Part shown: positions 1-64,000 of the stretch, in pieces
How the letters are laid out: each line of letters starts with the position of its first letter
Numbering within the stretch: the first letter of the stretch is position 1
Source: Marinobacterium profundum
Lineage (GTDB): Bacteria > Pseudomonadota > Gammaproteobacteria > Pseudomonadales > Balneatricaceae
Length of the DNA: 64,000 nucleotides
Direction of reading: 5' to 3'
NCBI RefSeq assembly: GCF_001528745.1
Contig: NZ_BCNS01000207.1
Span: 62,001 to 126,000, forward strand
Notes under the pieces: model-generated
Databases searched by the model: none
Told to the model about the DNA's origin: nothing
The model's input: the letters and a program-made list of their open reading frames with translations, nothing else
Made by a program: the position numbers and the translations under genes

Positions 1-661
1 TCGCCTCATTAGGCGCCTGCTCAGGCGATACCGACCAGCGCCACATATCGTCCTCAGCTTCCGCCCAGGGATCTTCCAGCACACCACCCTCATAGGAAAT
101 ATGCAGCAGATTGGCATCCATGGAGTACGGAGATTTTTTCTTCTTGCCAGCGAAATCGACCGGAATATTGCGCTCTTCACAATACTTCATCAGAGTTTCA
201 CGGGACGTCAGATCCCACTCGCGCCAGGGCGCAATCACTTTGACACCAGGCTTAAGCGCGTAAGCACCCAACTCAAAACGCACCTGATCGTTACCCTTGC
301 CGGTCGCGCCATGGGAAATAGCATCAGCGCCGGTTGAATTGGCAATTTCAATCAGCCGCTTGGCAATCAGCGGACGCGCAATGGAAGTGCCCAACAGGTA
401 CTCACCCTCGTACACAGTATTAGCACGAAACATCGGGAATACGAAGTCACGCACAAACTCTTCACGCAGGTCTTCGATGTAAATTTCCTTTACACCCAGA
501 GCTTCTGCCTTGGCACGCGCAGGCTCAACCTCTTCACCTTGCCCCAGATCAGCGGTAAAGGTAACTACCTCGCAATTATAGGTATCCTGCAACCAGCGGA
601 CGATAACAGACGTATCAAGTCCGCCGGAGTAGGCCAGCACAACCTTTTTAATATCCGACAT
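1..661 (-). CDS. argG: Argininosuccinate synthase, 3' end cut by the window edge
   Basis: Joins citrulline and aspartate with ATP to give argininosuccinate, the penultimate step of arginine synthesis in the cytoplasm. The reading frame starts at an ATG at 661 and runs off the left edge, so about 220 N-terminal residues of roughly 400 are visible. The N-terminal ATP-binding signature AYSGGLDTS lies at about residues 9-17, and [15 protein letters not shown], typical of the citrulline/aspartate-binding part, is also present. It lies beside motY and rnt, as in Pseudomonas. No frameshift is seen. Very secure. Confidence 0.97.
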
Positions 662-760
662 CTATTGGCTCCACATGAGATCACCCGACAGCCGGTAGCG
701 AGCACAAAGGCCCACCACGACAGCAACCGAGCAAAGAATCTGTTGGCGAAAAAACGCAGT

Positions 761-789
761 ATTATATCAGCAAAGCACGGGACTCAGAA
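761..789 (-). promoter_or_regulatory. Candidate sigma-70 promoter for argG
   Basis: On the minus strand a perfect TATAAT (761-766) is preceded, after 17 bp, by TTCTGA (784-789). It would give a 5' leader of about 90 nt before the argG ATG at 661. The -10 is exact but the -35 is weak, so this is a plausible call and not a firm one. Confidence 0.45.
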
Positions 790-791
790 GG

Positions 792-1658
792 CTATTCACG
801 CTCAAGGCGGATAGTGACGCGGCGGTTACGATCCCGGTTAGCCGCCGAATTATTGGGCACCACCGGATAACGCTCGCCATGAAAGCGCATTGTGATCATG
901 GATTCATCCATGCCCTTAACCTTCAGATACTCGGCGACAGCCTCGGCCCGCTTCTTCGATAAATCCCGATTCAGCAGACGCCGACCCAGATTATCCGAAT
1001 GACCATCAACGTAGACCGACTGCACGCTGTCATCATGCAAAACATAGAGCGCGATCAGGTCGAGCCGCGCCCGCGCCGAATCAGATAGTACATAGGTCGC
1101 CGGCGGAAACAGCACCGCCGTGCGTGCCACCTGACGATAATTCACCGGCAGCAAACCCTCGACGCAGCCGCTGTAGTCCTGATAGGCCGAACCAAAATTC
1201 GCCGCTGACACCCCAACCCGCAGTGCCTCCGCAGTCCCCTGCCAGTCCGAGCGAGTAAAGGTGGGCACCAACCCCTTATACAGAAACGCCAGCATCTGCC
1301 GGGCGTATCCTGGCTCGACATCAATGTCGCCACTGACCGCATCCACCTTGAGCGTCGCGATCATCTGCGGCGCAATACCCGGCCGCCAGGGCGGCGCCTC
1401 GGCCACCAGCAACGCCTGCGCAGAAGCACTCACCTGCTCAACAGCCCGCAGACTAAATCGCACGTCCTCGCCCGCCTCGCGCTCAAACAGCGCGCGCCCG
1501 TACGCAGGCACTGCCTGACTCAGGCGGCAGCTAAATTTGGATGACTCCAACTCCCAGCGCGAATCGTCAATCGCAGCCCGATAGGTGACCGCCAGGGCAG
1601 TTTCGGCACCCAGCCAGACAAGCAATAGCAACGAAAGTCTGCACAGCAAATTTATCAC
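792..1658 (-). CDS. motY: MotY-like flagellar stator-associated OmpA-family protein
   Basis: MotY forms the periplasmic T ring that anchors the stator to the flagellar basal body and peptidoglycan. A hydrophobic signal segment (INLLCRLSLLLLVWLGAETALA) is followed by the MotY N-terminal domain, with WELESSKFSCRLSQ and YGRALFEREAGE, and then a C-terminal OmpA-like peptidoglycan-binding domain with YVDGHSDNLG, SKKRAEAV and NRDRNRRVTI. The frame extends to a TTG at 1730. I prefer the GTG at 1658 because it gives an ordinary signal peptide and 288 residues, close to the family length of about 290. Neither start has a convincing ribosome binding site. In Pseudomonas a motY homologue lies between argG and pyrC-rnt; pyrC is absent here. 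Confidence 0.85.
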   Translation of the reverse strand: MINLLCRLSLLLLVWLGAETALAVTYRAAIDDSRWELESSKFSCRLSQAVPAYGRALFEREAGEDVRFSLRAVEQVSASAQALLVAEAPPWRPGIAPQMIATLKVDAVSGDIDVEPGYARQMLAFLYKGLVPTFTRSDWQGTAEALRVGVSAANFGSAYQDYSGCVEGLLPVNYRQVARTAVLFPPATYVLSDSARARLDLIALYVLHDDSVQSVYVDGHSDNLGRRLLNRDLSKKRAEAVAEYLKVKGMDESMITMRFHGERYPVVPNNSAANRDRNRRVTIRLERE

Positions 1659-1871
1659 CCCAACCGCGAACCCGGACACACCCAAGTGTATCGACCCAAA
1701 CCCCGTTTCCTTTAGCACGCAGCCCGACAAAAGACCTGCGAGGATACAAACATATACTCTTAACAGCCACGACTCTACGGGAATATGCGTTCAGCAATGG
1801 AGGCCGCGCGCCTAGATTGCTAGAATAGCGCCTTACTCACCGACTGCACGCCCGGCAATTAAGGACTCCTC

Positions 1872-2528
1872 TTGAGCAACAGCACCATTCCGCAACTGAT
1901 GGCAGACCGCTTTCGCGGCTTTCTGCCCGTCGTTATTGACGTTGAAACGGCCGGCTTCAACTCCCGCACCGACGCCCTTCTGGAAGTCGCCGCCGTCACT
2001 CTGACGATGGACGAAAACGGCTATCTGATGATCGACCAAAGCTTCGACGAAGCGGTTGATCCGTTTGAGGGCGCCAATCTGGAGCAGTCCGCACTGGATT
2101 TCACCGGCATTGACCCCTTCGACCCGGAGCGCAACGCCATCCCTGAAACCCTGGCGCTGGAAAACATCTTCAAGCCCATTCGCAAATCAATCAAGGCACA
2201 TAACTGCAAGCGCGCGGTTCTGGTCGGCCACAACGCCGCCTTTGACCATAGCTTTATTCAGGCGGCAGCCAGTCGCACCGACGCCAAGCGCAACCCCTTC
2301 CACCCATTTTCCACCTTCGATACCGCCACCCTGGCAGGGCTCGCCTATGGACAGACAGTCCTGGCAAGAGCCTGCGACGTAGCGGGCATTGATTTCGATG
2401 GCAAAAAAGCCCACTCCGCGCTCTACGACACCGTCAAGACCGCGGAACTGTTCTGCTCCATAGTCAATCGCTGGAAGGATCTGGGCGGCTGGGACATGGT
2501 ACTGGAAAGCCGTCAGTACGACGATTAG
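1872..2528 (+). CDS. rnt: Ribonuclease T
   Basis: A 3'-to-5' exoribonuclease that trims tRNA ends and matures 5S and 23S rRNA. It is 218 aa, in the family range. The DEDDh exonuclease motifs are clear: VIDVETAGF at 21-29, [11 protein letters not shown] in the middle, and [13 protein letters not shown] with the catalytic His and Asp near the C-terminus. The start is a TTG at 1872 behind AAGGAC; an in-frame ATG (Met10) is an alternative. The last codons are GAC GAT TAG, and this TAG coincides with the end of a repeat-like motif. A bidirectional terminator follows. Confidence 0.95.
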
Positions 2529-2543
2529 CAGCCTGCCGGACTA
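2526..2543 (+). repeat. Solo end of the small inverted-repeat element (copy C)
   Basis: The stretch TAGCAGCCTGCCGGACTA matches the left terminal repeat of the two longer elements at 7232 and 9729, with no matching right end downstream. Its first three bases are the rnt stop codon. A second TAGCAGC follows directly at 2542. It could be a remnant of an excised or decayed copy, or a shared insertion-site motif. Confidence 0.5.
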
Positions 2544-2567
2544 GCAGCAACCCCGCACCCAAACGTA

Positions 2568-2594
2568 AAAAACCCGTCACTAAGACGGGTTTTT
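2568..2594 (+). terminator. Bidirectional intrinsic terminator between rnt and the peroxiredoxin gene
   Basis: AAAAACCCGTC, a 5-nt loop and GACGGGTTTTT form a stem with a T-run on both strands. It sits between the converging ends of rnt (+) and the peroxiredoxin gene (-) and suits both. Confidence 0.9.
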
Positions 2595-2644
2595 CATATT
2601 TGCAGAGCCCACTCCAGAGGAGTTGACCCTTACAGCAGGCAGGC

Positions 2645-3247
2645 TTACAGCTTGCCAGATTCTTCAGCCAGGTAAGCAGCAACGCCTTCCGGGGAAGCGT
2701 TCATGCCCTTGTCACCCTTGTTCCAGCCAGCAGGGCAAACTTCGCCGTGCTCTTCATGGAACTGCAGCGCGTCAACCAGACGGATCAGCTCGTCGATATT
2801 ACGACCCAGCGGCAGGTCATTGACGATCTGTGCACGCACATTACCTTCCTGATCGATCAGGAAAGCGCCACGGAATGCAACGCCATCAGCGTGCTCAACG
2901 TCGTACGCCTTGCAGATTTCGTGCTTGATATCAGCTACCAGAGTGTACTTCACAGGACCGATACCACCCTGGTTAACAGGGGTGTTGCGCCATGCGTTGT
3001 GCGAAAACTGGGAATCGATGGAAACACCAATAACTTCAACGTTACGCTCTTTGAATGCCGCAACACGGTGATCCAGAGCGATCAGCTCAGACGGGCAAAC
3101 GAAAGTGAAATCCAGCGGGTAAAAGAAAACCAGGCCGTATTTGCCCTTGATGGCTTCTTTCAGGTTGTAGGAATCAACGATCTCGCCGTTACCCAGAACA
3201 GCCGCTGCGGTAAAGTCCGGTGCTTGCTTGCCAACTAGTACGCCCAT
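2645..3247 (-). CDS. Typical 2-Cys peroxiredoxin (AhpC/TSA family)
   Basis: Reduces hydrogen peroxide and organic peroxides in the cytoplasm. The peroxidatic cysteine is C51 in YPLDFTFVCPSE, and the resolving cysteine is C171 in HGEVCPAGW. The 200 aa length fits typical 2-Cys enzymes. The chosen ATG at 3247 has the ribosome binding site AGAGAAG just upstream and begins MGVLVGKQAPDF; the frame extends 11 codons further but without support. No ahpF-like reductase gene is adjacent. The monothiol glutaredoxin gene lies upstream on the same strand, so a joint redox role is possible. Confidence 0.95.
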   Translation of the reverse strand: MGVLVGKQAPDFTAAAVLGNGEIVDSYNLKEAIKGKYGLVFFYPLDFTFVCPSELIALDHRVAAFKERNVEVIGVSIDSQFSHNAWRNTPVNQGGIGPVKYTLVADIKHEICKAYDVEHADGVAFRGAFLIDQEGNVRAQIVNDLPLGRNIDELIRLVDALQFHEEHGEVCPAGWNKGDKGMNASPEGVAAYLAEESGKL

Positions 3248-3344
3248 TGCTTCTCTTCTCCGTTTGTCGTCGTATGTCAACGCTTAAAAACTTCGGCGTG
3301 ACCGCTGTACGCGATCACGCCGAAAGAATAAATACTGTATTAAC

Positions 3345-3683
3345 TCAGGCTTCTTCTTCAGGAGCCTGGTTCGCCGCGGCCTGCTTGATCAGCGTTTCCA
3401 GCTCACCATTAGCAGCCATTTCGCAGACAATGTCGCAACCGCCCACTAGCTCACCATTAACCCACAACTGCGGGAAGGTCGGCCAGTTCGCATACTTGGG
3501 CAGCTCGGCACGAATTTCAGGATTCTCCAGAATGTTCACGAACGCAAAGCGCTCGCCACAGTTCATCACAGCCTCAACTGTACGAGATGAAAAACCACAT
3601 TGCGGGAAACGCGGCGTGCCCTTCATATAAAGCAGGATGGTATTTTTCTCGACCTGCTCTTTGATAGTATCGATCACACTCAT
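3345..3683 (-). CDS. grxD: Monothiol glutaredoxin Grx4 (CGFS type)
   Basis: Binds and transfers [2Fe-2S] clusters with glutathione, often with BolA-type partners. It is 112 aa with the active-site CGFS at residues 29-32 in TPRFPQCGFS, followed by NWPTFPQLWVNGELVGGCDI, the glutathione-binding TFPQ and GG-D segments of the family. A BolA-like gene (ibaG) lies far away at 58.7 kb. In Pseudomonas grxD lies in the same argG-argF neighbourhood, next to bacterioferritin genes that are missing here. Confidence 0.95.
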   Translation of the reverse strand: MSVIDTIKEQVEKNTILLYMKGTPRFPQCGFSSRTVEAVMNCGERFAFVNILENPEIRAELPKYANWPTFPQLWVNGELVGGCDIVCEMAANGELETLIKQAAANQAPEEEA

Positions 3684-4008
3684 TGATACACCCTTAAAAC
3701 TACGGTGAAACTCTAGTCCGCCGTGCGCGAACGCCTTGTATCAGCCTACCATATATCCGAGCAAAAGAGTCAGGTAAAAAACACCCAAACGCCGGTTTCT
3801 GACCACCTGACACAGGCTATTATATTGCGCCCAAGGCCCAACTTTTCAACCCTGCCAATGCGCGTTTTTTACGCATTACCCCTTACAGACTGCCGCCGCA
3901 GTTTTCTACACGTACGACTCCCATTGCCAAAATGAATGCCAGTCAATAGAATGCCTTTCTTTTGTTTGGCAGCCCGGGCTGCCTTTTTGCGTTGTAGGGA
4001 GCACGAAC
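3684..4008. other. Divergent intergenic region between grxD and argD
   Basis: This 325-bp stretch has no convincing gene. It holds the divergent promoters for grxD and argD; TATTATAT near 3820 is a possible -10 for argD. Its right end carries a strong terminator-like hairpin, listed separately. A five-codon mini-ORF (MNASQ) starts near 3932. I see no clear ArgR box. Confidence 0.5.
3968..3988 (+). terminator. Terminator-like hairpin immediately upstream of argD (possible attenuator)
   Basis: GGCAGCCCGGGCTGCC (3968-3983) is a perfect 16-bp palindrome followed by five T residues, ending about 20 bp before the argD start codon. No plus-strand gene precedes it, so it either ends a short untranslated transcript or attenuates argD. 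Confidence 0.6.
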
Positions 4009-5202
4009 ATGGCAGCTACGCCTATCATGAATACATATAACAGGCTCTCGGTTGCCTTCGACCACGGCGCAGGCGCCTGGCTGTATGACACGGACGGCAA
4101 CAAATACCTGGATGCGCTATCCGGCATCGCCGTGTGCGGCCTGGGCCACAGCCATCCGGCTGTCACCCACGCCATCAGCGAACAGGCCTCCCGCCTGATT
4201 CACACCTCGAATCTGTACACCATTCCGCTGCAGGAACGTCTGGCCGAACGCCTGTGTGCCATCTCCGGCATGAACAGCGTGTTTTTTGGCAACTCCGGCG
4301 CCGAAGCAAACGAAGCTGCCATCAAGCTGGCACGCCGCTACGGCCACCAGAAAGGTATCGACAACCCGGCCATTATCGTCATGGAAAACTCCTTCCACGG
4401 CCGCACCCTTGCCACCCTCAGCGCCACCGGCAACCGGGCTGTACAGGTGGGTTTTGAACCTCTGGTCAGCGGCTTTGTACGCGCACCCTACGACGATGTC
4501 GACGCCATTCGCACCATCGCTGCCAACAATCCCAACGTGGTTGCCATCCTGGTGGAGCCAGTGCAGGGCGAAGCTGGCATTCGCATTCCTGCCGCCAACT
4601 ACCTCAACCAGTTGCGCGACATTTGTAATGAACACGAATGGCTGCTGATGCTGGACGAAGTTCAGACCGGCAACGGCCGTACTGGCAAGTACTTTGCTTA
4701 TCAGCACAACGCCATCCTGCCGGATGTGGTCACAACAGCCAAAGGTCTGGGCAACGGCGTGCCAATTGGTGCTTGTCTGGCCGCCGGCAAAGCTGCCACT
4801 ATTCTGTCTCCGGGCACCCATGGCTCAACCTACGGCGGCAACCCGCTGGCCTGTGCCGCGGCTCTGGCCGTGGTTGATACCATTCAGCACGACAACCTCT
4901 GCCAGCGCGCCGAAGATCTGGGCAAGCGCATCTGCGACGGTTTTCGCGAACAACTGGGTGATTCAGACTACATTCGGGAAATCCGCAATAAAGGTCTGAT
5001 GATCGGCATCGAGCTGACAGAAGCAGGTTCCGAGCTTGCCGTACTGGCCAAGGTCAAGGGCATCCTGCTAAATGTAACCGGTGGCGGCCGCGTTGTGCGA
5101 CTGCTACCGCCCCTGATTATGAGCGATAGCGAAGCAGACCTGCTGGTTAACACGCTGTCAAAACTAATTCAGATATACGCGGCTGACGAGCGGGAAATCT
5201 AA
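4009..5202 (+). CDS. argD: Acetylornithine aminotransferase (class III PLP enzyme)
   Basis: Converts N-acetylglutamate semialdehyde to N-acetylornithine with glutamate as amino donor; many ArgD proteins also serve in lysine synthesis. It is 397 aa. Visible class III signatures are FFGNSGAEANEAAIK near residue 92, SFHGRT at 128-133, LVEPVQGEAG, the LMLDEVQTGNGRTG segment with the PLP-binding Asp, and the Schiff-base Lys245 in TTAKGLGNG. The ATG at 4009 follows a good AGGGAGC site. argF follows 45 bp downstream, so the two are probably co-transcribed. Confidence 0.96.
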   Translation: MAATPIMNTYNRLSVAFDHGAGAWLYDTDGNKYLDALSGIAVCGLGHSHPAVTHAISEQASRLIHTSNLYTIPLQERLAERLCAISGMNSVFFGNSGAEANEAAIKLARRYGHQKGIDNPAIIVMENSFHGRTLATLSATGNRAVQVGFEPLVSGFVRAPYDDVDAIRTIAANNPNVVAILVEPVQGEAGIRIPAANYLNQLRDICNEHEWLLMLDEVQTGNGRTGKYFAYQHNAILPDVVTTAKGLGNGVPIGACLAAGKAATILSPGTHGSTYGGNPLACAAALAVVDTIQHDNLCQRAEDLGKRICDGFREQLGDSDYIREIRNKGLMIGIELTEAGSELAVLAKVKGILLNVTGGGRVVRLLPPLIMSDSEADLLVNTLSKLIQIYAADEREI

Positions 5203-5247
5203 CCTCGATCACCGCTCTCAGAGGACCTGCTTAAGCAGATACTACCT

Positions 5248-6153
5248 ATGAGTACGAGACATTTTTTAACACTTAAAGACCTGTCCTCCGATGAGCTGAA
5301 AAAGCTCATCGTGCGGGCTGGCGAACTGAAACAAATGCGCAATGACGGCGTCGTTTACGAGCCGCTGCAGAACCACGTTATGGCCATGATTTTCGAAAAG
5401 GCCTCGACGCGCACGCGTGTATCTTTCGAAGCCGGCATGGCACAGCTGGGCGGCCACGCCATGTTCCTCTCTTCCAGGGATACCCAGCTGGGTCGTGGTG
5501 AGCCGGTCGAAGACAGTGCCCGGGTGATCTCGAGCATGGTGGATGTGGTCATGATCCGCACCTTCAGCCACGAAACCGTGGAAACCTTCGCCCAGTACTC
5601 CAGGGTACCGGTCATCAACGCTCTCACGGATGACTATCATCCCTGCCAGCTGCTGGCCGACATGCAGGCTTACCACGAGCATCGCGGCTCGATACAGGGC
5701 AAGACTGCGGTCTGGATCGGCGACGGCAACAACATGTGCAACTCCTACATCAATGCCGCTGCCCTGCTGGATTTCCGCTTGCACATCTGCTGCCCGGAAG
5801 GCTTTGAACCCATGCAGTCGCTGCTGGAGGAGCATGGTGACCGCATTCAGCTGTTCCGCGATCCCCAGGAAGCAGTGCGCGGCAGCGACCTGATCGCCAC
5901 CGATGTTTGGGCATCCATGGGTCAGGAAGACGAGCAGCGCATGCGCGAGCGCAAGTTTGTCGGTTTCCAGGTAAGCCCAGCACTGATGGATCTGGCCAAC
6001 CCGGACGCCGTCTTCCTGCATTGCCTGCCCGCCCATAGGGGCGAGGAAATCAGCGAAGACATGCTGGATGACCCCCGTTCCATCGTCTTCGACGAAGCAG
6101 AAAACCGTCTGCACGCGCAAAAGGCGCTGCTGGAATTCCTGCTGGTCAAGTAG
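5248..6153 (+). CDS. argF: Ornithine carbamoyltransferase
   Basis: Makes citrulline from ornithine and carbamoyl phosphate. It is 301 aa. The carbamoyl-phosphate loop STRTR is at 53-57, [11 protein letters not shown] binds ornithine and carbamoyl phosphate, and the HCLPAHRG signature is near residue 259. A 12-bp palindrome, CTGCTTAAGCAG, lies just upstream of the ATG and may fold over the ribosome-binding region. Forms an argD-argF unit, with argG close by on the other strand. Confidence 0.97.
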
Positions 6154-6161
6154 CCCCCAAA

Positions 6162-6199
6162 CGTATCGGCGGGCCGCACACTCTGCACCCGCCGATACG
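6162..6199 (+). terminator. Hairpin after argF
   Basis: CGTATCGGCGGG and CCCGCCGATACG form a perfect 12-bp stem with a 14-nt loop, 9 bp after the argF stop. There is no strong T-run, so Rho-assisted termination or mRNA stabilisation is also possible. Confidence 0.6.
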
Positions 6200-6310
6200 A
6201 CATTTCGCGCCATTTATCCCCAAATTGGCTCAGGTTCGCCATAGCGACCCGACGGACCACCGCGTTTACCGCTATAATTTCGTTTATTTCATTCAGGATG
6301 GGTACCAGGC

Positions 6311-7225
6311 ATGGTGGAACTAAGGCATCTCAAGACTCTGGCGGCCCTGCGCGACGCCGGCAGCCTGGTCGAAGCCGCTGAGCGGGTCCACCTGACTCAA
6401 TCAGCCCTTTCCCATCAGATCAAGGACCTTGAAGAGCGGCTAAGCTGTTCGCTGTTCATCCGCAAAACCAAGCCCATCTGTTTTACCTCGTCGGGCCAGC
6501 GCCTGCTAGCCCTGGCCGATGATGTACTACCCATGATTCGCAATGCCGAGCGAGATATTGCCCGCCTGGCGGGAGGCGAAGCCGGACGACTGAATATCTG
6601 CATCGAGTGCCACAGCTGCTTTGAATGGCTAATGCCTACTATTGATCACTTTCGCCAGCACTGGCCTGAAGTCGAAATGGACCTGTCGAGCGGCTTCAGC
6701 TTTCAGCCACTGCCGGCCCTGGCCCGCGGCGACCTCGATCTGGTAATCACCTCGGACCCCGAAACCCGCAACGGCATCATCTATATTCCGCTGTTCAGCT
6801 ACGAATCGGTGCTGGCCATCGCCAAACAGCATCGCCTGGTGGCGCGCCGCTATATACATGCCGAAGACCTGAGCCAGGAAACCCTGATCACCTATCCGGT
6901 GGATCATGGAAAACTGGACATCTTCAACCACTTTCTGGATCCGGCCGGCGTTGACCCGGCAGAAATTCGCACCGCCGAGCTGACTGTGATGATCCTGCAG
7001 CTGGTCGCCAGTGGCCGTGGTGTCTCGGCACTGCCCAACTGGGCGATTCACGAATACCTGGAGCGCGACTATATCGCCGCCCGCCCGCTGGGTGACAAGG
7101 GCGTCTGGTGTACTCTCTACGCGGCCATTCGTGAAGACCAGAAATCCTCCGAGTTCATGGTGGACTTCCTTAACACCGCCAAGGAAGTCTCGTTCCGCAA
7201 CCTCAGCGGTATCAAGACCGCCTGA
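6311..7225 (+). CDS. metR: LysR-family regulator of methionine genes, MetR
   Basis: 304 aa. An N-terminal winged helix-turn-helix (about 1-60, ELRHLKTLAALRDAGSLVEA and TQSALSHQIKDLEE) is followed by a LysR effector domain. The segment IECHSCFEWLMPTI is characteristic of MetR, which binds homocysteine and activates metE, metH and related genes. No met gene is adjacent, so target control must be in trans. The right end of the gene touches the repeat element that starts at 7232. Confidence 0.9.
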   Translation: MVELRHLKTLAALRDAGSLVEAAERVHLTQSALSHQIKDLEERLSCSLFIRKTKPICFTSSGQRLLALADDVLPMIRNAERDIARLAGGEAGRLNICIECHSCFEWLMPTIDHFRQHWPEVEMDLSSGFSFQPLPALARGDLDLVITSDPETRNGIIYIPLFSYESVLAIAKQHRLVARRYIHAEDLSQETLITYPVDHGKLDIFNHFLDPAGVDPAEIRTAELTVMILQLVASGRGVSALPNWAIHEYLERDYIAARPLGDKGVWCTLYAAIREDQKSSEFMVDFLNTAKEVSFRNLSGIKTA

Positions 7226-7231
7226 GGCTGC

Positions 7232-7398
7232 TAGCAGCCTGTCGGACTTAACACTGATCTACTGCGGAAAATCCGATTTGGGTCATTTTCCGCGCTCTTT
7301 TTTGTTAAATAGAACCACTATTCGTCTCAAAAGAGCTCAAAAACTGCCTCAAAACGGACTCTCCCTCGCTACGATCGGTCAAGTCCGACAGGCTGCTA
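7232..7398 (+). repeat. Small inverted-repeat element (MITE-like), copy A
   Basis: A 167-bp element with perfect 18-bp terminal inverted repeats, TAGCAGCCTGTCGGACTT at 7232-7249 and its complement at 7381-7398. Inside is a second hairpin, GCGGAAAAT...ATTTTCCGC (about 7264-7292), then TTAAATAGAACCACTATTCG. It has no coding capacity. The outermost base triplet on the right is the stop codon of the minus-strand gene at 7396. The left edge continues the palindrome GGCTGCTAGCAGCC (7226-7239). It shares most of its sequence, in the same orientation, with copy B at 9729-9958. Confidence 0.8.
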
Positions 7399-7785
7399 AT
7401 TGCCGCCGTTTGATTCCCAGTCTTCAATCGCCTCGCGGGCCGCACGAAAGGCCTCCTGTGCCGCTGGTGCACCGCAGTAGATCAGGGATTGCAGCAGCAC
7501 TTCCTGTATTTGGGCCACAGTGCAGCCATTGCGCAACGCGCCCCGCACATGCCCTTTCAGCTCGGTGGGCGCCTTCAGCGCCGCCAGCATCGCAATCGTC
7601 ACCAGACTACGGGTCTGGCGCGGCAACCCCTCGCGCTGCCAGGTCGAACCCCAGGCGTGCTCGTTCAGCCAGTCCTGCATCGGCCGGGTAAAGTCACTGG
7701 CACCCTCCAGCGCCCGGCTGACAAACTCCTCACCCATAACTTCGGTGCGTACCCGCAAGCCCTTTTCCCAATCGTCCCTAGACAC
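7396..7785 (-). CDS. Carboxymuconolactone decarboxylase family protein (PcaC-like)
   Basis: A small 129-aa all-helical protein of the CMD/AhpD fold. RGALRNGCTVAQIQEVLLQSLIYCGAPAAQEAFRAA matches 4-carboxymuconolactone decarboxylase (PcaC) of the beta-ketoadipate pathway, and the MLAALKAPTELKGH part also fits. No other protocatechuate-pathway gene is near, so the substrate is uncertain and a stand-alone CMD-domain role cannot be excluded. The TAG stop codon is the terminal triplet of the adjoining repeat element, so the original C-terminus may have been slightly altered by its insertion. Confidence 0.8.
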   Translation of the reverse strand: MSRDDWEKGLRVRTEVMGEEFVSRALEGASDFTRPMQDWLNEHAWGSTWQREGLPRQTRSLVTIAMLAALKAPTELKGHVRGALRNGCTVAQIQEVLLQSLIYCGAPAAQEAFRAAREAIEDWESNGGN

Positions 7786-8049
7786 AGCGCTCTCTCCAGA
7801 CTGTTGTTAACACCCGATAGCAAAGGCCTGAAGATAGGCCTACCGAGCAGCCAACTCAAGCTAGAGTAACGCGCCACCCTCATAAAATGCCATGTACTTT
7901 CGACGCTAACCGACGCGAAAAAATGCCCTTCGACCGCCCCAAAACCAGCGTCGGCACAGGCCTCAAAGCCACGGCGGGCCTTGTTTCTTGTCGATGATCC
8001 CGTACACTGTTGCCTTCCTCTAAATTGACATCAGACAGAATCAAATACC

Positions 8050-9408
8050 ATGCAAGACTGGAGCCCCAGCAGCTGGCGCGAAAAGCCCATCGTGCAGCAG
8101 CCGACCTATACAGACTCAACAGCCGTTAGCGCCGTGGAAGCCGAACTGAGTGCGCTGCCGCCGCTGGTTTTTGCCGGTGAAATCCGCTCACTGCACACGC
8201 AGCTGGCTAACGTTGCCGAAGGCCGTGCCTTTTTGCTGCAGGGTGGCGACTGTGCCGAGAGTTTCTCCGAGTTCAACGCCAACAAGATTCGGGACACTTT
8301 CCAGCTATTGCTGCAAATGGCGGTGGTACTGACCTTTGCCGGCAGTTGCCCTGTGGTCAAGATAGGCCGCATGGCGGGCCAGTTTGCCAAGCCCCGCTCC
8401 ACCGACATGGAAACACGCGAGGGCATTGAACTGCCAAGCTACCGCGGCGATATCATCAATGATATCGAGTTCACCGCAGCGGCCCGCACCCCGGATCCGC
8501 AACGACTGCTGCGTGCCTATCACCAGTCGTCCTCCACCCTGAATCTGCTGCGCGCCTTCGCCCAGGGTGGCTTTGCCGACCTGCATCAGGTGCATCGCTG
8601 GAACCTGAGCTTCGTGGAAAAAAGCCCACTGGGTGAAAAATACCAGCACCTGGCCGATCAGATCGACCAGACCCTGGCCTTTATGGAAGCCTGCGGTGTC
8701 CACGCCCAGAACACTCCGCAGATCAAGGAAACCTCGCTCTACACCTCCCACGAGGCCTTGCTGCTGGGCTACGAACAAGCCCTCACCCGGCGCGACAGTC
8801 AAACCAATGACTGGTACGACTGCTCGGCCCACATGCTGTGGATCGGCGACCGTACCCGCCAGCCGGATTATGCCCACGTGGAGTTCCTGCGCGGCGTGAA
8901 AAACCCGATCGGCATCAAGGTGGGTCCGAGTACCCATACCGATGACCTGCTGCGCCTGCTGGATATTCTCAACCCGCAAAACCTGCCAGGACGCATCACA
9001 CTGATCGCCCGCATGGGAGCCGACAAAATCACCGAGAAGCTGCCCCCGCTAGTACGTGCCGTACAGCTCGCCGGCCGCTCCGTGATCTGGAGCTCGGACC
9101 CGATGCACGGCAACACCACCACGGCATCCAGCGGTTACAAAACCCGCAGCGTTGAGGCCATACTGCGCGAAATCAAGGGCTTCTTCGAGGTTCACAACGC
9201 CGAGGGCACCCACGCCGGCGGTGTGCATTTCGAAATGACCGGACAGAATGTCACCGAATGTGTTGGCGGCGCCTTCCAGATCACTGAAGAAGGTCTGGCT
9301 GATCGTTACCAGACCCAGTGCGATCCGCGCCTCAATGGCGAGCAGGCACTTGAGCTGGCCTTCATGATAGCCGATACCCTCAAGCACGCCCGGAGCTCAA
9401 ACCGGTGA
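8050..9408 (+). CDS. Class II 3-deoxy-7-phosphoheptulonate (DAHP) synthase
   Basis: First committed step of the shikimate pathway: condenses phosphoenolpyruvate and erythrose-4-phosphate. It is 452 aa, the class II (plant/actinobacterial/pseudomonad) type. Family signatures include [11 protein letters not shown] near residue 71 with the metal-binding Cys, [31 protein letters not shown] and [15 protein letters not shown]. The next gene overlaps its stop by 4 bp. Class II enzymes in Pseudomonas serve either general aromatic or secondary (phenazine) synthesis; the absence of secondary-metabolite genes favours the general role. Confidence 0.95.
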
Positions 9409-9731
9409 CCCGCCCACAGCAACTGAACCTGCTGTTGCGCCAACTCGAACAGGAGCTGCAAACGCTGCAACTCTGGCAGCAGAACGCCCCCAGCAGCGAA
9501 GCACTGAACAGCATCGAACCCTTCTGCGTCGACAGCCTGGCGTTCAGCGAATGGCTGCAGTGGGTCATGATTCCTCGCTTCGATGCGATGATTCAGCAGC
9601 AGCGCACCCTGCCCGGTAACAGTGACATCGCCGCCATGGCCGAAGAAGCCTTCAAAGGCATCAATGCAGATACCGCAGTGTTGCTTGACCTGATCCGTCA
9701 GATCGACAGCACCCTGCGCCTGGTGCACTAG
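9405..9731 (+). CDS. YqcC-family small protein (DUF446)
   Basis: A 108-aa protein whose [27 protein letters not shown] core is characteristic of the YqcC/DUF446 family. Function is unknown; in many gammaproteobacteria it is encoded beside a tRNA pseudouridine synthase, which is not seen here. The GTG start overlaps the DAHP synthase stop by 4 bp, so translation is probably coupled. The stop TAG (9729-9731) is the first triplet of repeat element copy B. Confidence 0.8.
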
Positions 9732-9958
9732 CAGCCTGCCGAACTTACCACTGATCTACTGCGGAAAAGCCGAGCTTGGTCATTTTATGTACTCTTTTTT
9801 ACTCGTCACAGGCTCCTCGGTCTGCGACCCCGCTAAAGCGGTTCTTTACACTGCGTTCCAAGTGTTAAATAGAACCACTATTCGCCTCAAAAGAGCTCAA
9901 AAACTGCCGCAAATCGATCTTTCCCTCGCTACGATCGGCCAAGCCCGACAGGCTGCTA
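9729..9958 (+). repeat. Small inverted-repeat element (MITE-like), copy B
   Basis: A 230-bp relative of copy A in the same orientation. Left end TAGCAGCCTGCCGAACTT (9729-9746) and right end AAGCCCGACAGGCTGCTA (9941-9958) are imperfect inverted repeats. The middle shares CTGATCTACTGCGGAAAA, TTAAATAGAACCACTATTCG and AAAAGAGCTCAAAAACTGCC with copy A but carries about 60 extra bases, including a CCGCTAAAGCGG hairpin. With copy A it brackets three genes as direct repeats. It fills most of the 327-bp gap before the antiporter gene; the remaining 100 bp shows no gene. Confidence 0.75.
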
Positions 9959-10058
9959 ACACCCAAGCTCCGATGCTCAATCAGACCTGCCGCCATATCA
10001 GACCTGTCCCCGGGTCTGGTATGACTCCTATTCGCTTCCAGTGACGGAACTGACATCC

Positions 10059-12029
10059 ATGGAACAGGGATTTTTCCATCAGTTTCTGACCATCATTGCT
10101 GCCGCCGTGGTGGTCATAAGCCTGTTTCGCCGTATCGGCCTGCCGCCCATACTGGCGTATCTCTGCGTCGGCAGCCTGCTGGGACCCTACGCGCTGGGGC
10201 TGGTCAGCAACGACGAAAGCATTGCCCTGCTCAGTGAGCTAGGGGTCGTTTTTCTGCTGTTCATGCTAGGGCTGGAATTTTCCCTGCCCCGCATGATTGC
10301 CATGCGCCGCACGGTATTTGGCCTGGGCTCCATCCAGGTACTGGGCACCACCGCCCTGATCATGGGGCTGGCCATGCTCGCCGGCCTGCCCTTTGCCGCA
10401 GGTCTGGTCGTCGCCGGCGCCCTGGCGCTATCATCCACCGCCATCGTCACCCGCGAACTGATCCGGCGCAGCGAGATCAATGCGCCCCACGGCCGCCTGT
10501 CGGTGGCCATACTCATCTTCCAGGACCTGGCGGCGGTCTTTTTCCTTATTCTGGTGCCAACTCTCGCCAGCGATCATACCTCCATCAACCTGCACAGCCT
10601 TATTCCCACCTTGCTGCAGGGCGCCGCAATCCTGGCCGCCCTGCTCCTGTTTGGCCGCACCCTGCTGCCGCGCCTGCTCAACGAGGTTGCCAAGTCCCGC
10701 TCGGACGAACTCTTTGTGCTGACCACCCTGGTCGCAGCCCTCACCGCCGCCTGGCTCACCCATGCCGCCGGCCTGTCGATGGCGCTCGGCGGCTTTCTCG
10801 CCGGCATGATGCTGGGCGAAAGCCGCTACCGCCATCAGCTTGAAGCCGATATCCGGCCTTTCCGCGATGTGCTGCTGGGGCTCTTCTTTGTCTCGGTGGG
10901 CATGCAGCTGAACCTGGCCGCACTGGCGCACAACGGACACTGGGTACTGTTGCTGACGCTGGGCCTTTTGCTGCTCAAGGCCAGCCTGATTGCACTGGCG
11001 GCCTGGCTATTGCAACGGGACATGAGCAATGCGCTGCGCGCCGGAATCTGCCTCGCCCAGGGCGGGGAATTTGGCTTCGCCCTGCTCACCCTGGCCTCAA
11101 GCCACCAGCTGATCAGCAGCGAACTGAACGCCCAGGTGGTAGCCATTATTATTCTCAGCATGCTGTGCACGCCCCTGCTGATTCGCTTTAGCGCCAGCCT
11201 GAGTCGGCGCATCCACAGACCCGCCAGGGACGCCACAGTGCCGGCCCGTAACGCACCCTTGCCGGAAGACCTGGAAGAGCTGTCCGACCACGTCATCCTC
11301 TGCGGCTATGGCCGGGTCGGCCAGGTTATCACCCGCTTCCTGCAACCACTGCAGATCCCCTATATCACCATCGACAGTGATCCGGTGCGCGTGCAGGAAG
11401 CGGCGGCGGCGGGCGAACGCATCTATTATGGCGACGCCAGGCGCACCGATCTGCTGAAAACCCTGGGTTCAAGCCGGGCCCGGCTACTGATTCTCACCTT
11501 CCCCAGTGATAGCGATGCCCTGACCGCCCTGCATGGCCTCAAGCACCATTTCCCGGACTTGCCGGTGCTGGTGCGCACCCAGGATGACAGCCGCCTGCAG
11601 GAGCTGCAGGACGCAGGTGCCACCGAAGTTATACCCGAAGCGCTAGAGGGCAGCCTGATGCTGGTCTCCCACGTACTGACGCTGCTCGACATTCCCCGCG
11701 ACGCCATAGAGTCACGCATCAACCGCGTGCGCGAGGAGCGCTACCGCCTGCTGCATGGCTACTACCATGGCGGCCAATCCCGCAAGCTTGACCACCGTGG
11801 CGCCCAGGCCGAAGTGCTGCACCCGGTGGTACTCTCACCCGGTTGCCACGGCGCCGGCCACAGCCTGCGTGAGCTACAAATCAAGGCCGAGGTAGAGTCC
11901 ATACGCCGTGGCGATGAGCTGCTCAGCGCCGTCGACATTGATACACAACTGCAGGATAACGACATCGTGATTCTGCGCGGCAGCGTCAGCCTGGTGGAGC
12001 GGGCCGAGGCCATACTGCTGGCAGGTTGA
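10059..12029 (+). CDS. Cation:proton antiporter of the CPA2/Kef family with RCK domain
   Basis: An inner-membrane exporter of potassium or another monovalent cation in exchange for protons. The N-terminal part (about 1-385) has a dozen hydrophobic segments, with LGVVFLLFMLGLEF and AILIFQDLAAV typical of Kef transporters. A TrkA-N/RCK NAD-binding domain follows from about residue 405 (HVILCGYGRVGQV), then a TrkA-C domain over the last 80 residues with NDIVILRGS. I chose the ATG at 10059 because it starts directly before the first helix; a GTG at 10041 is in frame. No KefF/KefG-like ancillary gene is adjacent, so KefB/KefC identity is not assured. Confidence 0.85.
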   Translation: MEQGFFHQFLTIIAAAVVVISLFRRIGLPPILAYLCVGSLLGPYALGLVSNDESIALLSELGVVFLLFMLGLEFSLPRMIAMRRTVFGLGSIQVLGTTALIMGLAMLAGLPFAAGLVVAGALALSSTAIVTRELIRRSEINAPHGRLSVAILIFQDLAAVFFLILVPTLASDHTSINLHSLIPTLLQGAAILAALLLFGRTLLPRLLNEVAKSRSDELFVLTTLVAALTAAWLTHAAGLSMALGGFLAGMMLGESRYRHQLEADIRPFRDVLLGLFFVSVGMQLNLAALAHNGHWVLLLTLGLLLLKASLIALAAWLLQRDMSNALRAGICLAQGGEFGFALLTLASSHQLISSELNAQVVAIIILSMLCTPLLIRFSASLSRRIHRPARDATVPARNAPLPEDLEELSDHVILCGYGRVGQVITRFLQPLQIPYITIDSDPVRVQEAAAAGERIYYGDARRTDLLKTLGSSRARLLILTFPSDSDALTALHGLKHHFPDLPVLVRTQDDSRLQELQDAGATEVIPEALEGSLMLVSHVLTLLDIPRDAIESRINRVREERYRLLHGYYHGGQSRKLDHRGAQAEVLHPVVLSPGCHGAGHSLRELQIKAEVESIRRGDELLSAVDIDTQLQDNDIVILRGSVSLVERAEAILLAG

Positions 12030-12103
12030 GATCCTCGCTGTCCTCACCCTTGCGGGGCTGGTAAAATCCGCCCCCTTGATGCACCGGACCCGAGGACAGC
12101 ACT

Positions 12104-13156
12104 GTGGACCCTATTCAATCGCTACTGGACCTGATTCACCAGACAGGCGCGCGTTGTCGCCTGTTTGACATGGGCCGACGGGTCAGCAAAGTGTCGGCTG
12201 AGGTTTTTGGCCGTGTCGAGCAGGGGCAGATCGCCTATCCGCAACCCTATCTGCACCACGCCTGGGTCGGCCTGCTGTTGTGGCACCCCAAGGAGCCCCA
12301 ACGCAATGCCGTCTGGTTTCTCAAGCTGCCGCTGGATGAGCAGGGCTTCCTGATTCAGGCCGTGCGGGACGACCTGCTGCAACGCCTGCTGCAAAACATC
12401 AGCGGCCTGCTCGATGGCGGCCCCGATGCGCTCAAGGACAACCCTTTTTCGTTCAAGCCCGATGCCGAAAAAATGGCCATTTTTCACGCCCATGCCAACC
12501 GCGTACTGGGGCTGCCCGCGTCCCGGCACTACGAATATGCACAACACTATTTTGCCGGCCAGCTTGGGTTTGATCTGTGGCCGAACCTGGGGTTGCAGGG
12601 CATCGCCGATATGGTGGTGCGCCTTGAGCAGGGTAATAACGAGACCCTGCTCATCAGCGCCCTGGCGCAGCTGCCCGACGAACCCCTGCAGGCGCTATGC
12701 TGTGCACTGGAGCATGTTGAGCCGAGCCACCGCCTGATTCAGGCGCTGCAGCCTCGCCTTGATCAGTGCCTGGAACAGCACGGGGATGATCAGGGAATGC
12801 TGGCTGCGCTGGTACGGGCGCTGTCCAACAGCTCCAGCGACACCCACAGACAGGCCTGGCTGAGCCGGATACTGGCCAGTGATCGCTCACTGGAAACGGA
12901 AGTACTGGTAGCGATTGCAACCCGCTGCTGCGAGAGCCTCAAAGACCCTGCACTACTGCAGGCTTTTCTGGAACGCCTGGCGGCGGGGGAAACGGGTCAG
13001 AGCGGGTTTTCGCGCATTATGGCCGATCTAATGTTCATGCCGGCACTGCGCCGTCCCATCATGCAGGCGTTTCGCAATCCCGAGCGCAGCGAAACCCTGT
13101 CGGCGGCAATCGGCGCCATGTTTGGAAGCAACTTTTCCAATGAGCCCGGCGTATAG
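12104..13156 (+). CDS. DUF3549-family conserved hypothetical protein
   Basis: A soluble 350-aa protein without signal peptide or membrane segments. The N-terminal region (LLDLIHQTGARCRLFDMGRRV, PYLHHAWVGLLLW, VWFLKLPLDEQG) matches what I know of DUF3549, a family of Pseudomonas and relatives with no assigned role. The C-terminal half is helical, with repeats of the type LAQLPDEPLQALC. The GTG start at 12104 is preceded by GAGGA. The downstream gene converges on it. Confidence 0.7.
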   Translation: MDPIQSLLDLIHQTGARCRLFDMGRRVSKVSAEVFGRVEQGQIAYPQPYLHHAWVGLLLWHPKEPQRNAVWFLKLPLDEQGFLIQAVRDDLLQRLLQNISGLLDGGPDALKDNPFSFKPDAEKMAIFHAHANRVLGLPASRHYEYAQHYFAGQLGFDLWPNLGLQGIADMVVRLEQGNNETLLISALAQLPDEPLQALCCALEHVEPSHRLIQALQPRLDQCLEQHGDDQGMLAALVRALSNSSSDTHRQAWLSRILASDRSLETEVLVAIATRCCESLKDPALLQAFLERLAAGETGQSGFSRIMADLMFMPALRRPIMQAFRNPERSETLSAAIGAMFGSNFSNEPGV

Positions 13157-13174
13157 GTAGCCAGAACCTGGGCG

Positions 13175-13978
13175 TTACTGGTAATCCAGCGGCAGCTCGA
13201 GGCTGAGACCCAGCTGCTGCACCTTTTTCTCGGACGCACCGCGATACAGGTCTCGCACGCGCGAGCCTTTGGGTTTGGTTAGGTAGTACAGCAGTGACGC
13301 TGCCACTTCAGGCGCCAGTTCCTGCTCTTCGCCCCAGCGCTGAATAAAGGCCACCAGCGTATTGCTGCGCCCATCGGGCAAACCCACCGCCACCGCCACG
13401 CTCAGGTCTTCACCCTCACGTACCCGGCGCGACATCACTTCATAGTTGTAGCGAAAATCAGGCAGTACCCGGCGCTGCTCTTCGGCGCGCAGCCGGAACC
13501 AGCCAGTTGCACGCCCGGCCTGATACACCGCCGGATGAGACCACTCATGGCGCGTCGGGCGATCGGCATGCATGCACGCCTCCTCGTAGGCCCTCAGCAC
13601 GCCGGGCAGTCCGAAATTCCCTTCCTGCTCGTGCAGAATTTTGAGGAACTCAGAGATGGTGGGCATCCAGGCCAGCTGCTCCTTGCAGTGGTCGATAGCC
13701 GACACCAGTTCGCGCTCGCCGTAACCCCGCAGGCTCAACGCCCACTCGCGCTTGGCGATGCGGATCTCATCCTGGGTTTCAAAGCAGCTCTTGAACTTGT
13801 GGCCATAAATCGCCATAAAGCGCGCAAACAGCATGTTCACCAGCGCCTTGGTTTCCAGCGGCAAGGGGCCTGCATCGCTCTCACCGGCGCCACGATTACC
13901 AGTCGGTGTCGCGGATGTCCATGATTGCTGCGGTAACCTGTTTGCGTTTTTCCCGAGTATCTCGGCGGGTGTTTTCAT
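13175..13978 (-). CDS. Replication protein P-like (putative helicase loader)
   Basis: About 267 aa. The segment KALVNMLFARFMAIYGHKFKSCFETQDEIRIAKREWALSL followed by GYGERELVSAIDHCKEQLAWMPTISEFLKI resembles the phage lambda P family of replicative-helicase loaders. No Walker A motif is seen, in line with P and unlike DnaC. The ATG at 13978 would overlap the upstream DnaT-like gene by 83 bp; GTG and ATG codons further in (to 13834) are alternatives, so the N-terminus is uncertain. Gene order suggests translational coupling with the DnaT-like gene. The role is inferred from family resemblance and pairing. Confidence 0.6.
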   Translation of the reverse strand: MKTPAEILGKNANRLPQQSWTSATPTGNRGAGESDAGPLPLETKALVNMLFARFMAIYGHKFKSCFETQDEIRIAKREWALSLRGYGERELVSAIDHCKEQLAWMPTISEFLKILHEQEGNFGLPGVLRAYEEACMHADRPTRHEWSHPAVYQAGRATGWFRLRAEEQRRVLPDFRYNYEVMSRRVREGEDLSVAVAVGLPDGRSNTLVAFIQRWGEEQELAPEVAASLLYYLTKPKGSRVRDLYRGASEKKVQQLGLSLELPLDYQ

Positions 13979-15122
13979 TTTTAAAACCTGTCTGTCGCTC
14001 TTTGTCGGCGCCGGAATCCCGGCCGTCACGGGTTTGCTTGCGTACCCATTCCCGTTTCACCCAGGCGAGAAATTTCTGATCCCAGTTGGTTTCCTTGCGG
14101 TCCTTGTCGAGCCAGTAGAGCACAAACTCATCCAGCAGACCCTCGGCGTACTCAACCGTAATATTGTGCCTTGGCAGCAGCGCAAAGAAGGTTTCAGAGG
14201 GCTGCCAGCCGAGCTGCATGGGCTTAAGCTGCTGATTGCGTTCTTCATGCTGCTCGAACAGCACCTGCAGTTCATCCTTGTGCCGCCGCCAGCCACTGGC
14301 ACCGCCAAAGGTCGGCGCCGGCCCGCGCGCCTGAATGGTTTGCGGCGTCGCGCGCAACGCCTGGCGCGTCAACGGGCGGGGCGGCGTATCGTGTACATCC
14401 AGCCGGCTGAGCGCATCAGCCTGGGGGCCGGGCGGGACCTGTCGGCTCGGCTCCGGATAAGGATCGGCATAGGGCGCGGCTGTCTGTTCTCTGCCCTGCT
14501 CTCTGCGCTGTTCTATAACCGGCTGTCGGTGCGGCTCGATAGCCCGAGCAGCACCGTCCCAGCGTGGTGACGACGCTGAATGACGGGCGGGTTGGGATCC
14601 AGGCATGTATTGAGCGGCGGTATCGGCGTCAAGCCCCGGCAACGGGACGGACTCTTCGAAGAGTCCGTCATGCACTGAGTCTTCATCCACCCGATCTGCA
14701 GTATTGAAACTATCAGCCAGAGGCGCTGCTGTGGCTGAGTGGGTAGATGTGCTAGCGGCGACAGGCTCTGCCATCAAAGGGGCAGCCATCGCCGCCTCTT
14801 CAGCTTCAGGCAGTACCTCTGCGCGTGACGTGGAAACATCCTGGGGTTCCAGACTTAGCCGCACCAGCGCATTGCCGACCGAGGCCCTGATACAGCCCTG
14901 GCGCACCAGACTCTCTGTGACACTGCGCAGGTAGTCTTCATCCCAAAAGTCAGCGATTTTCAGCCAGTGGGCACGGCTCAGTACCAGTTCAGAGGGCTCG
15001 GCACGCCCACCATTACGGGCCCGGTCGTGATAAATCGACAACAGCAAGGCCTCATCACTGCCAATGCGCCTTGCCAGTGAGGGATAGAACAGAATCGGTT
15101 GTTCCGGGAAGCGATAACCCAT
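13896..15122 (-). CDS. DnaT-like ssDNA-binding domain protein
   Basis: A 408-aa protein in three parts. The N-terminal block (about 1-100, YRFPEQPILFYPSLARRIGSDEALLLSIYHD) resembles a winged-helix module. A long low-complexity linker (about 110-270) is rich in Ala, Pro, Gln and Arg. The C-terminal domain carries LGWQPSETFFALLPRHNITVEYAEGLLDEFVLYWLD and NWDQKFLAWVKREWV, a pattern of the DnaT C-terminal domain that binds single-stranded DNA in primosome assembly. The ATG at 15122 has the site TGGAG seven bases upstream. Its partner downstream resembles a helicase loader, so a primosome-type pair is likely. Confidence 0.65.
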   Translation of the reverse strand: MGYRFPEQPILFYPSLARRIGSDEALLLSIYHDRARNGGRAEPSELVLSRAHWLKIADFWDEDYLRSVTESLVRQGCIRASVGNALVRLSLEPQDVSTSRAEVLPEAEEAAMAAPLMAEPVAASTSTHSATAAPLADSFNTADRVDEDSVHDGLFEESVPLPGLDADTAAQYMPGSQPARHSASSPRWDGAARAIEPHRQPVIEQRREQGREQTAAPYADPYPEPSRQVPPGPQADALSRLDVHDTPPRPLTRQALRATPQTIQARGPAPTFGGASGWRRHKDELQVLFEQHEERNQQLKPMQLGWQPSETFFALLPRHNITVEYAEGLLDEFVLYWLDKDRKETNWDQKFLAWVKREWVRKQTRDGRDSGADKERQTGFKNENTRRDTREKRKQVTAAIMDIRDTDW

Positions 15123-15207
15123 GAGACTCCAGTGTAATAAAGGTGGCCAGGCTTGAATCCGCCCAGTGAACTGCCGTCCCGACATCCTTGCAGCGCAGAG
15201 TGGCTAC

Positions 15208-15615
15208 TCAGCCATCCAGGGCAAAGACTTCCACGGCGCGCAATACATCGCACCGACTGATCTGCCCGATCAATTTGCCGTGCTGAACCACCGGCAGGCG
15301 GCGCATGCCATTCTTGATAAAGGTCTCGGCGACCTTGATGATATCGGCATCGTATTCGATGGTACAGATATCCTTCGACATGTACTGCGAGACCTTACCG
15401 CCAAATTCCTCTTCATGGTAGGTCAGGGTCAGGATAGCCCGCAGGCAGTCGACCTCCGACAGTACCCCCACCAACGCACCTTCGGCATTCACCACAGGCG
15501 CACCGCTGATTTTGCGCGCCAGCAGCTGGCGTATGGCCTGAAACAGATCGGTGTCCGGTGTGAATGTCACCAAATCCCGAGCCATGTAATCCGATGCCTT
15601 GACGGATCTGAGCAT
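15208..15615 (-). CDS. Tandem CBS-domain protein
   Basis: A 135-aa cytosolic protein made of two CBS motifs: SDYMARDLVTFTPDTDLFQAIRQLLARKISGAPVV and VSQYMSKDICTIEYDADIIKVAETFIKNGMRRLPVV. Such Bateman modules usually bind adenine nucleotides and regulate partners; no partner is identifiable here. The start at 15615 has an excellent AAGGAGA site; the open frame upstream to 15972 is not supported. alkB is divergent. Confidence 0.85.
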   Translation of the reverse strand: MLRSVKASDYMARDLVTFTPDTDLFQAIRQLLARKISGAPVVNAEGALVGVLSEVDCLRAILTLTYHEEEFGGKVSQYMSKDICTIEYDADIIKVAETFIKNGMRRLPVVQHGKLIGQISRCDVLRAVEVFALDG

Positions 15616-15881
15616 AAGCGTATCTCCTTGCGAGAACCCAAGACTGTCGCCATCATTCAATCCGGCCACAGTCACCTGACTGAATAGTAGTTCAGGCTGT
15701 CGCAGCCAGCAGACTCTCACCACCGATCGGGCATTCGAAACAGGCCGGATTCTAACAGTTAAGCCGCCCTGATACAGTAGCAGTGCGATCTCACCCGGGC
15801 GCCACGACCACCATCTGGCAATAAAAGCGCAACCAAAAATGCGCCCAAAGGCGCTGCACATAAGAGACCGAGATAGCGGGC

Positions 15882-16484
15882 ATGCAAGAGAAACAAAGCA
15901 TACAAAAAATTCAGGCGCCGGGCGCAGACCTGGTGCTGCTGCGCGGCTTTGTTGATACGCAGCAGAGCGCACAGCTACTCAGCTGCCTGACTCAGGAAAT
16001 CGACTGGCGCCAGGACCGCATCCGGCTGTTCGGCCGGGAACATCCGATTCCGCGTCTGCAGCAGTTCCAGGGCGAGCCGGGCCTGCACTACCGTTACTCA
16101 GGCCTGCTGCTGGAAACAGGCCCCTGGCACCCGCTGATCGAACAGCTGCGCCGACGTATTAGCGCGCTGGAGCCCGCCGACTTTAATTGTGTTCTGCTCA
16201 ATCTCTATCGCGATGGCAACGACAGCATGGGCTGGCACAGTGATGATGAGCCAGAACTTGGACCCAACCCGGTTATTGCCTCTCTCAGTCTCGGCCAGCC
16301 ACGACGCTTTTTACTGCGCCACCGTCAGCACCCACAGCAGCCCAAGATCGAACTGATGCTGGATAATGGCTCCCTGCTACTAATGCGCGCTAGCACCCAG
16401 CATCACTGGCAACATGCCCTGCCCCGCACCCGCAGAACCTGCGAGCCGCGCCTCAACCTGACATTTCGCTGCATCATTGGCTGA
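15882..16484 (+). CDS. alkB: AlkB-like 2-oxoglutarate/Fe(II)-dependent DNA repair dioxygenase
   Basis: Removes alkyl lesions such as 1-methyladenine from DNA or RNA by oxidation. It is 200 aa. The iron ligands are H119 and D121 in GWHSDDEPELG and a distal His178 in WQHALPR; the 2-oxoglutarate-binding arginines lie in EPRLNLTFR (R190, R196). The sequence is closer in style to the eukaryotic-like AlkB2 group found in Pseudomonas-type genomes than to E. coli AlkB, so the symbol is by family. No ada gene is adjacent. Confidence 0.88.
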   Translation: MQEKQSIQKIQAPGADLVLLRGFVDTQQSAQLLSCLTQEIDWRQDRIRLFGREHPIPRLQQFQGEPGLHYRYSGLLLETGPWHPLIEQLRRRISALEPADFNCVLLNLYRDGNDSMGWHSDDEPELGPNPVIASLSLGQPRRFLLRHRQHPQQPKIELMLDNGSLLLMRASTQHHWQHALPRTRRTCEPRLNLTFRCIIG

Positions 16485-16564
16485 ATTCCCATTGCCCCAA
16501 GTCAGACAGTGACGCCCGCGGGGCCAAGACGCTAGAATGCCCGCTGCAAAGGAGATCCGCTTAC

Positions 16565-17302
16565 ATGAATCAGGTTATCGAACTACTCAAGTCTCATCGT
16601 TCCATCCGCAAGTTTACCGCTGAACCTATCGAGCAGAACACCGTAGAAGAACTGGTGCGTGCCGGCCAGGCCGCCGCCACCTCCAGCTTCCTGCAGGCCT
16701 GTACCGTGATCCAGGTTCAGGACCAGGCCAAGCGTGAGCGCCTTGCCGCCTGCGCCGGTAACCAGGCCTATATTGCCACCGCTCCGACCTTCCTGGTGTT
16801 CTGCGCCGACATGAAGCGCCACCAGCTGGCCTGCGACATGCACCAGGCCCAGATGCAGTCCGGCTTTACCGAGCAATTCATCACCGCTACCGCCGACGCC
16901 GCCCTGTTTGCACAGAACGTGGCCATCGCCGCCGAGTCACTGGGGCTGGGGATCGTCTACATCGGGGGCCTGCGCAATGAAATCGCCGAGGTCGCAGAAT
17001 TGCTGGAACTGCCGGAGCTGGTCTACCCGGTATTTGGCATGTGTCTGGGCTTTCCCGACCAGGATCCGGAATCCAAACCACGGCTGCCCCTGTCAGTGGT
17101 GCTGAAACAGGATCGTTATGACGACAGCGAGGATAGTGCGGTCATTGCCAAGTACGATGATGAAATACGCGCCTACTACCGCAGCCGCACGGGAGCCGCC
17201 AAAGTGGTGAGCTGGAGCGAGCAGATTTCCGGCATGCTGATCAAGGAAGCGCGCCCGCACATGCTGGCGTTTCTGCAGCGCTGCGGCTTCCTGAAGAAGT
17301 AA
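16565..17302 (+). CDS. nfsA: Oxygen-insensitive NADPH nitroreductase, NfsA type
   Basis: An FMN flavoprotein that reduces nitroaromatics, quinones and flavins by two-electron steps. It is 245 aa, the NfsA/Frp length. The N-terminal LLKSHRSIRKFTAEPI carries the FMN-phosphate arginines, ATSSFLQACTVIQV follows, and AAESLGLGIVYIGGLRN is a family hallmark. A strong AAGGAGAT site precedes the ATG. Confidence 0.93.
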   Translation: MNQVIELLKSHRSIRKFTAEPIEQNTVEELVRAGQAAATSSFLQACTVIQVQDQAKRERLAACAGNQAYIATAPTFLVFCADMKRHQLACDMHQAQMQSGFTEQFITATADAALFAQNVAIAAESLGLGIVYIGGLRNEIAEVAELLELPELVYPVFGMCLGFPDQDPESKPRLPLSVVLKQDRYDDSEDSAVIAKYDDEIRAYYRSRTGAAKVVSWSEQISGMLIKEARPHMLAFLQRCGFLKK

Positions 17303-17309
17303 TGTAGCG

Positions 17310-17352
17310 GCATTGGCGGGACCCGCTTGCTGACTGCGACTCCCGCTAATGC
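17310..17352. terminator. Hairpin between converging nfsA and flavodoxin genes
   Basis: GCATTGGCGGGA (17310-17321) pairs with TCCCGCTAATGC (17341-17352) over 12 positions, one a G-T wobble, with a 19-nt loop. It lies between two converging gene ends and could serve both strands. T-runs are lacking. Confidence 0.5.
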
Positions 17353-17356
17353 TTGA

Positions 17357-17803
17357 TCAGATTTTCGCAGCCAGCCCCTGAATCCAGGCATCCACCTCGG
17401 CTTCCGGATCCATGGTTTCACAGGCATCCAGAAACAGCGGTGACACCAGTTCACGCAGCTGCAGTTCACGCAGCAGGTCAGCCATCTGGCGACCGCCCTC
17501 GGCAAAGTCATCGTAGGAGCTATCCCCCCTGGCAATCACGGCGAAGCCCACCTTGGGTAGCAACGGAAAACGATCACGCAGTTCCAGATAAAGCGGCAGC
17601 AGATTTTCCGGCACTTCGCCCTGCCCAATAGTGGCAGAACACACCAGCAACACCTCGGTATCCTCAGCCACCACATCGTCAAACTGCGGCTGACGCAGCA
17701 CCTTGGCAGCATGGCCCAATGCATTGAGCTGCGCCGCACAGTCCTCAGCTATCTCCTGGGTTGCGCCGAAAGTGGATCCCACCAAAATCTTGATATTCGC
17801 CAT
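17357..17803 (-). CDS. Flavodoxin-like protein (MioC type)
   Basis: A 148-aa single-domain flavodoxin. The FMN phosphate loop GSTFGATQEIAE is at residues 8-19, the second loop is CSATIGQGEVPENLLPLY and the third is VIARGDSSYDDFAEGGRQM. Likely an electron carrier; MioC supports biotin synthase in E. coli, and the partner here is unknown. The ATG at 17803 follows GGCGGG and starts at the first beta strand; the 40 extra codons upstream are unlikely. Confidence 0.85.
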   Translation of the reverse strand: MANIKILVGSTFGATQEIAEDCAAQLNALGHAAKVLRQPQFDDVVAEDTEVLLVCSATIGQGEVPENLLPLYLELRDRFPLLPKVGFAVIARGDSSYDDFAEGGRQMADLLRELQLRELVSPLFLDACETMDPEAEVDAWIQGLAAKI

Positions 17804-17975
17804 AACCCGCCAGATCCCCGTTAATATTTCGCAAACGCAACATTCTAGAGAAAATGGCGGATGATATAAACCATGCTTACTACCGTCGAACCTGCCCGCA
17901 GTCTGCACAAAACCACTCGCCAAATCCCCGCGACTGAGCTAGCTTTTACACTGTAGTCACCCGAGGAGATGCCCA

Positions 17976-18305
17976 ATGCCTGTCAGTCATGTATCCCGCC
18001 TGCTCGAAGAGCTTGAACGCAAAGCCCTGCACGAAAGCAGCCTGACCGATCTGAATGTCACCCTTGCCCGCGAGGACCTCGTCAGAATAGAAGCCATGGC
18101 CAGCGCTTTCGGCCTGACCCGGGAAGAGGTCTGCACATCCCTGCTGCATACCATTCTGATGGAAGTGGAAGAAAAAATGCCCTATCGACCAGGCTCCAAG
18201 ATTATACGCATGGAGGATGGCGACCCGATTTACGAAGATATAGGCCCCATGCCCCGCTATCTTGATGCCAAACGAAAAATTGAAAAGGCGCACGACTGCG
18301 TCTGA
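17976..18305 (+). CDS. Conserved small protein of the family annotated 'type I pili tip component'
   Basis: A 109-aa soluble protein. The core REDLVRIEAMASAFGLTREEVCTSLLHTILMEVEEKMPYRPG and DGDPIYEDIGPMPRYLDA matches a small family in Pseudomonas and relatives labelled pili tip component or pilin assembly protein. That label has no experimental base that I know of, and no pilus gene is near, so I treat the function as unknown. The upstream GAGGAGATG provides a good ribosome binding site. Confidence 0.75.
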   Translation: MPVSHVSRLLEELERKALHESSLTDLNVTLAREDLVRIEAMASAFGLTREEVCTSLLHTILMEVEEKMPYRPGSKIIRMEDGDPIYEDIGPMPRYLDAKRKIEKAHDCV

Positions 18306-18384
18306 GCAACCTCCAGCACGAACATGCAAGGCACCCATCCAGGCATAAAAGCTGACTCAAAAGGCAATTGCAAAAGGCATATGT

Positions 18385-18423
18385 AAAAAATCCGGAGCCC
18401 CCAACAGGACTCCGGATTTTTTT
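18385..18423. terminator. Bidirectional intrinsic terminator
   Basis: AAAAAATCCGGAG and CTCCGGATTTTTTT form a stem around a loop of about 12 nt, with T-runs on both strands. It separates the plus-strand small protein gene from the end of the fumarase gene. Confidence 0.9.
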
Positions 18424-18484
18424 ATGGGCGGATCGGCGAATCAATACAGCGCTGTGCTGACCGGCCTGATCTGTGTCGCCAGGA

Positions 18485-19990
18485 TCAGGCGGAACGGGCG
18501 ATGATTTCTTTCCACTTGGCGGGGCCAGTGTTGTGCACCGACTCGCCGTTCACATCTACCGCCACCGTAACCGGCATGTCCTTGACGTCAAACTCGTAGA
18601 TCGCTTCCATGCCCATTTCCTCGAAGGCCAGCACCTTGGCACCAATAATCGCCTTGGACACCAAATAAGCTGCACCACCGACGGCCATCAGGTAAACCGC
18701 TTTGTAGTCCTTGATCGCTTCGATCGCAATGGGGCCACGCTCGGACTTACCGATCATGCCCAGCAGACCGGTCTGATCCAGGATCTGGCGGGTAAACTTG
18801 TCCATGCGGGTTGCCGTAGTCGGGCCTGCAGGCCCCACCACCTCGTCACGCACCGGATCAACCGGGCCTACGTAGTAGATAAAGCGCCCCTTCAGGTCGA
18901 CCGGCAGCTCTTCGCCGCGATTGAGCATTTCGATCATGCGCTTGTGCGCCGCATCACGTCCGGTCAGCATCTTGCCGTTGAGCAGTACGGTTTCACCCAC
19001 TTTCCAGGTGGCCACTTCTTCCGGCGTAATGCCATCCAGGTTGACCCGGCGCGTGTTGGCACCCACTTCGGCGGTGACCTGCGGCCAGTCTTCCAGGCTC
19101 GGCGGCGTCAGGATGGCCGGACCATTGCCGTTGAGGGTGAAGTGCGTGTGGCGAGTAGCGGCACAGTTCGGGATCATGCACACCGGCAGGGAGGCCGCGT
19201 GAGTCGGATAATCCTTGATCTTGACGTCCAGCACCGTGGTCAGGCCACCCAGGCCCTGGGCACCGATGCCCAGCGCATTGACCGCATCCATGATTTCAAG
19301 ACGCAGCTCTTCAACCCGGTTCTGCGGGCCGCGCTCGCGCAGCTCATGAATGTCGATAGAGTCCATCAGAGACTCCTTGGCCAGTACCGCGGCCTTCTCG
19401 GCCGTGCCGCCAATGCCCAGACCCAGCATGCCCGGCGGGCACCATCCAGCCCCCATGGTGGGTACGGTTTTGACGACCCAGTCGACAATGCTGTCGGACG
19501 GGTTAAGCATCACCATCTTGGACTTGTTCTCGGAACCACCGCCCTTGGCTGCTATCTGCACATCCACTTCATCGCCTTCGACGATTTCGTAATGGATCAC
19601 CGCAGGTGTGTTGTCCTTGGTGTTCTGACGCTTGCCGGCGGGGTCCGCCAGAATGGAAGCACGCAGCACGTTATCGGGGTGGGTATAGGCGCGGCGTACG
19701 CCTTCGTTGATCATGTCGGTGACGCCCATAGTGGCGTCCCAGGTCACGTTCATGCCCACCTTCACAAACACCGTCACAATACCGGTATCCTGGCAGATCG
19801 GCCGGCGACCTTCCGCACTCATGCGGGAGTTGATCAGAATCTGCGCCATGGCATCTTTGGCGGCCGGATTTTGTTCCTTCAGGTAGGCCTCATGCACGCC
19901 CTGAACAAAGTCGATCGGGTGGTAGTAGGAGATGAATTGCAGCGCGTCTGCGACGCTGCTGATGAAATCGTCTTGGCGAATCACGCTCAT
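18485..19990 (-). CDS. Class I (iron-sulfur) fumarate hydratase
   Basis: Interconverts fumarate and malate in the TCA cycle with an oxygen-sensitive [4Fe-4S] cluster. It is 501 aa, a full-length FumA/FumB-type enzyme. RPICQDTGIVTVFVKVG carries one cluster cysteine. KGGGSENKSKMVML, the MGAGWCPPGMLGLGIGG part, and the C-terminal half with GPTTATRMDKF and GGAAYLVSKAI are family hallmarks. The long reading frame on the opposite strand (506 codons) is a shadow of this gene. Confidence 0.95.
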   Translation of the reverse strand: MSVIRQDDFISSVADALQFISYYHPIDFVQGVHEAYLKEQNPAAKDAMAQILINSRMSAEGRRPICQDTGIVTVFVKVGMNVTWDATMGVTDMINEGVRRAYTHPDNVLRASILADPAGKRQNTKDNTPAVIHYEIVEGDEVDVQIAAKGGGSENKSKMVMLNPSDSIVDWVVKTVPTMGAGWCPPGMLGLGIGGTAEKAAVLAKESLMDSIDIHELRERGPQNRVEELRLEIMDAVNALGIGAQGLGGLTTVLDVKIKDYPTHAASLPVCMIPNCAATRHTHFTLNGNGPAILTPPSLEDWPQVTAEVGANTRRVNLDGITPEEVATWKVGETVLLNGKMLTGRDAAHKRMIEMLNRGEELPVDLKGRFIYYVGPVDPVRDEVVGPAGPTTATRMDKFTRQILDQTGLLGMIGKSERGPIAIEAIKDYKAVYLMAVGGAAYLVSKAIIGAKVLAFEEMGMEAIYEFDVKDMPVTVAVDVNGESVHNTGPAKWKEIIARSA

Positions 19991-20186
19991 TGAGACTCTC
20001 CGTCTGGCTCAGGGTCATTGGTTTGCAGCTCTATTACAGGGCGAATCCCTCTCGGCTGCTTGGGCTCACGGGGTCTGGCCCCGAGGCCTGCTTTATCGTA
20101 TCGCGGCGCGATTATACACCAAATAGCCAAAGACGAGAGTTGCGGCCCCCGACAAGTGTGCACAGCGGGTCACGGGATCAGCAGGG

Positions 20187-20203
20187 GGAGGGCTAAGCCC
20201 TCC
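20187..20203 (-). terminator. Short hairpin downstream of the M20 amidohydrolase gene
   Basis: GGAGGGCTAAGCCCTCC is an inverted repeat located about 45 bp after the end of the four-gene catabolic operon. There is no T-run, so it is only a weak terminator candidate. Confidence 0.35.
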
Positions 20204-20247
20204 AGCCGGCCCCAGGCAGGTCAGTACATTATTCCTAGGAGGCAAGA

Positions 20248-21561
20248 TTATGCCTGGGAGCTGCTCAGTACCAGGCGCTCAAACAGCAGCACGCCCCAGC
20301 CCAGCATCTGTTCGTCGAAATCAAAGGTGCCGCAGTGGTGACCGCCACCGACGGGCGAGCCCAGGATCAGATGGGTCGCCTCGCCGCCCTGCTCGCGTAC
20401 TTTCTGGATCAGAAATCCCGCATCCTCACTGGCCGAAACCAGAAAGCTGTCCTGCAGCAGCGCCTCTGGCAGGCCTATTTCCAGTGCCATAGCTGCGACC
20501 TGTTTGGCCAGCTCACGGCTGTTGGGGTAGCTGGAGAATTCGGCGAACACCTGGCGTTCCCAGGTTACGCCGTTCATGCGGGCCGCACCATCGAGCACCT
20601 GCTCGGCCGCCGCGGCCATAAAGTCGCAGATATCATTGTCGGCTCCTCGCACCTCGTAGCGAAAGCGCACTTCGTCGGCTATCACATTGTGAGCATTGTC
20701 CGAGGCAAATCGCCCGACATTAACCCGCGACATACCGGCGCTGTGACGCGGTAGCCCATAGAGCCCCTGCACAGCCTGGCACGCCGCCAGCAGCGCATTG
20801 CGGCCGTCCTGGGGCGCATTGCCGGCATGGCTGGCGCGGCCATGAAACACAACATCGTAGATTCTTGCCGCGATCCAGGTGGCATCGAAGATGATTCGAT
20901 AGCGATCGACAATCCCCAGGTGCAACGTCAGGAAGCGTTTCACCTCGGCCATCTGCGGCAGCCCTGCGAACAGTACACCACCGCCGGCCACCTCCTCGGC
21001 CGGCTGGAAAAAGAAATGCACCTTGCCGGTCCAGCGCGCGCGGCTGGCCGCCAGCCGACGCGCCAGCCCAAGGCCAATGGTCAGGTGGCCGTCATGACCA
21101 CAGGCATGCATGATGCCAACATGCTCAGAGGCAAAGCCCTCGGCCGCAGGCAGGTGATCGGCATTCTGGCTTTCCCTGACCGGCAGCGCATCGATATCAA
21201 AGCGAAAACCGAACACCGGCCCTGGCTCCGCAGCCACCAGGCCTCCCTCCAGCGTTGCAACCAACCCGGTGCGATTGCCCTGCATCGACGGCAGATAGCG
21301 GTTATCCGCACCGAGCACCTGCAGAGCCCGTTCGTAGGCGAGACGATCGGTTTCGCCATCCGGTGGATTGGGGGGCCTTTGTGTGCCGTAAAGTGCCTGT
21401 CCCCACTCAACCGCAAAGCCCAGGGCTTCGAGCTCGGCACAAAGCCGCGCCGTGGTCAGATACTCGGTCCAGGACAGCTCAGGGGTACGGTGAAAACCGC
21501 GTCGCGTTTCGCTCAACTCCCGCATCAGCGCGGTATCCGGGCAGGGGGGTAGTAGTGACAT
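20248..21561 (-). CDS. M20-family amidohydrolase (AbgA-like)
   Basis: A zinc peptidase-fold enzyme that cleaves an N-acyl bond. It is 437 aa. Metal and catalytic motifs are intact: FDIDALPV, IMHACGHDGHLTIGL, FFQPAEEVAGGG with the catalytic Glu, and the last ligand in GGGHHCGTFDFDEQML. A dimerisation insert (HGRASHAGNAPQDGRNALLAA) lies mid-protein. The closest family I recognise is AbgA/N-acyl-amino-acid hydrolase. The ATG at 21561 has GGGAG upstream; an ATG 7 codons earlier is possible. As last gene of the operon it could deacylate the product of the M24 hydrolase, but this is inference. Confidence 0.85.
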   Translation of the reverse strand: MSLLPPCPDTALMRELSETRRGFHRTPELSWTEYLTTARLCAELEALGFAVEWGQALYGTQRPPNPPDGETDRLAYERALQVLGADNRYLPSMQGNRTGLVATLEGGLVAAEPGPVFGFRFDIDALPVRESQNADHLPAAEGFASEHVGIMHACGHDGHLTIGLGLARRLAASRARWTGKVHFFFQPAEEVAGGGVLFAGLPQMAEVKRFLTLHLGIVDRYRIIFDATWIAARIYDVVFHGRASHAGNAPQDGRNALLAACQAVQGLYGLPRHSAGMSRVNVGRFASDNAHNVIADEVRFRYEVRGADNDICDFMAAAAEQVLDGAARMNGVTWERQVFAEFSSYPNSRELAKQVAAMALEIGLPEALLQDSFLVSASEDAGFLIQKVREQGGEATHLILGSPVGGGHHCGTFDFDEQMLGWGVLLFERLVLSSSQA

Positions 21562-21604
21562 GTCAGACTCCCGGGGCGCCATCTGCTGACGCCCGCTAAC
21601 AGTT

Positions 21605-23032
21605 CTATTTCAGCTGGCTGGGATCCAGATTCACCGATTTGCGTGCACTGAAAGCCCGCAGCCCCTCGGGGGCCAGCGCCAGAGAGCCATTGCCGGAGGC
21701 GCGCTGACCGATCCAGCCGAGCCTGGCATCGACAAAATTGCAGCGATTAACGTAGACCGTGCCGGTATCCACTTGCGCCACAAAACGCTCGGCCCGTTCC
21801 CGCGACAGGGTGAAAATCGATGCCGTAAGGCCATAGCGACTGTTACACACCTGCTGTACAGCCTCATCGTCATTGGCCACCTGCATGACCGGCAGTACCG
21901 GGCCGAAAGTTTCCTCCTGCAGCACCTGCATTGCCGGCGTCACCTCGGCCAGAAGCGTTGGCTTCAGGAAGGTCACACCGCCAATCTGCTCAGTCTCGCC
22001 ACCGGTGCAGATCCGGGCACCGCCGTCCTGTGCCTGCCGCACCATCGCGAGCAGCCCTGCGACCGTCCGCTCGCCGCCATGCAGCGGCCCCAGGGTCGTT
22101 TCCGGCGCCATCGGATCACCGCTTTTCTCACTTTCCATGATCGCCTGGGCCAGGGCCAGAAAGTCGTCGTAACGGCTGGCATGAACAAACACCCGTTTTA
22201 CGGCACAGCAGGACTGGCCGGAGTTATGCAATCGGCCGATTTTCACCGCCCAGAAAGCCGCCTGCTCGAGATCAGCATCCTCCGCGATATAAGCGGCATC
22301 GCTGCCGCCCAGCTCCAGCGAGCACTGGATAAAGGGCTCCGGCACCTGATTAAAGGCACGCTTGGCAACGCTCTGTTGCACCATGCGCCCCCCCTGCACC
22401 GACCCGGTAAAAACCACATGGTTGATATCGGTTTCTTCGATTATGCGTGCCGAGACCTCATAATCCACCACCGCGTGGGTTAGCAAATGGTCGATTCCGG
22501 CCATAGCTCCAAAGGCCTGCTCGAAATGATCGCCGACCGAGGGCGCGGTGCTGTGCTTGAGCAGCACCGCATTGCCGCTCAACAAGGCGCAGACGGTGCC
22601 GTTAATGGCGCAGAACAGCGGGTAGTTCCAGGGCGTAATGATATAGACCACCCCTTTGGCTCGGCACTCAATGCGCCCTTCGAACCCCTCGTCCTCGTAC
22701 TCAGGATGTCGCCTGGCCTCGAGCGCGCCGTCGGCGGCAAATCGGCACAGGTACTGGGCCCGCTCCAGCATGAAGGTTAGCTCCTCCTTCGCCGCCGCCA
22801 GCGGCTTGCCGACTTCCCGCGTGATCCCTTCAGCGATCGTATCGCTATGGTCGCGAAAATAATCCAGCGCCACGAGTAGATGCCGCGCCCTCTCGGCCGG
22901 ACTGATCGCCCGCCAGGTTCGGGAAGCCCGCTGGGCTGCATCTATATGCGTGCCGACAGCCTCAAAGCTTGCCGATGGCTGCGAAAATACAGACTCCCCG
23001 GTAAAGGGGTTATGGACTTCGATCTGACTCAT
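21605..23032 (-). CDS. NAD(P)-dependent aldehyde dehydrogenase
   Basis: Oxidises an aldehyde to a carboxylate. It is 475 aa with all ALDH signatures: TPWNYPLFCAINGT (cofactor-binding), FTGSVQGGRMV, LELGGSDAAYI with the catalytic Glu, and NSGQSCCAVKRVFVH with the catalytic Cys (two Cys in a row). EETFGPVLPV follows. The sequence is nearest to the semialdehyde dehydrogenase (Sad/GabD) branch. It follows the aldolase-like gene and precedes the M20 gene by about 40 bp. The real substrate is unknown; aminoacetaldehyde or a semialdehyde are candidates. Confidence 0.87.
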   Translation of the reverse strand: MSQIEVHNPFTGESVFSQPSASFEAVGTHIDAAQRASRTWRAISPAERARHLLVALDYFRDHSDTIAEGITREVGKPLAAAKEELTFMLERAQYLCRFAADGALEARRHPEYEDEGFEGRIECRAKGVVYIITPWNYPLFCAINGTVCALLSGNAVLLKHSTAPSVGDHFEQAFGAMAGIDHLLTHAVVDYEVSARIIEETDINHVVFTGSVQGGRMVQQSVAKRAFNQVPEPFIQCSLELGGSDAAYIAEDADLEQAAFWAVKIGRLHNSGQSCCAVKRVFVHASRYDDFLALAQAIMESEKSGDPMAPETTLGPLHGGERTVAGLLAMVRQAQDGGARICTGGETEQIGGVTFLKPTLLAEVTPAMQVLQEETFGPVLPVMQVANDDEAVQQVCNSRYGLTASIFTLSRERAERFVAQVDTGTVYVNRCNFVDARLGWIGQRASGNGSLALAPEGLRAFSARKSVNLDPSQLK

Positions 23033-23140
23033 GGACTTGCCTCCTGGTCTGCTATAAATCCTTTGCGGCTATAAATTGCCTGATATGGCGGGAGCCGTGC
23101 CAACCGGCCCCAATGCCGGTCATTAAAGCGACATGAGCCA

Positions 23141-24187
23141 TTAACGACGGGATAATTGGCTGATGTGATGTACAAATTGATCGATATCCTCAGGACAGGT
23201 ATCGAAGGAGGTCACCAGGCGTACCTCGGAGCAAACTTCGCCCGGCCACACCAGCAGGGGCGTATGTTGCAGCAGCGGCTCGACCCAGGCAGTCGGCAGC
23301 TGCGCAAACACCATATTGATCTCGACCGGTGCGCTCAAGCGGACCTGTTCGAACTGCGCCAGCTGTTTGGCCAGGTAGGCCGCCATCGCATTAGCGTTAG
23401 CCGCATTGCGCTGCCACAGCTGATTGTCGAAATAGGCCAGGAACTGGGCCGCCAGAAAGCGCTGCTTCGAAGCCAGCTGCATGCCCTGCTTGCGGATATA
23501 GGGATAGGCCTGCTGCAACTCAGGATTAAGCACCACCAGCGCTTCGGCCATCATCAGGCCGTTCTTGGTGCCGCCAAAAGACAACACATCAATTCCCAGA
23601 TCCGCCGTCATCTCGGCGAACCCAACGCCAAGCGCCGCCGCGGCATTGGCAAGCCGAGCCCCATCCATATGTACCAGCAGCGCCTTTTCCCGGGCGAACA
23701 CCGTAATGGCCCGCAGCTCTTCAAGGCTATAGACCGAACCGCGCTCGGTGGCCTGGGCCAGCGAGATCACCCGCGGTTGACTTCGGTGCACTACATCTCG
23801 CTCGGCCGCCACCCGCTGTTCCATATTGGCCAGGGTCAGTTTGCCCCCAAGGCTCGGTACTGGTAACAGCTTGCAGCCGACGAAATGTTCGGGGGCCCCG
23901 CATTCATCGACCTGCAGGTGCGCCTCCTCGCTGCACAAGACCGCCTCATGGCTCTGCATCATGCCCTTGAGGGCCAGTACGTTGGCAGCGGTACCGTTGA
24001 ACAGCAGCAGGGTTTCGCTCTGTTCGCCAAACAGAGCTTTGAAACGCGCCAGTACCTGCTGCGTCACCTCATCGGCGCCATAGCCCGGTACATGAGCCTG
24101 ATTCACTTCGGCCAGTTTGGCCATTACCTCGGGATGAACCCCCGAGGCATTGTCGCTGGCCAGCAGATGCCTTCGCACTGCGTCCAT
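23141..24187 (-). CDS. Threonine-aldolase-like PLP enzyme
   Basis: A fold-type I PLP enzyme of the beta-eliminating lyase/threonine aldolase family that cleaves beta-hydroxy-alpha-amino acids to glycine and an aldehyde. It is 348 aa. SDNASGVHPEVMAKL resembles the N-terminal motif of LtaE, FNGTAANVLAL is typical, the PLP aspartate lies in LLVHMDGARLANA, and the Schiff-base Lys in LSFGGTKNGLM. It starts 27 bp after the M24 gene and is followed, after 108 bp, by the aldehyde dehydrogenase gene. This pairing of an aldehyde-releasing and an aldehyde-oxidising enzyme is informative. Confidence 0.88.
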   Translation of the reverse strand: MDAVRRHLLASDNASGVHPEVMAKLAEVNQAHVPGYGADEVTQQVLARFKALFGEQSETLLLFNGTAANVLALKGMMQSHEAVLCSEEAHLQVDECGAPEHFVGCKLLPVPSLGGKLTLANMEQRVAAERDVVHRSQPRVISLAQATERGSVYSLEELRAITVFAREKALLVHMDGARLANAAAALGVGFAEMTADLGIDVLSFGGTKNGLMMAEALVVLNPELQQAYPYIRKQGMQLASKQRFLAAQFLAYFDNQLWQRNAANANAMAAYLAKQLAQFEQVRLSAPVEINMVFAQLPTAWVEPLLQHTPLLVWPGEVCSEVRLVTSFDTCPEDIDQFVHHISQLSRR

Positions 24188-24214
24188 GGGTATCTCCAGA
24201 ATTGAATATTGGTG

Positions 24215-25486
24215 CTATCGAACCAGCACATCACGATTCGCCAGCGTGAGGAAGGTGCAGCCGTTGGCCGTGACCTCCACGGTATCGGACAGAAAAGCAT
24301 CGCCGATGCCCGAATTCAGCAGCCAGCTCATCAAATGAAAGGTCATGCCTTCGCGCAGACGCATCTGGGAATTGCGCCGCAGCCCAACAGGGACACCACT
24401 GCCGGACCAACTCGGTGGATAGCCGATTCCAATAGAGTAACCGCAGTGATGGCGTGAATAGTGCGACAGATCATGGCGGTCGAGCACCGCCTGCCAGGCT
24501 TCGTAGACATCACCGGCCAGGGCACCGGGCCTAATGGTATCGGCAGCCGCCATCATCGCTTCCCGACAAACAGCATTGACTTTCTGTGCCTGCGGCGGCT
24601 CCTCGCCGATAAAAACGAAACGACCAACCGGCGCATGGTAACGTCGCGCGCAGCCGGCCATTTCGAGAAACAGCAGATCACCCGTCACTAGTGTCATATC
24701 CTCCCAGGTACCGTGTTCATGGGCCAGGTTACGGGTCGAACGCACCAGCGGCACGAAGCCGGGATAGGTACCGCCGCGCCTGAACATGGCGTCATAGATG
24801 GCCGCCATGACCTCGCGGGCATGAACGCCTGGACCGGCTGCGGCAATGGCCGACAGCACCATGGAGTCCGAAATAGCGGCGGCCTGACGTGTCAGTTCGA
24901 GCTCCGCCGGCGACTGTACGATACGCACATCGTCGACCAGACTCTCGAGCTGCTGCCAGTCGGCATCGGGCACGCCATTCATGATCCCCTCAGCAATCGA
25001 GTAGGGCAGGAAGGTGCTGTTCATATCGATGCCGACCACGGCTTTCGAAAGTCCTGCATCGGCAAGCGCCCGCACCGTTTCGCGTACCGCTGCACTGGGC
25101 ATAAGATAGGGCCGGCGCCTGGGTTCCCGTGTCGGCGCCCCCATGGTCTGCGACCAGGTTTTGTCGATCAGCTCATCGTCGGTCTGAGCGCCTGGCGGCG
25201 GCTCGGTGCCATCGGTATAGCCGACATGCAGCACATCGGGGGCCTGGTCGCGCACCGTGGCCTTCTCCATCGCCCGAGTGATCAGAACCGGCTGACCACT
25301 GGCCGGCAGGATCAGCAGTTGGCAGGCAAAATACCCCTGGTGATCCAGTCCTGTGAGGTAGTAAATATTTTCGGGGCTGGCGATCAGACAGGCATCCAGC
25401 CCTCGGATAGACATACCGTCCCGGACCTGGCGACGACGTCGTTCATATTCAGCATCATCAAAATAACGGCCACTGATATCGTTCAT
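24215..25486 (-). CDS. M24-family hydrolase resembling ectoine hydrolase (DoeA/EutD type)
   Basis: A 423-aa creatinase/aminopeptidase-P-fold protein, first gene of a four-gene operon. The N-terminal domain has GLDACLIASPENIYYLTGLDHQGYF. In the catalytic domain the usual metal-binding Asp positions of peptidases are replaced: LEMAGCARRYHAPVGRFVF corresponds to what I remember of ectoine hydrolases (FEIAGCYKRYHCPLSRTVF). GYSIGIGYPPSW and REGMTFHLM also agree with that group. This argues for ring or amidine hydrolysis and against peptidase action. The ATG at 25486 has a good GGGAGACGCAAGG leader. Confidence 0.8.
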   Translation of the reverse strand: MNDISGRYFDDAEYERRRRQVRDGMSIRGLDACLIASPENIYYLTGLDHQGYFACQLLILPASGQPVLITRAMEKATVRDQAPDVLHVGYTDGTEPPPGAQTDDELIDKTWSQTMGAPTREPRRRPYLMPSAAVRETVRALADAGLSKAVVGIDMNSTFLPYSIAEGIMNGVPDADWQQLESLVDDVRIVQSPAELELTRQAAAISDSMVLSAIAAAGPGVHAREVMAAIYDAMFRRGGTYPGFVPLVRSTRNLAHEHGTWEDMTLVTGDLLFLEMAGCARRYHAPVGRFVFIGEEPPQAQKVNAVCREAMMAAADTIRPGALAGDVYEAWQAVLDRHDLSHYSRHHCGYSIGIGYPPSWSGSGVPVGLRRNSQMRLREGMTFHLMSWLLNSGIGDAFLSDTVEVTANGCTFLTLANRDVLVR

Positions 25487-26011
25487 CCTTGCGTCTCCCG
25501 TTGCTTGAGGGGCCTCACTGGCAACTCATCCGCTTCGCAAAACGGTATGGCCACGTCGAAATGCCTTGATCGAACCCTGTGTCCCCGGCTGCACTCCTAA
25601 ATGGCTACAGACAGCGACAAGTAGAACGGCGTGCGCTCTGCTTTCACACCGCAGGGGCGAGTCAAGGTCCAATCCAGCCTACGAGACATAGACGCGAATT
25701 AATATGATTATGAGTAAATTTCATAATCAGGTCGAATTTGAGTGAGCAGCCAAACAGGCATCGCCGACAATGACGGAGAGGGGGTCGAGCTCTGCACGGC
25801 ACCGACCAATTACGGTCGAACGCACCCCGAGCTTTTGACAACAGAAAAGGACGCGGAATCCGGGGCTCAGGCTCGCCGGGGTTACCCTTTGAAACAGGGC
25901 TTGGTGCATTGTCGATCGCGGGGTACAAGAATCAGGCAGCTGAAGAAAATGAGCTCGCCATGACTCCAGCCCGCGACAAGCTAAGGCTGGAATCAGGCAT
26001 CAAGCAGGGAG
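25487..26011. other. Intergenic region upstream of the catabolic operon
   Basis: 525 bp between the M24 gene and thpR, both on the minus strand. Several short open frames exist but none has a ribosome binding site or a recognisable sequence. The notable content is an AT-rich patch with a 9-bp palindrome near 25705, listed separately. A decayed gene cannot be excluded. Confidence 0.5.
25705..25729. promoter_or_regulatory. Inverted-repeat operator candidate upstream of the M24 operon
   Basis: TGATTATGA and TCATAATCA are perfect 9-bp half-sites separated by GTAAATT, in an AT-rich patch that stands out from GC-rich surroundings. It lies about 220 bp upstream of the operon's first ATG. No regulator gene is adjacent, so the binding protein is unknown. 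Confidence 0.5.
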
Positions 26012-26593
26012 TCAGGCGGAGCGCACCCGTGGCAACGGATACTGCAGCGGCACTTCGAACAGGGGATTATAGAGGGATCCCCGCTCACCTGGCTTACTCA
26101 TATAGAGCACCACTGAAGACGCCGGACTTTGCAGATTGAGCTCAGGCCAGCTGGCCGGGGGCTCAAAACTATTGTCCGCAGGCAAGCGCCCAAGGGTAAC
26201 GTGGGGCCTGAAATCGGTGTCGTCGTAGTCAAGGCCCGCCGCAATAGCCACCTGCACCATCTGCTGGTGCAGCGACTGCAGCTCTTCACTGCCTTCACTC
26301 AGGGCTGCGACCAGCGCAAGCCTGCGGCTGACCGGATAGTAGTCGACAGCATTGAGACGTACATGGAAGGGATCAACCTGGGCCAGCTGTTCACGGGTCA
26401 GGCGTTCAAGGGTATCGACTTGGGAAATCCCGATATCGCCCAGAAAACAGAGCGTCAGGTGATAGCTTTCGGAGTCGACCCAGTTCACTTCCATGTGGCG
26501 GTCGTAGGCACACAGGGTATCAGCATGATCAGACAGTCTACGTACCATCTGATCGTTCAGCTTGAGTGCAAAAAATGCACGTAATTTCTTCAC
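26012..26593 (-). CDS. thpR: RNA 2',3'-cyclic phosphodiesterase (ThpR/LigT family)
   Basis: A 2H phosphoesterase that opens 2',3'-cyclic phosphate ends and can ligate tRNA halves in vitro. It is 193 aa. Both HxTx motifs are present: YHLTLCFLGD near residue 44 and RPHVTLGRLP near residue 130. The N-terminus LRAFFALKL is typical. The genomic context offers no clue to its RNA target. Confidence 0.92.
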   Translation of the reverse strand: MKKLRAFFALKLNDQMVRRLSDHADTLCAYDRHMEVNWVDSESYHLTLCFLGDIGISQVDTLERLTREQLAQVDPFHVRLNAVDYYPVSRRLALVAALSEGSEELQSLHQQMVQVAIAAGLDYDDTDFRPHVTLGRLPADNSFEPPASWPELNLQSPASSVVLYMSKPGERGSLYNPLFEVPLQYPLPRVRSA

Positions 26594-26744
26594 TAGTAGC
26601 TATTAGCCTTATGGATAGACGGGTCATTCTGCCCTGCCGGCGCCAGCGACGCAATGCCTGATTCAGCATTAGTACAGTCGCTTGTGCCACTCGCCGGGCA
26701 GAAACTCAACCGCTAATATTTAGCGGCTCAGTCAAATCAAACGC

Positions 26745-27821
26745 TTACTGCAAACGTAACTGCAAATTGTTGAGCTGCTGGCGCAATTGCAGCAATTCCT
26801 GATTAAGCTGCCGACGACTGCCATCTATGGCGTGAATCGCCTGCTCATTGACACGAACACGGCGGCTCACATCCGAATTGCCGGCACCGGCTTCCAGCGT
26901 CGCCACCTTGTCACTGAGCTTGCGCAGCGCTTGCTGCTGAACCACTACCTTCTCCGATTGCACCTCTTCGCTGATACGCACCTGGGTCTCCAGGGTTGCC
27001 AGGGAGCGCTTGAGGTCCTGTACGGTTTTGTCCAGATCGCCCTTTAGGCTCGCCTGCCCTTTTTCCAGACCCGCCAGTGCAGCCAGCTGCTTGTCGGTTG
27101 CAGCGCGTGCCTTGTCGCTGGCGGCCAGCCCCGCCTGCAGGGATTTAACCTCAGTGGCCAGGGACTGTAACTCTGTCGTCTGGGACTCTAGTTGTGCAAC
27201 CTGAGACTGCAGCTGAGCGGCCTGGGATTCCAGTTGCGCGACCTGCGACTGTAACTGAGCCGCCTGGACCTTAAGCTGTTCCGCCTGTGGTGAAAGCTGA
27301 GTCAGCTGGGCTGCCTGAACGTCAAGTTGCTTGCCCAGCTGTGCCTGTAACTCCACTTGGCTGGCAAGCAGTTTTTCCTGCGCTTCGAGCTTGGGCTTGT
27401 TGCTCTGGTAGGCGATAGTCCAGAGCTTGGCGATTTCGGAGTCATATTGCTGATATTTTTCGATCGCGGTTTTACCCTGCTGCTCCAGCCTGCCACTGAG
27501 TGTCTGGCCCGACTGGCTGGCACTGTCACTGGTAACCTCAAGCAGCTGCTCCAGGTCTGTCAGTCGTTGCACCGCCTGCGCCTGCTGCTCCAGGCTGTCG
27601 TCCAGCTGCTGCTGCAGGCCGTAGCCCCAGTAGCCCAGGCCGCTGGCAGCAGCGGTAAGCAGCACCAGTACCAGGCTGTGCAACAGGTTGCTGCCCTTCG
27701 CCGCTGGCGGCGGTACTGGAGCCGCACGACGAGGCGGTGGCTCGGCCTGACCACGACCAGGGGCTGCACCTTCGCGCGCTGGCCCCAGATCCGGAATATC
27801 AAACTCTTGCGAACGACTCAT
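26745..27821 (-). CDS. Membrane-anchored coiled-coil protein, unknown function
   Basis: 358 aa. A proline- and arginine-rich cytoplasmic N-terminus (1-45) is followed by one membrane helix (about 47-66) and a long Gln/Leu/Ala-rich coiled coil to the end. Residues 187-200 and 201-214 are an exact 14-residue tandem repeat, AAQLQSQVAQLESQ, equal to two heptads each. No enzymatic domain is recognised. The topology suggests a spacer or scaffold in the periplasm; the partner is unknown. It stands alone between thpR and an NSS transporter gene, all on the minus strand. Confidence 0.75.
   Translation of the reverse strand: MSRSQEFDIPDLGPAREGAAPGRGQAEPPPRRAAPVPPPAAKGSNLLHSLVLVLLTAAASGLGYWGYGLQQQLDDSLEQQAQAVQRLTDLEQLLEVTSDSASQSGQTLSGRLEQQGKTAIEKYQQYDSEIAKLWTIAYQSNKPKLEAQEKLLASQVELQAQLGKQLDVQAAQLTQLSPQAEQLKVQAAQLQSQVAQLESQAAQLQSQVAQLESQTTELQSLATEVKSLQAGLAASDKARAATDKQLAALAGLEKGQASLKGDLDKTVQDLKRSLATLETQVRISEEVQSEKVVVQQQALRKLSDKVATLEAGAGNSDVSRRVRVNEQAIHAIDGSRRQLNQELLQLRQQLNNLQLRLQ
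27180..27263 (-). repeat. Two tandem 42-bp repeats inside the coiled-coil gene
   Basis: The two 42-bp units encode the same 14 residues but differ at eight bases, all synonymous. So the duplication is old and the protein repeat is being kept by selection. Confidence 0.7.
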
Positions 27822-27908
27822 AGTCGTGGTTCAACCTGTTCAGCCCCGAAAGAAAGTCACCCTAGCAGTTTTGCCAGCCCTGCAAAAGTACGCGCATCTG
27901 AGCGGGGT

Positions 27909-29312
27909 TCAGCCAAGGTTGTAGACAAACACCACCAGCACGGCTGCCGGGCTCAGATAACGCAGCACAAAATGAAATACCTCAAAAGTGAGGCCCTCAC
28001 CCAGCCCGATACCCTCGCGCAATGTTTGAGGCTTCATGGCCCAGCCGGCGTAGAGCGCAATTGCCAGGCCGCCCAGCGGCAACGCCAGATTCGACACCAG
28101 GAAATCGAACAGATCGAACAGCGTCTTGCCCTCAAAGCGGGCGAGGAAATCCAGCGGATGAAACTGCGCCCAGATATTGAAGGACAGCACAGTACAGATG
28201 CCCAGTAACCAGATCATGGCACCGGACATAAATGCACCCAGCATGCGGCCAATGCCCTTGTCTTCCAACCATTCCACCACCGGCTCGATCATAGAAATGG
28301 CCGAGGTCACCGCGGCCACCAGCAGCAGCACAAAGAACAGGGTGCCAAACACGACACCACCGGTCATCTGCCCAAAGGCCAGCGGCAGGGTCACGAAAAT
28401 AAGCCCTGGGCCTGCGCCCGGCTCAAGACCGTTGGCGAAGACCAGCGGAAAAATCGCCAGCCCCGCCAGCAGCGCCACCAGTGTATCCAGCAGACCAATG
28501 GTGACGACGGTACGGGCAATATTGACGTCTTTGGGCAGATAAGAGCCATAGGCCATCATCACGCAAATACCGGTACTCAAGGTAAAGAAGGCATGGCCCA
28601 GCGCGGTCAGTACACCTTCGGTGGTCAGCTTGCTGAAATCCGGTGTAAACAGGAAAGCCAGTGCCTGGGCAAAATTGCCGCGCACCGCCGCGTAAGCTAC
28701 CAGCACCAGCAGCAACACGAAAAGTAGCGGCATCAGCAGCCTGATGCTGCGCTCCATACCGGCGCGTACACCGCTGCCGGCAATAAGCACCACCAGTAAC
28801 ATGAACAGGCTGTGCCAGAATAGCAGCGATACAGGATCTGCCAGCAGCTGGCCAAAGAGCCCGCCAATGGTGGCGGCGTCAGCACCGTTGAAAGCCCCTT
28901 CTGCCGCAAGGCCCACATAAGCCAGGGACCAGCCTCCCACCACTGAATAAAACGACAACAGTACAAAGGCCGCGACAAAACCAATCCAGGCCATCCAGCC
29001 CCAGCGCGCCGACACACCATCGCGCCGGGCTAGCAGTGCCATGCCCTGAATGGGACTGCAGCCACTGCGCCGACCCAGCAGAATTTCAGCGGCCAGAATC
29101 GGCAGACCCACCACCAGAATACACAGCAGGTACACCAGCACAAATGCACCGCCGCCATTTTCACCGGTGATATAGGGAAATTTCCAGATATTGCCCAGGC
29201 CAACGGCGGAGCCCGTGGCAGCAAGAATAAATGCCAGCCTGGAGGACCACTGAGGGTGCATCACCCCACCGCTGCTGGCATCGGAGCCTGGAACCGAGTC
29301 AACCCTGGACAT
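27909..29312 (-). CDS. Sodium-dependent transporter of the NSS/SNF family
   Basis: Sodium symporter for an amino acid or amine, related to LeuT. 467 aa with about 11-12 membrane segments. The first helix has the sodium/substrate site SRLAFILAATGSAVGLGNIWKFPYITGENGGGAF; HAFFTLSTGICVMMAYGSYLPKD is the helix 6 region. The ATG at 29312 has CAGGAGA at the right distance; the 37 extra codons upstream are not membrane-like and not supported. The substrate cannot be read from the sequence. It is on the same strand as the 20-25 kb operon but separated by two unrelated genes. Confidence 0.9.
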   Translation of the reverse strand: MSRVDSVPGSDASSGGVMHPQWSSRLAFILAATGSAVGLGNIWKFPYITGENGGGAFVLVYLLCILVVGLPILAAEILLGRRSGCSPIQGMALLARRDGVSARWGWMAWIGFVAAFVLLSFYSVVGGWSLAYVGLAAEGAFNGADAATIGGLFGQLLADPVSLLFWHSLFMLLVVLIAGSGVRAGMERSIRLLMPLLFVLLLVLVAYAAVRGNFAQALAFLFTPDFSKLTTEGVLTALGHAFFTLSTGICVMMAYGSYLPKDVNIARTVVTIGLLDTLVALLAGLAIFPLVFANGLEPGAGPGLIFVTLPLAFGQMTGGVVFGTLFFVLLLVAAVTSAISMIEPVVEWLEDKGIGRMLGAFMSGAMIWLLGICTVLSFNIWAQFHPLDFLARFEGKTLFDLFDFLVSNLALPLGGLAIALYAGWAMKPQTLREGIGLGEGLTFEVFHFVLRYLSPAAVLVVFVYNLG

Positions 29313-29578
29313 CAAACGTCTCCTGAATCTGCAACACACCTGGGGGATAACGCAGGTGTGCCGGGCCAAAACCGATAGGCTAGGGCCATATGAATTGCGC
29401 GCACAAATGCAGCGAGTACCCAAGGTGCGAGGGTCGCCTCCATTTTGCTACGGATGCGGCGGGCTTGTGGCCCTAGTCCGCAAAATTTCGGCGGCAAGAA
29501 TAGCATAAAAAACAGGCGCTTCACCGCTATCCGCAGCGCAACCTCTGTGGTGCCCAGACAACCACCCACGCAGCCGCT

Positions 29579-31222
29579 TCAGGCGTCGTGCAACTGTTCT
29601 CGAATCAGCTTCTTGTTGATCTTGCCCACACTGGTTTTGGGGATCTCGTCAACGATACGGATTTCATCCGGTACGGCCCACCTGCTGATCTCGCCACTGC
29701 TGACAAATTGCAGCAGGTGCTGCTGCAATGCATCTGCCTCTAGCTGCGTATCAGGCACCAGTACCACCAGCGCCAGAGGGCGCTCATCCCAGCGTGCATC
29801 CGGCACCCCCACCACTGCGACCTCCGCCACTGCAGGATGCTGACTGATCAGGTTTTCCAGGCGCAGCGAAGACACCCACTCTCCGCCGGTCTTGATCACA
29901 TCCTTGATGCGATCCCGAATCTGCAGCACCCCGGCGGGCGTTATAGTGGCCACATCACCGGTGTGCATCCAGCCGCCTTGCCAGAGCTCGGCTCCCTTTT
30001 GCTCATCACGGTAATAGCCCTGGGTAAGCCAGGGTGCCCGCACCACTATCTCGCCCACGCTGCTGCCATCCTCCGGCACCCGCTGCCCCGTGGCATCGAC
30101 CAGATGGAGATCCACCAGCCCCACAGGCACACCGGTAGACATGCGCAGTGGCAGCTGCTGCTCCAGCGGCAGATCATGCTCTTGCGGAGTAAGAAAAGAA
30201 GCACTGAGCAACGGGCAACTCTCGGACAGGCCGTAGCCGGTAAAGAACTGAATGCCACGTTCTGCCATCTGTCGTACCATGCCTTCCGTCGGGGCCGCGC
30301 CACCGGTCAGCAGTTTCCAGCCAGAGAGATCGGTTTTGGCGGCCTCGTCGCAATTCAGCACCATCTGCAGCACCGTCGGCACACCGTGGGAGAAGGTCAC
30401 GCCTTCATCCCGGAACAGCCGCACCAGACGATCGGGGTCATAGCGCCCCGGATACACCTGCTTCACCCCAAGCGCAGTGGCAGCATAGGGCACACCCCAG
30501 GCATGTACGTGGAACATGGGCGTCATGGGCATATAAACGTCTTCCGATCGCAGCAGCGCAAAGCCCTCATAGGCCGCCAGAGTGGTGGTCATATTCAGCG
30601 TATGCAGTACCAGTTGCCTGTGGCTGAAGCAGACACCCTTGGGGTTACCGGTCGTCCCGGTGGTATAGAAGGTGGTGGCAACGGAGTTTTCATCAAAATC
30701 GGGAAAGTCATACTGACTGTCAGCGCCGGCAAGCAGAGACTCGTATTCGCCCAGCGGCTTCAGTGTGCAGGTCACAGTCTTGGCGGTGTCACTGAGCTGG
30801 ATGTAGCCCCGTATGCTGGGCAACGTCGGTGCCAGCGCTTCCATCAGCGGCAGAAAGTCATCGTGTACCAGCACCAGATTATCCTCGGCGTGGCGCATGG
30901 TATAGCCCACCTGATCCGGGCTCAGGCGCACATTGACATGGTGCAGTACCGCACCGATCATCGGCACCGCGAAGTAGGCCTCCAGATAGCGATGACTGTC
31001 CCAATCCATCATAGCGACTGTGTCGCCCGCCTCGACGCCCGCCGCCCTCAGCACATGGGCGAGACGGCAAATGCGCTCATTCAGCTCCGGGTAGCTGTAA
31101 CGTCTGTCCCCGTGCACGATTTCCCGCCCCCGCCCGTAGCGCTGCCCCGACAGCAGCAGGCTCTTGATCAGCAGTGGATACTGGTAGGCGCCCTCGCAGG
31201 GTTCAATTATTTTTGTCGGCAT
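29579..31222 (-). CDS. Acyl-CoA ligase (AMP-forming)
   Basis: Activates a fatty or other carboxylic acid to the CoA thioester. 547 aa. The AMP-binding P-loop FYTTGTTGNPKGVCFSH, the A5-type motif FFTGYGLSESCPLL, GWMHTGDVATI and the C-terminal catalytic Lys region KTSVGKINKKLIREQ are all present. The general style (PMTPMFHVHAWGVPY) resembles medium/long-chain ligases of the AlkK/DMSP type. I use the ATG at 31222 behind GGGGAAAACC; an upstream start at 31243 exists. No beta-oxidation gene is adjacent. Confidence 0.88.
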   Translation of the reverse strand: MPTKIIEPCEGAYQYPLLIKSLLLSGQRYGRGREIVHGDRRYSYPELNERICRLAHVLRAAGVEAGDTVAMMDWDSHRYLEAYFAVPMIGAVLHHVNVRLSPDQVGYTMRHAEDNLVLVHDDFLPLMEALAPTLPSIRGYIQLSDTAKTVTCTLKPLGEYESLLAGADSQYDFPDFDENSVATTFYTTGTTGNPKGVCFSHRQLVLHTLNMTTTLAAYEGFALLRSEDVYMPMTPMFHVHAWGVPYAATALGVKQVYPGRYDPDRLVRLFRDEGVTFSHGVPTVLQMVLNCDEAAKTDLSGWKLLTGGAAPTEGMVRQMAERGIQFFTGYGLSESCPLLSASFLTPQEHDLPLEQQLPLRMSTGVPVGLVDLHLVDATGQRVPEDGSSVGEIVVRAPWLTQGYYRDEQKGAELWQGGWMHTGDVATITPAGVLQIRDRIKDVIKTGGEWVSSLRLENLISQHPAVAEVAVVGVPDARWDERPLALVVLVPDTQLEADALQQHLLQFVSSGEISRWAVPDEIRIVDEIPKTSVGKINKKLIREQLHDA

Positions 31223-31655
31223 GGTTTTCCCCGGATACATCAAAATGACAGTTCCAGTATGGAAGCCCCACCCATGAGCGCCAGTACTGGGTCAATCCAA
31301 GGCAGCTCGCTGCAGGCAATAAAAGATCAGATCGCACCGGTGCGCATCCCCAAACCCGAACACTCGATACTGCACAAAACCAGCTCAGCGGTATTTGAAT
31401 TCATGCGGGCGAGCGGCAAAGGGAGGTGCCCTAAAGACCACCAACTGCAGCCCGAAAAAATATTCCTCGCCGGCCTCTGGCGGACAGACCCGGCGCAATG
31501 CTATTGATGTACAAGGGGGAAGGCTTCACAGCGCCCAAGGCCCCGTCATGGCAGACGATGAGCCGAACTGGCCCGTTCAGTCAGGTAAAAATGTTTATAT
31601 CAGTGGTGACTATACTGTCATCGGTAGTCATGATGTATGAATCAGGGTCACTTGA
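31223..31655. other. Divergent intergenic region with one possible small ORF
   Basis: 433 bp between the acyl-CoA ligase and the large PBP genes. A plus-strand frame from ATG 31274 to 31507 would encode 77 residues beginning MSASTGSIQGSSLQ; I do not recognise it and its ribosome binding site is poor, so it is not listed as a gene. The right half is AT-richer and probably holds the promoter of the PBP gene. Confidence 0.35.
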
Positions 31656-34600
31656 ATGGGGGCTTATTTGCAATCTGATGTAAGCGGGACTGGCAGCGTA
31701 AAAAAGGGGATTCGTCCCACACCACTGGCCAAGCACAAGCCCCGCCGCTGGCGGTCAATATTGCTGTTCTGGGTATCTCCCATGGTCACAGTCGCGGCAG
31801 TGGCCGGTCTGCTGATTGCTCACGAAATCCGCACCGCTGAATTGCAGTCTCGGGAACTGAGCCGGTACGCCCAAACCCTGCAATATACGCTGCAACCCGG
31901 GCCCAGCGACGCCATCCTGTATCCCCAGCACGGCCCATTCGACCTGCGCCTGGGCTATGCCCGCCTACCCTGGCTGCTTGAGCGGGCCCAGCGCCAGAAC
32001 TTTGAAATTCTGCAGCAGTCACGCTTTTCCGAGCCGCTGCTCAATTATGGTCTGCGCGGCCTGCCGGTTCCCTTCGCGGAAAAATCCCAGGCGGGTCTGA
32101 TCATCTATGACTGCCGCAAGGAGCCGCTGTACAACTTCGACTACCCCCAGCAGTATTATCCGAGCTTTTCGGCAATACCCCCACTGGTAGTACAGAGCCT
32201 GCTGTTTATCGAAAACCGCGACCTGCTGGACCCTGCACAACCCCGTGCCAACCCCGCGGTCGACTGGCTACGTTTCGTCAAGGCGGCGCTGTCGCAGCTG
32301 GGCAAGCGTCTCGACATTGCCAGCGATTCCGCGGGCGGCAGTACGCTCGCAACCCAGCTGGAAAAATACCGTCACTCCCCCAGAGGCCTGACCGACTCGC
32401 CCAACGAAAAGCTGCGGCAAATGTTTTCGGCCAGCGTGCGCGCCTATCAGCAGGGTCCCGACACCCTGGAATGGCGTCAGCGGGTGGTGCGCGATTACCT
32501 CAACACAGTGCCACTGGCGGCAGCGCCGGGGCATGGCGAGGTCCATGGTCTCGCGGCAGGCCTGAAGGTCTGGTTCAACGCAGACTTCGATCAGCTTAAC
32601 CATCTGCTTGGCGCGGCCAACGATGCCCAACCCGTCGACGCCAGCACCCTGGCGGCCCGTGGCCAGGCCCTGCGCCAGGTACTGTCGCTGTTGATCGCCC
32701 AGCGCAGGCCCTCCTATTACCTCCGCCGTGGCCGCTCCGATCTGGCCGAGCTCACCGACAGCCATATACGCTTGCTGGCCCGGGGTGGCATGATCGATGA
32801 TGCGCTGCGCAGTGCCGCTCTGGAGCAGCAGGTTGAATTCCGCGACTGGATCAATAGCCCAATTCAGCATCAGGTCGACAGCAGCAAGGGCATCAATGTC
32901 GCTCGCAGCCGCTTATCGAGCCTGCTCGGGCTGCCACTGTACGACCTCGACCGGATCGACCTGGTTGCAGGCAGCACCCTGGCCGGGCAGCTGCAGCGTG
33001 ATGTCAGCCAGTACCTGCGTCGCCTTGCAGATCCGGACTTCGCCACCGAAATCGGCCTGCTCGGCGAGCGACTGCTATCCGCCAGCAACACCGACCAGGT
33101 ACGCTACAGTTTTACCCTGCTTGAGCGCAGCGCAGATGGAAACCGCGTGCGGGTGCAGACCGACAACACCGACCAGCCGTTCGACATCAACGAGGGCAGC
33201 AAGCTTGAGCTTGGCTCCACCGCCAAGTTGCGGGTACTGGCGCACTATCTGGGCGTTATCGCCGAACTGCATCAGCGTTTTGCCGACCTTAGCCGCCCAG
33301 AACTGCTGGCGGTGGATGTTGCCGCGGACGACTACCTGACCCGCTGGGTGCAGGACTACCTGGCCAGGGGCAACGACCCTGACCTTGAAGCAATGTTGCA
33401 GGCAGCGATGGAGCGGCGCTATTCCGCCAGCCCCTACGAGCGCTTTTTCACCGGCGGCGGGCTCCACACCTTCAACAACTTTCGCAGTGAAGACAACGGG
33501 CGCCAGGCCACAGTAAGCGATGCCGTGCGCGAATCCCTTAACCTCCCCTTCGTGCGCCTGATGCGTGACCTGGTGCGTTACAGCATCTACCAGGCACCGG
33601 GCAATACTGGCACCTTGCTGAAAGACGATCAGGACCCGCGGCGCGAGGATTACCTGCGTCGTTTCGCAGACAAGGAGGGCAAAGTATTTCTGCTGCGTTT
33701 CTGGCGCAAATACAACAACAAGACACCCCAGGAACAGCTGGACATCTTTCTTGACGGCCTGCGCCAGACGCCGGTACGGCTCGCCGCTGTACATCGCTAT
33801 CTGATGCCGGATGCCGGCCAGGCCAGCTTCGATGCCTTCCTGCGCGAGCGTCTACCCGGCGAAAAGCTCACCGAAAAGGAACTCACCGGCCTCTACGAAA
33901 AATACGGCCCCGGCGCATTCAACCTGACCGACCAGGGCTATATTGCCCGCGTGCACCCGCTGGAACTCTGGCTGCTGCGCTACCGCCTGGAACACTCCAT
34001 CGCCACCTTCGGCGATGCCGTCGGCGCCAGCGAAACCCAGCGCCAGGATGTCTATCGCTGGCTGTTCCGCACCCGCCACAAAAGCGCCCGCGACAGTCGC
34101 ATCCGCACCATGCTGGAGGTCGAAGCCTTCCTCGACATCCATGAGCGCTGGCAGCGCCTGGGCTATCCGTTCGAGCACTTGGTGCCATCCCTGGCCACAG
34201 CGCTGGGCAGCTCCGGCGATCGCCCGGCGGCACTGGCAGAACTCATGGGAATCATCATGAACGATGGTCTGCGCTTGCCGAGCCTGCGTATCGAACAGCT
34301 CGACTTTGCCACCGACACGCCCTACGAGACCCGCCTGGGCCATCGCGCCAGTGGCGGCGTGCGTGTGATGCAGCCGGAGGTCGCCAGAGTACTGCGTTCA
34401 GCGCTCAACACCGTGGTTGAAGGCGGTACCGCCAGACGCCTGCGGGGCACCTTTACGGACAATCAGGACGCCGCTCTGCCTGTTGGCGGCAAGACCGGCA
34501 CCGGCGACAACCGTATCGAGCAGACAGGTCGCGGCGGCCAGGTTCTGAATTCAAGAGTCCTGAACCGCACCGCCACCTTTGTGTTCTACCTGGGCCCCAA

Positions 34601-34772
34601 TCACTTCGGCACCCTCACCGCCTTCGTACCCGGCAGTGACGCCAAGGACTTCAGGTTCACCTCGGCCCTGCCGGTGCAGGTGCTCAAGGGCATGGCGCCG
34701 ATACTGCAGCCCTACCTGCAACCCGGCAGCCAGTGTGGCGCACCGCTGCCAATGCAGACGACGTCGTCCTGA
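31656..34772 (+). CDS. Large atypical class A penicillin-binding-protein-like (GT51 plus transpeptidase)
   Basis: 1038 aa. One membrane helix (about 34-56), then a GT51-like domain with ENRDLLDP in place of the EDRxFxxH motif, GGSTLATQLEK, NEKLRQMFSASV and YLNTVPLAAAPGHGEVHG, and a transpeptidase domain with the serine motif GSTAK (S521, K524), SLNLPFVRL and KTGTGDNR (K946). The first catalytic Glu of GT51 is kept; by my alignment the second, in the RKxxE motif, is replaced by Gln. It is longer than ordinary PBP1a/1b because of inserts around 600-880. Role in peptidoglycan is likely; whether it polymerises glycan is open. No neighbour helps. Confidence 0.75.
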   Translation: MGAYLQSDVSGTGSVKKGIRPTPLAKHKPRRWRSILLFWVSPMVTVAAVAGLLIAHEIRTAELQSRELSRYAQTLQYTLQPGPSDAILYPQHGPFDLRLGYARLPWLLERAQRQNFEILQQSRFSEPLLNYGLRGLPVPFAEKSQAGLIIYDCRKEPLYNFDYPQQYYPSFSAIPPLVVQSLLFIENRDLLDPAQPRANPAVDWLRFVKAALSQLGKRLDIASDSAGGSTLATQLEKYRHSPRGLTDSPNEKLRQMFSASVRAYQQGPDTLEWRQRVVRDYLNTVPLAAAPGHGEVHGLAAGLKVWFNADFDQLNHLLGAANDAQPVDASTLAARGQALRQVLSLLIAQRRPSYYLRRGRSDLAELTDSHIRLLARGGMIDDALRSAALEQQVEFRDWINSPIQHQVDSSKGINVARSRLSSLLGLPLYDLDRIDLVAGSTLAGQLQRDVSQYLRRLADPDFATEIGLLGERLLSASNTDQVRYSFTLLERSADGNRVRVQTDNTDQPFDINEGSKLELGSTAKLRVLAHYLGVIAELHQRFADLSRPELLAVDVAADDYLTRWVQDYLARGNDPDLEAMLQAAMERRYSASPYERFFTGGGLHTFNNFRSEDNGRQATVSDAVRESLNLPFVRLMRDLVRYSIYQAPGNTGTLLKDDQDPRREDYLRRFADKEGKVFLLRFWRKYNNKTPQEQLDIFLDGLRQTPVRLAAVHRYLMPDAGQASFDAFLRERLPGEKLTEKELTGLYEKYGPGAFNLTDQGYIARVHPLELWLLRYRLEHSIATFGDAVGASETQRQDVYRWLFRTRHKSARDSRIRTMLEVEAFLDIHERWQRLGYPFEHLVPSLATALGSSGDRPAALAELMGIIMNDGLRLPSLRIEQLDFATDTPYETRLGHRASGGVRVMQPEVARVLRSALNTVVEGGTARRLRGTFTDNQDAALPVGGKTGTGDNRIEQTGRGGQVLNSRVLNRTATFVFYLGPNHFGTLTAFVPGSDAKDFRFTSALPVQVLKGMAPILQPYLQPGSQCGAPLPMQTTSS

Positions 34773-34937
34773 TAGATCACAGCTGCGCTGGCGCCCAAAC
34801 TCTGGCGCCTGCGCGACTCCGATAGATCAGGTTGCGGTAAAGCCAAGCAAAACCCGACAACCTCTGCGCGAACCTGCGACAAGACCACCCGAGTTATTAA
34901 CGCCGCACAGGCCATCCAGGTAAAATCTCAACGCCCT

Positions 34938-36866
34938 TTAAGCCCTCAGGCGTCGCTCCACTTCCTCCAGCACCTGCTGAAACGGTTGTGCGCTCAGGCT
35001 GCCGTAAGCCGCATTCTTGCGCAGCCGAAAGGTCGCCGGACTCGACAGGCCACAGAGGAAACGGGCCAGCTGACGCGGGTGCTGCAGCGCCCCCTGACCT
35101 TCTGCGATCAGGGTGTCTATTCTCTGCTGCTGCGCGGCGCTCATGGGTACATCGCCCAGGGTCGGCAGGCGGCGGGCACCCGGCTCCAGACAGCTGCTGC
35201 ACTGCCCACAGGGTTCCGTTAGATTGTCGCCGAAGTAGCCGCACAGCTGGGCTGGCAGACAGCGGGCATCCTCGGCATAATCCAGCACTTGGCGCAGCCT
35301 GGAAAGGCTCTGTTCTTCGCGCCTGACGAAAAGCAGACCCAGGCGCACGCAGAGCTGCGCCAGGTCCGGCGTCTGCAGCCTGCGGTATTGCTGGCGCACG
35401 CCTTTGACCTGAGTGCTGATGCTGCCCTGCTGCTCCAGATACTGCAGCGCCTTAAGCAGGCGTTCACGCGGTTCGCCCAGCGCCTCGGCGGCATGGGTAA
35501 CATCCAGCGTCAGCCATATCCGCCCCTGCTTGCCGCTGGCGAACACCCGTTGCAGAAACTCAGCGCGAGCGGCATCAAAACCGGCCAGCAACTGCGCCTC
35601 AGGCACCTCAAAGCGGATCTGGTAGCTGCTGTAGAAAGGCCCGGTGCCGGCGATCACGCCCTCGAGTTCCAGGTAGGTAAGCACCGTATTAATCACCAGT
35701 GGGCGTATATCGAACTGGTTCGACAGGTCATAGACCGCAATATCAAAGGCATCGCCGAGGGACAGAAGGTGGCCGATCAGTGCATCCAGGTGCTCGGGTA
35801 CTGGCGTGTCACCGTAAGTGAAGTTTTCCAGCACGCGTATATCATCCGGGCAGGCGAACAGCTCGCAGCGCGACGCTGCACCATCACGCCCGGCACGGCC
35901 AATCTCCTGCATGTAGTTTTCCAGCGACTTGGGCAGGTTGTAGTGATACACGGCACGAATATCGGCCTTGTCGATCCCCATGCCAAAGGCGATGGTCGCC
36001 ACCACCGTGTCGACCTCCCCCGCCATAAAGGCGTTCTGAATAGACTCACGCACCTCAGGCTTCATGCCGGCGTGGTAAGCCTGGGCCCGGATACCGCCAC
36101 CTTGCAGCTGCGCCGCTACGCTTTCGGCCTGTTGCTGCAGCGTAACGTAGACGATGCTCGCCTCTCCGGACGCGGCCTGCAGCGCCCGCAACAGCAGCGG
36201 CAGTTTCTCATCGTCGCGACAGGGCGTTACCGCCAGCGCCAGATTGGCCCTGTAGAAACCGGTGTGGATATGATTCTCCGCAGGGATATTGAACTGGCGG
36301 CAGATATCCGCAGCCACTGAGGGCGTTGCGGTAGCCGTCAGTGCCAGTACCCGCTGTACGCCTATATCCCGGGCCAGCTTCGCCAGCTTGAGATAGTCGG
36401 GGCGAAAATTGTGACCCCACTCGGAAATGCAGTGGGCTTCATCCACCGCCATCATGCCGATATGCAGCCCCTGCAGCAGGGCCAGAAAGCGCGAATTCTG
36501 CAGCCGCTCCGGCGCCACATAGAGCAATTTGAGCTCACCGCTGCGCAACTGGCGGTAGATCTCGCGTACCTCATCACCGCTGCGACTGGAATCCAGCCGC
36601 GCCGCAGCTACCCCCTTTGCGTGCAGAGCCGCAACCTGATCCTGCATCAGCGCGATCAGTGGGGAAACCACCAGCGTCAGCCCCTCGATCAGCAGCGCCG
36701 GCAGCTGGTAGCACAGACTCTTGCCACCGCCTGTGGGAAAGACAGTGAGTACCGACTCACCCTGCAGCAGCTTGTCGATGGCGGCCTGTTGGCCGTCACG
36801 AAATGCCGCCAGACCGAAAGTGGTTTGAAGCGTATTTAATGCCGTGGTAGCAGGCGCTGTGATCAC
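34938..36866 (-). CDS. recQ: RecQ-family ATP-dependent DNA helicase
   Basis: 3'-to-5' helicase in recombination repair. 642 aa. Helicase motifs: FPTGGGKSLCYQLPALL (Walker A), VDEAHCISEWGHNFRPDY, LALTATATP, and IGRAGRDGAASRCEL. The RecQ zinc cysteines follow in DARCLPAQLCGYFGDNLTEPCGQCSSC. The C-terminal tail (PMSAAQQQRIDTLIAEGQGAL...) does not look like a standard HRDC domain and resembles the C-terminus of shorter RecQ variants, so identity with E. coli RecQ is by family only. pepQ lies upstream on the same strand. Confidence 0.9.
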   Translation of the reverse strand: MITAPATTALNTLQTTFGLAAFRDGQQAAIDKLLQGESVLTVFPTGGGKSLCYQLPALLIEGLTLVVSPLIALMQDQVAALHAKGVAAARLDSSRSGDEVREIYRQLRSGELKLLYVAPERLQNSRFLALLQGLHIGMMAVDEAHCISEWGHNFRPDYLKLAKLARDIGVQRVLALTATATPSVAADICRQFNIPAENHIHTGFYRANLALAVTPCRDDEKLPLLLRALQAASGEASIVYVTLQQQAESVAAQLQGGGIRAQAYHAGMKPEVRESIQNAFMAGEVDTVVATIAFGMGIDKADIRAVYHYNLPKSLENYMQEIGRAGRDGAASRCELFACPDDIRVLENFTYGDTPVPEHLDALIGHLLSLGDAFDIAVYDLSNQFDIRPLVINTVLTYLELEGVIAGTGPFYSSYQIRFEVPEAQLLAGFDAARAEFLQRVFASGKQGRIWLTLDVTHAAEALGEPRERLLKALQYLEQQGSISTQVKGVRQQYRRLQTPDLAQLCVRLGLLFVRREEQSLSRLRQVLDYAEDARCLPAQLCGYFGDNLTEPCGQCSSCLEPGARRLPTLGDVPMSAAQQQRIDTLIAEGQGALQHPRQLARFLCGLSSPATFRLRKNAAYGSLSAQPFQQVLEEVERRLRA

Positions 36867-36902
36867 AAGCCGATCTCCCTGAAGGCTGCTCGAAAAACGC
36901 TA

Positions 36903-38231
36903 TTAGAACCCTTCTCGCCCGGCGGCTGCAAACGCATCGCGGGTTAAGTTCTCGCAGCCCAGTGCAGTCACGGCAACATTGTCCTCGATACGGATACCGC
37001 CGAACGGCAGCAGGGTATCCACCAGCGCCCAATTCACGGTGTCACCGCCTGGAGTTTGGCGCAGTTTGCCAAGCAACGACGGGATGAAATAAAGTCCCGG
37101 CTCAATAGTGACAACAAAACCCGGCTGCAGCGTTCGAGTCAGGCGCAGAAACGGATGTTCCAGTGGCGGCTCACGCAGGTAACCCTTTGCGTCCTGCTGC
37201 CAGCCACCAACATCATGCACCTGCAGGCCTAGCAAATGACCAAGACCGTGGGGGAAGAAGGTGCGGGTGATTCCCTGTTCGACCTGCGCTTCGACGCTAG
37301 CATTCACGAGGCCGCAGTCGCGCAGAATCTGCGCCAGGGATAAATGCATCTGCTGATGCAGTTCGACGAAATCGACCCCCGCCCGAACCTGCGGCAGCAG
37401 CGCCCGCTGCGCCCCATCAAGCAGCGATACCAGCCCGGCGAAGACGGACTCGCCATCGGCGACATGGGTGCGAGTAATATCGGCGGCGTAACCGTGCAAC
37501 CTAGCGCCGGCGTCAATCAGCAGCGTACGGTGCAGCGACGGCGCCTGATGCTGCTGAAACTGGTAGTGCAGCACGGCGGCATTGCTGTTCAGCGCAACAA
37601 TATTATCGTAGGGCAGATCCCGCTCGTTATGAGCGGTGGCGGCAAGGTAACCCTGGTGAATACGGTACTCACTGGCGTCAGCCCGGAACAGTCCCTCTGC
37701 CGCTATATGGCCCTGAACGGCAATACGATTGGCCCGGCGCAGGCACTGCAGCTCCCAGTCGGTCTTTACTGCTCGCTCAAAATCGAGCCGAGCGATAAGC
37801 GCGGCAGGATTATGCGCCCAGTCATCCCGCGCGAAGGCCCCGCGCGCTTCAGCGATCAATGCCGTATTACCGAGATTTTGGAAAACTGAACTGAGCCTGC
37901 GGACATCAGCGAAACATTCAATTTCGAATTCTTCAGTCCAGTCACCGCTCGGCGCTTCGGGCGTCTGGTGCCAGAAATCGTCCGGACAGTAGAGATAGAG
38001 CAAGGGCTTTTGACCTGGGCGCAGTAGCAACCAGCTACCGGGGTGCTCTCTCAAGTGCGGCAGCCATTGCACAAAAGGCGGATGGGCACGAAAGGGGTAC
38101 TGGGTATCATCCAGAAAACGTCGCGGCGCCGTGCCTGAACCCAGCAATAAAGCATCAAAGCCAGTTTCACTCAGGATGCGGTCGAAGCGCGTCCTGAGCG
38201 TTGTGATATGACGTTCAAACAGTCTGTGCAT
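36903..38231 (-). CDS. pepQ: Xaa-Pro dipeptidase (prolidase)
   Basis: Manganese-dependent M24 peptidase that splits dipeptides with C-terminal proline. 442 aa, as in E. coli PepQ (about 443). All five metal ligands are visible: LLIDAGARLHGYAADITRTH (two Asp), FFPHGLGHLLGLQVHD (His), TIEPGLYFIP (Glu) and GGIRIEDNV (Glu). This contrasts with the M24 protein at 24215, which lacks them. The ATG at 38231 has GGAGTAGATTGT upstream. Confidence 0.93.
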   Translation of the reverse strand: MHRLFERHITTLRTRFDRILSETGFDALLLGSGTAPRRFLDDTQYPFRAHPPFVQWLPHLREHPGSWLLLRPGQKPLLYLYCPDDFWHQTPEAPSGDWTEEFEIECFADVRRLSSVFQNLGNTALIAEARGAFARDDWAHNPAALIARLDFERAVKTDWELQCLRRANRIAVQGHIAAEGLFRADASEYRIHQGYLAATAHNERDLPYDNIVALNSNAAVLHYQFQQHQAPSLHRTLLIDAGARLHGYAADITRTHVADGESVFAGLVSLLDGAQRALLPQVRAGVDFVELHQQMHLSLAQILRDCGLVNASVEAQVEQGITRTFFPHGLGHLLGLQVHDVGGWQQDAKGYLREPPLEHPFLRLTRTLQPGFVVTIEPGLYFIPSLLGKLRQTPGGDTVNWALVDTLLPFGGIRIEDNVAVTALGCENLTRDAFAAAGREGF

Positions 38232-38600
38232 ACAATCTACTCCGACCTTCGGCCTGAATCCGGTCAGGACTTTTACACCCACTCACTGGCGGCAATACTG
38301 CCTCTCTAATCATGGCTCATGATTGTATCTGCGCTCTCAGCTATTCGCACCTGTTGCGGCTGCAAGGCCGCTGGAGAGGTTTTGCGCACGCTCAGAAGAT
38401 GCGCCCTCCTGAGCGACCTAAGTCCTTAACCTGTGTTCGTCTTTTATCAGGCAAAAAAAATCCGGCATTCAATAAAGAATGCCGGATTCTGTTCAAGCTT
38501 TGGGTCGCTGGCAAGCCTTGTTTAAACAGCCTTGCCGTACGAACCTAGCTTGTAGCAATGATCCGCCCAAAGGCGAGTCAAAGGAGCCTGGGCAGGCTGT
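38232..38600. other. Intergenic region between groEL and pepQ
   Basis: 369 bp holding the groEL terminator near 38453-38488 and the pepQ promoter region. No further gene is seen; the short open frames have no ribosome binding sites. Confidence 0.5.
38453..38488 (-). terminator. Intrinsic terminator of groESL
   Basis: TCCGGCATTC (38461-38470) and GAATGCCGGA (38477-38486) form a perfect 10-bp stem with a 6-nt loop. On the minus strand it is followed by eight T residues, about 110 bp past the groEL stop. Confidence 0.9.
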
Positions 38601-40247
<1,647 letters not shown>

Positions 40248-40303
40248 CTAATAATCCTATACAAATGCTATTAAGTCGGGAATTAGCGGGGCAGGACAGC
40301 TGA

Positions 40304-40597
40304 TCAGCCTTCAACCACACCGAAAATTTCGCTTTCGTTCATGATCAGCAGCTCTTCGCCGTCAAGCTTGACGACGTTGCTACCTGAGTACTGGCCAAAC
40401 AGAACGACGTCACCTTCTTTAACGGTCAGTGCTTTCACATCACCGTTGTTCAGCGTGCGCCCTTCACCTACTGCAATTACAGTTCCGCGGTTCGGCTTTT
40501 CTGCAGCAGAACCCGGCAGAACGATGCCGCCAGCGCTGGTGGTTTCTTCTTCACTGCGACGAACTACTACTCGGTCGTGAAGCGGACGAATTTTCAT
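40304..40597 (-). CDS. groES: Co-chaperonin GroES
   Basis: Ten-kDa lid of the GroEL chamber. 97 aa starting [14 protein letters not shown], with the mobile loop around [16 protein letters not shown]. The ATG at 40597 has CAGGAGAG in good position; the longer frame to 40630 is not supported. Confidence 0.98.
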
Positions 40598-40692
40598 CTG
40601 TTCTACTCTCCTGATCTTATTAGGATCCAAAGCTATTGTTTACAGAGAAAGGACAACAGGCCATCTGCTGCCCCAAATACTGGATGATCAGG

Positions 40693-40721
40693 ATAATGGG
40701 GGCGGGGAAATGCATTTCAAC
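40693..40721 (-). promoter_or_regulatory. Sigma-32 (heat-shock) promoter of groESL
   Basis: On the minus strand GTTGAAA (-35, 40715-40721) and CCCCATTAT (-10, 40693-40701) are separated by 13 bp. This fits the RpoH consensus CTTGAAA with a CCCCATnT -10 very well. It lies about 95 bp upstream of the groES start codon. Confidence 0.88.
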
Positions 40722-40830
40722 AGCGCCAGCAAAAAAATGTGAAAAATTTCTGCCCTGCTTACGCCTATGCTGTAATCCAAAGCCCCACGCTGAAGTAGCC
40801 CACAAAGTACGGGCCAGAGCCCAAACAACA

Positions 40831-40851
40831 ACAGGCGCCAACGGCGCCTGT
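40831..40851 (-). terminator. Hairpin downstream of fxsA
   Basis: ACAGGCGCC and GGCGCCTGT form a perfect 9-bp stem with a 3-nt loop. On the minus strand it is followed by a T/G-rich stretch. Likely terminator of fxsA, separating it from groESL. Confidence 0.6.
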
Positions 40852-40915
40852 ATAAGGAAGGACAAAAACACGGGGTGACCCGCTGTTACTGGAAGGTCGC
40901 GGCTCTGGCCTCTGG

Positions 40916-41407
40916 TTAGTCGTCTTCGCGGCGGTACTCGCCATCAATGGTGTCACCCTTGCCATCGACACGGGGATCCGGCCGGGGGCGGCCCGGCCCC
41001 GGCGGAACCTCGGGCCCCTCGAAGGGAGGGCGTCGGTGAGACGCCGCCACCAGGGTAAAGCGACTCACCAGCGCTTTTGACAGCAGCTGGCGGGTAAAGG
41101 GAATCAGGCAACAAAAGCCGATGACATCGGTAAAAAAACCCGGCGTGATCAGCAGCGCACCGCCCACGGCCAACACCAAGCCCTCGATCATTTCACCGGC
41201 CGGCATCTCGCCGGCATTGATCTTCTGCTGCGCCCGCGCCAGCGTCGACAACCCCTGATAGCGCAGCATATTAACGCCGATAAAGGCCGACAGCAGCACC
41301 AGCCCCACCGTGTACCAGGCACCGATGGCCTGACCGACGTTGATCAGCAGGGTAATTTCGATAATTGGGATGATGATAAAAAGCAGAAAAAGAAACCGCA
41401 TTGCCAT
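40916..41407 (-). CDS. fxsA: FxsA-family inner membrane protein
   Basis: 163 aa with three to four hydrophobic segments; MRFLFLLFIIIPIIEITLLINVGQAIGAWYTVGL and GALLITPGFFTDVIGF are the FxsA hallmarks. The E. coli protein affects exclusion of phage T7 by F plasmid; its cell role is unclear. Its place beside groESL is common in gammaproteobacteria. The C-terminal 40 residues are a Pro/Arg-rich soluble tail. Confidence 0.9.
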   Translation of the reverse strand: MAMRFLFLLFIIIPIIEITLLINVGQAIGAWYTVGLVLLSAFIGVNMLRYQGLSTLARAQQKINAGEMPAGEMIEGLVLAVGGALLITPGFFTDVIGFCCLIPFTRQLLSKALVSRFTLVAASHRRPPFEGPEVPPGPGRPRPDPRVDGKGDTIDGEYRREDD

Positions 41408-41762
41408 AGTCCGAAATAATTTTCCTCATCACACCAGATGATGGCTGAATCCGCAACTTAAATGCCCTCAAGCAGGTACTTGTGCCGCCGTGGCAAAATG
41501 CTGCAGCAAAATTAGACCAAAGTATAAGAATATTTTTGCCTAAAACAGGACTAAAAATAAAACTCATTAAAATCAGTGACTTAAAATCAGAAAAAGCAGA
41601 AATTCAGAGCTATTCATAACAAGCTTCAGCAACAGTTTGATGACAGGCAGCTGAACCGGGTAGACATTTGTGCACAAGCGATATAGCTTTGTGCAATGCA
41701 ACATACTGCAGCGCACAATAATAAAACAATACAAGAATCATACTTGGAATCAGGTGAAAACA
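41408..41762. other. AT-rich divergent regulatory region with repeated TTGTGCA motifs
   Basis: 355 bp between fxsA and the SDR gene. The stretch 41668-41718 holds the palindrome TTGTGCACAA (41668-41677), TTGTGCA (41689-41695) and the inverted form GCGCACAA (41711-41718). Local AT content is much higher than in the genes. Probably the promoter and operator region of the SDR gene; no gene is seen. Confidence 0.5.
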
Positions 41763-42524
41763 ATGGACATTAAAGACAAGGTAATCGTAATCACTGGTGG
41801 CGGTCGTGGTCTGGGTCGCGCCATGGCACTGGAACTGGCTGACAAGGGCGCACGCATTGCTCTGGTCGACATGAACGGTCCGGACCTAGATGAAACCTCA
41901 GGCCTGTGCATGGAAAAAGGCGTAGAAGCACGCTCCTATATATGCAACGTCACCGAAGAAGCCGCGGTCGAGCAACTGTTCATTGATATCGCCACGGACT
42001 TTGGCGCCATCAACGGTCTGATCAACAACGCCGGCGTTACCCGCGATGCCCTGCTGGTAAAAGCCAAAGACGGCAAGGTTGTCTCCAAGATGACCCTGGA
42101 CAACTGGAACATGGTCATGAACGTTAACCTCACCGGCACCTTCCTCTGTGCCCGTGAAGCCGCGTGCAAAATGATCGAGCTGGGTAACCCTGGCTGCATC
42201 ATCAACATTTCCTCCATTTCCCGCTCCGGCAACATGGGCCAGACCAACTACACTGCCACCAAAGCCGGCGCTCAGGCCATGGCCGTGACTTGGGCGAAGG
42301 AACTGGCACGCTACGGCATCCGCGCAGCCTCAATCGCACCGGGCTTTATCGCCACCGACATGGTCATGGCCATGAAACCCGAAGCGCTGGAAAAAATGGC
42401 AGCGGGTATTCCTGCCAAGCGCCTTGGTCAGCCTGAAGAGATCGCCCGCACCGTAACCTTTATTCTTGAAAACGACTACATCAGCGGCCGCTGCATCGAA
42501 GTCGACGGCGCTCTGCGTATCTAG
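41763..42524 (+). CDS. Short-chain dehydrogenase/reductase (FabG-like)
   Basis: NAD(P)-dependent reductase of 253 aa. The cofactor loop VITGGGRGLGRAMA is at residues 10-23, LINNAGVTRD follows, and catalytic SISRSGNMGQTNYTATKAG contains the Tyr-x-x-x-Lys pair. SIAPGFIATDM and GRCIEVDGALRI are FabG-like. It could be a 3-oxoacyl-ACP or acetoacetyl-CoA reductase; no acyl carrier or PHB gene is adjacent. The ATG at 41763 follows AGGTGA. Confidence 0.88.
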   Translation: MDIKDKVIVITGGGRGLGRAMALELADKGARIALVDMNGPDLDETSGLCMEKGVEARSYICNVTEEAAVEQLFIDIATDFGAINGLINNAGVTRDALLVKAKDGKVVSKMTLDNWNMVMNVNLTGTFLCAREAACKMIELGNPGCIINISSISRSGNMGQTNYTATKAGAQAMAVTWAKELARYGIRAASIAPGFIATDMVMAMKPEALEKMAAGIPAKRLGQPEEIARTVTFILENDYISGRCIEVDGALRI

Positions 42525-42557
42525 TTTTCCTTCCTGAAAAAGTATTTATTCACCTTT

Positions 42558-42585
42558 AAAACCGGCGCCTGAGCCGGTTTTTTTT
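42558..42585 (+). terminator. Intrinsic terminator of the SDR gene
   Basis: AAACCGGC and GCCGGTTT form an 8-bp stem with a 7-nt loop, followed by a run of T residues, 34 bp after the stop codon. Confidence 0.92.
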
Positions 42586-42712
42586 ATGCGTTTTTACAAT
42601 GACCAAGCTGGCGCAGCCCGCCCGAGTGGCACATCCACCGCCGCCGCCGTTTACAAGCCTGCGGCCGATGGACACAATGCTTGTTCACGGACACCCAGGG
42701 AAATGCCCCACC

Positions 42713-44119
42713 ATGCAATCTGAAAACGCCGAGCACACCCAAAGCTGGAAAGAGTGGCTATACAGCGCCCGTGTCTATCTGCAACCTCGACCTATCACTT
42801 TGTTATTCCTTGGATTCTCCGCCGGCCTGCCACTCATGCTGGTATTCTCCACCCTGTCATACTGGTTGCGTGAAGCGGGCATTGACCGCGGCACCATAAC
42901 CTACTTTTCCTGGGTCGCCCTGGCCTACGCCTTCAAGTGGGTGTGGTCACCGATTATTGATCGCATGCCCATTCCACTACTCTCCGCCTGGCTGGGCCGG
43001 CGGCGCAGCTGGATGCTGACGGCACAGCTGCTCATCGCCCTGTGCCTAGTCGGATTGGCCGATTCCGACCCGCAGCAAAACCTTGAACTCATGGCCTGGT
43101 TCGCCCTCGCCGTCGCCTTTTGCTCTGCCACCCAGGACATAGCCATCGACGCCTATCGCATCGAATCGGCCGAGCCGCGCATTCAGGCCGCCATGGCCGC
43201 CACCTACATGCTCGGTTACCGTCTGGCCATGATACTGGCGACCACAGGCGCCCTGCTGATCGCCGCCTGGCACGACCCGGGCGCCGACAGCTATAGCCGC
43301 GAGTCCTGGCAGATGGCGTACTGGGCCATGGCTGCCCTGATGAGCGTCGGCATTATAACGACACTGTGTGCGCCAGAACCCACGCCCGATGGCGCCGCAG
43401 CCGAGCAGAAAAGACAAGACATCGAAGCTTTTATGGAACAGCGCCAGCATTTGCCCCACGCCCTGGCACGGCTACTGGGCTGGTTCTATGTTGCGGCCTA
43501 CTGCCCCTTCGCCGATTTTATCAGCCGTTATGGCAAACCTGCGCTACTGATTCTGGCGCTGATCGGCAGCTACCGCATCGCTGATGTCGTCATGGGTATC
43601 ATCGCCAATGTGTTTTACGTCGACATGGGATTCACCAAGGTTGAAGTGGCGGAAATCACCAAGCTGTTCGGCACCCTGATGACGATTGCAGGCTCCCTGG
43701 TGGGCGGACTGCTGGTGTACCGTTTTGGCGTGATGCGGATACTCTTTATCGGCGCCGTGCTGGCTGCCGCTACCAATCTGCTGTTTTCTGCCCTGGCACT
43801 GACCGGCCACAGCGTCGGCTTTCTGATAGTGACGGTATCCCTGGATAACTTCAGTGCCGGCATCGCCACCGCGGCCTTTATCGCCTACCTGTCGAGCCTA
43901 ACCAGCATCAGTTATACCGCAACGCAATATGCACTTTTCAGCTCGGTCATGCTGCTGATGCCAAAGTTTCTGGCGGGCTTCTCCGGCGATGCGGTCAATC
44001 TGATGGGCTATCCGCTATTCTTCGCCGGTACTGCGGTGCTTGGTCTGCCGGTACTGATCCTGGTTTGGCTGGCGGCACGCCATGCACCGGTTCAGGCAGA
44101 AGCGCCCACCAAACAGTAA
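42713..44119 (+). CDS. AmpG-family MFS permease
   Basis: 468 aa, about 12-14 membrane segments. PITLLFLGFSAGLPLMLVFSTLSYWLREAGIDRGTITYFSW and WSPIIDRMPIP are characteristic of AmpG, the inner-membrane importer of muropeptides (GlcNAc-anhydro-MurNAc peptides) for peptidoglycan recycling and ampC induction. ATQDIAIDAYRIE is also typical. I use the ATG at 42713 behind AGGGA; the 38 extra codons from 42599 are Pro-rich and start right after the terminator. Many bacteria have two AmpG paralogues, so ampG is not assigned firmly. Confidence 0.88.
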   Translation: MQSENAEHTQSWKEWLYSARVYLQPRPITLLFLGFSAGLPLMLVFSTLSYWLREAGIDRGTITYFSWVALAYAFKWVWSPIIDRMPIPLLSAWLGRRRSWMLTAQLLIALCLVGLADSDPQQNLELMAWFALAVAFCSATQDIAIDAYRIESAEPRIQAAMAATYMLGYRLAMILATTGALLIAAWHDPGADSYSRESWQMAYWAMAALMSVGIITTLCAPEPTPDGAAAEQKRQDIEAFMEQRQHLPHALARLLGWFYVAAYCPFADFISRYGKPALLILALIGSYRIADVVMGIIANVFYVDMGFTKVEVAEITKLFGTLMTIAGSLVGGLLVYRFGVMRILFIGAVLAAATNLLFSALALTGHSVGFLIVTVSLDNFSAGIATAAFIAYLSSLTSISYTATQYALFSSVMLLMPKFLAGFSGDAVNLMGYPLFFAGTAVLGLPVLILVWLAARHAPVQAEAPTKQ

Positions 44120-44120
44120 C

Positions 44121-44144
44121 GATTATCATTTACAAATTATAATC
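44121..44144 (+). promoter_or_regulatory. Imperfect palindrome, possible Fur-type operator
   Basis: GATTAT and ATAATC half-sites are 12 bp apart in a very AT-rich patch directly after the permease stop and about 43 bp before the next ATG. The AT-rich GATTATCAT...ATAATCGATATCAT pattern resembles, but does not clearly match, a Fur box. Candidate operator for the small gene at 44187. Confidence 0.35.
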
Positions 44145-44186
44145 GATATCATAGAGTCCTTACACCACTCAAGAGAAGGGACTGCT

Positions 44187-44435
44187 ATGAGCTATATCAT
44201 CGACGCCTGGCTGGAACGGTCAGATCCATACCTTCGTATCACCCATCGCCATACCGGCATCCGCGTTATTGAATGGCGTAACGAGAGAATCGCCACCCTG
44301 CTGGAGCAGGGCGTGATTTGCCCACAGGATCTGCAGCAATCACAATGTTGCAGCAAGGAACTGGTTCAGGAGTTGTTTGTACTGGCCTGCCTGGAAGGCG
44401 GCCGCTGCCTGAGCGAGACCGGCGAGCCGCACTAA
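44187..44435 (+). CDS. Small conserved-looking protein, unknown function
   Basis: 82 aa, no signal peptide or membrane segment. It begins MSYIIDAWLERSDPYLRI and has three Cys (QCCSKE and VLACLE). AGAGAAGGGA gives a strong ribosome binding site and the preceding AT-rich palindrome suggests regulation. I have a faint memory of similar small proteins in Pseudomonas-like genomes (MxYxIDAWLxR start) but cannot name a family. Codon use looks like that of the neighbours. Confidence 0.65.
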   Translation: MSYIIDAWLERSDPYLRITHRHTGIRVIEWRNERIATLLEQGVICPQDLQQSQCCSKELVQELFVLACLEGGRCLSETGEPH

Positions 44436-44485
44436 CAAGCCAGGGTGTAACGACGCCGGCCCATTGCAGGCCGGCTCCACAAAGC

Positions 44486-44968
44486 TTAATCGCGGAAGTT
44501 GTTGAACTGCAGTGGCAGTTCCAGATCAGCCGCCCGCAGCATCGCCATCGCGCCCTGCAGATCGTCACGTTTTTTACCTGTTACCCGCACCTGCTCGCCC
44601 TGCACCTGGGTCTGCACCTTGAGTTTGGCATCCTTGATCAGCTTTATAATCTTCTTGGCCAGCGCCTGATCCAGGCCTTGCTTGAGATCTACCTGCTGGC
44701 GGGCGCGCATATTCGCCTTTTCTGCATCTTTAACGTCCATGCAGCGTATATCAATCTTGCGGCTGGTCAGCTTGGCACGCAGCACTTCTTGCAGCTGCTG
44801 CAGCTGGAAGTCCACTTCGGCCCAAAGCACCACATGACCATCGCCCAGCTCGAAGCGCGCATCGATACCCTTGAAGTCGAAGCGGTTCTGAATTTCACGG
44901 TTGGCCTGATCTACGGCGTTGGTGACTTCATGCATGTCCAGCTCGGACACTATGTCAAATGACGGCAT
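44486..44968 (-). CDS. yajQ: YajQ-family nucleotide/c-di-GMP-binding protein
   Basis: 160 aa starting MPSFDIVSELDMHEVTNAVDQANREI, the hallmark of the YajQ/DUF520 family. Members in Xanthomonas and Pseudomonas bind cyclic di-GMP and affect virulence gene expression; others have been linked to nucleic-acid binding. The ATG at 44968 follows AGAGGAGA. Single gene; converges on the small protein gene. Confidence 0.93.
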   Translation of the reverse strand: MPSFDIVSELDMHEVTNAVDQANREIQNRFDFKGIDARFELGDGHVVLWAEVDFQLQQLQEVLRAKLTSRKIDIRCMDVKDAEKANMRARQQVDLKQGLDQALAKKIIKLIKDAKLKVQTQVQGEQVRVTGKKRDDLQGAMAMLRAADLELPLQFNNFRD

Positions 44969-45283
44969 TACCCGATCTCCTCTAAATTGAAGCGGCCCGC
45001 AGACTCCACAGCGCACAGCACCGGGTCGAACCTAAGTGAGGGCATTTTAACGAAGGCACGTGGCCATTTCACCCATTGCTCACTCTGGTTATCATAAGCG
45101 CTGTGATTTACCGGCAAAGTTGCTACATAAAGCACCGCTACGTCATCACCGGGGCTTTCTCAGGAACAATGCCCCAAGCGCCTGCACTTGCGCTAATTTT
45201 CAGGGCAAGGATGAACAACTGGTGCAAAGCGCCCGTTTGTTCTCACAATTTAGTACGCACTTTTATTCAACGACGGATTTCTC
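44969..45283. other. Divergent intergenic region yajQ/panE
   Basis: 315 bp with no gene visible. It must hold the two divergent promoters; I see no clear hairpin or operator. Confidence 0.4.
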
Positions 45284-46234
45284 ATGCACTGGACAATCCT
45301 TGGTGCCGGCGCCATCGGCTGCCTCTGGGCCGCGCACCTGCAGCGCGCCGGGGCTTCGGTCAGCCTGGTTCTGCGCAGCCCTGAACGCCTGGCACAATTC
45401 CGGCAGCGTGGCGGCATTAAGCTGATTGACGATAGCGGCGAAACTTTCTGCCCGCTAAACGCCACCCTGGCGGCAACACCCCAGTCTATTGCGCAACTGC
45501 TACTCTGCACCAAGGCGTACGACAGCCAGAGGGCATTGGAGTCCGTGTGGCACAGACTCAATGCCGACAGTCACATTCTGGTACTGCAAAATGGCATGGG
45601 CAGTCAGCAACAGGTTATTGAGCGTGCCGGCAATGACCGCGTGCTGATCGGCTCCACCACCGATGGTGCCTACATGCGCGCGCCCTTCGAAGTCGTTCAT
45701 GCAGGGCGAGGTGAAACCGCCATTGGCCGCTTCTACAGCACGGACGCATCACTGCCGGATTTCGGCCCAAAGTTCGGGCTGCAACTGCGACAGGACCCGG
45801 CGATTGAAACCACCCTCTGGCGCAAGCTGGCGATCAACTGCGCCATTAACCCGCTGACAGCGCTCTATGGCTGTCGCAACGGCGAGCTGGCAACAGTACC
45901 CGCCTATAGCCATGCGCTCGAAGCCCTGTGCAAAGAATTCGAAGCCGTAGCCCAGGCGTGTAACATCCCACTCTTTGAAGGCCCCTTGCACGAACAGGCC
46001 CTGATGGTCGCGCGCGCAACCGCAAATAACTATTCGTCGATGCTGCAGGATATTCGCCATCAGCGCCCGACAGAGATTGAACAGATCACCGGTTTTCTGT
46101 GCAACCAAGCCCAACTGGCTGGCATTGATGTGCCCCGCAACCGCGCAGCGCTGCAGCAGGTACGCCAACTGCAGCGCAACAGTGGTAAAGCCTCAGACCT
46201 GTGTTCAGAATCACCGAACTCACCTTCGAGCTAA
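45284..46234 (+). CDS. panE: 2-dehydropantoate 2-reductase (ketopantoate reductase)
   Basis: Reduces ketopantoate to pantoate with NADPH for pantothenate and CoA. 316 aa. The Rossmann motif WTILGAGAIGCLWAAHL is at residues 3-19, GSTTDGAYM follows, and the catalytic Lys lies in TTLWRKLAINCAINPLTALYG; SSMLQDIRHQRPTEIEQITGFL is the family C-terminal signature. Separated from the downstream adenosyltransferase by 33 bp, so possibly co-transcribed. Confidence 0.92.
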   Translation: MHWTILGAGAIGCLWAAHLQRAGASVSLVLRSPERLAQFRQRGGIKLIDDSGETFCPLNATLAATPQSIAQLLLCTKAYDSQRALESVWHRLNADSHILVLQNGMGSQQQVIERAGNDRVLIGSTTDGAYMRAPFEVVHAGRGETAIGRFYSTDASLPDFGPKFGLQLRQDPAIETTLWRKLAINCAINPLTALYGCRNGELATVPAYSHALEALCKEFEAVAQACNIPLFEGPLHEQALMVARATANNYSSMLQDIRHQRPTEIEQITGFLCNQAQLAGIDVPRNRAALQQVRQLQRNSGKASDLCSESPNSPSS

Positions 46235-46267
46235 CCCAAGAATCACCTCAGACAGGGAACCCACACA

Positions 46268-46828
46268 ATGTCGGATCGTCTTAATCGCATTTACACCCGC
46301 AGCGGCGACAAGGGGACCACCGGCCTTGCCGATGGTCGCCGGGTAGAAAAATATCATCCGCGTATCGAAGCCCTGGGCGATATCGACGAGCTGAACTCGA
46401 GCCTGGGCGTACTGATCGCGGAACTTGGCCCCGATGATACTCTGCATAGCTTCCTTCCCGGCCTGCAGCACGACCTGTTTGACCTGGGCGGCGAGCTGGC
46501 AATGGTCGATGTACAGTACTGGGTGCTGGACGACGCCGCCATCAGCGCACTGGAGCAGCAATTGGACAGCCTGAACGCGGAGCTGCCCGCCCTGCGCGAA
46601 TTTATCCTGCCAGGCGGCAACCGCGTCAGCGCCCTGTGCCAGCAAAGTCGCAGCCTGTGCCGGCGGGCTGAAAGGCGCCTGGTGGAACTGGCACAGCTTG
46701 AGTCGGTCAACCCCCATGCCCTGGGTTACATTAACCGCCTGTCTGATCTGCTGTTTGTCTGCGCCAGGGTACTGGCGCGCCGCGGCGACGGTCAGGAGGT
46801 TTACTGGCAGGCGCGCAACAAACGCTGA
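46268..46828 (+). CDS. PduO-type cob(I)alamin adenosyltransferase
   Basis: Transfers the adenosyl group of ATP to corrinoid cobalt, giving coenzyme B12. 186 aa. The ATP-binding N-terminus YTRSGDKGTTGLADGRRVEKYHPRI and LPGGNRVSALCQQSRSLCRRAERRLV are PduO/MMAB hallmarks. It is near cobC, cobT, cobU and btuF, which run on the other strand, and completes a cobalamin salvage set. Confidence 0.93.
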   Translation: MSDRLNRIYTRSGDKGTTGLADGRRVEKYHPRIEALGDIDELNSSLGVLIAELGPDDTLHSFLPGLQHDLFDLGGELAMVDVQYWVLDDAAISALEQQLDSLNAELPALREFILPGGNRVSALCQQSRSLCRRAERRLVELAQLESVNPHALGYINRLSDLLFVCARVLARRGDGQEVYWQARNKR

Positions 46829-46904
46829 ACAGCATCAGCCGTTACTGTCGCACCGGCAGCAGCAACGGATCGGTTATACTTCATTCAAGCCAAGGAGGAT
46901 AAAA

Positions 46905-47201
46905 ATGCAAAGAATTCTGCCCGCACTGATACTGGCCTGGCTACCCCAACTGGCGTTCGCCGACTGCGCCCTGGATCAGCAGTTTTGTCGCACCGAATGC
47001 GAAATCCGGCACTTCACCGATGACGCCGCTGTCACCGGATGCAAGGCGCGCTGCGCCGTGCAACGCGCCATCTGCTCAACGGGCAAGGGCGCCGAAACCG
47101 CGGTCGAGCTCGGCAAGGAAGGTGCCGATGCGGCAGTAGAAGCCAGCAAGGATGCCTGGGAAGGCACAAAGTCCTTTATCAAGGGTATTAGCGAGCCCTG
47201 A
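46905..47201 (+). CDS. Small secreted Cys-rich protein, unknown function
   Basis: 98 aa. A clear signal peptide (MQRILPALILAWLPQLAFA) precedes a mature region with six cysteines in CALDQQFCRTECE, GCKARC and AICS, and then a charged helix. Likely periplasmic and disulfide-bonded. AAGGAGGA is a near-perfect ribosome binding site. I cannot name a family. It lies between the adenosyltransferase and cobC; a link to cobalamin is not implied by its sequence. Confidence 0.8.
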   Translation: MQRILPALILAWLPQLAFADCALDQQFCRTECEIRHFTDDAAVTGCKARCAVQRAICSTGKGAETAVELGKEGADAAVEASKDAWEGTKSFIKGISEP

Positions 47202-47225
47202 TGCAGTGACACTCTCCCACTGACA

Positions 47226-47260
47226 GCAATAGCGCTCTCCGCGGTGAAGAGCGCTGTTGC
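47226..47260. terminator. Hairpin between the Cys-rich protein gene and cobC
   Basis: GCAATAGCGCTCT and AGAGCGCTGTTGC pair over 13 positions (one T-G wobble) with a 9-nt loop, between two converging genes. No T-run; may act on both strands. Confidence 0.5.
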
Positions 47261-47297
47261 AATAGCCAACTGTCACACCTAACCGAAAAAGCAGTTT

Positions 47298-47924
47298 TCA
47301 ACTGATATCGCTCACCCGGTTCATAAACGACAATTCACACCAGCCATGGGCGCCATCCTGCCCCAGCCGAAGTCGGCTCAGGGAACCGGTATCAACGCGC
47401 AGCTGTGACCAGTTGCTGACCTCCAGTCCTAGTGCCTCGCCAAGAAGTCCCCGTATGACCCCAGCGTGAGTCAGCAACAGCAGGTGGGTATCGCCCTGGG
47501 CCGCGGCAAAACTTTCTGTCTTTAATTCGTGCTGCAGTGAGGCCAGACGCGCACAGAAGGCCGCTATGGTTTCCCCACCGGGCGGCGGATGCGCTTGCGG
47601 ATCTCGCCAGAAGGCCATTACCGCTGCCTGCTCCTGCTGCCAGACGTCCGCATAAGGGCGGCCGTCCCAGCGGCCAAAATCCAGCTCCAGCAAGCGCGCA
47701 TCCGCAGCGTACTCAAGCTGCAACGCCTGGGCGAGTTCTGCTGCGGGCTGCGCGCAACGACGCAATGGCGAGCAAAGGATGCGCTGCCAGCCAGAGCTTT
47801 CGGCACCATAGGCCTGCATCTGGCGCCAGCCCAGGGGCGTCAGGGCAGAATCGGTGCGCCCGCGGTAGCAGCCAGCATCTTCAGCGTCGCCGTGGCGCAG
47901 CAGATCCAGCGTCAGTACGTTCAA
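47298..47924 (-). CDS. cobC: Alpha-ribazole phosphatase-type histidine phosphatase
   Basis: Removes phosphate from alpha-ribazole 5'-phosphate (or adenosylcobalamin phosphate) in the last part of B12 assembly. 208 aa. The catalytic motif LLRHGDAE is at residues 8-15, and LCSPLRRCAQPAAELA and LLLTHAGVIRGLL complete the phosphoglycerate-mutase-fold pocket. It overlaps cobT by 4 bp, which supports the assignment over a general phosphatase. Confidence 0.88.
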   Translation of the reverse strand: MNVLTLDLLRHGDAEDAGCYRGRTDSALTPLGWRQMQAYGAESSGWQRILCSPLRRCAQPAAELAQALQLEYAADARLLELDFGRWDGRPYADVWQQEQAAVMAFWRDPQAHPPPGGETIAAFCARLASLQHELKTESFAAAQGDTHLLLLTHAGVIRGLLGEALGLEVSNWSQLRVDTGSLSRLRLGQDGAHGWCELSFMNRVSDIS

Positions 47925-48991
47925 CCGCCGGGGCCCGCCACACCGGCCTGGGCAAAGGTTGCCATGCCACTGTGCAATTCACAGGCACTGCGGACGATCT
48001 GCAACGCCAATGCCGCTCCACTGCCCTCTCCAAGTCGCATATTCAGCATCAGCAAAGGCCTGGCGCCCAGCGCCTCCAGCATAAGCCCGTGGCCGGGTTC
48101 GGCCGAACAGTGACCATAGAGCAGCCAGGGTGCCAGATCAGGCTTGAGTCTTACCGCCACCAGCGCCGCCAGGGTACTGATAAAACCATCTACCAGCACC
48201 GGCACGCCGCACTGACCTGCGTGCAGATAAGCCCCCACCATGGCGGCGATTTCAAAGCCCCCCAGGCGGCGTAGTAACTCAAGCACAGCAGGGTTATCGC
48301 CGGTATGCAGACTGAGCCCCTGACGAATCAATGCCACCTTGTGGGCCAGCACAGTGGCGTTGACGCCGGTCCCAGGGCCCGCCAGCTGCGCTGGATCCAG
48401 TTCAAGCAACACGGTACCGAGCGCCGTTGCAGCACTGGTATTGCCAATGCCCATCTCGCCGGCAATAAACAGCTCGCAACCGGCCTTCTGCGCCTCGGCC
48501 AAACGCTCGGCCCCGGCCAGCAAGGCGGCGTCGCGTTGCTCAGCCGTCATCGCGGCCTGCTGACTAAAGTCCGCCGTGCCCGGCCCCAGCCAGCGATCAA
48601 CCACTCTTGGGTCGGGCTCAGGCCGTTGCAGCGTTCCCAGATTCACCACATCGAAACGGGCACCGGCAAGTTTGGCCAATACCGCAACGGCTGCACCACC
48701 AGAGACAAAGTTGGCCAGCATCTGCGCGGTGACCGCCTGGGGGTAAGCCGATACGCCGGCAGCAGCGATACCGTGATCGGCAGCGAACAGGCTGATATGA
48801 CAGGCATCCACACGGGGATAAACCCGCCCCTGCAAGCCGGCAAGACGAACCGCCAGCTGCTCGAGCTCGCCCAGAGCGCCTGCGGGCTTGGTCAGCTGCA
48901 GCTGATGGGCTCTGGCTTGCTCCTCGGCCTCGGCATTGGGCTGCTGCATCGGTTCGTCAAGCCAGTTGGAGGCCAGGGAAAAGGCCATCAC
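47921..48991 (-). CDS. cobT: Nicotinate-nucleotide:dimethylbenzimidazole phosphoribosyltransferase
   Basis: Makes alpha-ribazole 5'-phosphate from dimethylbenzimidazole and nicotinate mononucleotide. 356 aa. Family motifs: KPAGALGELEQLAVRLAGLQG near the N-terminus, LFAADHGIAAAGVSAYPQAVTAQM, GEMGIGNTSAATAL and VDGFISTLAALVA. It overlaps cobU upstream by 4 bp. The cobS gene is not in the window. Confidence 0.96.
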   Translation of the reverse strand: MMAFSLASNWLDEPMQQPNAEAEEQARAHQLQLTKPAGALGELEQLAVRLAGLQGRVYPRVDACHISLFAADHGIAAAGVSAYPQAVTAQMLANFVSGGAAVAVLAKLAGARFDVVNLGTLQRPEPDPRVVDRWLGPGTADFSQQAAMTAEQRDAALLAGAERLAEAQKAGCELFIAGEMGIGNTSAATALGTVLLELDPAQLAGPGTGVNATVLAHKVALIRQGLSLHTGDNPAVLELLRRLGGFEIAAMVGAYLHAGQCGVPVLVDGFISTLAALVAVRLKPDLAPWLLYGHCSAEPGHGLMLEALGARPLLMLNMRLGEGSGAALALQIVRSACELHSGMATFAQAGVAGPGG

Positions 48992-49512
48992 TTTACCTCC
49001 AGCGGCAAACCGGCCACGCTCAGGGTCACACGATCACAGACCGCCGCCATGCGTTGGTGCAGCCAACCGGTCTGATCCTGAAAGCGCCGGCTGAGCGCCC
49101 CCATGGGTACAATCCCCATACCAACTTCATTGCTCACCATGATCAGGTTTCCATCGATGCGTGCCAGCAGCGCATCCAGTGCATCCAGTTCAGCCTGCAG
49201 GGTCGCATCGCACTCCAGCAGCAACAGGTTAGTCAGCCACAAGGTCAGGCAGTCTACCAGTACGCAGTAGCCTGCTAGCAACAGCGGCTCAAGCGCAGCG
49301 GCCAAGCCAGTGGGCGCTTCCACCAGACGCCAGTCGGCAGGGCGATCCGCCTGATGACGGCGAACGCGCTCGGACAGCTCCTCATCCTCCCCCGGAACCA
49401 TGGTGACCACCAGTGCCACCGGCAGACCACTGGCTAGCGCTCGCTCTTGCGCCAGCCGGCTCTTGCCTGAGCGGGCACCGCCGAGTATCAATTGCTTCAC
49501 GCACTTCTCCAT
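48988..49512 (-). CDS. cobU: Adenosylcobinamide kinase / adenosylcobinamide-phosphate guanylyltransferase
   Basis: Phosphorylates adenosylcobinamide and adds GMP to form the activated nucleotide-loop precursor. 174 aa. The P-loop GGARSGKSR is at residues 11-19; VDCLTLWLTNLLL and SNEVGMGIVPM are CobU/CobP hallmarks. Only 19 bp separate it from the B12-binding protein gene upstream; part of a btuF-cobU-cobT-cobC transcription unit. Confidence 0.95.
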   Translation of the reverse strand: MEKCVKQLILGGARSGKSRLAQERALASGLPVALVVTMVPGEDEELSERVRRHQADRPADWRLVEAPTGLAAALEPLLLAGYCVLVDCLTLWLTNLLLLECDATLQAELDALDALLARIDGNLIMVSNEVGMGIVPMGALSRRFQDQTGWLHQRMAAVCDRVTLSVAGLPLEVK

Positions 49513-49531
49513 TATCCGTTATCCGTTAAAA

Positions 49532-50437
49532 CTACTTACCCTGTCCGAGTTTTTTACGAGCATCATCCAGATGAAGGCACAACTGCTCGGCGCCGGACAG
49601 CGCCCGCAGCGTCGCACGGTGCATCCAGTCGGCATTAAGCTGATAGAACAGTTCGTGCTGCACCGCCGGCAATTCGGGCCAGCGTTGCCAACGTTCGATC
49701 CAGTCGTGGGGGGCTTCTTCAGTTGTGGTCAGTATGACTTCGGGACGTACCGCCAGCACCGACTCTACGCCAAGCTGGGGCACCGCCTCTGGCCTATCGG
49801 CGAAGGGGTTTTCACCGCCACACAGACGCAGCATCTGATCGACCAGCAGTGTACGGTTCACCGTCATCAGGGGCTCATGCCACAGCTGATAGAACACCCG
49901 CACCGGCGCTGCATTCTGATGCTTCAGACGCAACAGTTCCACTCTCGACTCCAGCCCGGAGGCTGCGGTCTCGGCCAGGGTTTGCAGCCCTGTAAGCTCG
50001 CCGTACAGGCGCAGATTGGCGGCAATGGCGGCAAAACTGTGAGGATCCGATTCGAAAACAGGAATACCAAACTGGCGTACACGCTCCAGCTGTGCCGGCG
50101 TGTTACCGCCTGACCAGGCAATCACCAGATCCGGCTGCAATGCCAGCACCTGCTCCAGATTCAGCTGGCCATAACTCCCCACGCGGGGGATTGCCTGCGC
50201 CTGCGCTGGATAGTCGCTATGCGCCACAGCGCCAACGATAAGATCGCCTGCGCCAATGCTGAAGAGGTTTTCAGTAATATGGGGCGCCAGGGCGAGAATG
50301 CGCCTGGCGGGTTGCTCCAGGGTGACACTGAGCCCCCCGTTGTCCACCACAGTGATCGCGGCCAGAGCGGGCCGCACCAGCACCAAACACACAAATGACA
50401 GGCAAAGCCTAAGGAGCTGTGAACGAAGATGTAGCAT
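49532..50437 (-). CDS. Cobalamin-type periplasmic substrate-binding protein (BtuF-like)
   Basis: 301 aa. Signal peptide with a core LRLCLSFVCLVLVRPALAA, then a TroA/BtuF-type two-lobed binding protein: RRILALAPHITENLFSIGAGDLIVGAVAHSDYPAQA and ALQPDLVIAWSGGN. It opens a run of cobalamin genes, which argues for cobalamin or cobinamide binding over iron siderophores. No btuC/btuD permease genes are seen in the window. The ATG at 50437 gives a normal signal peptide; an ATG at 50464 is in frame. No cobalamin riboswitch is seen upstream. Confidence 0.82.
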   Translation of the reverse strand: MLHLRSQLLRLCLSFVCLVLVRPALAAITVVDNGGLSVTLEQPARRILALAPHITENLFSIGAGDLIVGAVAHSDYPAQAQAIPRVGSYGQLNLEQVLALQPDLVIAWSGGNTPAQLERVRQFGIPVFESDPHSFAAIAANLRLYGELTGLQTLAETAASGLESRVELLRLKHQNAAPVRVFYQLWHEPLMTVNRTLLVDQMLRLCGGENPFADRPEAVPQLGVESVLAVRPEVILTTTEEAPHDWIERWQRWPELPAVQHELFYQLNADWMHRATLRALSGAEQLCLHLDDARKKLGQGK

Positions 50438-50533
50438 AATGGGCCGCTGCGAAAAAGGCGCCATTATACCCCGGTGCAGGCCTGGACGCAGACCTGGATA
50501 CGCCCCCCTGCCCCCAGGCCTGTCGCTGGCAGG

Positions 50534-51517
50534 CTAGCGCGACATATCGACGATCACGCGGCCTCGCACCTGACCCTCGACGATACGCTGGGCATAGTCC
50601 CGCACCTCATCCAGCCCGATACTGTGACCGATTTCACCCAGTGCCGCAGCGGGCAGATCCCGCGCCAGGCGTTGCCAGGCCTGCTGGCGCCGTGACAGCG
50701 GACACATAACCGAATCCACCCCCTGCAAGCGTACGTTACGCAGGATAAACGGCATCACCGTCGTCGGCAGGCTGAAGCCCGCCGCCAGGCCACAGGCCGC
50801 CACCGTGCCGCCGTAACAAGTTTCCGCCAGCACTCGCGCCAGAATGGTGTCACCCACGGTATCAATGGCGCCGGCCCAGCGCTGCCCTTCCAGCGCCCGG
50901 GGCTTGGCCGCCATGCTTTCACGACTCACCAGCGCCTGGGCACCCAGCCCCCTGAGATAGGCCTCTGTCTCCGGCCGTCCCGTAACTGCATGGACCTCAT
51001 ACCCCAGCCCGGCCAGAATCGCCACCGACACGCTACCTACACCCCCGGCAGCACCGGTCACCAGCACAGGACCGGCCCCAGGCGTCAGGCCGCCTTCTTC
51101 CAGCGCCATCACGCACAGCATGGCCGTAAGCCCTGCGGTACCAATCATCATAGCCGTACGGGCATCCATGCCTTGGGGCATGGGCACCAGCCAGTCGGCT
51201 TTTAGACGCGCCTTCTCGGCCATGCCACCCCAGTGACGCTCCCCCACGCCCCAGCCGGTGAGTACTACCGCATCACCGGGGGAGAAAGCCTCATCCGCAG
51301 ATTCCAGTACCCGGCCGGCCAGGTCGACACCAGGTACCATCGGGAACTGATTGACGATCTTGCCGGTTCCGGTAATTGCCAGACCGTCTTTGAAATTAAG
51401 CGACGAATAGTCCACCGCCACCAGGACTTCGCCCTCGGGAAGGGCCGATTCTTCCAGCGTCCTGACCTGCGCCTGAGTTTTGCCGTCCTGCTGATCCAGT
51501 ACCAGTGCTCTGAACAT
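50534..51517 (-). CDS. acuI: Acryloyl-CoA reductase-type MDR enzyme (AcuI/YhdH)
   Basis: Medium-chain NADPH reductase, 327 aa. YSSLNFKDGLAITGTGKI, FPMVPGVDLAGRV and VLVTGAAGGVGSVSVAIL are family marks. AcuI converts toxic acryloyl-CoA to propionyl-CoA in DMSP or 3-hydroxypropionate metabolism. The ATG at 51517 has GGAGGCGAT. A GntR-family regulator is divergent, with operator-like repeats between the starts. No DMSP lyase gene is in the window. Confidence 0.86.
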   Translation of the reverse strand: MFRALVLDQQDGKTQAQVRTLEESALPEGEVLVAVDYSSLNFKDGLAITGTGKIVNQFPMVPGVDLAGRVLESADEAFSPGDAVVLTGWGVGERHWGGMAEKARLKADWLVPMPQGMDARTAMMIGTAGLTAMLCVMALEEGGLTPGAGPVLVTGAAGGVGSVSVAILAGLGYEVHAVTGRPETEAYLRGLGAQALVSRESMAAKPRALEGQRWAGAIDTVGDTILARVLAETCYGGTVAACGLAAGFSLPTTVMPFILRNVRLQGVDSVMCPLSRRQQAWQRLARDLPAAALGEIGHSIGLDEVRDYAQRIVEGQVRGRVIVDMSR

Positions 51518-51543
51518 ATCGCCTCCAATTTGCTGCAATTTCT

Positions 51544-51605
51544 ATTTGTAAGACGAATTAACATTAGGAGTAATTCGTCTATTTGTAAAGCAAATTAACA
51601 AATAG
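51544..51605. promoter_or_regulatory. Operator region between acuI and the GntR/FCD regulator
   Basis: AGACGAATTA (51551-51560) and TAATTCGTCT (51571-51580) are perfect 10-bp inverted repeats 10 bp apart. CTATTTGT (51579-51586) and ACAAATAG (51598-51605) form a second one. In addition ATTTGTAAGACGAATTAACA (51544-51563) is repeated as ATTTGTAAAGCAAATTAACA (51581-51600). The two direct copies suggest two binding sites of the divergent GntR protein. Confidence 0.75.
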
Positions 51606-51646
51606 GTCATTCTGTGAAATACTGAGCGCCACAACCGGGAGCACAG

Positions 51647-52366
51647 ATGACGAACTCAGCCTTCGAGCCAATAAAACGGGACAACCTTTCGCGTCAGATC
51701 GCCGATCAGCTGCGCCGCGCCATTGTCGATGGCGAATTGCGCGCCGATGACCGCCTGCCCACCGAAGACGAACTGGCTCTGCGCTTTAGCGTGTCACGCC
51801 CGACCATTCGTGAAGCCCTGAAAATTCTTGCCGCCCAGAACCTGATCCGCTCCAAGCGCGGCCCCACTGGCGGCACCTTTATCAACTGTCCTAGCGTCAA
51901 CGATTTGAGTGAATCCCTCACCTGCGCCACTACCCTGCTGGTGGGCATGGACGCCTTCAATATGGACGAGGTATTGCAAGCCCGCGAACTGCTGGAGCTG
52001 CAATGCTGCCGGCTGGCGGCACAGAACAGAACCCAGGCGCAGCTTGAGCATATGCGCCAGCAACTGGAACTCCAGCGTGACGGTAGCCTGAGCGGCGAAG
52101 ATTTCTGCGCCTCTGATGTCGCCCTGCACCGCACCCTGGCCGATGCCAGCGGCAATCGTCTGCTCGGATTTGTCATGTTTTCGGTGATCGAGGCCCTGCA
52201 GCCGGTGACCAACATGGTGGCACACCGCTTTCGTGACCGGACTCTGGTCAGCACCCAGCATCAGCGCCTGATCGAAGCCCTCGAAAAGCAGGATGCCGAT
52301 GGCGCCTGTGCCATTGTCACCGAGCAGATCAACGACCTGCGCCAGCACCTTGGCGCTGATTCCTGA
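51647..52366 (+). CDS. GntR-family regulator with FCD domain
   Basis: 239 aa. Winged helix at about 10-75 (LSRQIADQLRRAIVDGELRADDRLPTEDELALRFSVSRPTIREALKIL), then the all-helical FCD ligand domain with the metal/ligand residues in DVALHRTLADASGNRLL. It is probably the regulator of the divergent acuI, acting at the repeats between the two starts; possibly autoregulated. The effector is not known. Confidence 0.9.
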   Translation: MTNSAFEPIKRDNLSRQIADQLRRAIVDGELRADDRLPTEDELALRFSVSRPTIREALKILAAQNLIRSKRGPTGGTFINCPSVNDLSESLTCATTLLVGMDAFNMDEVLQARELLELQCCRLAAQNRTQAQLEHMRQQLELQRDGSLSGEDFCASDVALHRTLADASGNRLLGFVMFSVIEALQPVTNMVAHRFRDRTLVSTQHQRLIEALEKQDADGACAIVTEQINDLRQHLGADS

Positions 52367-52482
52367 ACGGGGTAGCATGAGCGCGACTGAAGTCTTGCAT
52401 CCGACGCCTCGCTGCCGGTAGGCTTTGGCCAACGATTGTTTTATTCTTTCATACCGGTATGACTTCCAGGTGAGGATTGACT

Positions 52483-53103
52483 GTGGAACAGAACAGCATA
52501 TGGATCATTGGCGTAGTGGCGCTGGCGGTAGGCGGCCTGATCGGTTACCTGCTGGGGCGCTCGGGTTCTGATGCAGGACAGCGCCAGACACTGAATAATC
52601 AGCTCGATGAGGCCAAGGCAGAACTTGCGACCTACAAGCAGGATGTAACCGACCACTTCGAGAAAACCGCCGCACTGGTGAATCAGCTAACCAACACCTA
52701 CAAGGATGTACACCAGCATCTGGCCAGTGGTGCCCAGACGCTCTGCGACGACGATGCCGCAAGCCTCGCCCTGAATGAGAGCATGCAGGCTAAACTGACC
52801 GCCGCACCGGACGCGCCCATTCCAGTCGTGACCGATGTTGTGCCCAACGAAGAAGCCGAAAAGGTGCCTGAGCCTCCGCGGGATTACGCCGCCAAGTCGA
52901 GCAAGGATAAAGGCACCCTGTCCGAGGCCTACGGGCTTGAAGATGAAGACGAGGAAGACGAAGAGGAACTGCTCACCGATCCTGCCCACCTTGCCGCGCT
53001 GAAAGCCAAAGAGAAAGAAAAGGCCAAAGAAAAAGATAAATTGAGCAAAGGCGATAAAACGCAGGAGAGCCCCAAAGCCAAAACTGCGGACGCCAAAGAC
53101 TGA
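52483..53103 (+). CDS. YhcB/DUF1043-family inner membrane protein
   Basis: About 206 aa. One membrane helix (SIWIIGVVALAVGGLIGYLLGR) precedes a coiled segment with ELATYKQDVTDHFEKTAALVNQLTNTYKDVHQHLA, the YhcB signature. YhcB contributes to cell-envelope and division control in E. coli. The C-terminal third is very acidic (EDEDEEDEEE) and then very Lys-rich, longer than in E. coli. I chose the GTG at 52483 after AGGTGAGGA; a TTG at 52477, giving MTVEQ, is equally possible. Confidence 0.85.
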   Translation: MEQNSIWIIGVVALAVGGLIGYLLGRSGSDAGQRQTLNNQLDEAKAELATYKQDVTDHFEKTAALVNQLTNTYKDVHQHLASGAQTLCDDDAASLALNESMQAKLTAAPDAPIPVVTDVVPNEEAEKVPEPPRDYAAKSSKDKGTLSEAYGLEDEDEEDEEELLTDPAHLAALKAKEKEKAKEKDKLSKGDKTQESPKAKTADAKD

Positions 53104-53116
53104 GTCCGATATCAAA

Positions 53117-53139
53117 CTGCGCGGCGCAATGCCGCGCAG
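53117..53139. terminator. Hairpin between the YhcB and Nif3 genes
   Basis: CTGCGCGGC and GCCGCGCAG form a perfect 9-bp stem with a 5-nt loop between converging genes, without T-run. Confidence 0.5.
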
Positions 53140-53196
53140 CAATGAGTGATTCACATCACCTTGAAATAACCACCGCCAGCGCGCTATAGACGTCCG

Positions 53197-53958
53197 TCAG
53201 ACCGGATTGTCGATATCAGCAAAGCGCCACTCCAGCCCGAAATGCTGCGCCAGATGTTCCCCCAGCGCCTGTACGCCGTAACGCTCTGTGGCGTGATGGC
53301 CGGCGGCGATGTAATGCACACCATGTTCCCGCGCACTGTGTACCGTAGGCTCGGAAATCTCCCCTGACAGATAGGCATCCAGACCCAGCTCCGCCGCCTG
53401 CTCGATATAGCCCTGAGCCGCACCAGTACACCAGCCAATGCGTTCAATCTGCTGCGCAGCACCTGGAATGCACAAAGGCTCACGGCCCAGTAATTTAGCG
53501 ACCTTGGCAGCAAAATCAGCCAGCGACATCGGGGTTTTCAGGCTCCCGGCCAACCCGACTGAGCGCGGGTTACCAGGCTCCAGCGAACCTTCGATCTCCA
53601 GCCCCAGAAGCGCCGCCAGCTGCACGTTATTGCCGTATACCGGGTGCACATCCAGCGGTAAATGGTAGGCTAGCAGGCTGATGTCATGCTGCAGCAAGGT
53701 CGCCAGGCGGCGCTTCTTGATACCGCGAATACGGCTATCCTCCCCCTTCCAGAAATAACCGTGGTGCACCAGAACAAGATCAGCCTGCCAGGCGACAGCT
53801 TCATCCAGCAACGCCTGGCTGGCCGTGACACCACAGAGAATCCGCTGCACCCGACCTCGCCCTTCAACCTGGAGTCCATTGGGGCAGTAATCGGAGATGC
53901 TGTTGCTTTGCAGCAACGTATCGCAGTAACGCACCAGCTCATTCAGTTCGATAGACAT
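53197..53958 (-). CDS. Nif3-like dinuclear metal protein (YbgI family)
   Basis: 253 aa, toroid-forming hexameric metal protein with an unclear reaction. DYCPNGLQVEGRGRVQRILCGVTASQALLDEAV, LVLVHHGYFWKGE and LAYHLPLDVHP carry metal-binding His and Asp; GEISEPTVHSAREHGVHYIAAGHHATE provides the second set. It neighbours algW, as in Pseudomonas. Confidence 0.93.
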   Translation of the reverse strand: MSIELNELVRYCDTLLQSNSISDYCPNGLQVEGRGRVQRILCGVTASQALLDEAVAWQADLVLVHHGYFWKGEDSRIRGIKKRRLATLLQHDISLLAYHLPLDVHPVYGNNVQLAALLGLEIEGSLEPGNPRSVGLAGSLKTPMSLADFAAKVAKLLGREPLCIPGAAQQIERIGWCTGAAQGYIEQAAELGLDAYLSGEISEPTVHSAREHGVHYIAAGHHATERYGVQALGEHLAQHFGLEWRFADIDNPV

Positions 53959-54144
53959 AGACGTATGATTCCCTATTTCACAACAGCAAGGCTTCAGGAG
54001 GCCGGCCGAGAATCCTGCCGTAGCAAGAGCCGACTGATTTTCGATGTGCTTGAAGGCGAGTCGGCGCTCTATTTAACGCAACACAACACAAAAAGCAGCC
54101 CCTCTCATTGTTAAAGAGTCAGCAGGTTCGCAGTAAGTTAACTA

Positions 54145-54172
54145 TTGTCCGGCGGTCTCCTAGCCGTATAAT
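54145..54172 (+). promoter_or_regulatory. Sigma-70 promoter of the DegS/AlgW-type protease gene
   Basis: TTGTCC (54145-54150), a 16-bp spacer and a perfect TATAAT (54167-54172) lie about 35 bp before the chosen ATG at 54208. It is the best-placed vegetative promoter in the window. Confidence 0.7.
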
Positions 54173-54207
54173 TGCATGATTTCATAGTACAATCACCCGG
54201 GCTGCCC

Positions 54208-55362
54208 ATGCGAAAGTCTTCCTATCTAATTTGGCCGATTATTACCGGCGTGCTGGCAGCGCTGGTGATACTGCAGCTCTTTCCCGATTTGCTCAGCCCC
54301 ACGATAACGACCGTTGAGATCCGCGAAGCCCAGCCCCGCCCGGCCGCGCCCGCAGGCCCCGACAGCGGCCCTGTGTCCTACGCCAGCGCGGTAGAAACGG
54401 CTGCGCCTGCCGTCGTCAATATTTACACCCGCACACTGATCAAGCCCCGGGAAAATTCGCTGCGCGATGACCCGGTCTTTCGCAACTTCTTTGGTTCCGG
54501 CAATCGCCCGCAGCGCGAGCGCATTGAGTCAAGCCTCGGCTCAGGCGTTATCCTCAGCGCCCAGGGTTATATAGTGACCAATAACCATGTCATCGCCAAT
54601 GCCGACAGCGTGCTGGTCGCGCTGCGTGATGGCCGTGAAACCCAGGCCCAGGTCATAGGCACAGACCCGGAAACGGATTTGGCGATTCTCAAGATTCAGC
54701 TGCCAGACCTGCCAAGCATATCTCTCACCTCATCCGAAGCCCTGCGAGTCGGTGATGTGGTGCTCGCCATTGGCAATCCCTTTGGCGTCGGCCAGACCGT
54801 GACCATGGGCATTATCAGTGCAACCGGGCGTAACAGTCTGGGGCTCAACACCTATGAGGATTTTATTCAAACCGATGCCGCCATCAACCCGGGAAACTCC
54901 GGCGGTGCCCTGGTCGACGCCTACGGCAACCTGATCGGCATCAACTCGGCCATCTTTTCGAAGTCCGGCGGCTCCCAGGGCATTGGTTTTGCCATTCCGT
55001 CCAATCTTGCACGCCAGGTCATGCAGGATCTGATCGAGCATCAGCGGGTTATTCGCGGCTGGATAGGAGTGGAAGTACAGGAACTCACCCCGCGCCTGGC
55101 CGAAAGCTTCGGCCTTGATAGCGCCCAGGGACTGGTCATCGCCGGTATATTTCGCAATGGTCCCGCTCACCTCGCGGGCCTGCAGCCAGGGGATATAATG
55201 ACCGCCATCAACGGCGACCTTATTAGCAACAGCCGCACGTCAATGAGCCGCATTGCGACCTTCAAGCCGGGCCAGACGGCCAGCATAGACATACTGCGCA
55301 ACGGTACTGCGATGCAACTCAAGGTGGAAATTGGAGAACGCCCGCAGGAAAGCGAACGCTAA
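54208..55362 (+). CDS. algW: Periplasmic serine protease of the DegS/AlgW type
   Basis: 384 aa, membrane-anchored trypsin-like protease with one PDZ domain. N-terminal anchor YLIWPIITGVLAALVIL. Catalytic triad: His in IVTNNHVIANAD, Asp in DPETDLAILKI and Ser in NPGNSGGALVDAYGNLIG. One PDZ domain from about residue 280 (VIRGWIGVEVQ). DegS/AlgW cuts the anti-sigma factor RseA/MucA under envelope stress. The ATG at 54208 follows the TATAAT promoter. Gene order next to nif3 and his genes matches Pseudomonas. Confidence 0.93.
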   Translation: MRKSSYLIWPIITGVLAALVILQLFPDLLSPTITTVEIREAQPRPAAPAGPDSGPVSYASAVETAAPAVVNIYTRTLIKPRENSLRDDPVFRNFFGSGNRPQRERIESSLGSGVILSAQGYIVTNNHVIANADSVLVALRDGRETQAQVIGTDPETDLAILKIQLPDLPSISLTSSEALRVGDVVLAIGNPFGVGQTVTMGIISATGRNSLGLNTYEDFIQTDAAINPGNSGGALVDAYGNLIGINSAIFSKSGGSQGIGFAIPSNLARQVMQDLIEHQRVIRGWIGVEVQELTPRLAESFGLDSAQGLVIAGIFRNGPAHLAGLQPGDIMTAINGDLISNSRTSMSRIATFKPGQTASIDILRNGTAMQLKVEIGERPQESER

Positions 55363-55394
55363 GCGCGAAGGCTGTGGATAAAAGCCCAGGTATG

Positions 55395-55435
55395 GAAAAA
55401 AAGCGGCTAAGGCACCCGAGGTGCCATAGCCGCTT
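55395..55435 (-). terminator. Terminator after hisD
   Basis: AAGCGGCTA-A-GGCACC and GGTGCC-A-TAGCCGCTT form a long stem with a 4-nt loop and internal mismatch. On the minus strand it is followed by T residues, directly after the hisD stop. May also help the converging protease gene. Confidence 0.85.
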
Positions 55436-55440
55436 GCGCA

Positions 55441-56751
55441 TCAGTCCTGCTTAATACGGTACTCAGCGGAACGGGCATGGGCCGTGAGGCCTTCACCGCG
55501 CGCCAAAATCGATGCCACGGCACCCATTTTCGAGGCGCCGTCGGCTGAAAACTGAATCAGGGACGAGCGTTTCTGGAAGTCATACACACCCAACGGCGAG
55601 GAGAATCGCGCCGTGCCTGATGTCGGCAACACATGGTTCGGCCCCGCACAGTAATCGCCCAGGGCTTCGGCCGTGTAGTGGCCCATGAAAATGGCACCGG
55701 CATGGCGAATATCAGGCACCAGCGCCTCCGGGTTATCCACCGCAAGCTCAAGGTGTTCCGGCGCAATCCGGTTGGCCACATCGACAGCCTGAGCCATATC
55801 CTTGACATGAATCAGGGCTGCGCGGTTCCGCAGCGAGACTTCAATAATTCCGCGTCTTTCCATCGTCGGCAGCAGGCGCAGGATGCTCTGTTCAACCCTG
55901 TCCAGGTAGTCGGCATCCGGGCTCACCAGAATAGACTGCGCATCTTCATCGTGCTCGGCCTGGGAGAACAGATCCATGGCGATCCAGTCAGGATCGGTAC
56001 TGCCATCGCAGAGCACCAGAATCTCGGATGGGCCCGCGATCATGTCGATGCCGACAACACCAAAGACTGCACGCTTGGCCGTGGCGACATAAATATTGCC
56101 AGGACCCACGATCTTGTCGACCCGAGGTACGGTTTCAGTACCGTAGGCCAGGGCCGCAACGGCCTGGGCACCACCGATACAGAAGACCCGGTCAACCCCG
56201 GCCAGGGCTGCTGCAGCCAGTACCAGCTCGTTCAGCTCGCCACCCGGGGTAGGCACCACCATGATGATTTCGCCCACTCCAGCAACCTTGGCCGGCAGCG
56301 CGTTCATCAGCACCGATGACGGATAGGACGCCTTGCCACCAGGCACATAAATACCCACGCGATCCATGGGGGTGACCTTCTGGCCCAGCATGGTGCCGTC
56401 GGCCTCGGTATAGCTCCAGGAATCGCTCTTCTGCCGCTCGTGGTAGTCGCGCACACGCACAGCAGCGGCTTCCAGCGCACTGCGCTGCGCCTGGGGTAAC
56501 TCTTCCAGCGCCTGCTCAAGGCGCTCCCGGCTGATTTCCAGTTCGGCCATGGATGAAACACCCACTCGATCGAAGCGGTTACTGTATTCCACCACGGCCG
56601 CATCGCCCTGGGTGCGTACGCGCCTGAGGATCTCATCCACAGTGGCGTTAACGCCTATATCGGACACAGATTCCCAGGCCAGCAGCTTCTGCAGCGAGGC
56701 TTCGAAATCCGCAGCACCTGCATCCAGGCGCTGAATATTCAGTTCGGACAT
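55441..56751 (-). CDS. hisD: Histidinol dehydrogenase
   Basis: Last two steps of histidine synthesis: histidinol to histidine. Zinc- and NAD-dependent, 436 aa. [26 protein letters not shown] and [34 protein letters not shown] are family hallmarks; the latter region carries zinc ligands. It follows hisG by 3 bp, so translation is probably coupled. Confidence 0.98.
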
Positions 56752-56754
56752 AAC

Positions 56755-57399
56755 TCAGGCTCCACGCCGCGCCACAACAGCCTGTGCCATGCTGTCGACG
56801 ATCGGCTGTATCAGGTCATACTTCATTTTCATCGACGCCTGCCCCACCACCAGCCTGGAGCTGATCGGTGCGATCAGCTCCAGCGGCTCCAGGCCGTTGG
56901 CCCGCAGCGTATTGCCGGTATCGACAATATCAACGATTTGATCGGCCAGCCCCATGATGGGTGCCAGCTCCATGGCGCCATAGAGCTTGATGATATCCAC
57001 CTGCAGCCCCTGACGCGCAAAGTACTCGCGGGTCAGGTTGACGAACTTGGTAGCGATACGCAGGCGCCCCTTGACCGGTGCGGCCTTGACCAGACCCGCC
57101 GTCATCAGCTTGCAGCAGGCGATCTCCAGATCCAGCGGTTCATAGAGGCCCTCGCCGCCATGTTCCAGCAGGACATCCTTGCCGGAGATGCCCATGTCCG
57201 CCCCACCGTATTCGACGTAGGTCGGCACATCGGTGGCACGAATGACCACCAGCTTCACATGGTCCTGATTGGTATCGAAAATCAGTTTGCGGCTGCTGAA
57301 AATATCCTCAGCCGGCACTATGCCCGCGGCCTCAAGCAGCGGCAGTGTTTCCTTCAGAATGCGCCCCTTGGAGAGCGCAATGGTCAACGGTTGAGTCAT
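56755..57399 (-). CDS. hisG: ATP phosphoribosyltransferase, short form
   Basis: First step of histidine synthesis. 214 aa, the short form that lacks the C-terminal regulatory domain and needs HisZ to be active; hisZ is not in the window. [36 protein letters not shown] and the PRPP site [16 protein letters not shown] are present. Confidence 0.97.
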
Positions 57400-57417
57400 A
57401 AGTCTAATGTGTCCCTG

Positions 57418-58963
<1,546 letters not shown>

Positions 58964-59091
58964 TTATTCTTCAAATCAAAACAGGCGCCGAATAATAGCC
59001 GAATGACAGCTAAAACGCGACGCCCTGCAAGGACAGCCCCGGAACAGTTACCGCCTCGCGGTATCTCTGAGCCTGGAACCAGGAAAGCTGA

Positions 59092-59403
59092 TTAAAGACC
59101 ACCGGCCTGGGAACTGAACAGGTGGCCCAGGCCAACCAGGCGGGCTATAGACAGCAGGTCTTCCGGCACATGGCGGGCCTGCAGATCGATATTGCGCTCC
59201 TGCGCTTCGCGCTGACAGCATAGCCAGAGCGACAGCGCAGCACTGTCGACACTGGTGACGGCTGAAAAATCCACCACGCATTTAGACTCACCGCTGGCAA
59301 TAAGCCGCTCGAGGCGCTCACGCACCCCGGATACGGTTGCAAAACGCAGGTCACCGCTCAGCGCCACCTCATCGGCGGCCTGTACTTCGACAGAAGCCTG
59401 CAT
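59092..59403 (-). CDS. mlaB: STAS-domain protein MlaB
   Basis: 103 aa single STAS domain; accessory cytoplasmic subunit of the MlaFEDB phospholipid transporter. VVDFSAVTSVDSAALSLWLCCQREA carries the STAS loop. It begins at the end of mlaC with a 1-bp overlap, last gene of the mla series. Short STAS proteins are weakly conserved; the context decides. Confidence 0.9.
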   Translation of the reverse strand: MQASVEVQAADEVALSGDLRFATVSGVRERLERLIASGESKCVVDFSAVTSVDSAALSLWLCCQREAQERNIDLQARHVPEDLLSIARLVGLGHLFSSQAGGL

Positions 59404-60056
59404 TAGCTGCCCTCGGTATTGGCCACCCGACTGTCAACCTGGCTTTCCCAGCTGTCGATAGCCTGCTGAATATTGCCATTGTTACGCTCAGCCAGATCGG
59501 CAAACTGATTGGTGAACGTCAGGCGCAGGTTGATCCCATCCAGAATAACGTTTACCAGCTGCCACTGACCGTCGCGCTCCAGCATGTAGTTCACCAGGCT
59601 GTACTTGGTGCCTGCACTGGAATAGACATTCAGGGTCACAACCTGCTTGTCAGGCTCAGGGCTTTCAGGCCCCTGGGCTGCCACCTCAACGCGGCTGATT
59701 TCAAATCCGGCCAGCGCCTTGGTGTAGGTTTTCACCATGGTGTGCTTGAACACTGAGGCAAAATGAGCACGCTCGGCATCATCGGCACGACGGTAGAACT
59801 TGCCCATCACGCGCTGCGCTATGTAGTCAAAATCAATCAAGCCGCCCAGGCGCTCTTCAACCTTTACCATGGTGGCATTGAGGGATTCATCGTTATTGAT
59901 ATCGACGCCCTCCTCCAGCAAGGTCACCATGTCCTGGGTCACTTTCTCAACCACACCGCTGGCCGCTTCCCAGCTGGCCTGAGCCGGCAAGGTCGGCAAC
60001 AGCAATGACAACATCAACGCAACGCTTGTTAACAATCGTTTCATGACAAACCTCAC
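59403..60056 (-). CDS. mlaC: Periplasmic phospholipid-binding protein MlaC
   Basis: 217 aa with a signal peptide (RLLTSVALMLSLLLPTLPAQA). Shuttles phospholipids between the MlaA-porin and MlaFEDB complexes. FDYIAQRVMGKFYRRADDAERAHFASVFKHTMVKTYTKALAGF is the MlaC/Ttg2D core. Overlaps mlaD by 4 bp. Confidence 0.96.
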   Translation of the reverse strand: MRFVMKRLLTSVALMLSLLLPTLPAQASWEAASGVVEKVTQDMVTLLEEGVDINNDESLNATMVKVEERLGGLIDFDYIAQRVMGKFYRRADDAERAHFASVFKHTMVKTYTKALAGFEISRVEVAAQGPESPEPDKQVVTLNVYSSAGTKYSLVNYMLERDGQWQLVNVILDGINLRLTFTNQFADLAERNNGNIQQAIDSWESQVDSRVANTEGS

Positions 60057-60511
60057 TCACTGACCTTGTTGAAAAGGAATTTGCTTACCAGATTTTCCAG
60101 CACCAGTGCTGATTGAGTATTTTCCAGCGCATCGCCGTCCTCGAGCATTTCATCATCAGCCCCTGGAGTAATGCCGATATACTGTTCACCCAGCAGGCCC
60201 GCTGTCAGGATCTGTGCCGAACTGTCGCGACTCAGATAATCCACCGAACTGTTAATATCCATTGCAACCACAGCCATCAGCATACGCTCGTCAATCTCAA
60301 TGGACTTGACCTGACCAATCTGCACACCGGACAGCGTCACCTTGGCCCTGGGCGCCAGACCACCTATGTTCTCGAACCGCGCCAACACGCGATAGCTACT
60401 CCCGCTATCAGACACTTTCAGTCCGCTGACATTCAGTGCCAACAGAATCAATGCCAGGATCCCTGTCAGCATGAAACCGCCAACGCTGATCTCCACCACC
60501 CTCGTACGCAT
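60053..60511 (-). CDS. mlaD: MCE-domain lipid transport protein MlaD
   Basis: 152 aa. One N-terminal membrane helix (VGGFMLTGILALILLALNVSGL) and an MCE domain with RFENIGGLAPRAKVTLSGVQIGQVKSI and GLLGEQYIGITPG. It forms the periplasmic hexamer of the Mla complex. I chose the ATG at 60511 (MRTRVVEIS); the longer frame begins with a TTG. It starts 2 bp before the mlaE stop. Confidence 0.96.
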   Translation of the reverse strand: MRTRVVEISVGGFMLTGILALILLALNVSGLKVSDSGSSYRVLARFENIGGLAPRAKVTLSGVQIGQVKSIEIDERMLMAVVAMDINSSVDYLSRDSSAQILTAGLLGEQYIGITPGADDEMLEDGDALENTQSALVLENLVSKFLFNKVSE

Positions 60512-60512
60512 C

Positions 60513-61295
60513 CTAAAAATCTCCAAACATCAAAGCGGTGAGAATAAAATCGAGCCCCAGTACCCACAGCGACGCATACACCACGGTACGCGTTGTCGCC
60601 TGGCTGATCCCCTCGGAGGTCGGCACACAGTCATAGCCCTGGTATACCGCCACCCAGGTCACAACGAAACCGAATACCACCGACTTGATCAGGCCATTGA
60701 GGACATCATCATAGAAGTCCACCGACTGCTGCATATTGGCCCAGAAAGAACCCTCATAGATTCCCAGCCAGTCAATGCTGACCAGGGCTCCGCCCCAGAC
60801 ACCAACGGTTGAGAAAATGGCTGCCAGTATTGGCAGACAGATAAAACCGGCCCAGAAACGCGGTGCAATAATGCGCCTGTAGGGATCAACCCCGATCATT
60901 TCCAGGCTGGACAACTGCTCGGTGGCCTTCATCAGGCCAATTTCAGCGGTAAGGGCAGACCCCGCACGGCCGGCAAACAGCAGCGCCGTGACCACGGGAC
61001 CCAGTTCGCGCACCAGACTCAGTGCCACCATCTGACCGACGGCCTGTTCGGAGCCATAGCTCACCAGAATGGTGTAACCCTGCAAACCGAGCACCATGCC
61101 GATAAAGGTGCCCGACACCAAAATGATAACCAGCGACAACACACCCACGAAGTAGATCTGTTTCAGCAACAGCGGAAACATCACCATCGGCCGGGGTCGC
61201 GCGATAAGTACGTGCGCCAGCAAGGACCCGGAGCGGCCCAGGGCAGACAGCCCTTCCAGTCCGATATGGCCCAGCGCCTGAAGGCGATCCAGCAT
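60513..61295 (-). CDS. mlaE: Mla permease subunit MlaE
   Basis: 260 aa, about five to six membrane segments; permease of the phospholipid ABC transporter. [58 protein letters not shown] are the MlaE hallmarks. It follows mlaF by 3 bp. Confidence 0.97.
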
Positions 61296-61298
61296 CCT

Positions 61299-62108
61299 TT
61301 AGAACCCTTTCATCAATTCGGCCTGGTAGTCACCGGCCGGAAAATGGAATGCGACAGGACCGTCCGGCAACCCGTGCATAAACTGTTTCACCTGTTCGGA
61401 CTCATCGGCCCGCAACTCCGCCGGCGTGCCGCTGGCAATCACTACACCACCCGATACCAGATAGATGTAATCAGCTATACCAAGGGTTTCCTGAATGTCA
61501 TGTGAAACGATGATACTGGTATGTCCCAGCGCCTGGTTAAGACGCCGGATCAGATTGACCAGCACCCCCATGGCGATAGGGTCCTGCCCGGTAAAGGGCT
61601 CGTCGTACATAACGATATGCGGATCCAGCACTATGGCCCGTGCCAGCGCCACGCGCCGCGCCATGCCACCAGACAGCTCGCTGGGCATCAGAGCCTGGGC
61701 ACCGCGCAAGCCCACAGCCTGCAATTTCATCAGCACCACATCACGGATCATGTCCTGCGGCAAGTCAGTGTGCACTCGCAGCGGGAAGGCCACATTCTCG
61801 AACACCGTCATGTCGGTGAACAGAGCGCCGCTCTGAAACAGCATGCCCATGCGTGCGCGCACCTCAAACAGGTCCGCCCGCGACAGTGTGGGGATATTGT
61901 CACCTTCAAGCTCAATGCGTCCGGTATCGGGCAGCAGCTGGCCCCCGATCAGTTTGAGCAAGGTGGTTTTACCCGTTCCCGAAGGTCCCATGATCGCAGT
62001 AATCTTGCCGCGCGGGATCTGCATGTTCAGATCGCGGAAGATGGAGCGTTCGCCACGGGAAAAACTCAGGTTACTGATATTGATTGTGAAATCTTCGATG
62101 TTTTCCAT
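61299..62108 (-). CDS. mlaF: Mla ABC ATPase MlaF
   Basis: 269 aa. Walker A in IMGPSGTGKTTLLKLI, ABC signature LSGGMARRVALARA, Walker B IVLDPHIVMYDEPFTGQDP, and H-loop VSHDIQE. First gene of the mlaFEDCB operon, which retains outer-membrane lipid asymmetry. Confidence 0.97.
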   Translation of the reverse strand: MENIEDFTINISNLSFSRGERSIFRDLNMQIPRGKITAIMGPSGTGKTTLLKLIGGQLLPDTGRIELEGDNIPTLSRADLFEVRARMGMLFQSGALFTDMTVFENVAFPLRVHTDLPQDMIRDVVLMKLQAVGLRGAQALMPSELSGGMARRVALARAIVLDPHIVMYDEPFTGQDPIAMGVLVNLIRRLNQALGHTSIIVSHDIQETLGIADYIYLVSGGVVIASGTPAELRADESEQVKQFMHGLPDGPVAFHFPAGDYQAELMKGF

Positions 62109-62472
62109 ATATGAAGCAGCAGGTCAGCCTTGAGCCTGCCGTGGTCTTCGCCCTGGCAGATTAAAAGGCTGAAATATATCATTGCAGCGCACAAACCGGA
62201 AATTTTACTTGGCCTGCACCACCCACAGAGCGCGATTTCCGGCTCCGCGCTTGCACGGACTTGCCATTCTGTTCTAATAGATGCCCTGCGCAGCCTGCCA
62301 CGGGGCCTGTGCCTTAGTGTGCAGCCAGATTCAGACCGCTGCCGGGAGCTGATCTTTACCGCGCCCGCCATGCTTGAGTGCCGAAAGTCCGGCACTGCTC
62401 AGTCCGGCACTGCTGTACACTGTGCGTATTTTACAAGCCACGACCACTTAACAACCCGCAAGGCCGAATTCG
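62109..62472. other. Divergent intergenic region mlaF/kdsD
   Basis: 364 bp holding the two divergent promoters. Near the kdsD side AGTCCGGCACTGCTC (62386-62400) is directly followed by AGTCCGGCACTGCTG (62401-62415), a 15-bp tandem duplication with one mismatch. No gene is seen. Confidence 0.5.
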
Positions 62473-63447
62473 ATGAGCGAACCCTTCGACTATCTCAGCA
62501 CCGCACGCCGCACCATCGAACTGGAGCGTGACGCTGTATCCGACCTGCTTAATCACCTGAACGGCGATTTCACCCGCGCCTGCGACCTGCTGCTTGCCTG
62601 CGAGGGCCGTGTAATCGTCACCGGCATGGGCAAGTCCGGCCATATCGGCAACAAGATAGCCGCGACCCTGGCCAGCACGGGCACCCCGGCGTTTTTTGTC
62701 CACCCGGGTGAAGCCAGCCACGGCGACATGGGCATGATTACCGGCAAGGATGTGGTCATAGCGCTGTCCAACTCCGGCGAAACCTCTGAAGTCGTAACTA
62801 TATTGCCGCTAATCAAGCGCATGAATGCCCCCCTGATCAGCATCACGGCCAACCCCAACTCCACCATGGCCCAGGCCTCGGATGCCAGCCTGCACATAGG
62901 CGTTGAGCGCGAAGCCTGCCCGCTGGGTCTGGCACCCACCTCCAGCACCACGGCCCAGCTGGTGATGGGGGATGCACTGGCTATAGCCCTGCTGGAAGCC
63001 CGCGGCTTCAGTGCTGAAGACTTTGCCTTTTCCCACCCCGGCGGTAGCCTGGGGCGCCGCCTGCTGCTCAAGGTCAGCGATCTGATGCACACCGGCGACG
63101 ATATCCCCTGCGTCAGCAGCGATACCTCAATCAATCAGGCGCTGCTGGAAGTCACCCGCAAGCGCCTGGGCATGACCGCGGTGACCGACAGCAACGGCGC
63201 CCTCTGCGGTCTGTTTACCGATGGCGACCTGCGCCGTACCCTGGATCGCGACATCGACTTGAAGAACACAGCCATCAGCGAAGTCATGACGCCGGACTGC
63301 ACCACCGTCGCCGCCGGCATCCTGGCCGCCGAAGCACTGCAGGTGATGCAATCTCGGCAGATCAATGCCCTGCTGGTGGTGGACGAGCATCGTCGCCCGA
63401 TCGGCGCCCTGAACATGCACGACATGCTGAAAGCCGGAGTCATCTGA
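62473..63447 (+). CDS. kdsD: Arabinose-5-phosphate isomerase
   Basis: Converts ribulose 5-phosphate to arabinose 5-phosphate, the first step of KDO synthesis for LPS. 324 aa. SIS domain (VIVTGMGKSGHIGNKIAATLASTGTPAFFVHPGEASHGDMG, ALSNSGETSEV) followed by two CBS domains (from about residue 205). The stop overlaps the kdsC ATG (ATGA). Confidence 0.97.
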   Translation: MSEPFDYLSTARRTIELERDAVSDLLNHLNGDFTRACDLLLACEGRVIVTGMGKSGHIGNKIAATLASTGTPAFFVHPGEASHGDMGMITGKDVVIALSNSGETSEVVTILPLIKRMNAPLISITANPNSTMAQASDASLHIGVEREACPLGLAPTSSTTAQLVMGDALAIALLEARGFSAEDFAFSHPGGSLGRRLLLKVSDLMHTGDDIPCVSSDTSINQALLEVTRKRLGMTAVTDSNGALCGLFTDGDLRRTLDRDIDLKNTAISEVMTPDCTTVAAGILAAEALQVMQSRQINALLVVDEHRRPIGALNMHDMLKAGVI

Positions 63448-63998
63448 TGAGTTATTTCAACACATCCGCAGCGCTCTCCGGTGAACTGATTGAACGTCTG
63501 CGCAAGGTTAGCCTGGCGGTATTTGACGTTGATGGCGTCCTCACCGATGGCCACCTTAACTTTCTGCCCGATGGCACCGAAGTAAAAAGCTTCAACACCC
63601 TGGATGGCCTGGGTATCAAGCTGCTACAACAGGCCGGCATCGAAACCGCCATCATCACCGGGCGCCGTTCGCCTCAGGTGGAGATGCGCGCCAAGGCGCT
63701 GGGGATTACCCACCTGCTGCAGGGGCGCGAAGACAAACTGGTCGCACTGAAGGAAATCTGGGCCCAGACGGCACACGGCAGCGATACCACCGCCTATATC
63801 GGCGATGACTGGCCGGATCTTGCTGCCATTCGCGCCGTTGCCTTTGGCGCCACTGTTCCCAACGGCCATCCGCTGATGCTGCAGCATGCACACTGGTGCA
63901 CCCAGCGCGCAGGCGGTGCCGGCGCCGGACGCGAATTCTGCGAGCAGATACTCAGCGCCCGCGGCCAGCTCGAGTCTATTGTCAGCGAGTACCTCTAG
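63447..63998 (+). CDS. kdsC: 3-deoxy-D-manno-octulosonate-8-phosphate phosphatase
   Basis: Removes phosphate from KDO-8-phosphate. 183 aa, HAD superfamily. Motif I VFDVDGVLTDG at about 27-37, motif II ITGRRS, and motif IV IGDDWPDLAAI. Its stop is two bases before the window end; in related genomes the LPS-transport genes follow. Confidence 0.96.
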   Translation: MSYFNTSAALSGELIERLRKVSLAVFDVDGVLTDGHLNFLPDGTEVKSFNTLDGLGIKLLQQAGIETAIITGRRSPQVEMRAKALGITHLLQGREDKLVALKEIWAQTAHGSDTTAYIGDDWPDLAAIRAVAFGATVPNGHPLMLQHAHWCTQRAGGAGAGREFCEQILSARGQLESIVSEYL

Positions 63999-64000
63999 AT

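Follow-up and report, generated by a model that had tools for sequence, protein, structure and literature searches.

A four-gene operon on the minus strand of the window, by which is meant the whole 64,000 nt stretch of Marinobacterium profundum DNA analysed herein, may encode a catabolic route for 5-hydroxyectoine, or for a compound closely akin to it, proceeding via ring opening, aldol cleavage, oxidation and M20-type deacetylation. This assignment, made from sequence, is offered tentatively and as possible rather than probable; hydroxyectoine as the likely substrate is well supported by genomic context.

The proposed steps follow the order of the genes. An M24 hydrolase would open the ring to yield N-γ-acetyl-3-hydroxy-2,4-diaminobutyrate, leaving the α-amino group free, and a PLP-dependent aldolase, an enzyme type that requires such a free group, would cleave this product to glycine and N-acetylaminoacetaldehyde. 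The latter would be oxidised by an aldehyde dehydrogenase (ALDH) to N-acetylglycine, from which an M20 amidohydrolase, belonging to a family that cuts N-acyl-α-amino acids, would release acetate and a second glycine. With this order, the aldolase and dehydrogenase would stand in for EutB and EutC. By our own working the native form of hydroxyectoine is L-allo-configured, a configuration that is accepted by low-specificity aldolases.

Organisation and conservation of the operon

The source of the operon is a salt-tolerant marine bacterium. The leading gene (24215-25486, minus strand) encodes a 423 aa M24 hydrolase of the creatinase/prolidase fold (Pfam Creatinase_N and Peptidase_M24), and lies 27 bp from that for a 348 aa PLP-dependent enzyme of the threonine-aldolase type (23141-24187, minus strand; Beta_elim_lyase, PF01212). 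A gap of 108 bp separates this from the gene for a 475 aa NAD(P)-dependent ALDH (21605-23032, minus strand; Aldedh), and the last gene specifies an AbgA-like M20 amidohydrolase of 444 aa (20248-21582, minus strand; Peptidase_M20, M20_dimer and TIGR01891). The M20 start may instead be at 21561, a second methionine at which the alignments of two congeners begin, such that the ALDH/M20 gap measures 22 bp from the listed start or 43 bp from the second. ORF coordinates and Pfam matches thus bear out the original prediction of four tightly ordered minus-strand genes from these families, along with its first two gaps; its third, given as about 40 bp, depends on the M20 start.

An identical four-gene order is found in all seven Marinobacterium-group genomes, that of the window included, with no internal stops in any of the operon genes and M24 identities of 85-97 %. 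Gene order around the operon is likewise conserved within the genus, and conservation across the seven genomes is therefore partly vertical. A search of positions 17000-32000 returned no riboswitch or other RNA at E ≤ 1, and promoter and terminator scans gave counts no higher than those of shuffles (3 versus a mean of 1.9, and 4 versus 4.8). Scanning the neighbours of the operon revealed neither an ectoine transporter nor a regulator, and the ORF at 26745-27821 is without an NCBIfam match. A sodium-dependent (NSS-type) transporter at 27909 is not claimed as the uptake system, as it shows a general family match only and two genes, a 2′,3′-cyclic phosphodiesterase and an unmatched ORF, lie between it and the operon.

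The M24 hydrolase and its partner enzymes

The D/D/H/E/E positions, which we take to be the metal ligands of M24 peptidases, were aligned using an Xaa-Pro aminopeptidase and a methionyl aminopeptidase from the same genome, both of which score over their cut-offs. They correspond to E275, P286, Y350, M386 and S400 of the operon protein, such that all five are replaced, as had been predicted originally, and the replacement is of the same kind as in DoeA. Two other M24 proteins of this genome display the ligand set only partly in the alignment. Assignment as an ordinary peptidase was rejected on the loss of these ligands and on separation from peptidases in the trees. Against solved structures, the profile of the clade best matches DoeA (PDB 6twk) at 196 bits, with peptidases reaching at most 127 bits and creatinase at most 68 bits; a creatinase identity was rejected by this score, the trees holding no creatinase. 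Residues H258, E275, Y283, Y350, W360 and H384 are moreover common to the DoeA groups.

The resemblance to DoeA/EutD that had been noted for this protein consequently stands at the level of structure match and residues, but not at that of membership. It scores 194 bits against the EutD/DoeA model (TIGR02993, cut-off 613) and 235.9 bits against the DoeA_2 model (NF038259, cut-off 575), and in the trees it forms a third DoeA-like clade with 100/100 support, apart from both; assignment to either was rejected on these grounds. The first tree was built after skipping 13 loci as repeats, merging identical stretches and leaving out 8 of 61 rows, and the second after leaving out 18 of 53 rows (long branches and near-copies, including the divergent M24 of locus L102) and adding three outgroup rows. 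The clade is rare: at E ≤ 1 × 10−45, matches came from four of the 369 genomes of the class, the source genome included, and two of these are 33-35 % matches that fall within DoeA_2. Set against the proposal are the shortfall from the DoeA-like cut-offs and the fact that the activity of the M24 protein is a prediction from sequence.

The aldolase matches PF01212 at 176.5 bits (cut-off 27) and the L-threonine aldolase 7yvr at 254.6 bits, whilst scoring under the curated NCBIfam models PRK10534 (65.4, cut-off 312) and GntG (77.3, cut-off 230). Its motifs FGGTKNG, presumably the PLP-lysine motif with the K binding PLP, and DECGAPE are kept in the seven genus genomes and in L048, a locus from outside the genus. 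The ALDH resembles the SSADH, aminobutyraldehyde and betaine-aldehyde families, scores below the cut-off of each of the 25 families listed (of 43 matched), and retains GQSC and LELGG throughout the seven genomes, as does the M20 protein HACGHDGH, PAEE and HH. The latter exceeds the cut-off of the general amidohydrolase model TIGR01891 (230.7 bits versus 153.75) and matches PDB 3io1 at 251 bits, and reaches 109 bits of the 550 set for DoeB2 (NF038260). DoeB2, known here from its NCBIfam model and from record annotation, is an already catalogued deacetylase of M20 type, and so the earlier statement that the known deacetylases are of a different family holds only in part.

Genomic context and candidate substrates

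All seven genus genomes carry ectD over cut-off, compared with 9 of 50 other relatives (Fisher p 4 × 10−5); however, the seven represent one genus and hence one event, and this co-occurrence was rejected as independent proof. No EutB, EutC, EutD or EutE exceeds its cut-off in any of the seven, and EutB and EutC are each absent over cut-off from all 12 genomes searched, these seven among them. As regards ectD and EutB/C/D/E, the check for ect, eut and doe genes proposed at the outset thus came out in favour of the prediction.

Amongst 11 genomes of the close M24 subclade, the immediate neighbour of the M24 gene is an aldolase in eight (the seven of the genus and L048) and a threonine-dehydratase-like gene in three (L047, L049 and L052), which, if the most probable starts are taken, overlaps M24 by 8-14 bp; in high-GC loci, ORFs were chosen by codon-position GC or by viewing all ORFs. 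Threonine aldolases and threonine dehydratases both act on β-hydroxy-α-amino acids. In L048 the pair lies in a different, divergent arrangement, with about 69 % identity for both proteins, and in L049 a divergent ectD (354.5 bits, cut-off 336.5) is located 294 bp away. The Mangrovitalea locus (L052) has M24 and lacks ectD. The dehydratase-like partners score higher as threonine ammonia-lyase (260-287 bits) than as EutB (193-253 bits), all under cut-off, and EutC-like proteins (390 and 311 bits) occur in two of the three dehydratase carriers versus at most 148 bits in the eight aldolase carriers. Co-occurrence of the four genes, as originally anticipated, is therefore seen in full within the genus and once beyond it for the M24-aldolase pair, but does not extend to the other two: outside the genus, M24 was not seen to be flanked by a close relative of either the ALDH or the M20 protein (the L048 locus spans only 8.3 kb, and L049 has a 29 %-identical ALDH some 3 kb from M24), and no M20 orthologue was found in seven non-genus genomes at E ≤ 1 × 10−20, partial matches being of 35 % in one genome and of 34 % and 31 % in another.

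Further out in the clade, an Ehu-type (ectoine) transporter is present in all 14 deeper loci opened, and EutB and EutC are both over cut-off in two of them. In L110, EhuBCDA, EutB (427.2 bits, cut-off 413.35), EutC (476.8 bits, cut-off 471.65) and M24 stand in a row, with a DoeA (626 bits, cut-off 613) also present; in L103, EutB, EutC, EutE and DoeA all exceed their cut-offs. EctD, EutB, EutC and Ehu genes thus adjoin M24 relatives, in support of the hydroxyectoine reading. Of 15 plasmid records bearing proteins of clade III closely related to that of Mesorhizobium, six were examined, along with one that is more distant.

These deeper loci also furnish the case for a different substrate, namely another cyclic amidine or guanidine or an N-acyl β-hydroxy amino acid, possibly one bearing an N-methyl group. 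Hydroxyectoine would then be no more than an analogue of this substrate, and in the rhizobial relatives the product of M24 would feed sarcosine oxidase. Sarcosine-oxidase alpha and beta genes occur in 11 of the 14, directly downstream of M24 in seven, with PurU in three (L099, L103 and L116). Hydroxyectoine leaves the sarcosine-oxidase genes unexplained, and part or even the whole of the clade may therefore act on a different compound. The coexistence of DoeA with the clade M24 in L103 and L110, and by annotation in L102, argues that clade III is not simply an ectoine hydrolase there, and an AtzE-like amidase in L099 (349.8 bits, cut-off 461) would be in keeping with a product that bears a carbamoyl group. 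On the other hand, the 11 loci include several that are closely related to one another, and so constitute fewer independent events; among the close-subclade loci listed, none showed a recognisable sarcosine-oxidase gene, and both the EutB-EutC-M24 row and the ectD beside M24 point to hydroxyectoine. Overall, we regard a different substrate as rather unlikely, although the sarcosine-oxidase genes constitute the main reservation about the proposal. An operon that unites four unrelated housekeeping or scavenging enzymes for historical reasons, for example in general amino-acid salvage, is less likely still: each family is widespread and the surrounding gene order is conserved too, yet the M24-aldolase pair recurs in a rearranged form in L048, active-site motifs are kept and the clade is rare.

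The original prediction shared the substrate but placed deacetylation second, such that the aldolase would cut 3-hydroxy-2,4-diaminobutyrate to glycine and aminoacetaldehyde, with the ALDH making the second glycine. The same context evidence serves this order, and two loci combine M20-type DoeB2 with DoeA_2, an aminotransferase and an ALDH (by record annotation in one; DoeB2 at 655.2 bits, over 550, in the other). Conversely, the M20 gene is last rather than second, its product is AbgA-like rather than DoeB2-like, dehydratase carriers are without an orthologue, and free aminoacetaldehyde, a reactive compound, would be an intermediate; this order is judged improbable. It does gain from the product of EutD, reported in PMC8739950 to be hydroxy-α-ADABA, the blocked α-amine of which would have to be freed of its acetyl group for a PLP enzyme to act; the same report counts against the ring opening proposed here, which needs the other isomer. 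A bolder and still doubtful extension of the aldolase-first route is that ring opening by the new M24 clade takes place on the amidine side opposite to that used by DoeA, freeing the α-amine for PLP enzymes, and that evolution has paired the clade with three unrelated β-hydroxy enzymes (a threonine aldolase, a dehydratase resembling EutB and, perhaps, in L050, a dehydratase of the enolase superfamily), with Marinobacterium converting hydroxyectoine to two glycines and acetate via N-acetylglycine.

The operon, present in culturable marine bacteria, appears to solve the problem of the 5-hydroxyl by well-understood chemistry, and makes the question of how this group is handled directly testable. 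If true, the proposal would account for the turnover of hydroxyectoine in genomes that carry ectD but neither EutD nor EutE, would mean that part of the marine ectoine cycle escapes searches based on EutD, EutE and EutB, and would define a new hydrolase clade, perhaps of distinct regiochemistry. The accessible portions of six papers (PMC5924519, PMC8739950, PMC10272175, PMC10373932, PMC7876524 and PMC13188858) describe no aldolase route for hydroxyectoine, and in such text as is available on hydroxyectoine together with threonine aldolase, the aldolase figures only as ltaE in figure-legend enzyme lists, without a link to hydroxyectoine breakdown.

Comparison with known systems

With EutD/DoeA (TIGR02993; PDB 6twk) the operon M24 shares membership of the M24 family, the lack of metal ligands and, beyond the six residues named above, W261, R289, P357 and P358, all ten being common at a level of at least 70 % in each compared group; it differs in having about 30 % identity, in scoring 194 bits versus 613, and in forming a separate clade. 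The DoeA_2/DoeB2 cluster (NF038259 and NF038260; M20-aminotransferase-M24-ALDH) similarly unites an M24 hydrolase, an M20 deacetylase and an ALDH, but has an aminotransferase in place of the aldolase, and the window proteins remain distant from its models (M24 235.9/575; M20 109/550).

The EutABC module also handles a hydroxylated compound, and EutB, of the threonine-dehydratase family, is probably PLP-dependent according to PMC5924519. That source proposes that EutA inverts (S)-hydroxyectoine for EutB, with the proposed steps lacking biochemical evaluation as of 2018, and the precise EutABC activities are stated as unknown in PMC8739950. Dehydration and reduction are proposed for that module, in contrast to the aldol cleavage and oxidation suggested here, and EutB and EutC are absent over cut-off from the seven genus genomes. 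A Gram-positive abgB-thrA-adh block within putative ectoine clusters (PMC13188858) likewise places genes for an aldehyde dehydrogenase and for an amidohydrolase, AbgB, beside eutD genes where eutE is absent, but the role given to thrA in that block is the reduction of aspartate semialdehyde to homoserine rather than that of an aldolase. Finally, the L-threonine aldolases and the 'aldolase' 1v72 (PDB 7yvr, 5vye and 1v72) share family, PLP-lysine motif and scores of 237-255 bits with the window aldolase, which differs from them in being genomically coupled to an ectoine-hydrolase-like M24 protein.

The operon and its conservation

The genome carrying the window (5.6 Mb, Marinobacterium group) has relatives at 85–96 % identity in M. 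sedimentorum, M. rhizophilum, M. nitratireducens and one Oceanospirillaceae MAG. The operon lies on the minus strand and encodes an M24 enzyme (24215–25486), a threonine-aldolase-type PLP enzyme (23141–24187), an aldehyde dehydrogenase (ALDH; 21605–23032) and an M20 amidohydrolase (20248–21582), with gaps of 27, 108 and 22 bp, the last becoming 43 bp if M20 starts at its second Met. Its order is identical, with no internal stops, in all seven genus genomes examined (M. profundum and six others), each of which retains the catalytic motifs of the aldolase, ALDH and M20 enzyme. Because the surrounding gene order is likewise conserved within the genus, this conservation alone indicates vertical keeping, not function. 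A sodium-dependent NSS-type transporter is encoded upstream on the same strand (27909–29309) and stays close to the four genes in the four loci compared within the genus; the window also encodes an ordinary Xaa-Pro dipeptidase, likewise an M24 protein (36903–38282; 546 bits, cut-off 339).

The M24 enzyme and clade III

Amongst 68 distinct solved sequences matched, the best match of the M24 protein is the ectoine hydrolase DoeA (155 bits), and a profile of eight clade members scores DoeA at 196 bits, peptidases at no more than 127 and creatinase at no more than 68. The metal-ligand positions of two other M24 proteins of the same genome, a Xaa-Pro aminopeptidase (L001) and a methionyl aminopeptidase (L002), align with E275, P286, Y350, M386 and S400, and the replacement at these five positions resembles that in aligned DoeA groups. 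H258, W261, E275, Y283, R289, Y350, P357, P358, W360 and H384 are common to all five DoeA-like groups compared. The protein scores under the cut-offs of both ectoine-hydrolase models (DoeA/EutD, TIGR02993; DoeA_2, NF038259), and in two trees, one of 53 rows and one of 38 that includes three further M24 proteins of the genome as outgroups, it belongs to a third clade (clade III, 100/100 support), separate from DoeA and DoeA_2. A close subclade (10 rows, 100/100, 53-row tree) unites it with other gammaproteobacterial members.

Clade III is rare: a single-protein search (E ≤ 1e-45) had hits in 4 of 369 class genomes, one its own and two of DoeA_2 type, and a profile search (E ≤ 1e-80) in 7 of 398 phylum genomes, again counting its own, both sets being draws and not censuses. 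Other genera of the family harbour DoeA-like M24 proteins (L019–L025, 52–57 % identical to a rhizobial DoeA) and DoeA_2-like ones (L016–L018, 70–75 %). A further M24 set (L026, L051, L085) falls outside the three clades, at 170–181 bits to DoeA_2 (cut-off 575), and an additional own-genome protein, L005, resembles the DMSP lyase DddP (420 bits, below the cut-off of 600).

Genomic neighbourhoods of clade III

Eleven close-subclade genomes were found: the seven from the genus, Arhodomonas (L047), a gammaproteobacterial MAG (L048), a Salinisphaeraceae MAG (L049) and Mangrovitalea (L052). The gene adjoining M24 encodes an aldolase in eight of these and a threonine-dehydratase-like protein in three, the latter genes overlapping M24 by 8–14 bp when the likeliest starts are taken. 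In L048 the aldolase and M24 genes are divergent neighbours, each ~69 % identical to its window counterpart, and the pairing has therefore survived a rearrangement. In both trees L048 joins Marinobacterium, with weak support (85/12 with 53 rows, 91/68 with 38), which would fit one replacement of the dehydratase by the aldolase. The dehydratase-like proteins (57–64 % identical among themselves) reach 193–253 bits against two EutB models, below the 413 cut-offs, and somewhat more, 260–287 bits, against threonine ammonia-lyase (cut-off 496); they are therefore EutB-like at most, not EutB. EutC-like proteins (390 and 311 bits) occur in two of the three dehydratase carriers, Mangrovitalea being without one, and EutC scores in the eight aldolase carriers do not exceed 148.

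In L049, a divergent ectD (354.5 bits, cut-off 336.5) is separated from M24 by 294 bp, with ectB ~8 kb away and the EutC-like gene of 311 bits, under cut-off, on the same contig. One Salinisphaeraceae genome bears two ectD copies over cut-off, at L049 8786–9697 beside the clade III M24 and at L070. More broadly, all 7 genus genomes have an ectD over cut-off, as against 9 of 50 other relatives, with one more falling 1.4 bits short; taken as a single event for the genus, this co-occurrence is only suggestive. The ectD search found no copy in Mangrovitalea or in the genome of L050, a Propionibacteriales MAG. EutD, EutB, EutC and EutE were not found over cut-off in the 12 genomes searched (seven genus, five others), and EutE had no match at E ≤ 0.001 in the seven.

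All 14 deeper clade III loci opened (L050, L098–L103, L110–L116) encode an Ehu-type transporter of which three or more subunits could be identified, from record annotation (L098, L099, L100, L102, L116), NCBIfam models over cut-off for EhuA and EhuB (L050) or similarity to annotated Ehu proteins (the remaining eight). L110 reads EhuBCDA-EutB-EutC-M24(III), with EutB at 427.2 bits (cut-off 413.35), EutC at 476.8 (471.65) and a nearby DoeA at 626 (613), and the L103 cluster holds EutB, EutC, EutE and DoeA, all over cut-off. A gene annotated as beta-eliminating-lyase-related, the family of the aldolase, occurs in L099, L100 and L116; its product is 36 % identical to the window aldolase in L099, where it has no NCBIfam match at E ≤ 1e-20, and 34 % in L100 over the part covered. 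A related gammaproteobacterium (G789) has a 78-residue threonine aldolase piece (55 % identity; L137, 18279–18770) adjoining sarcosine oxidase genes. In L050, clade III M24 is directly followed by an enolase-superfamily gene (11160–12335), whose product resembles muconate cycloisomerase and cis-3-hydroxyproline dehydratase, with every score below cut-off.

Sarcosine-oxidase alpha and beta genes do not fit this picture. They occur in 11 of the 14 deeper loci (all except L050, L110 and L115), directly following M24 in seven; several of the eleven are closely related, leaving fewer independent events. Delta and gamma subunits are additionally annotated in L099, L100, L102 and L116, and the one-carbon enzyme PurU is found in L099, L103 and L116. 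The combination of an Ehu-like transporter, clade III M24 and sarcosine-oxidase genes occurs on rhizobial plasmids and in four other proteobacterial genomes (L098–L103, L111–L114, L116), and a second, DoeA-like M24 accompanies the clade III protein in L098, L101, L103 and L112–L114. N-methyl groups are absent from hydroxyectoine, and the alternatives are that the deeper branch acts on a different, N-methylated compound or that the oxidase serves some other purpose. This makes any inference from the deep branch about function in Marinobacterium uncertain, and the loci that count most are L047–L049, L052 and L110.

A putative aldolase route and known systems

PLP aldolases and dehydratases require a free alpha-amino group. 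EutD is reported to give hydroxy-alpha-ADABA (ADABA, N-acetyl-diaminobutyrate), in which that group is acetylated (PMC8739950). Clade III M24 would open hydroxyectoine to the gamma isomer, on which the aldolase would act at once, giving glycine and N-acetylaminoacetaldehyde; ALDH would then yield N-acetylglycine, and the M20 enzyme, an amidohydrolase of TIGR01891 type, glycine and acetate. The nearest solved relative of the M20 enzyme is an aminobenzoyl-glutamate utilization protein, and hippurate hydrolases belong to the TIGR01891 group. The original prediction placed deacetylation before aldol cleavage, which is possible; should clade III yield the gamma isomer, aldol cleavage ahead of the M20 step would agree with the order of the genes and bypass free aminoacetaldehyde. 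Low-specificity aldolases take L-allo-threonine, to which native hydroxyectoine would correspond by our own configuration working. This assignment fits the proposal that EutA has to invert (S)-hydroxyectoine for EutB (PMC5924519).

As far as its available text extends, a published survey of ectoine catabolism (PMC13188858) is centred on genomes with EutD, EutE and EutB, describes an abgB-thrA-adh block in Gram-positives with thrA as homoserine-forming, names an M. mangrovicola cluster in a figure legend and treats Marinobacterium EutD sequences as the most divergent among Proteobacteria. Some Marinobacterium species therefore possess genes that the survey classes as EutD, EutE and EutB, and the absence noted above holds only for the seven genus genomes searched. 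No description of an aldolase route for hydroxyectoine was found in the portions of the literature searched. The operon, whose function is putative, is classed here as a new variation on established ectoine and hydroxyectoine catabolism.
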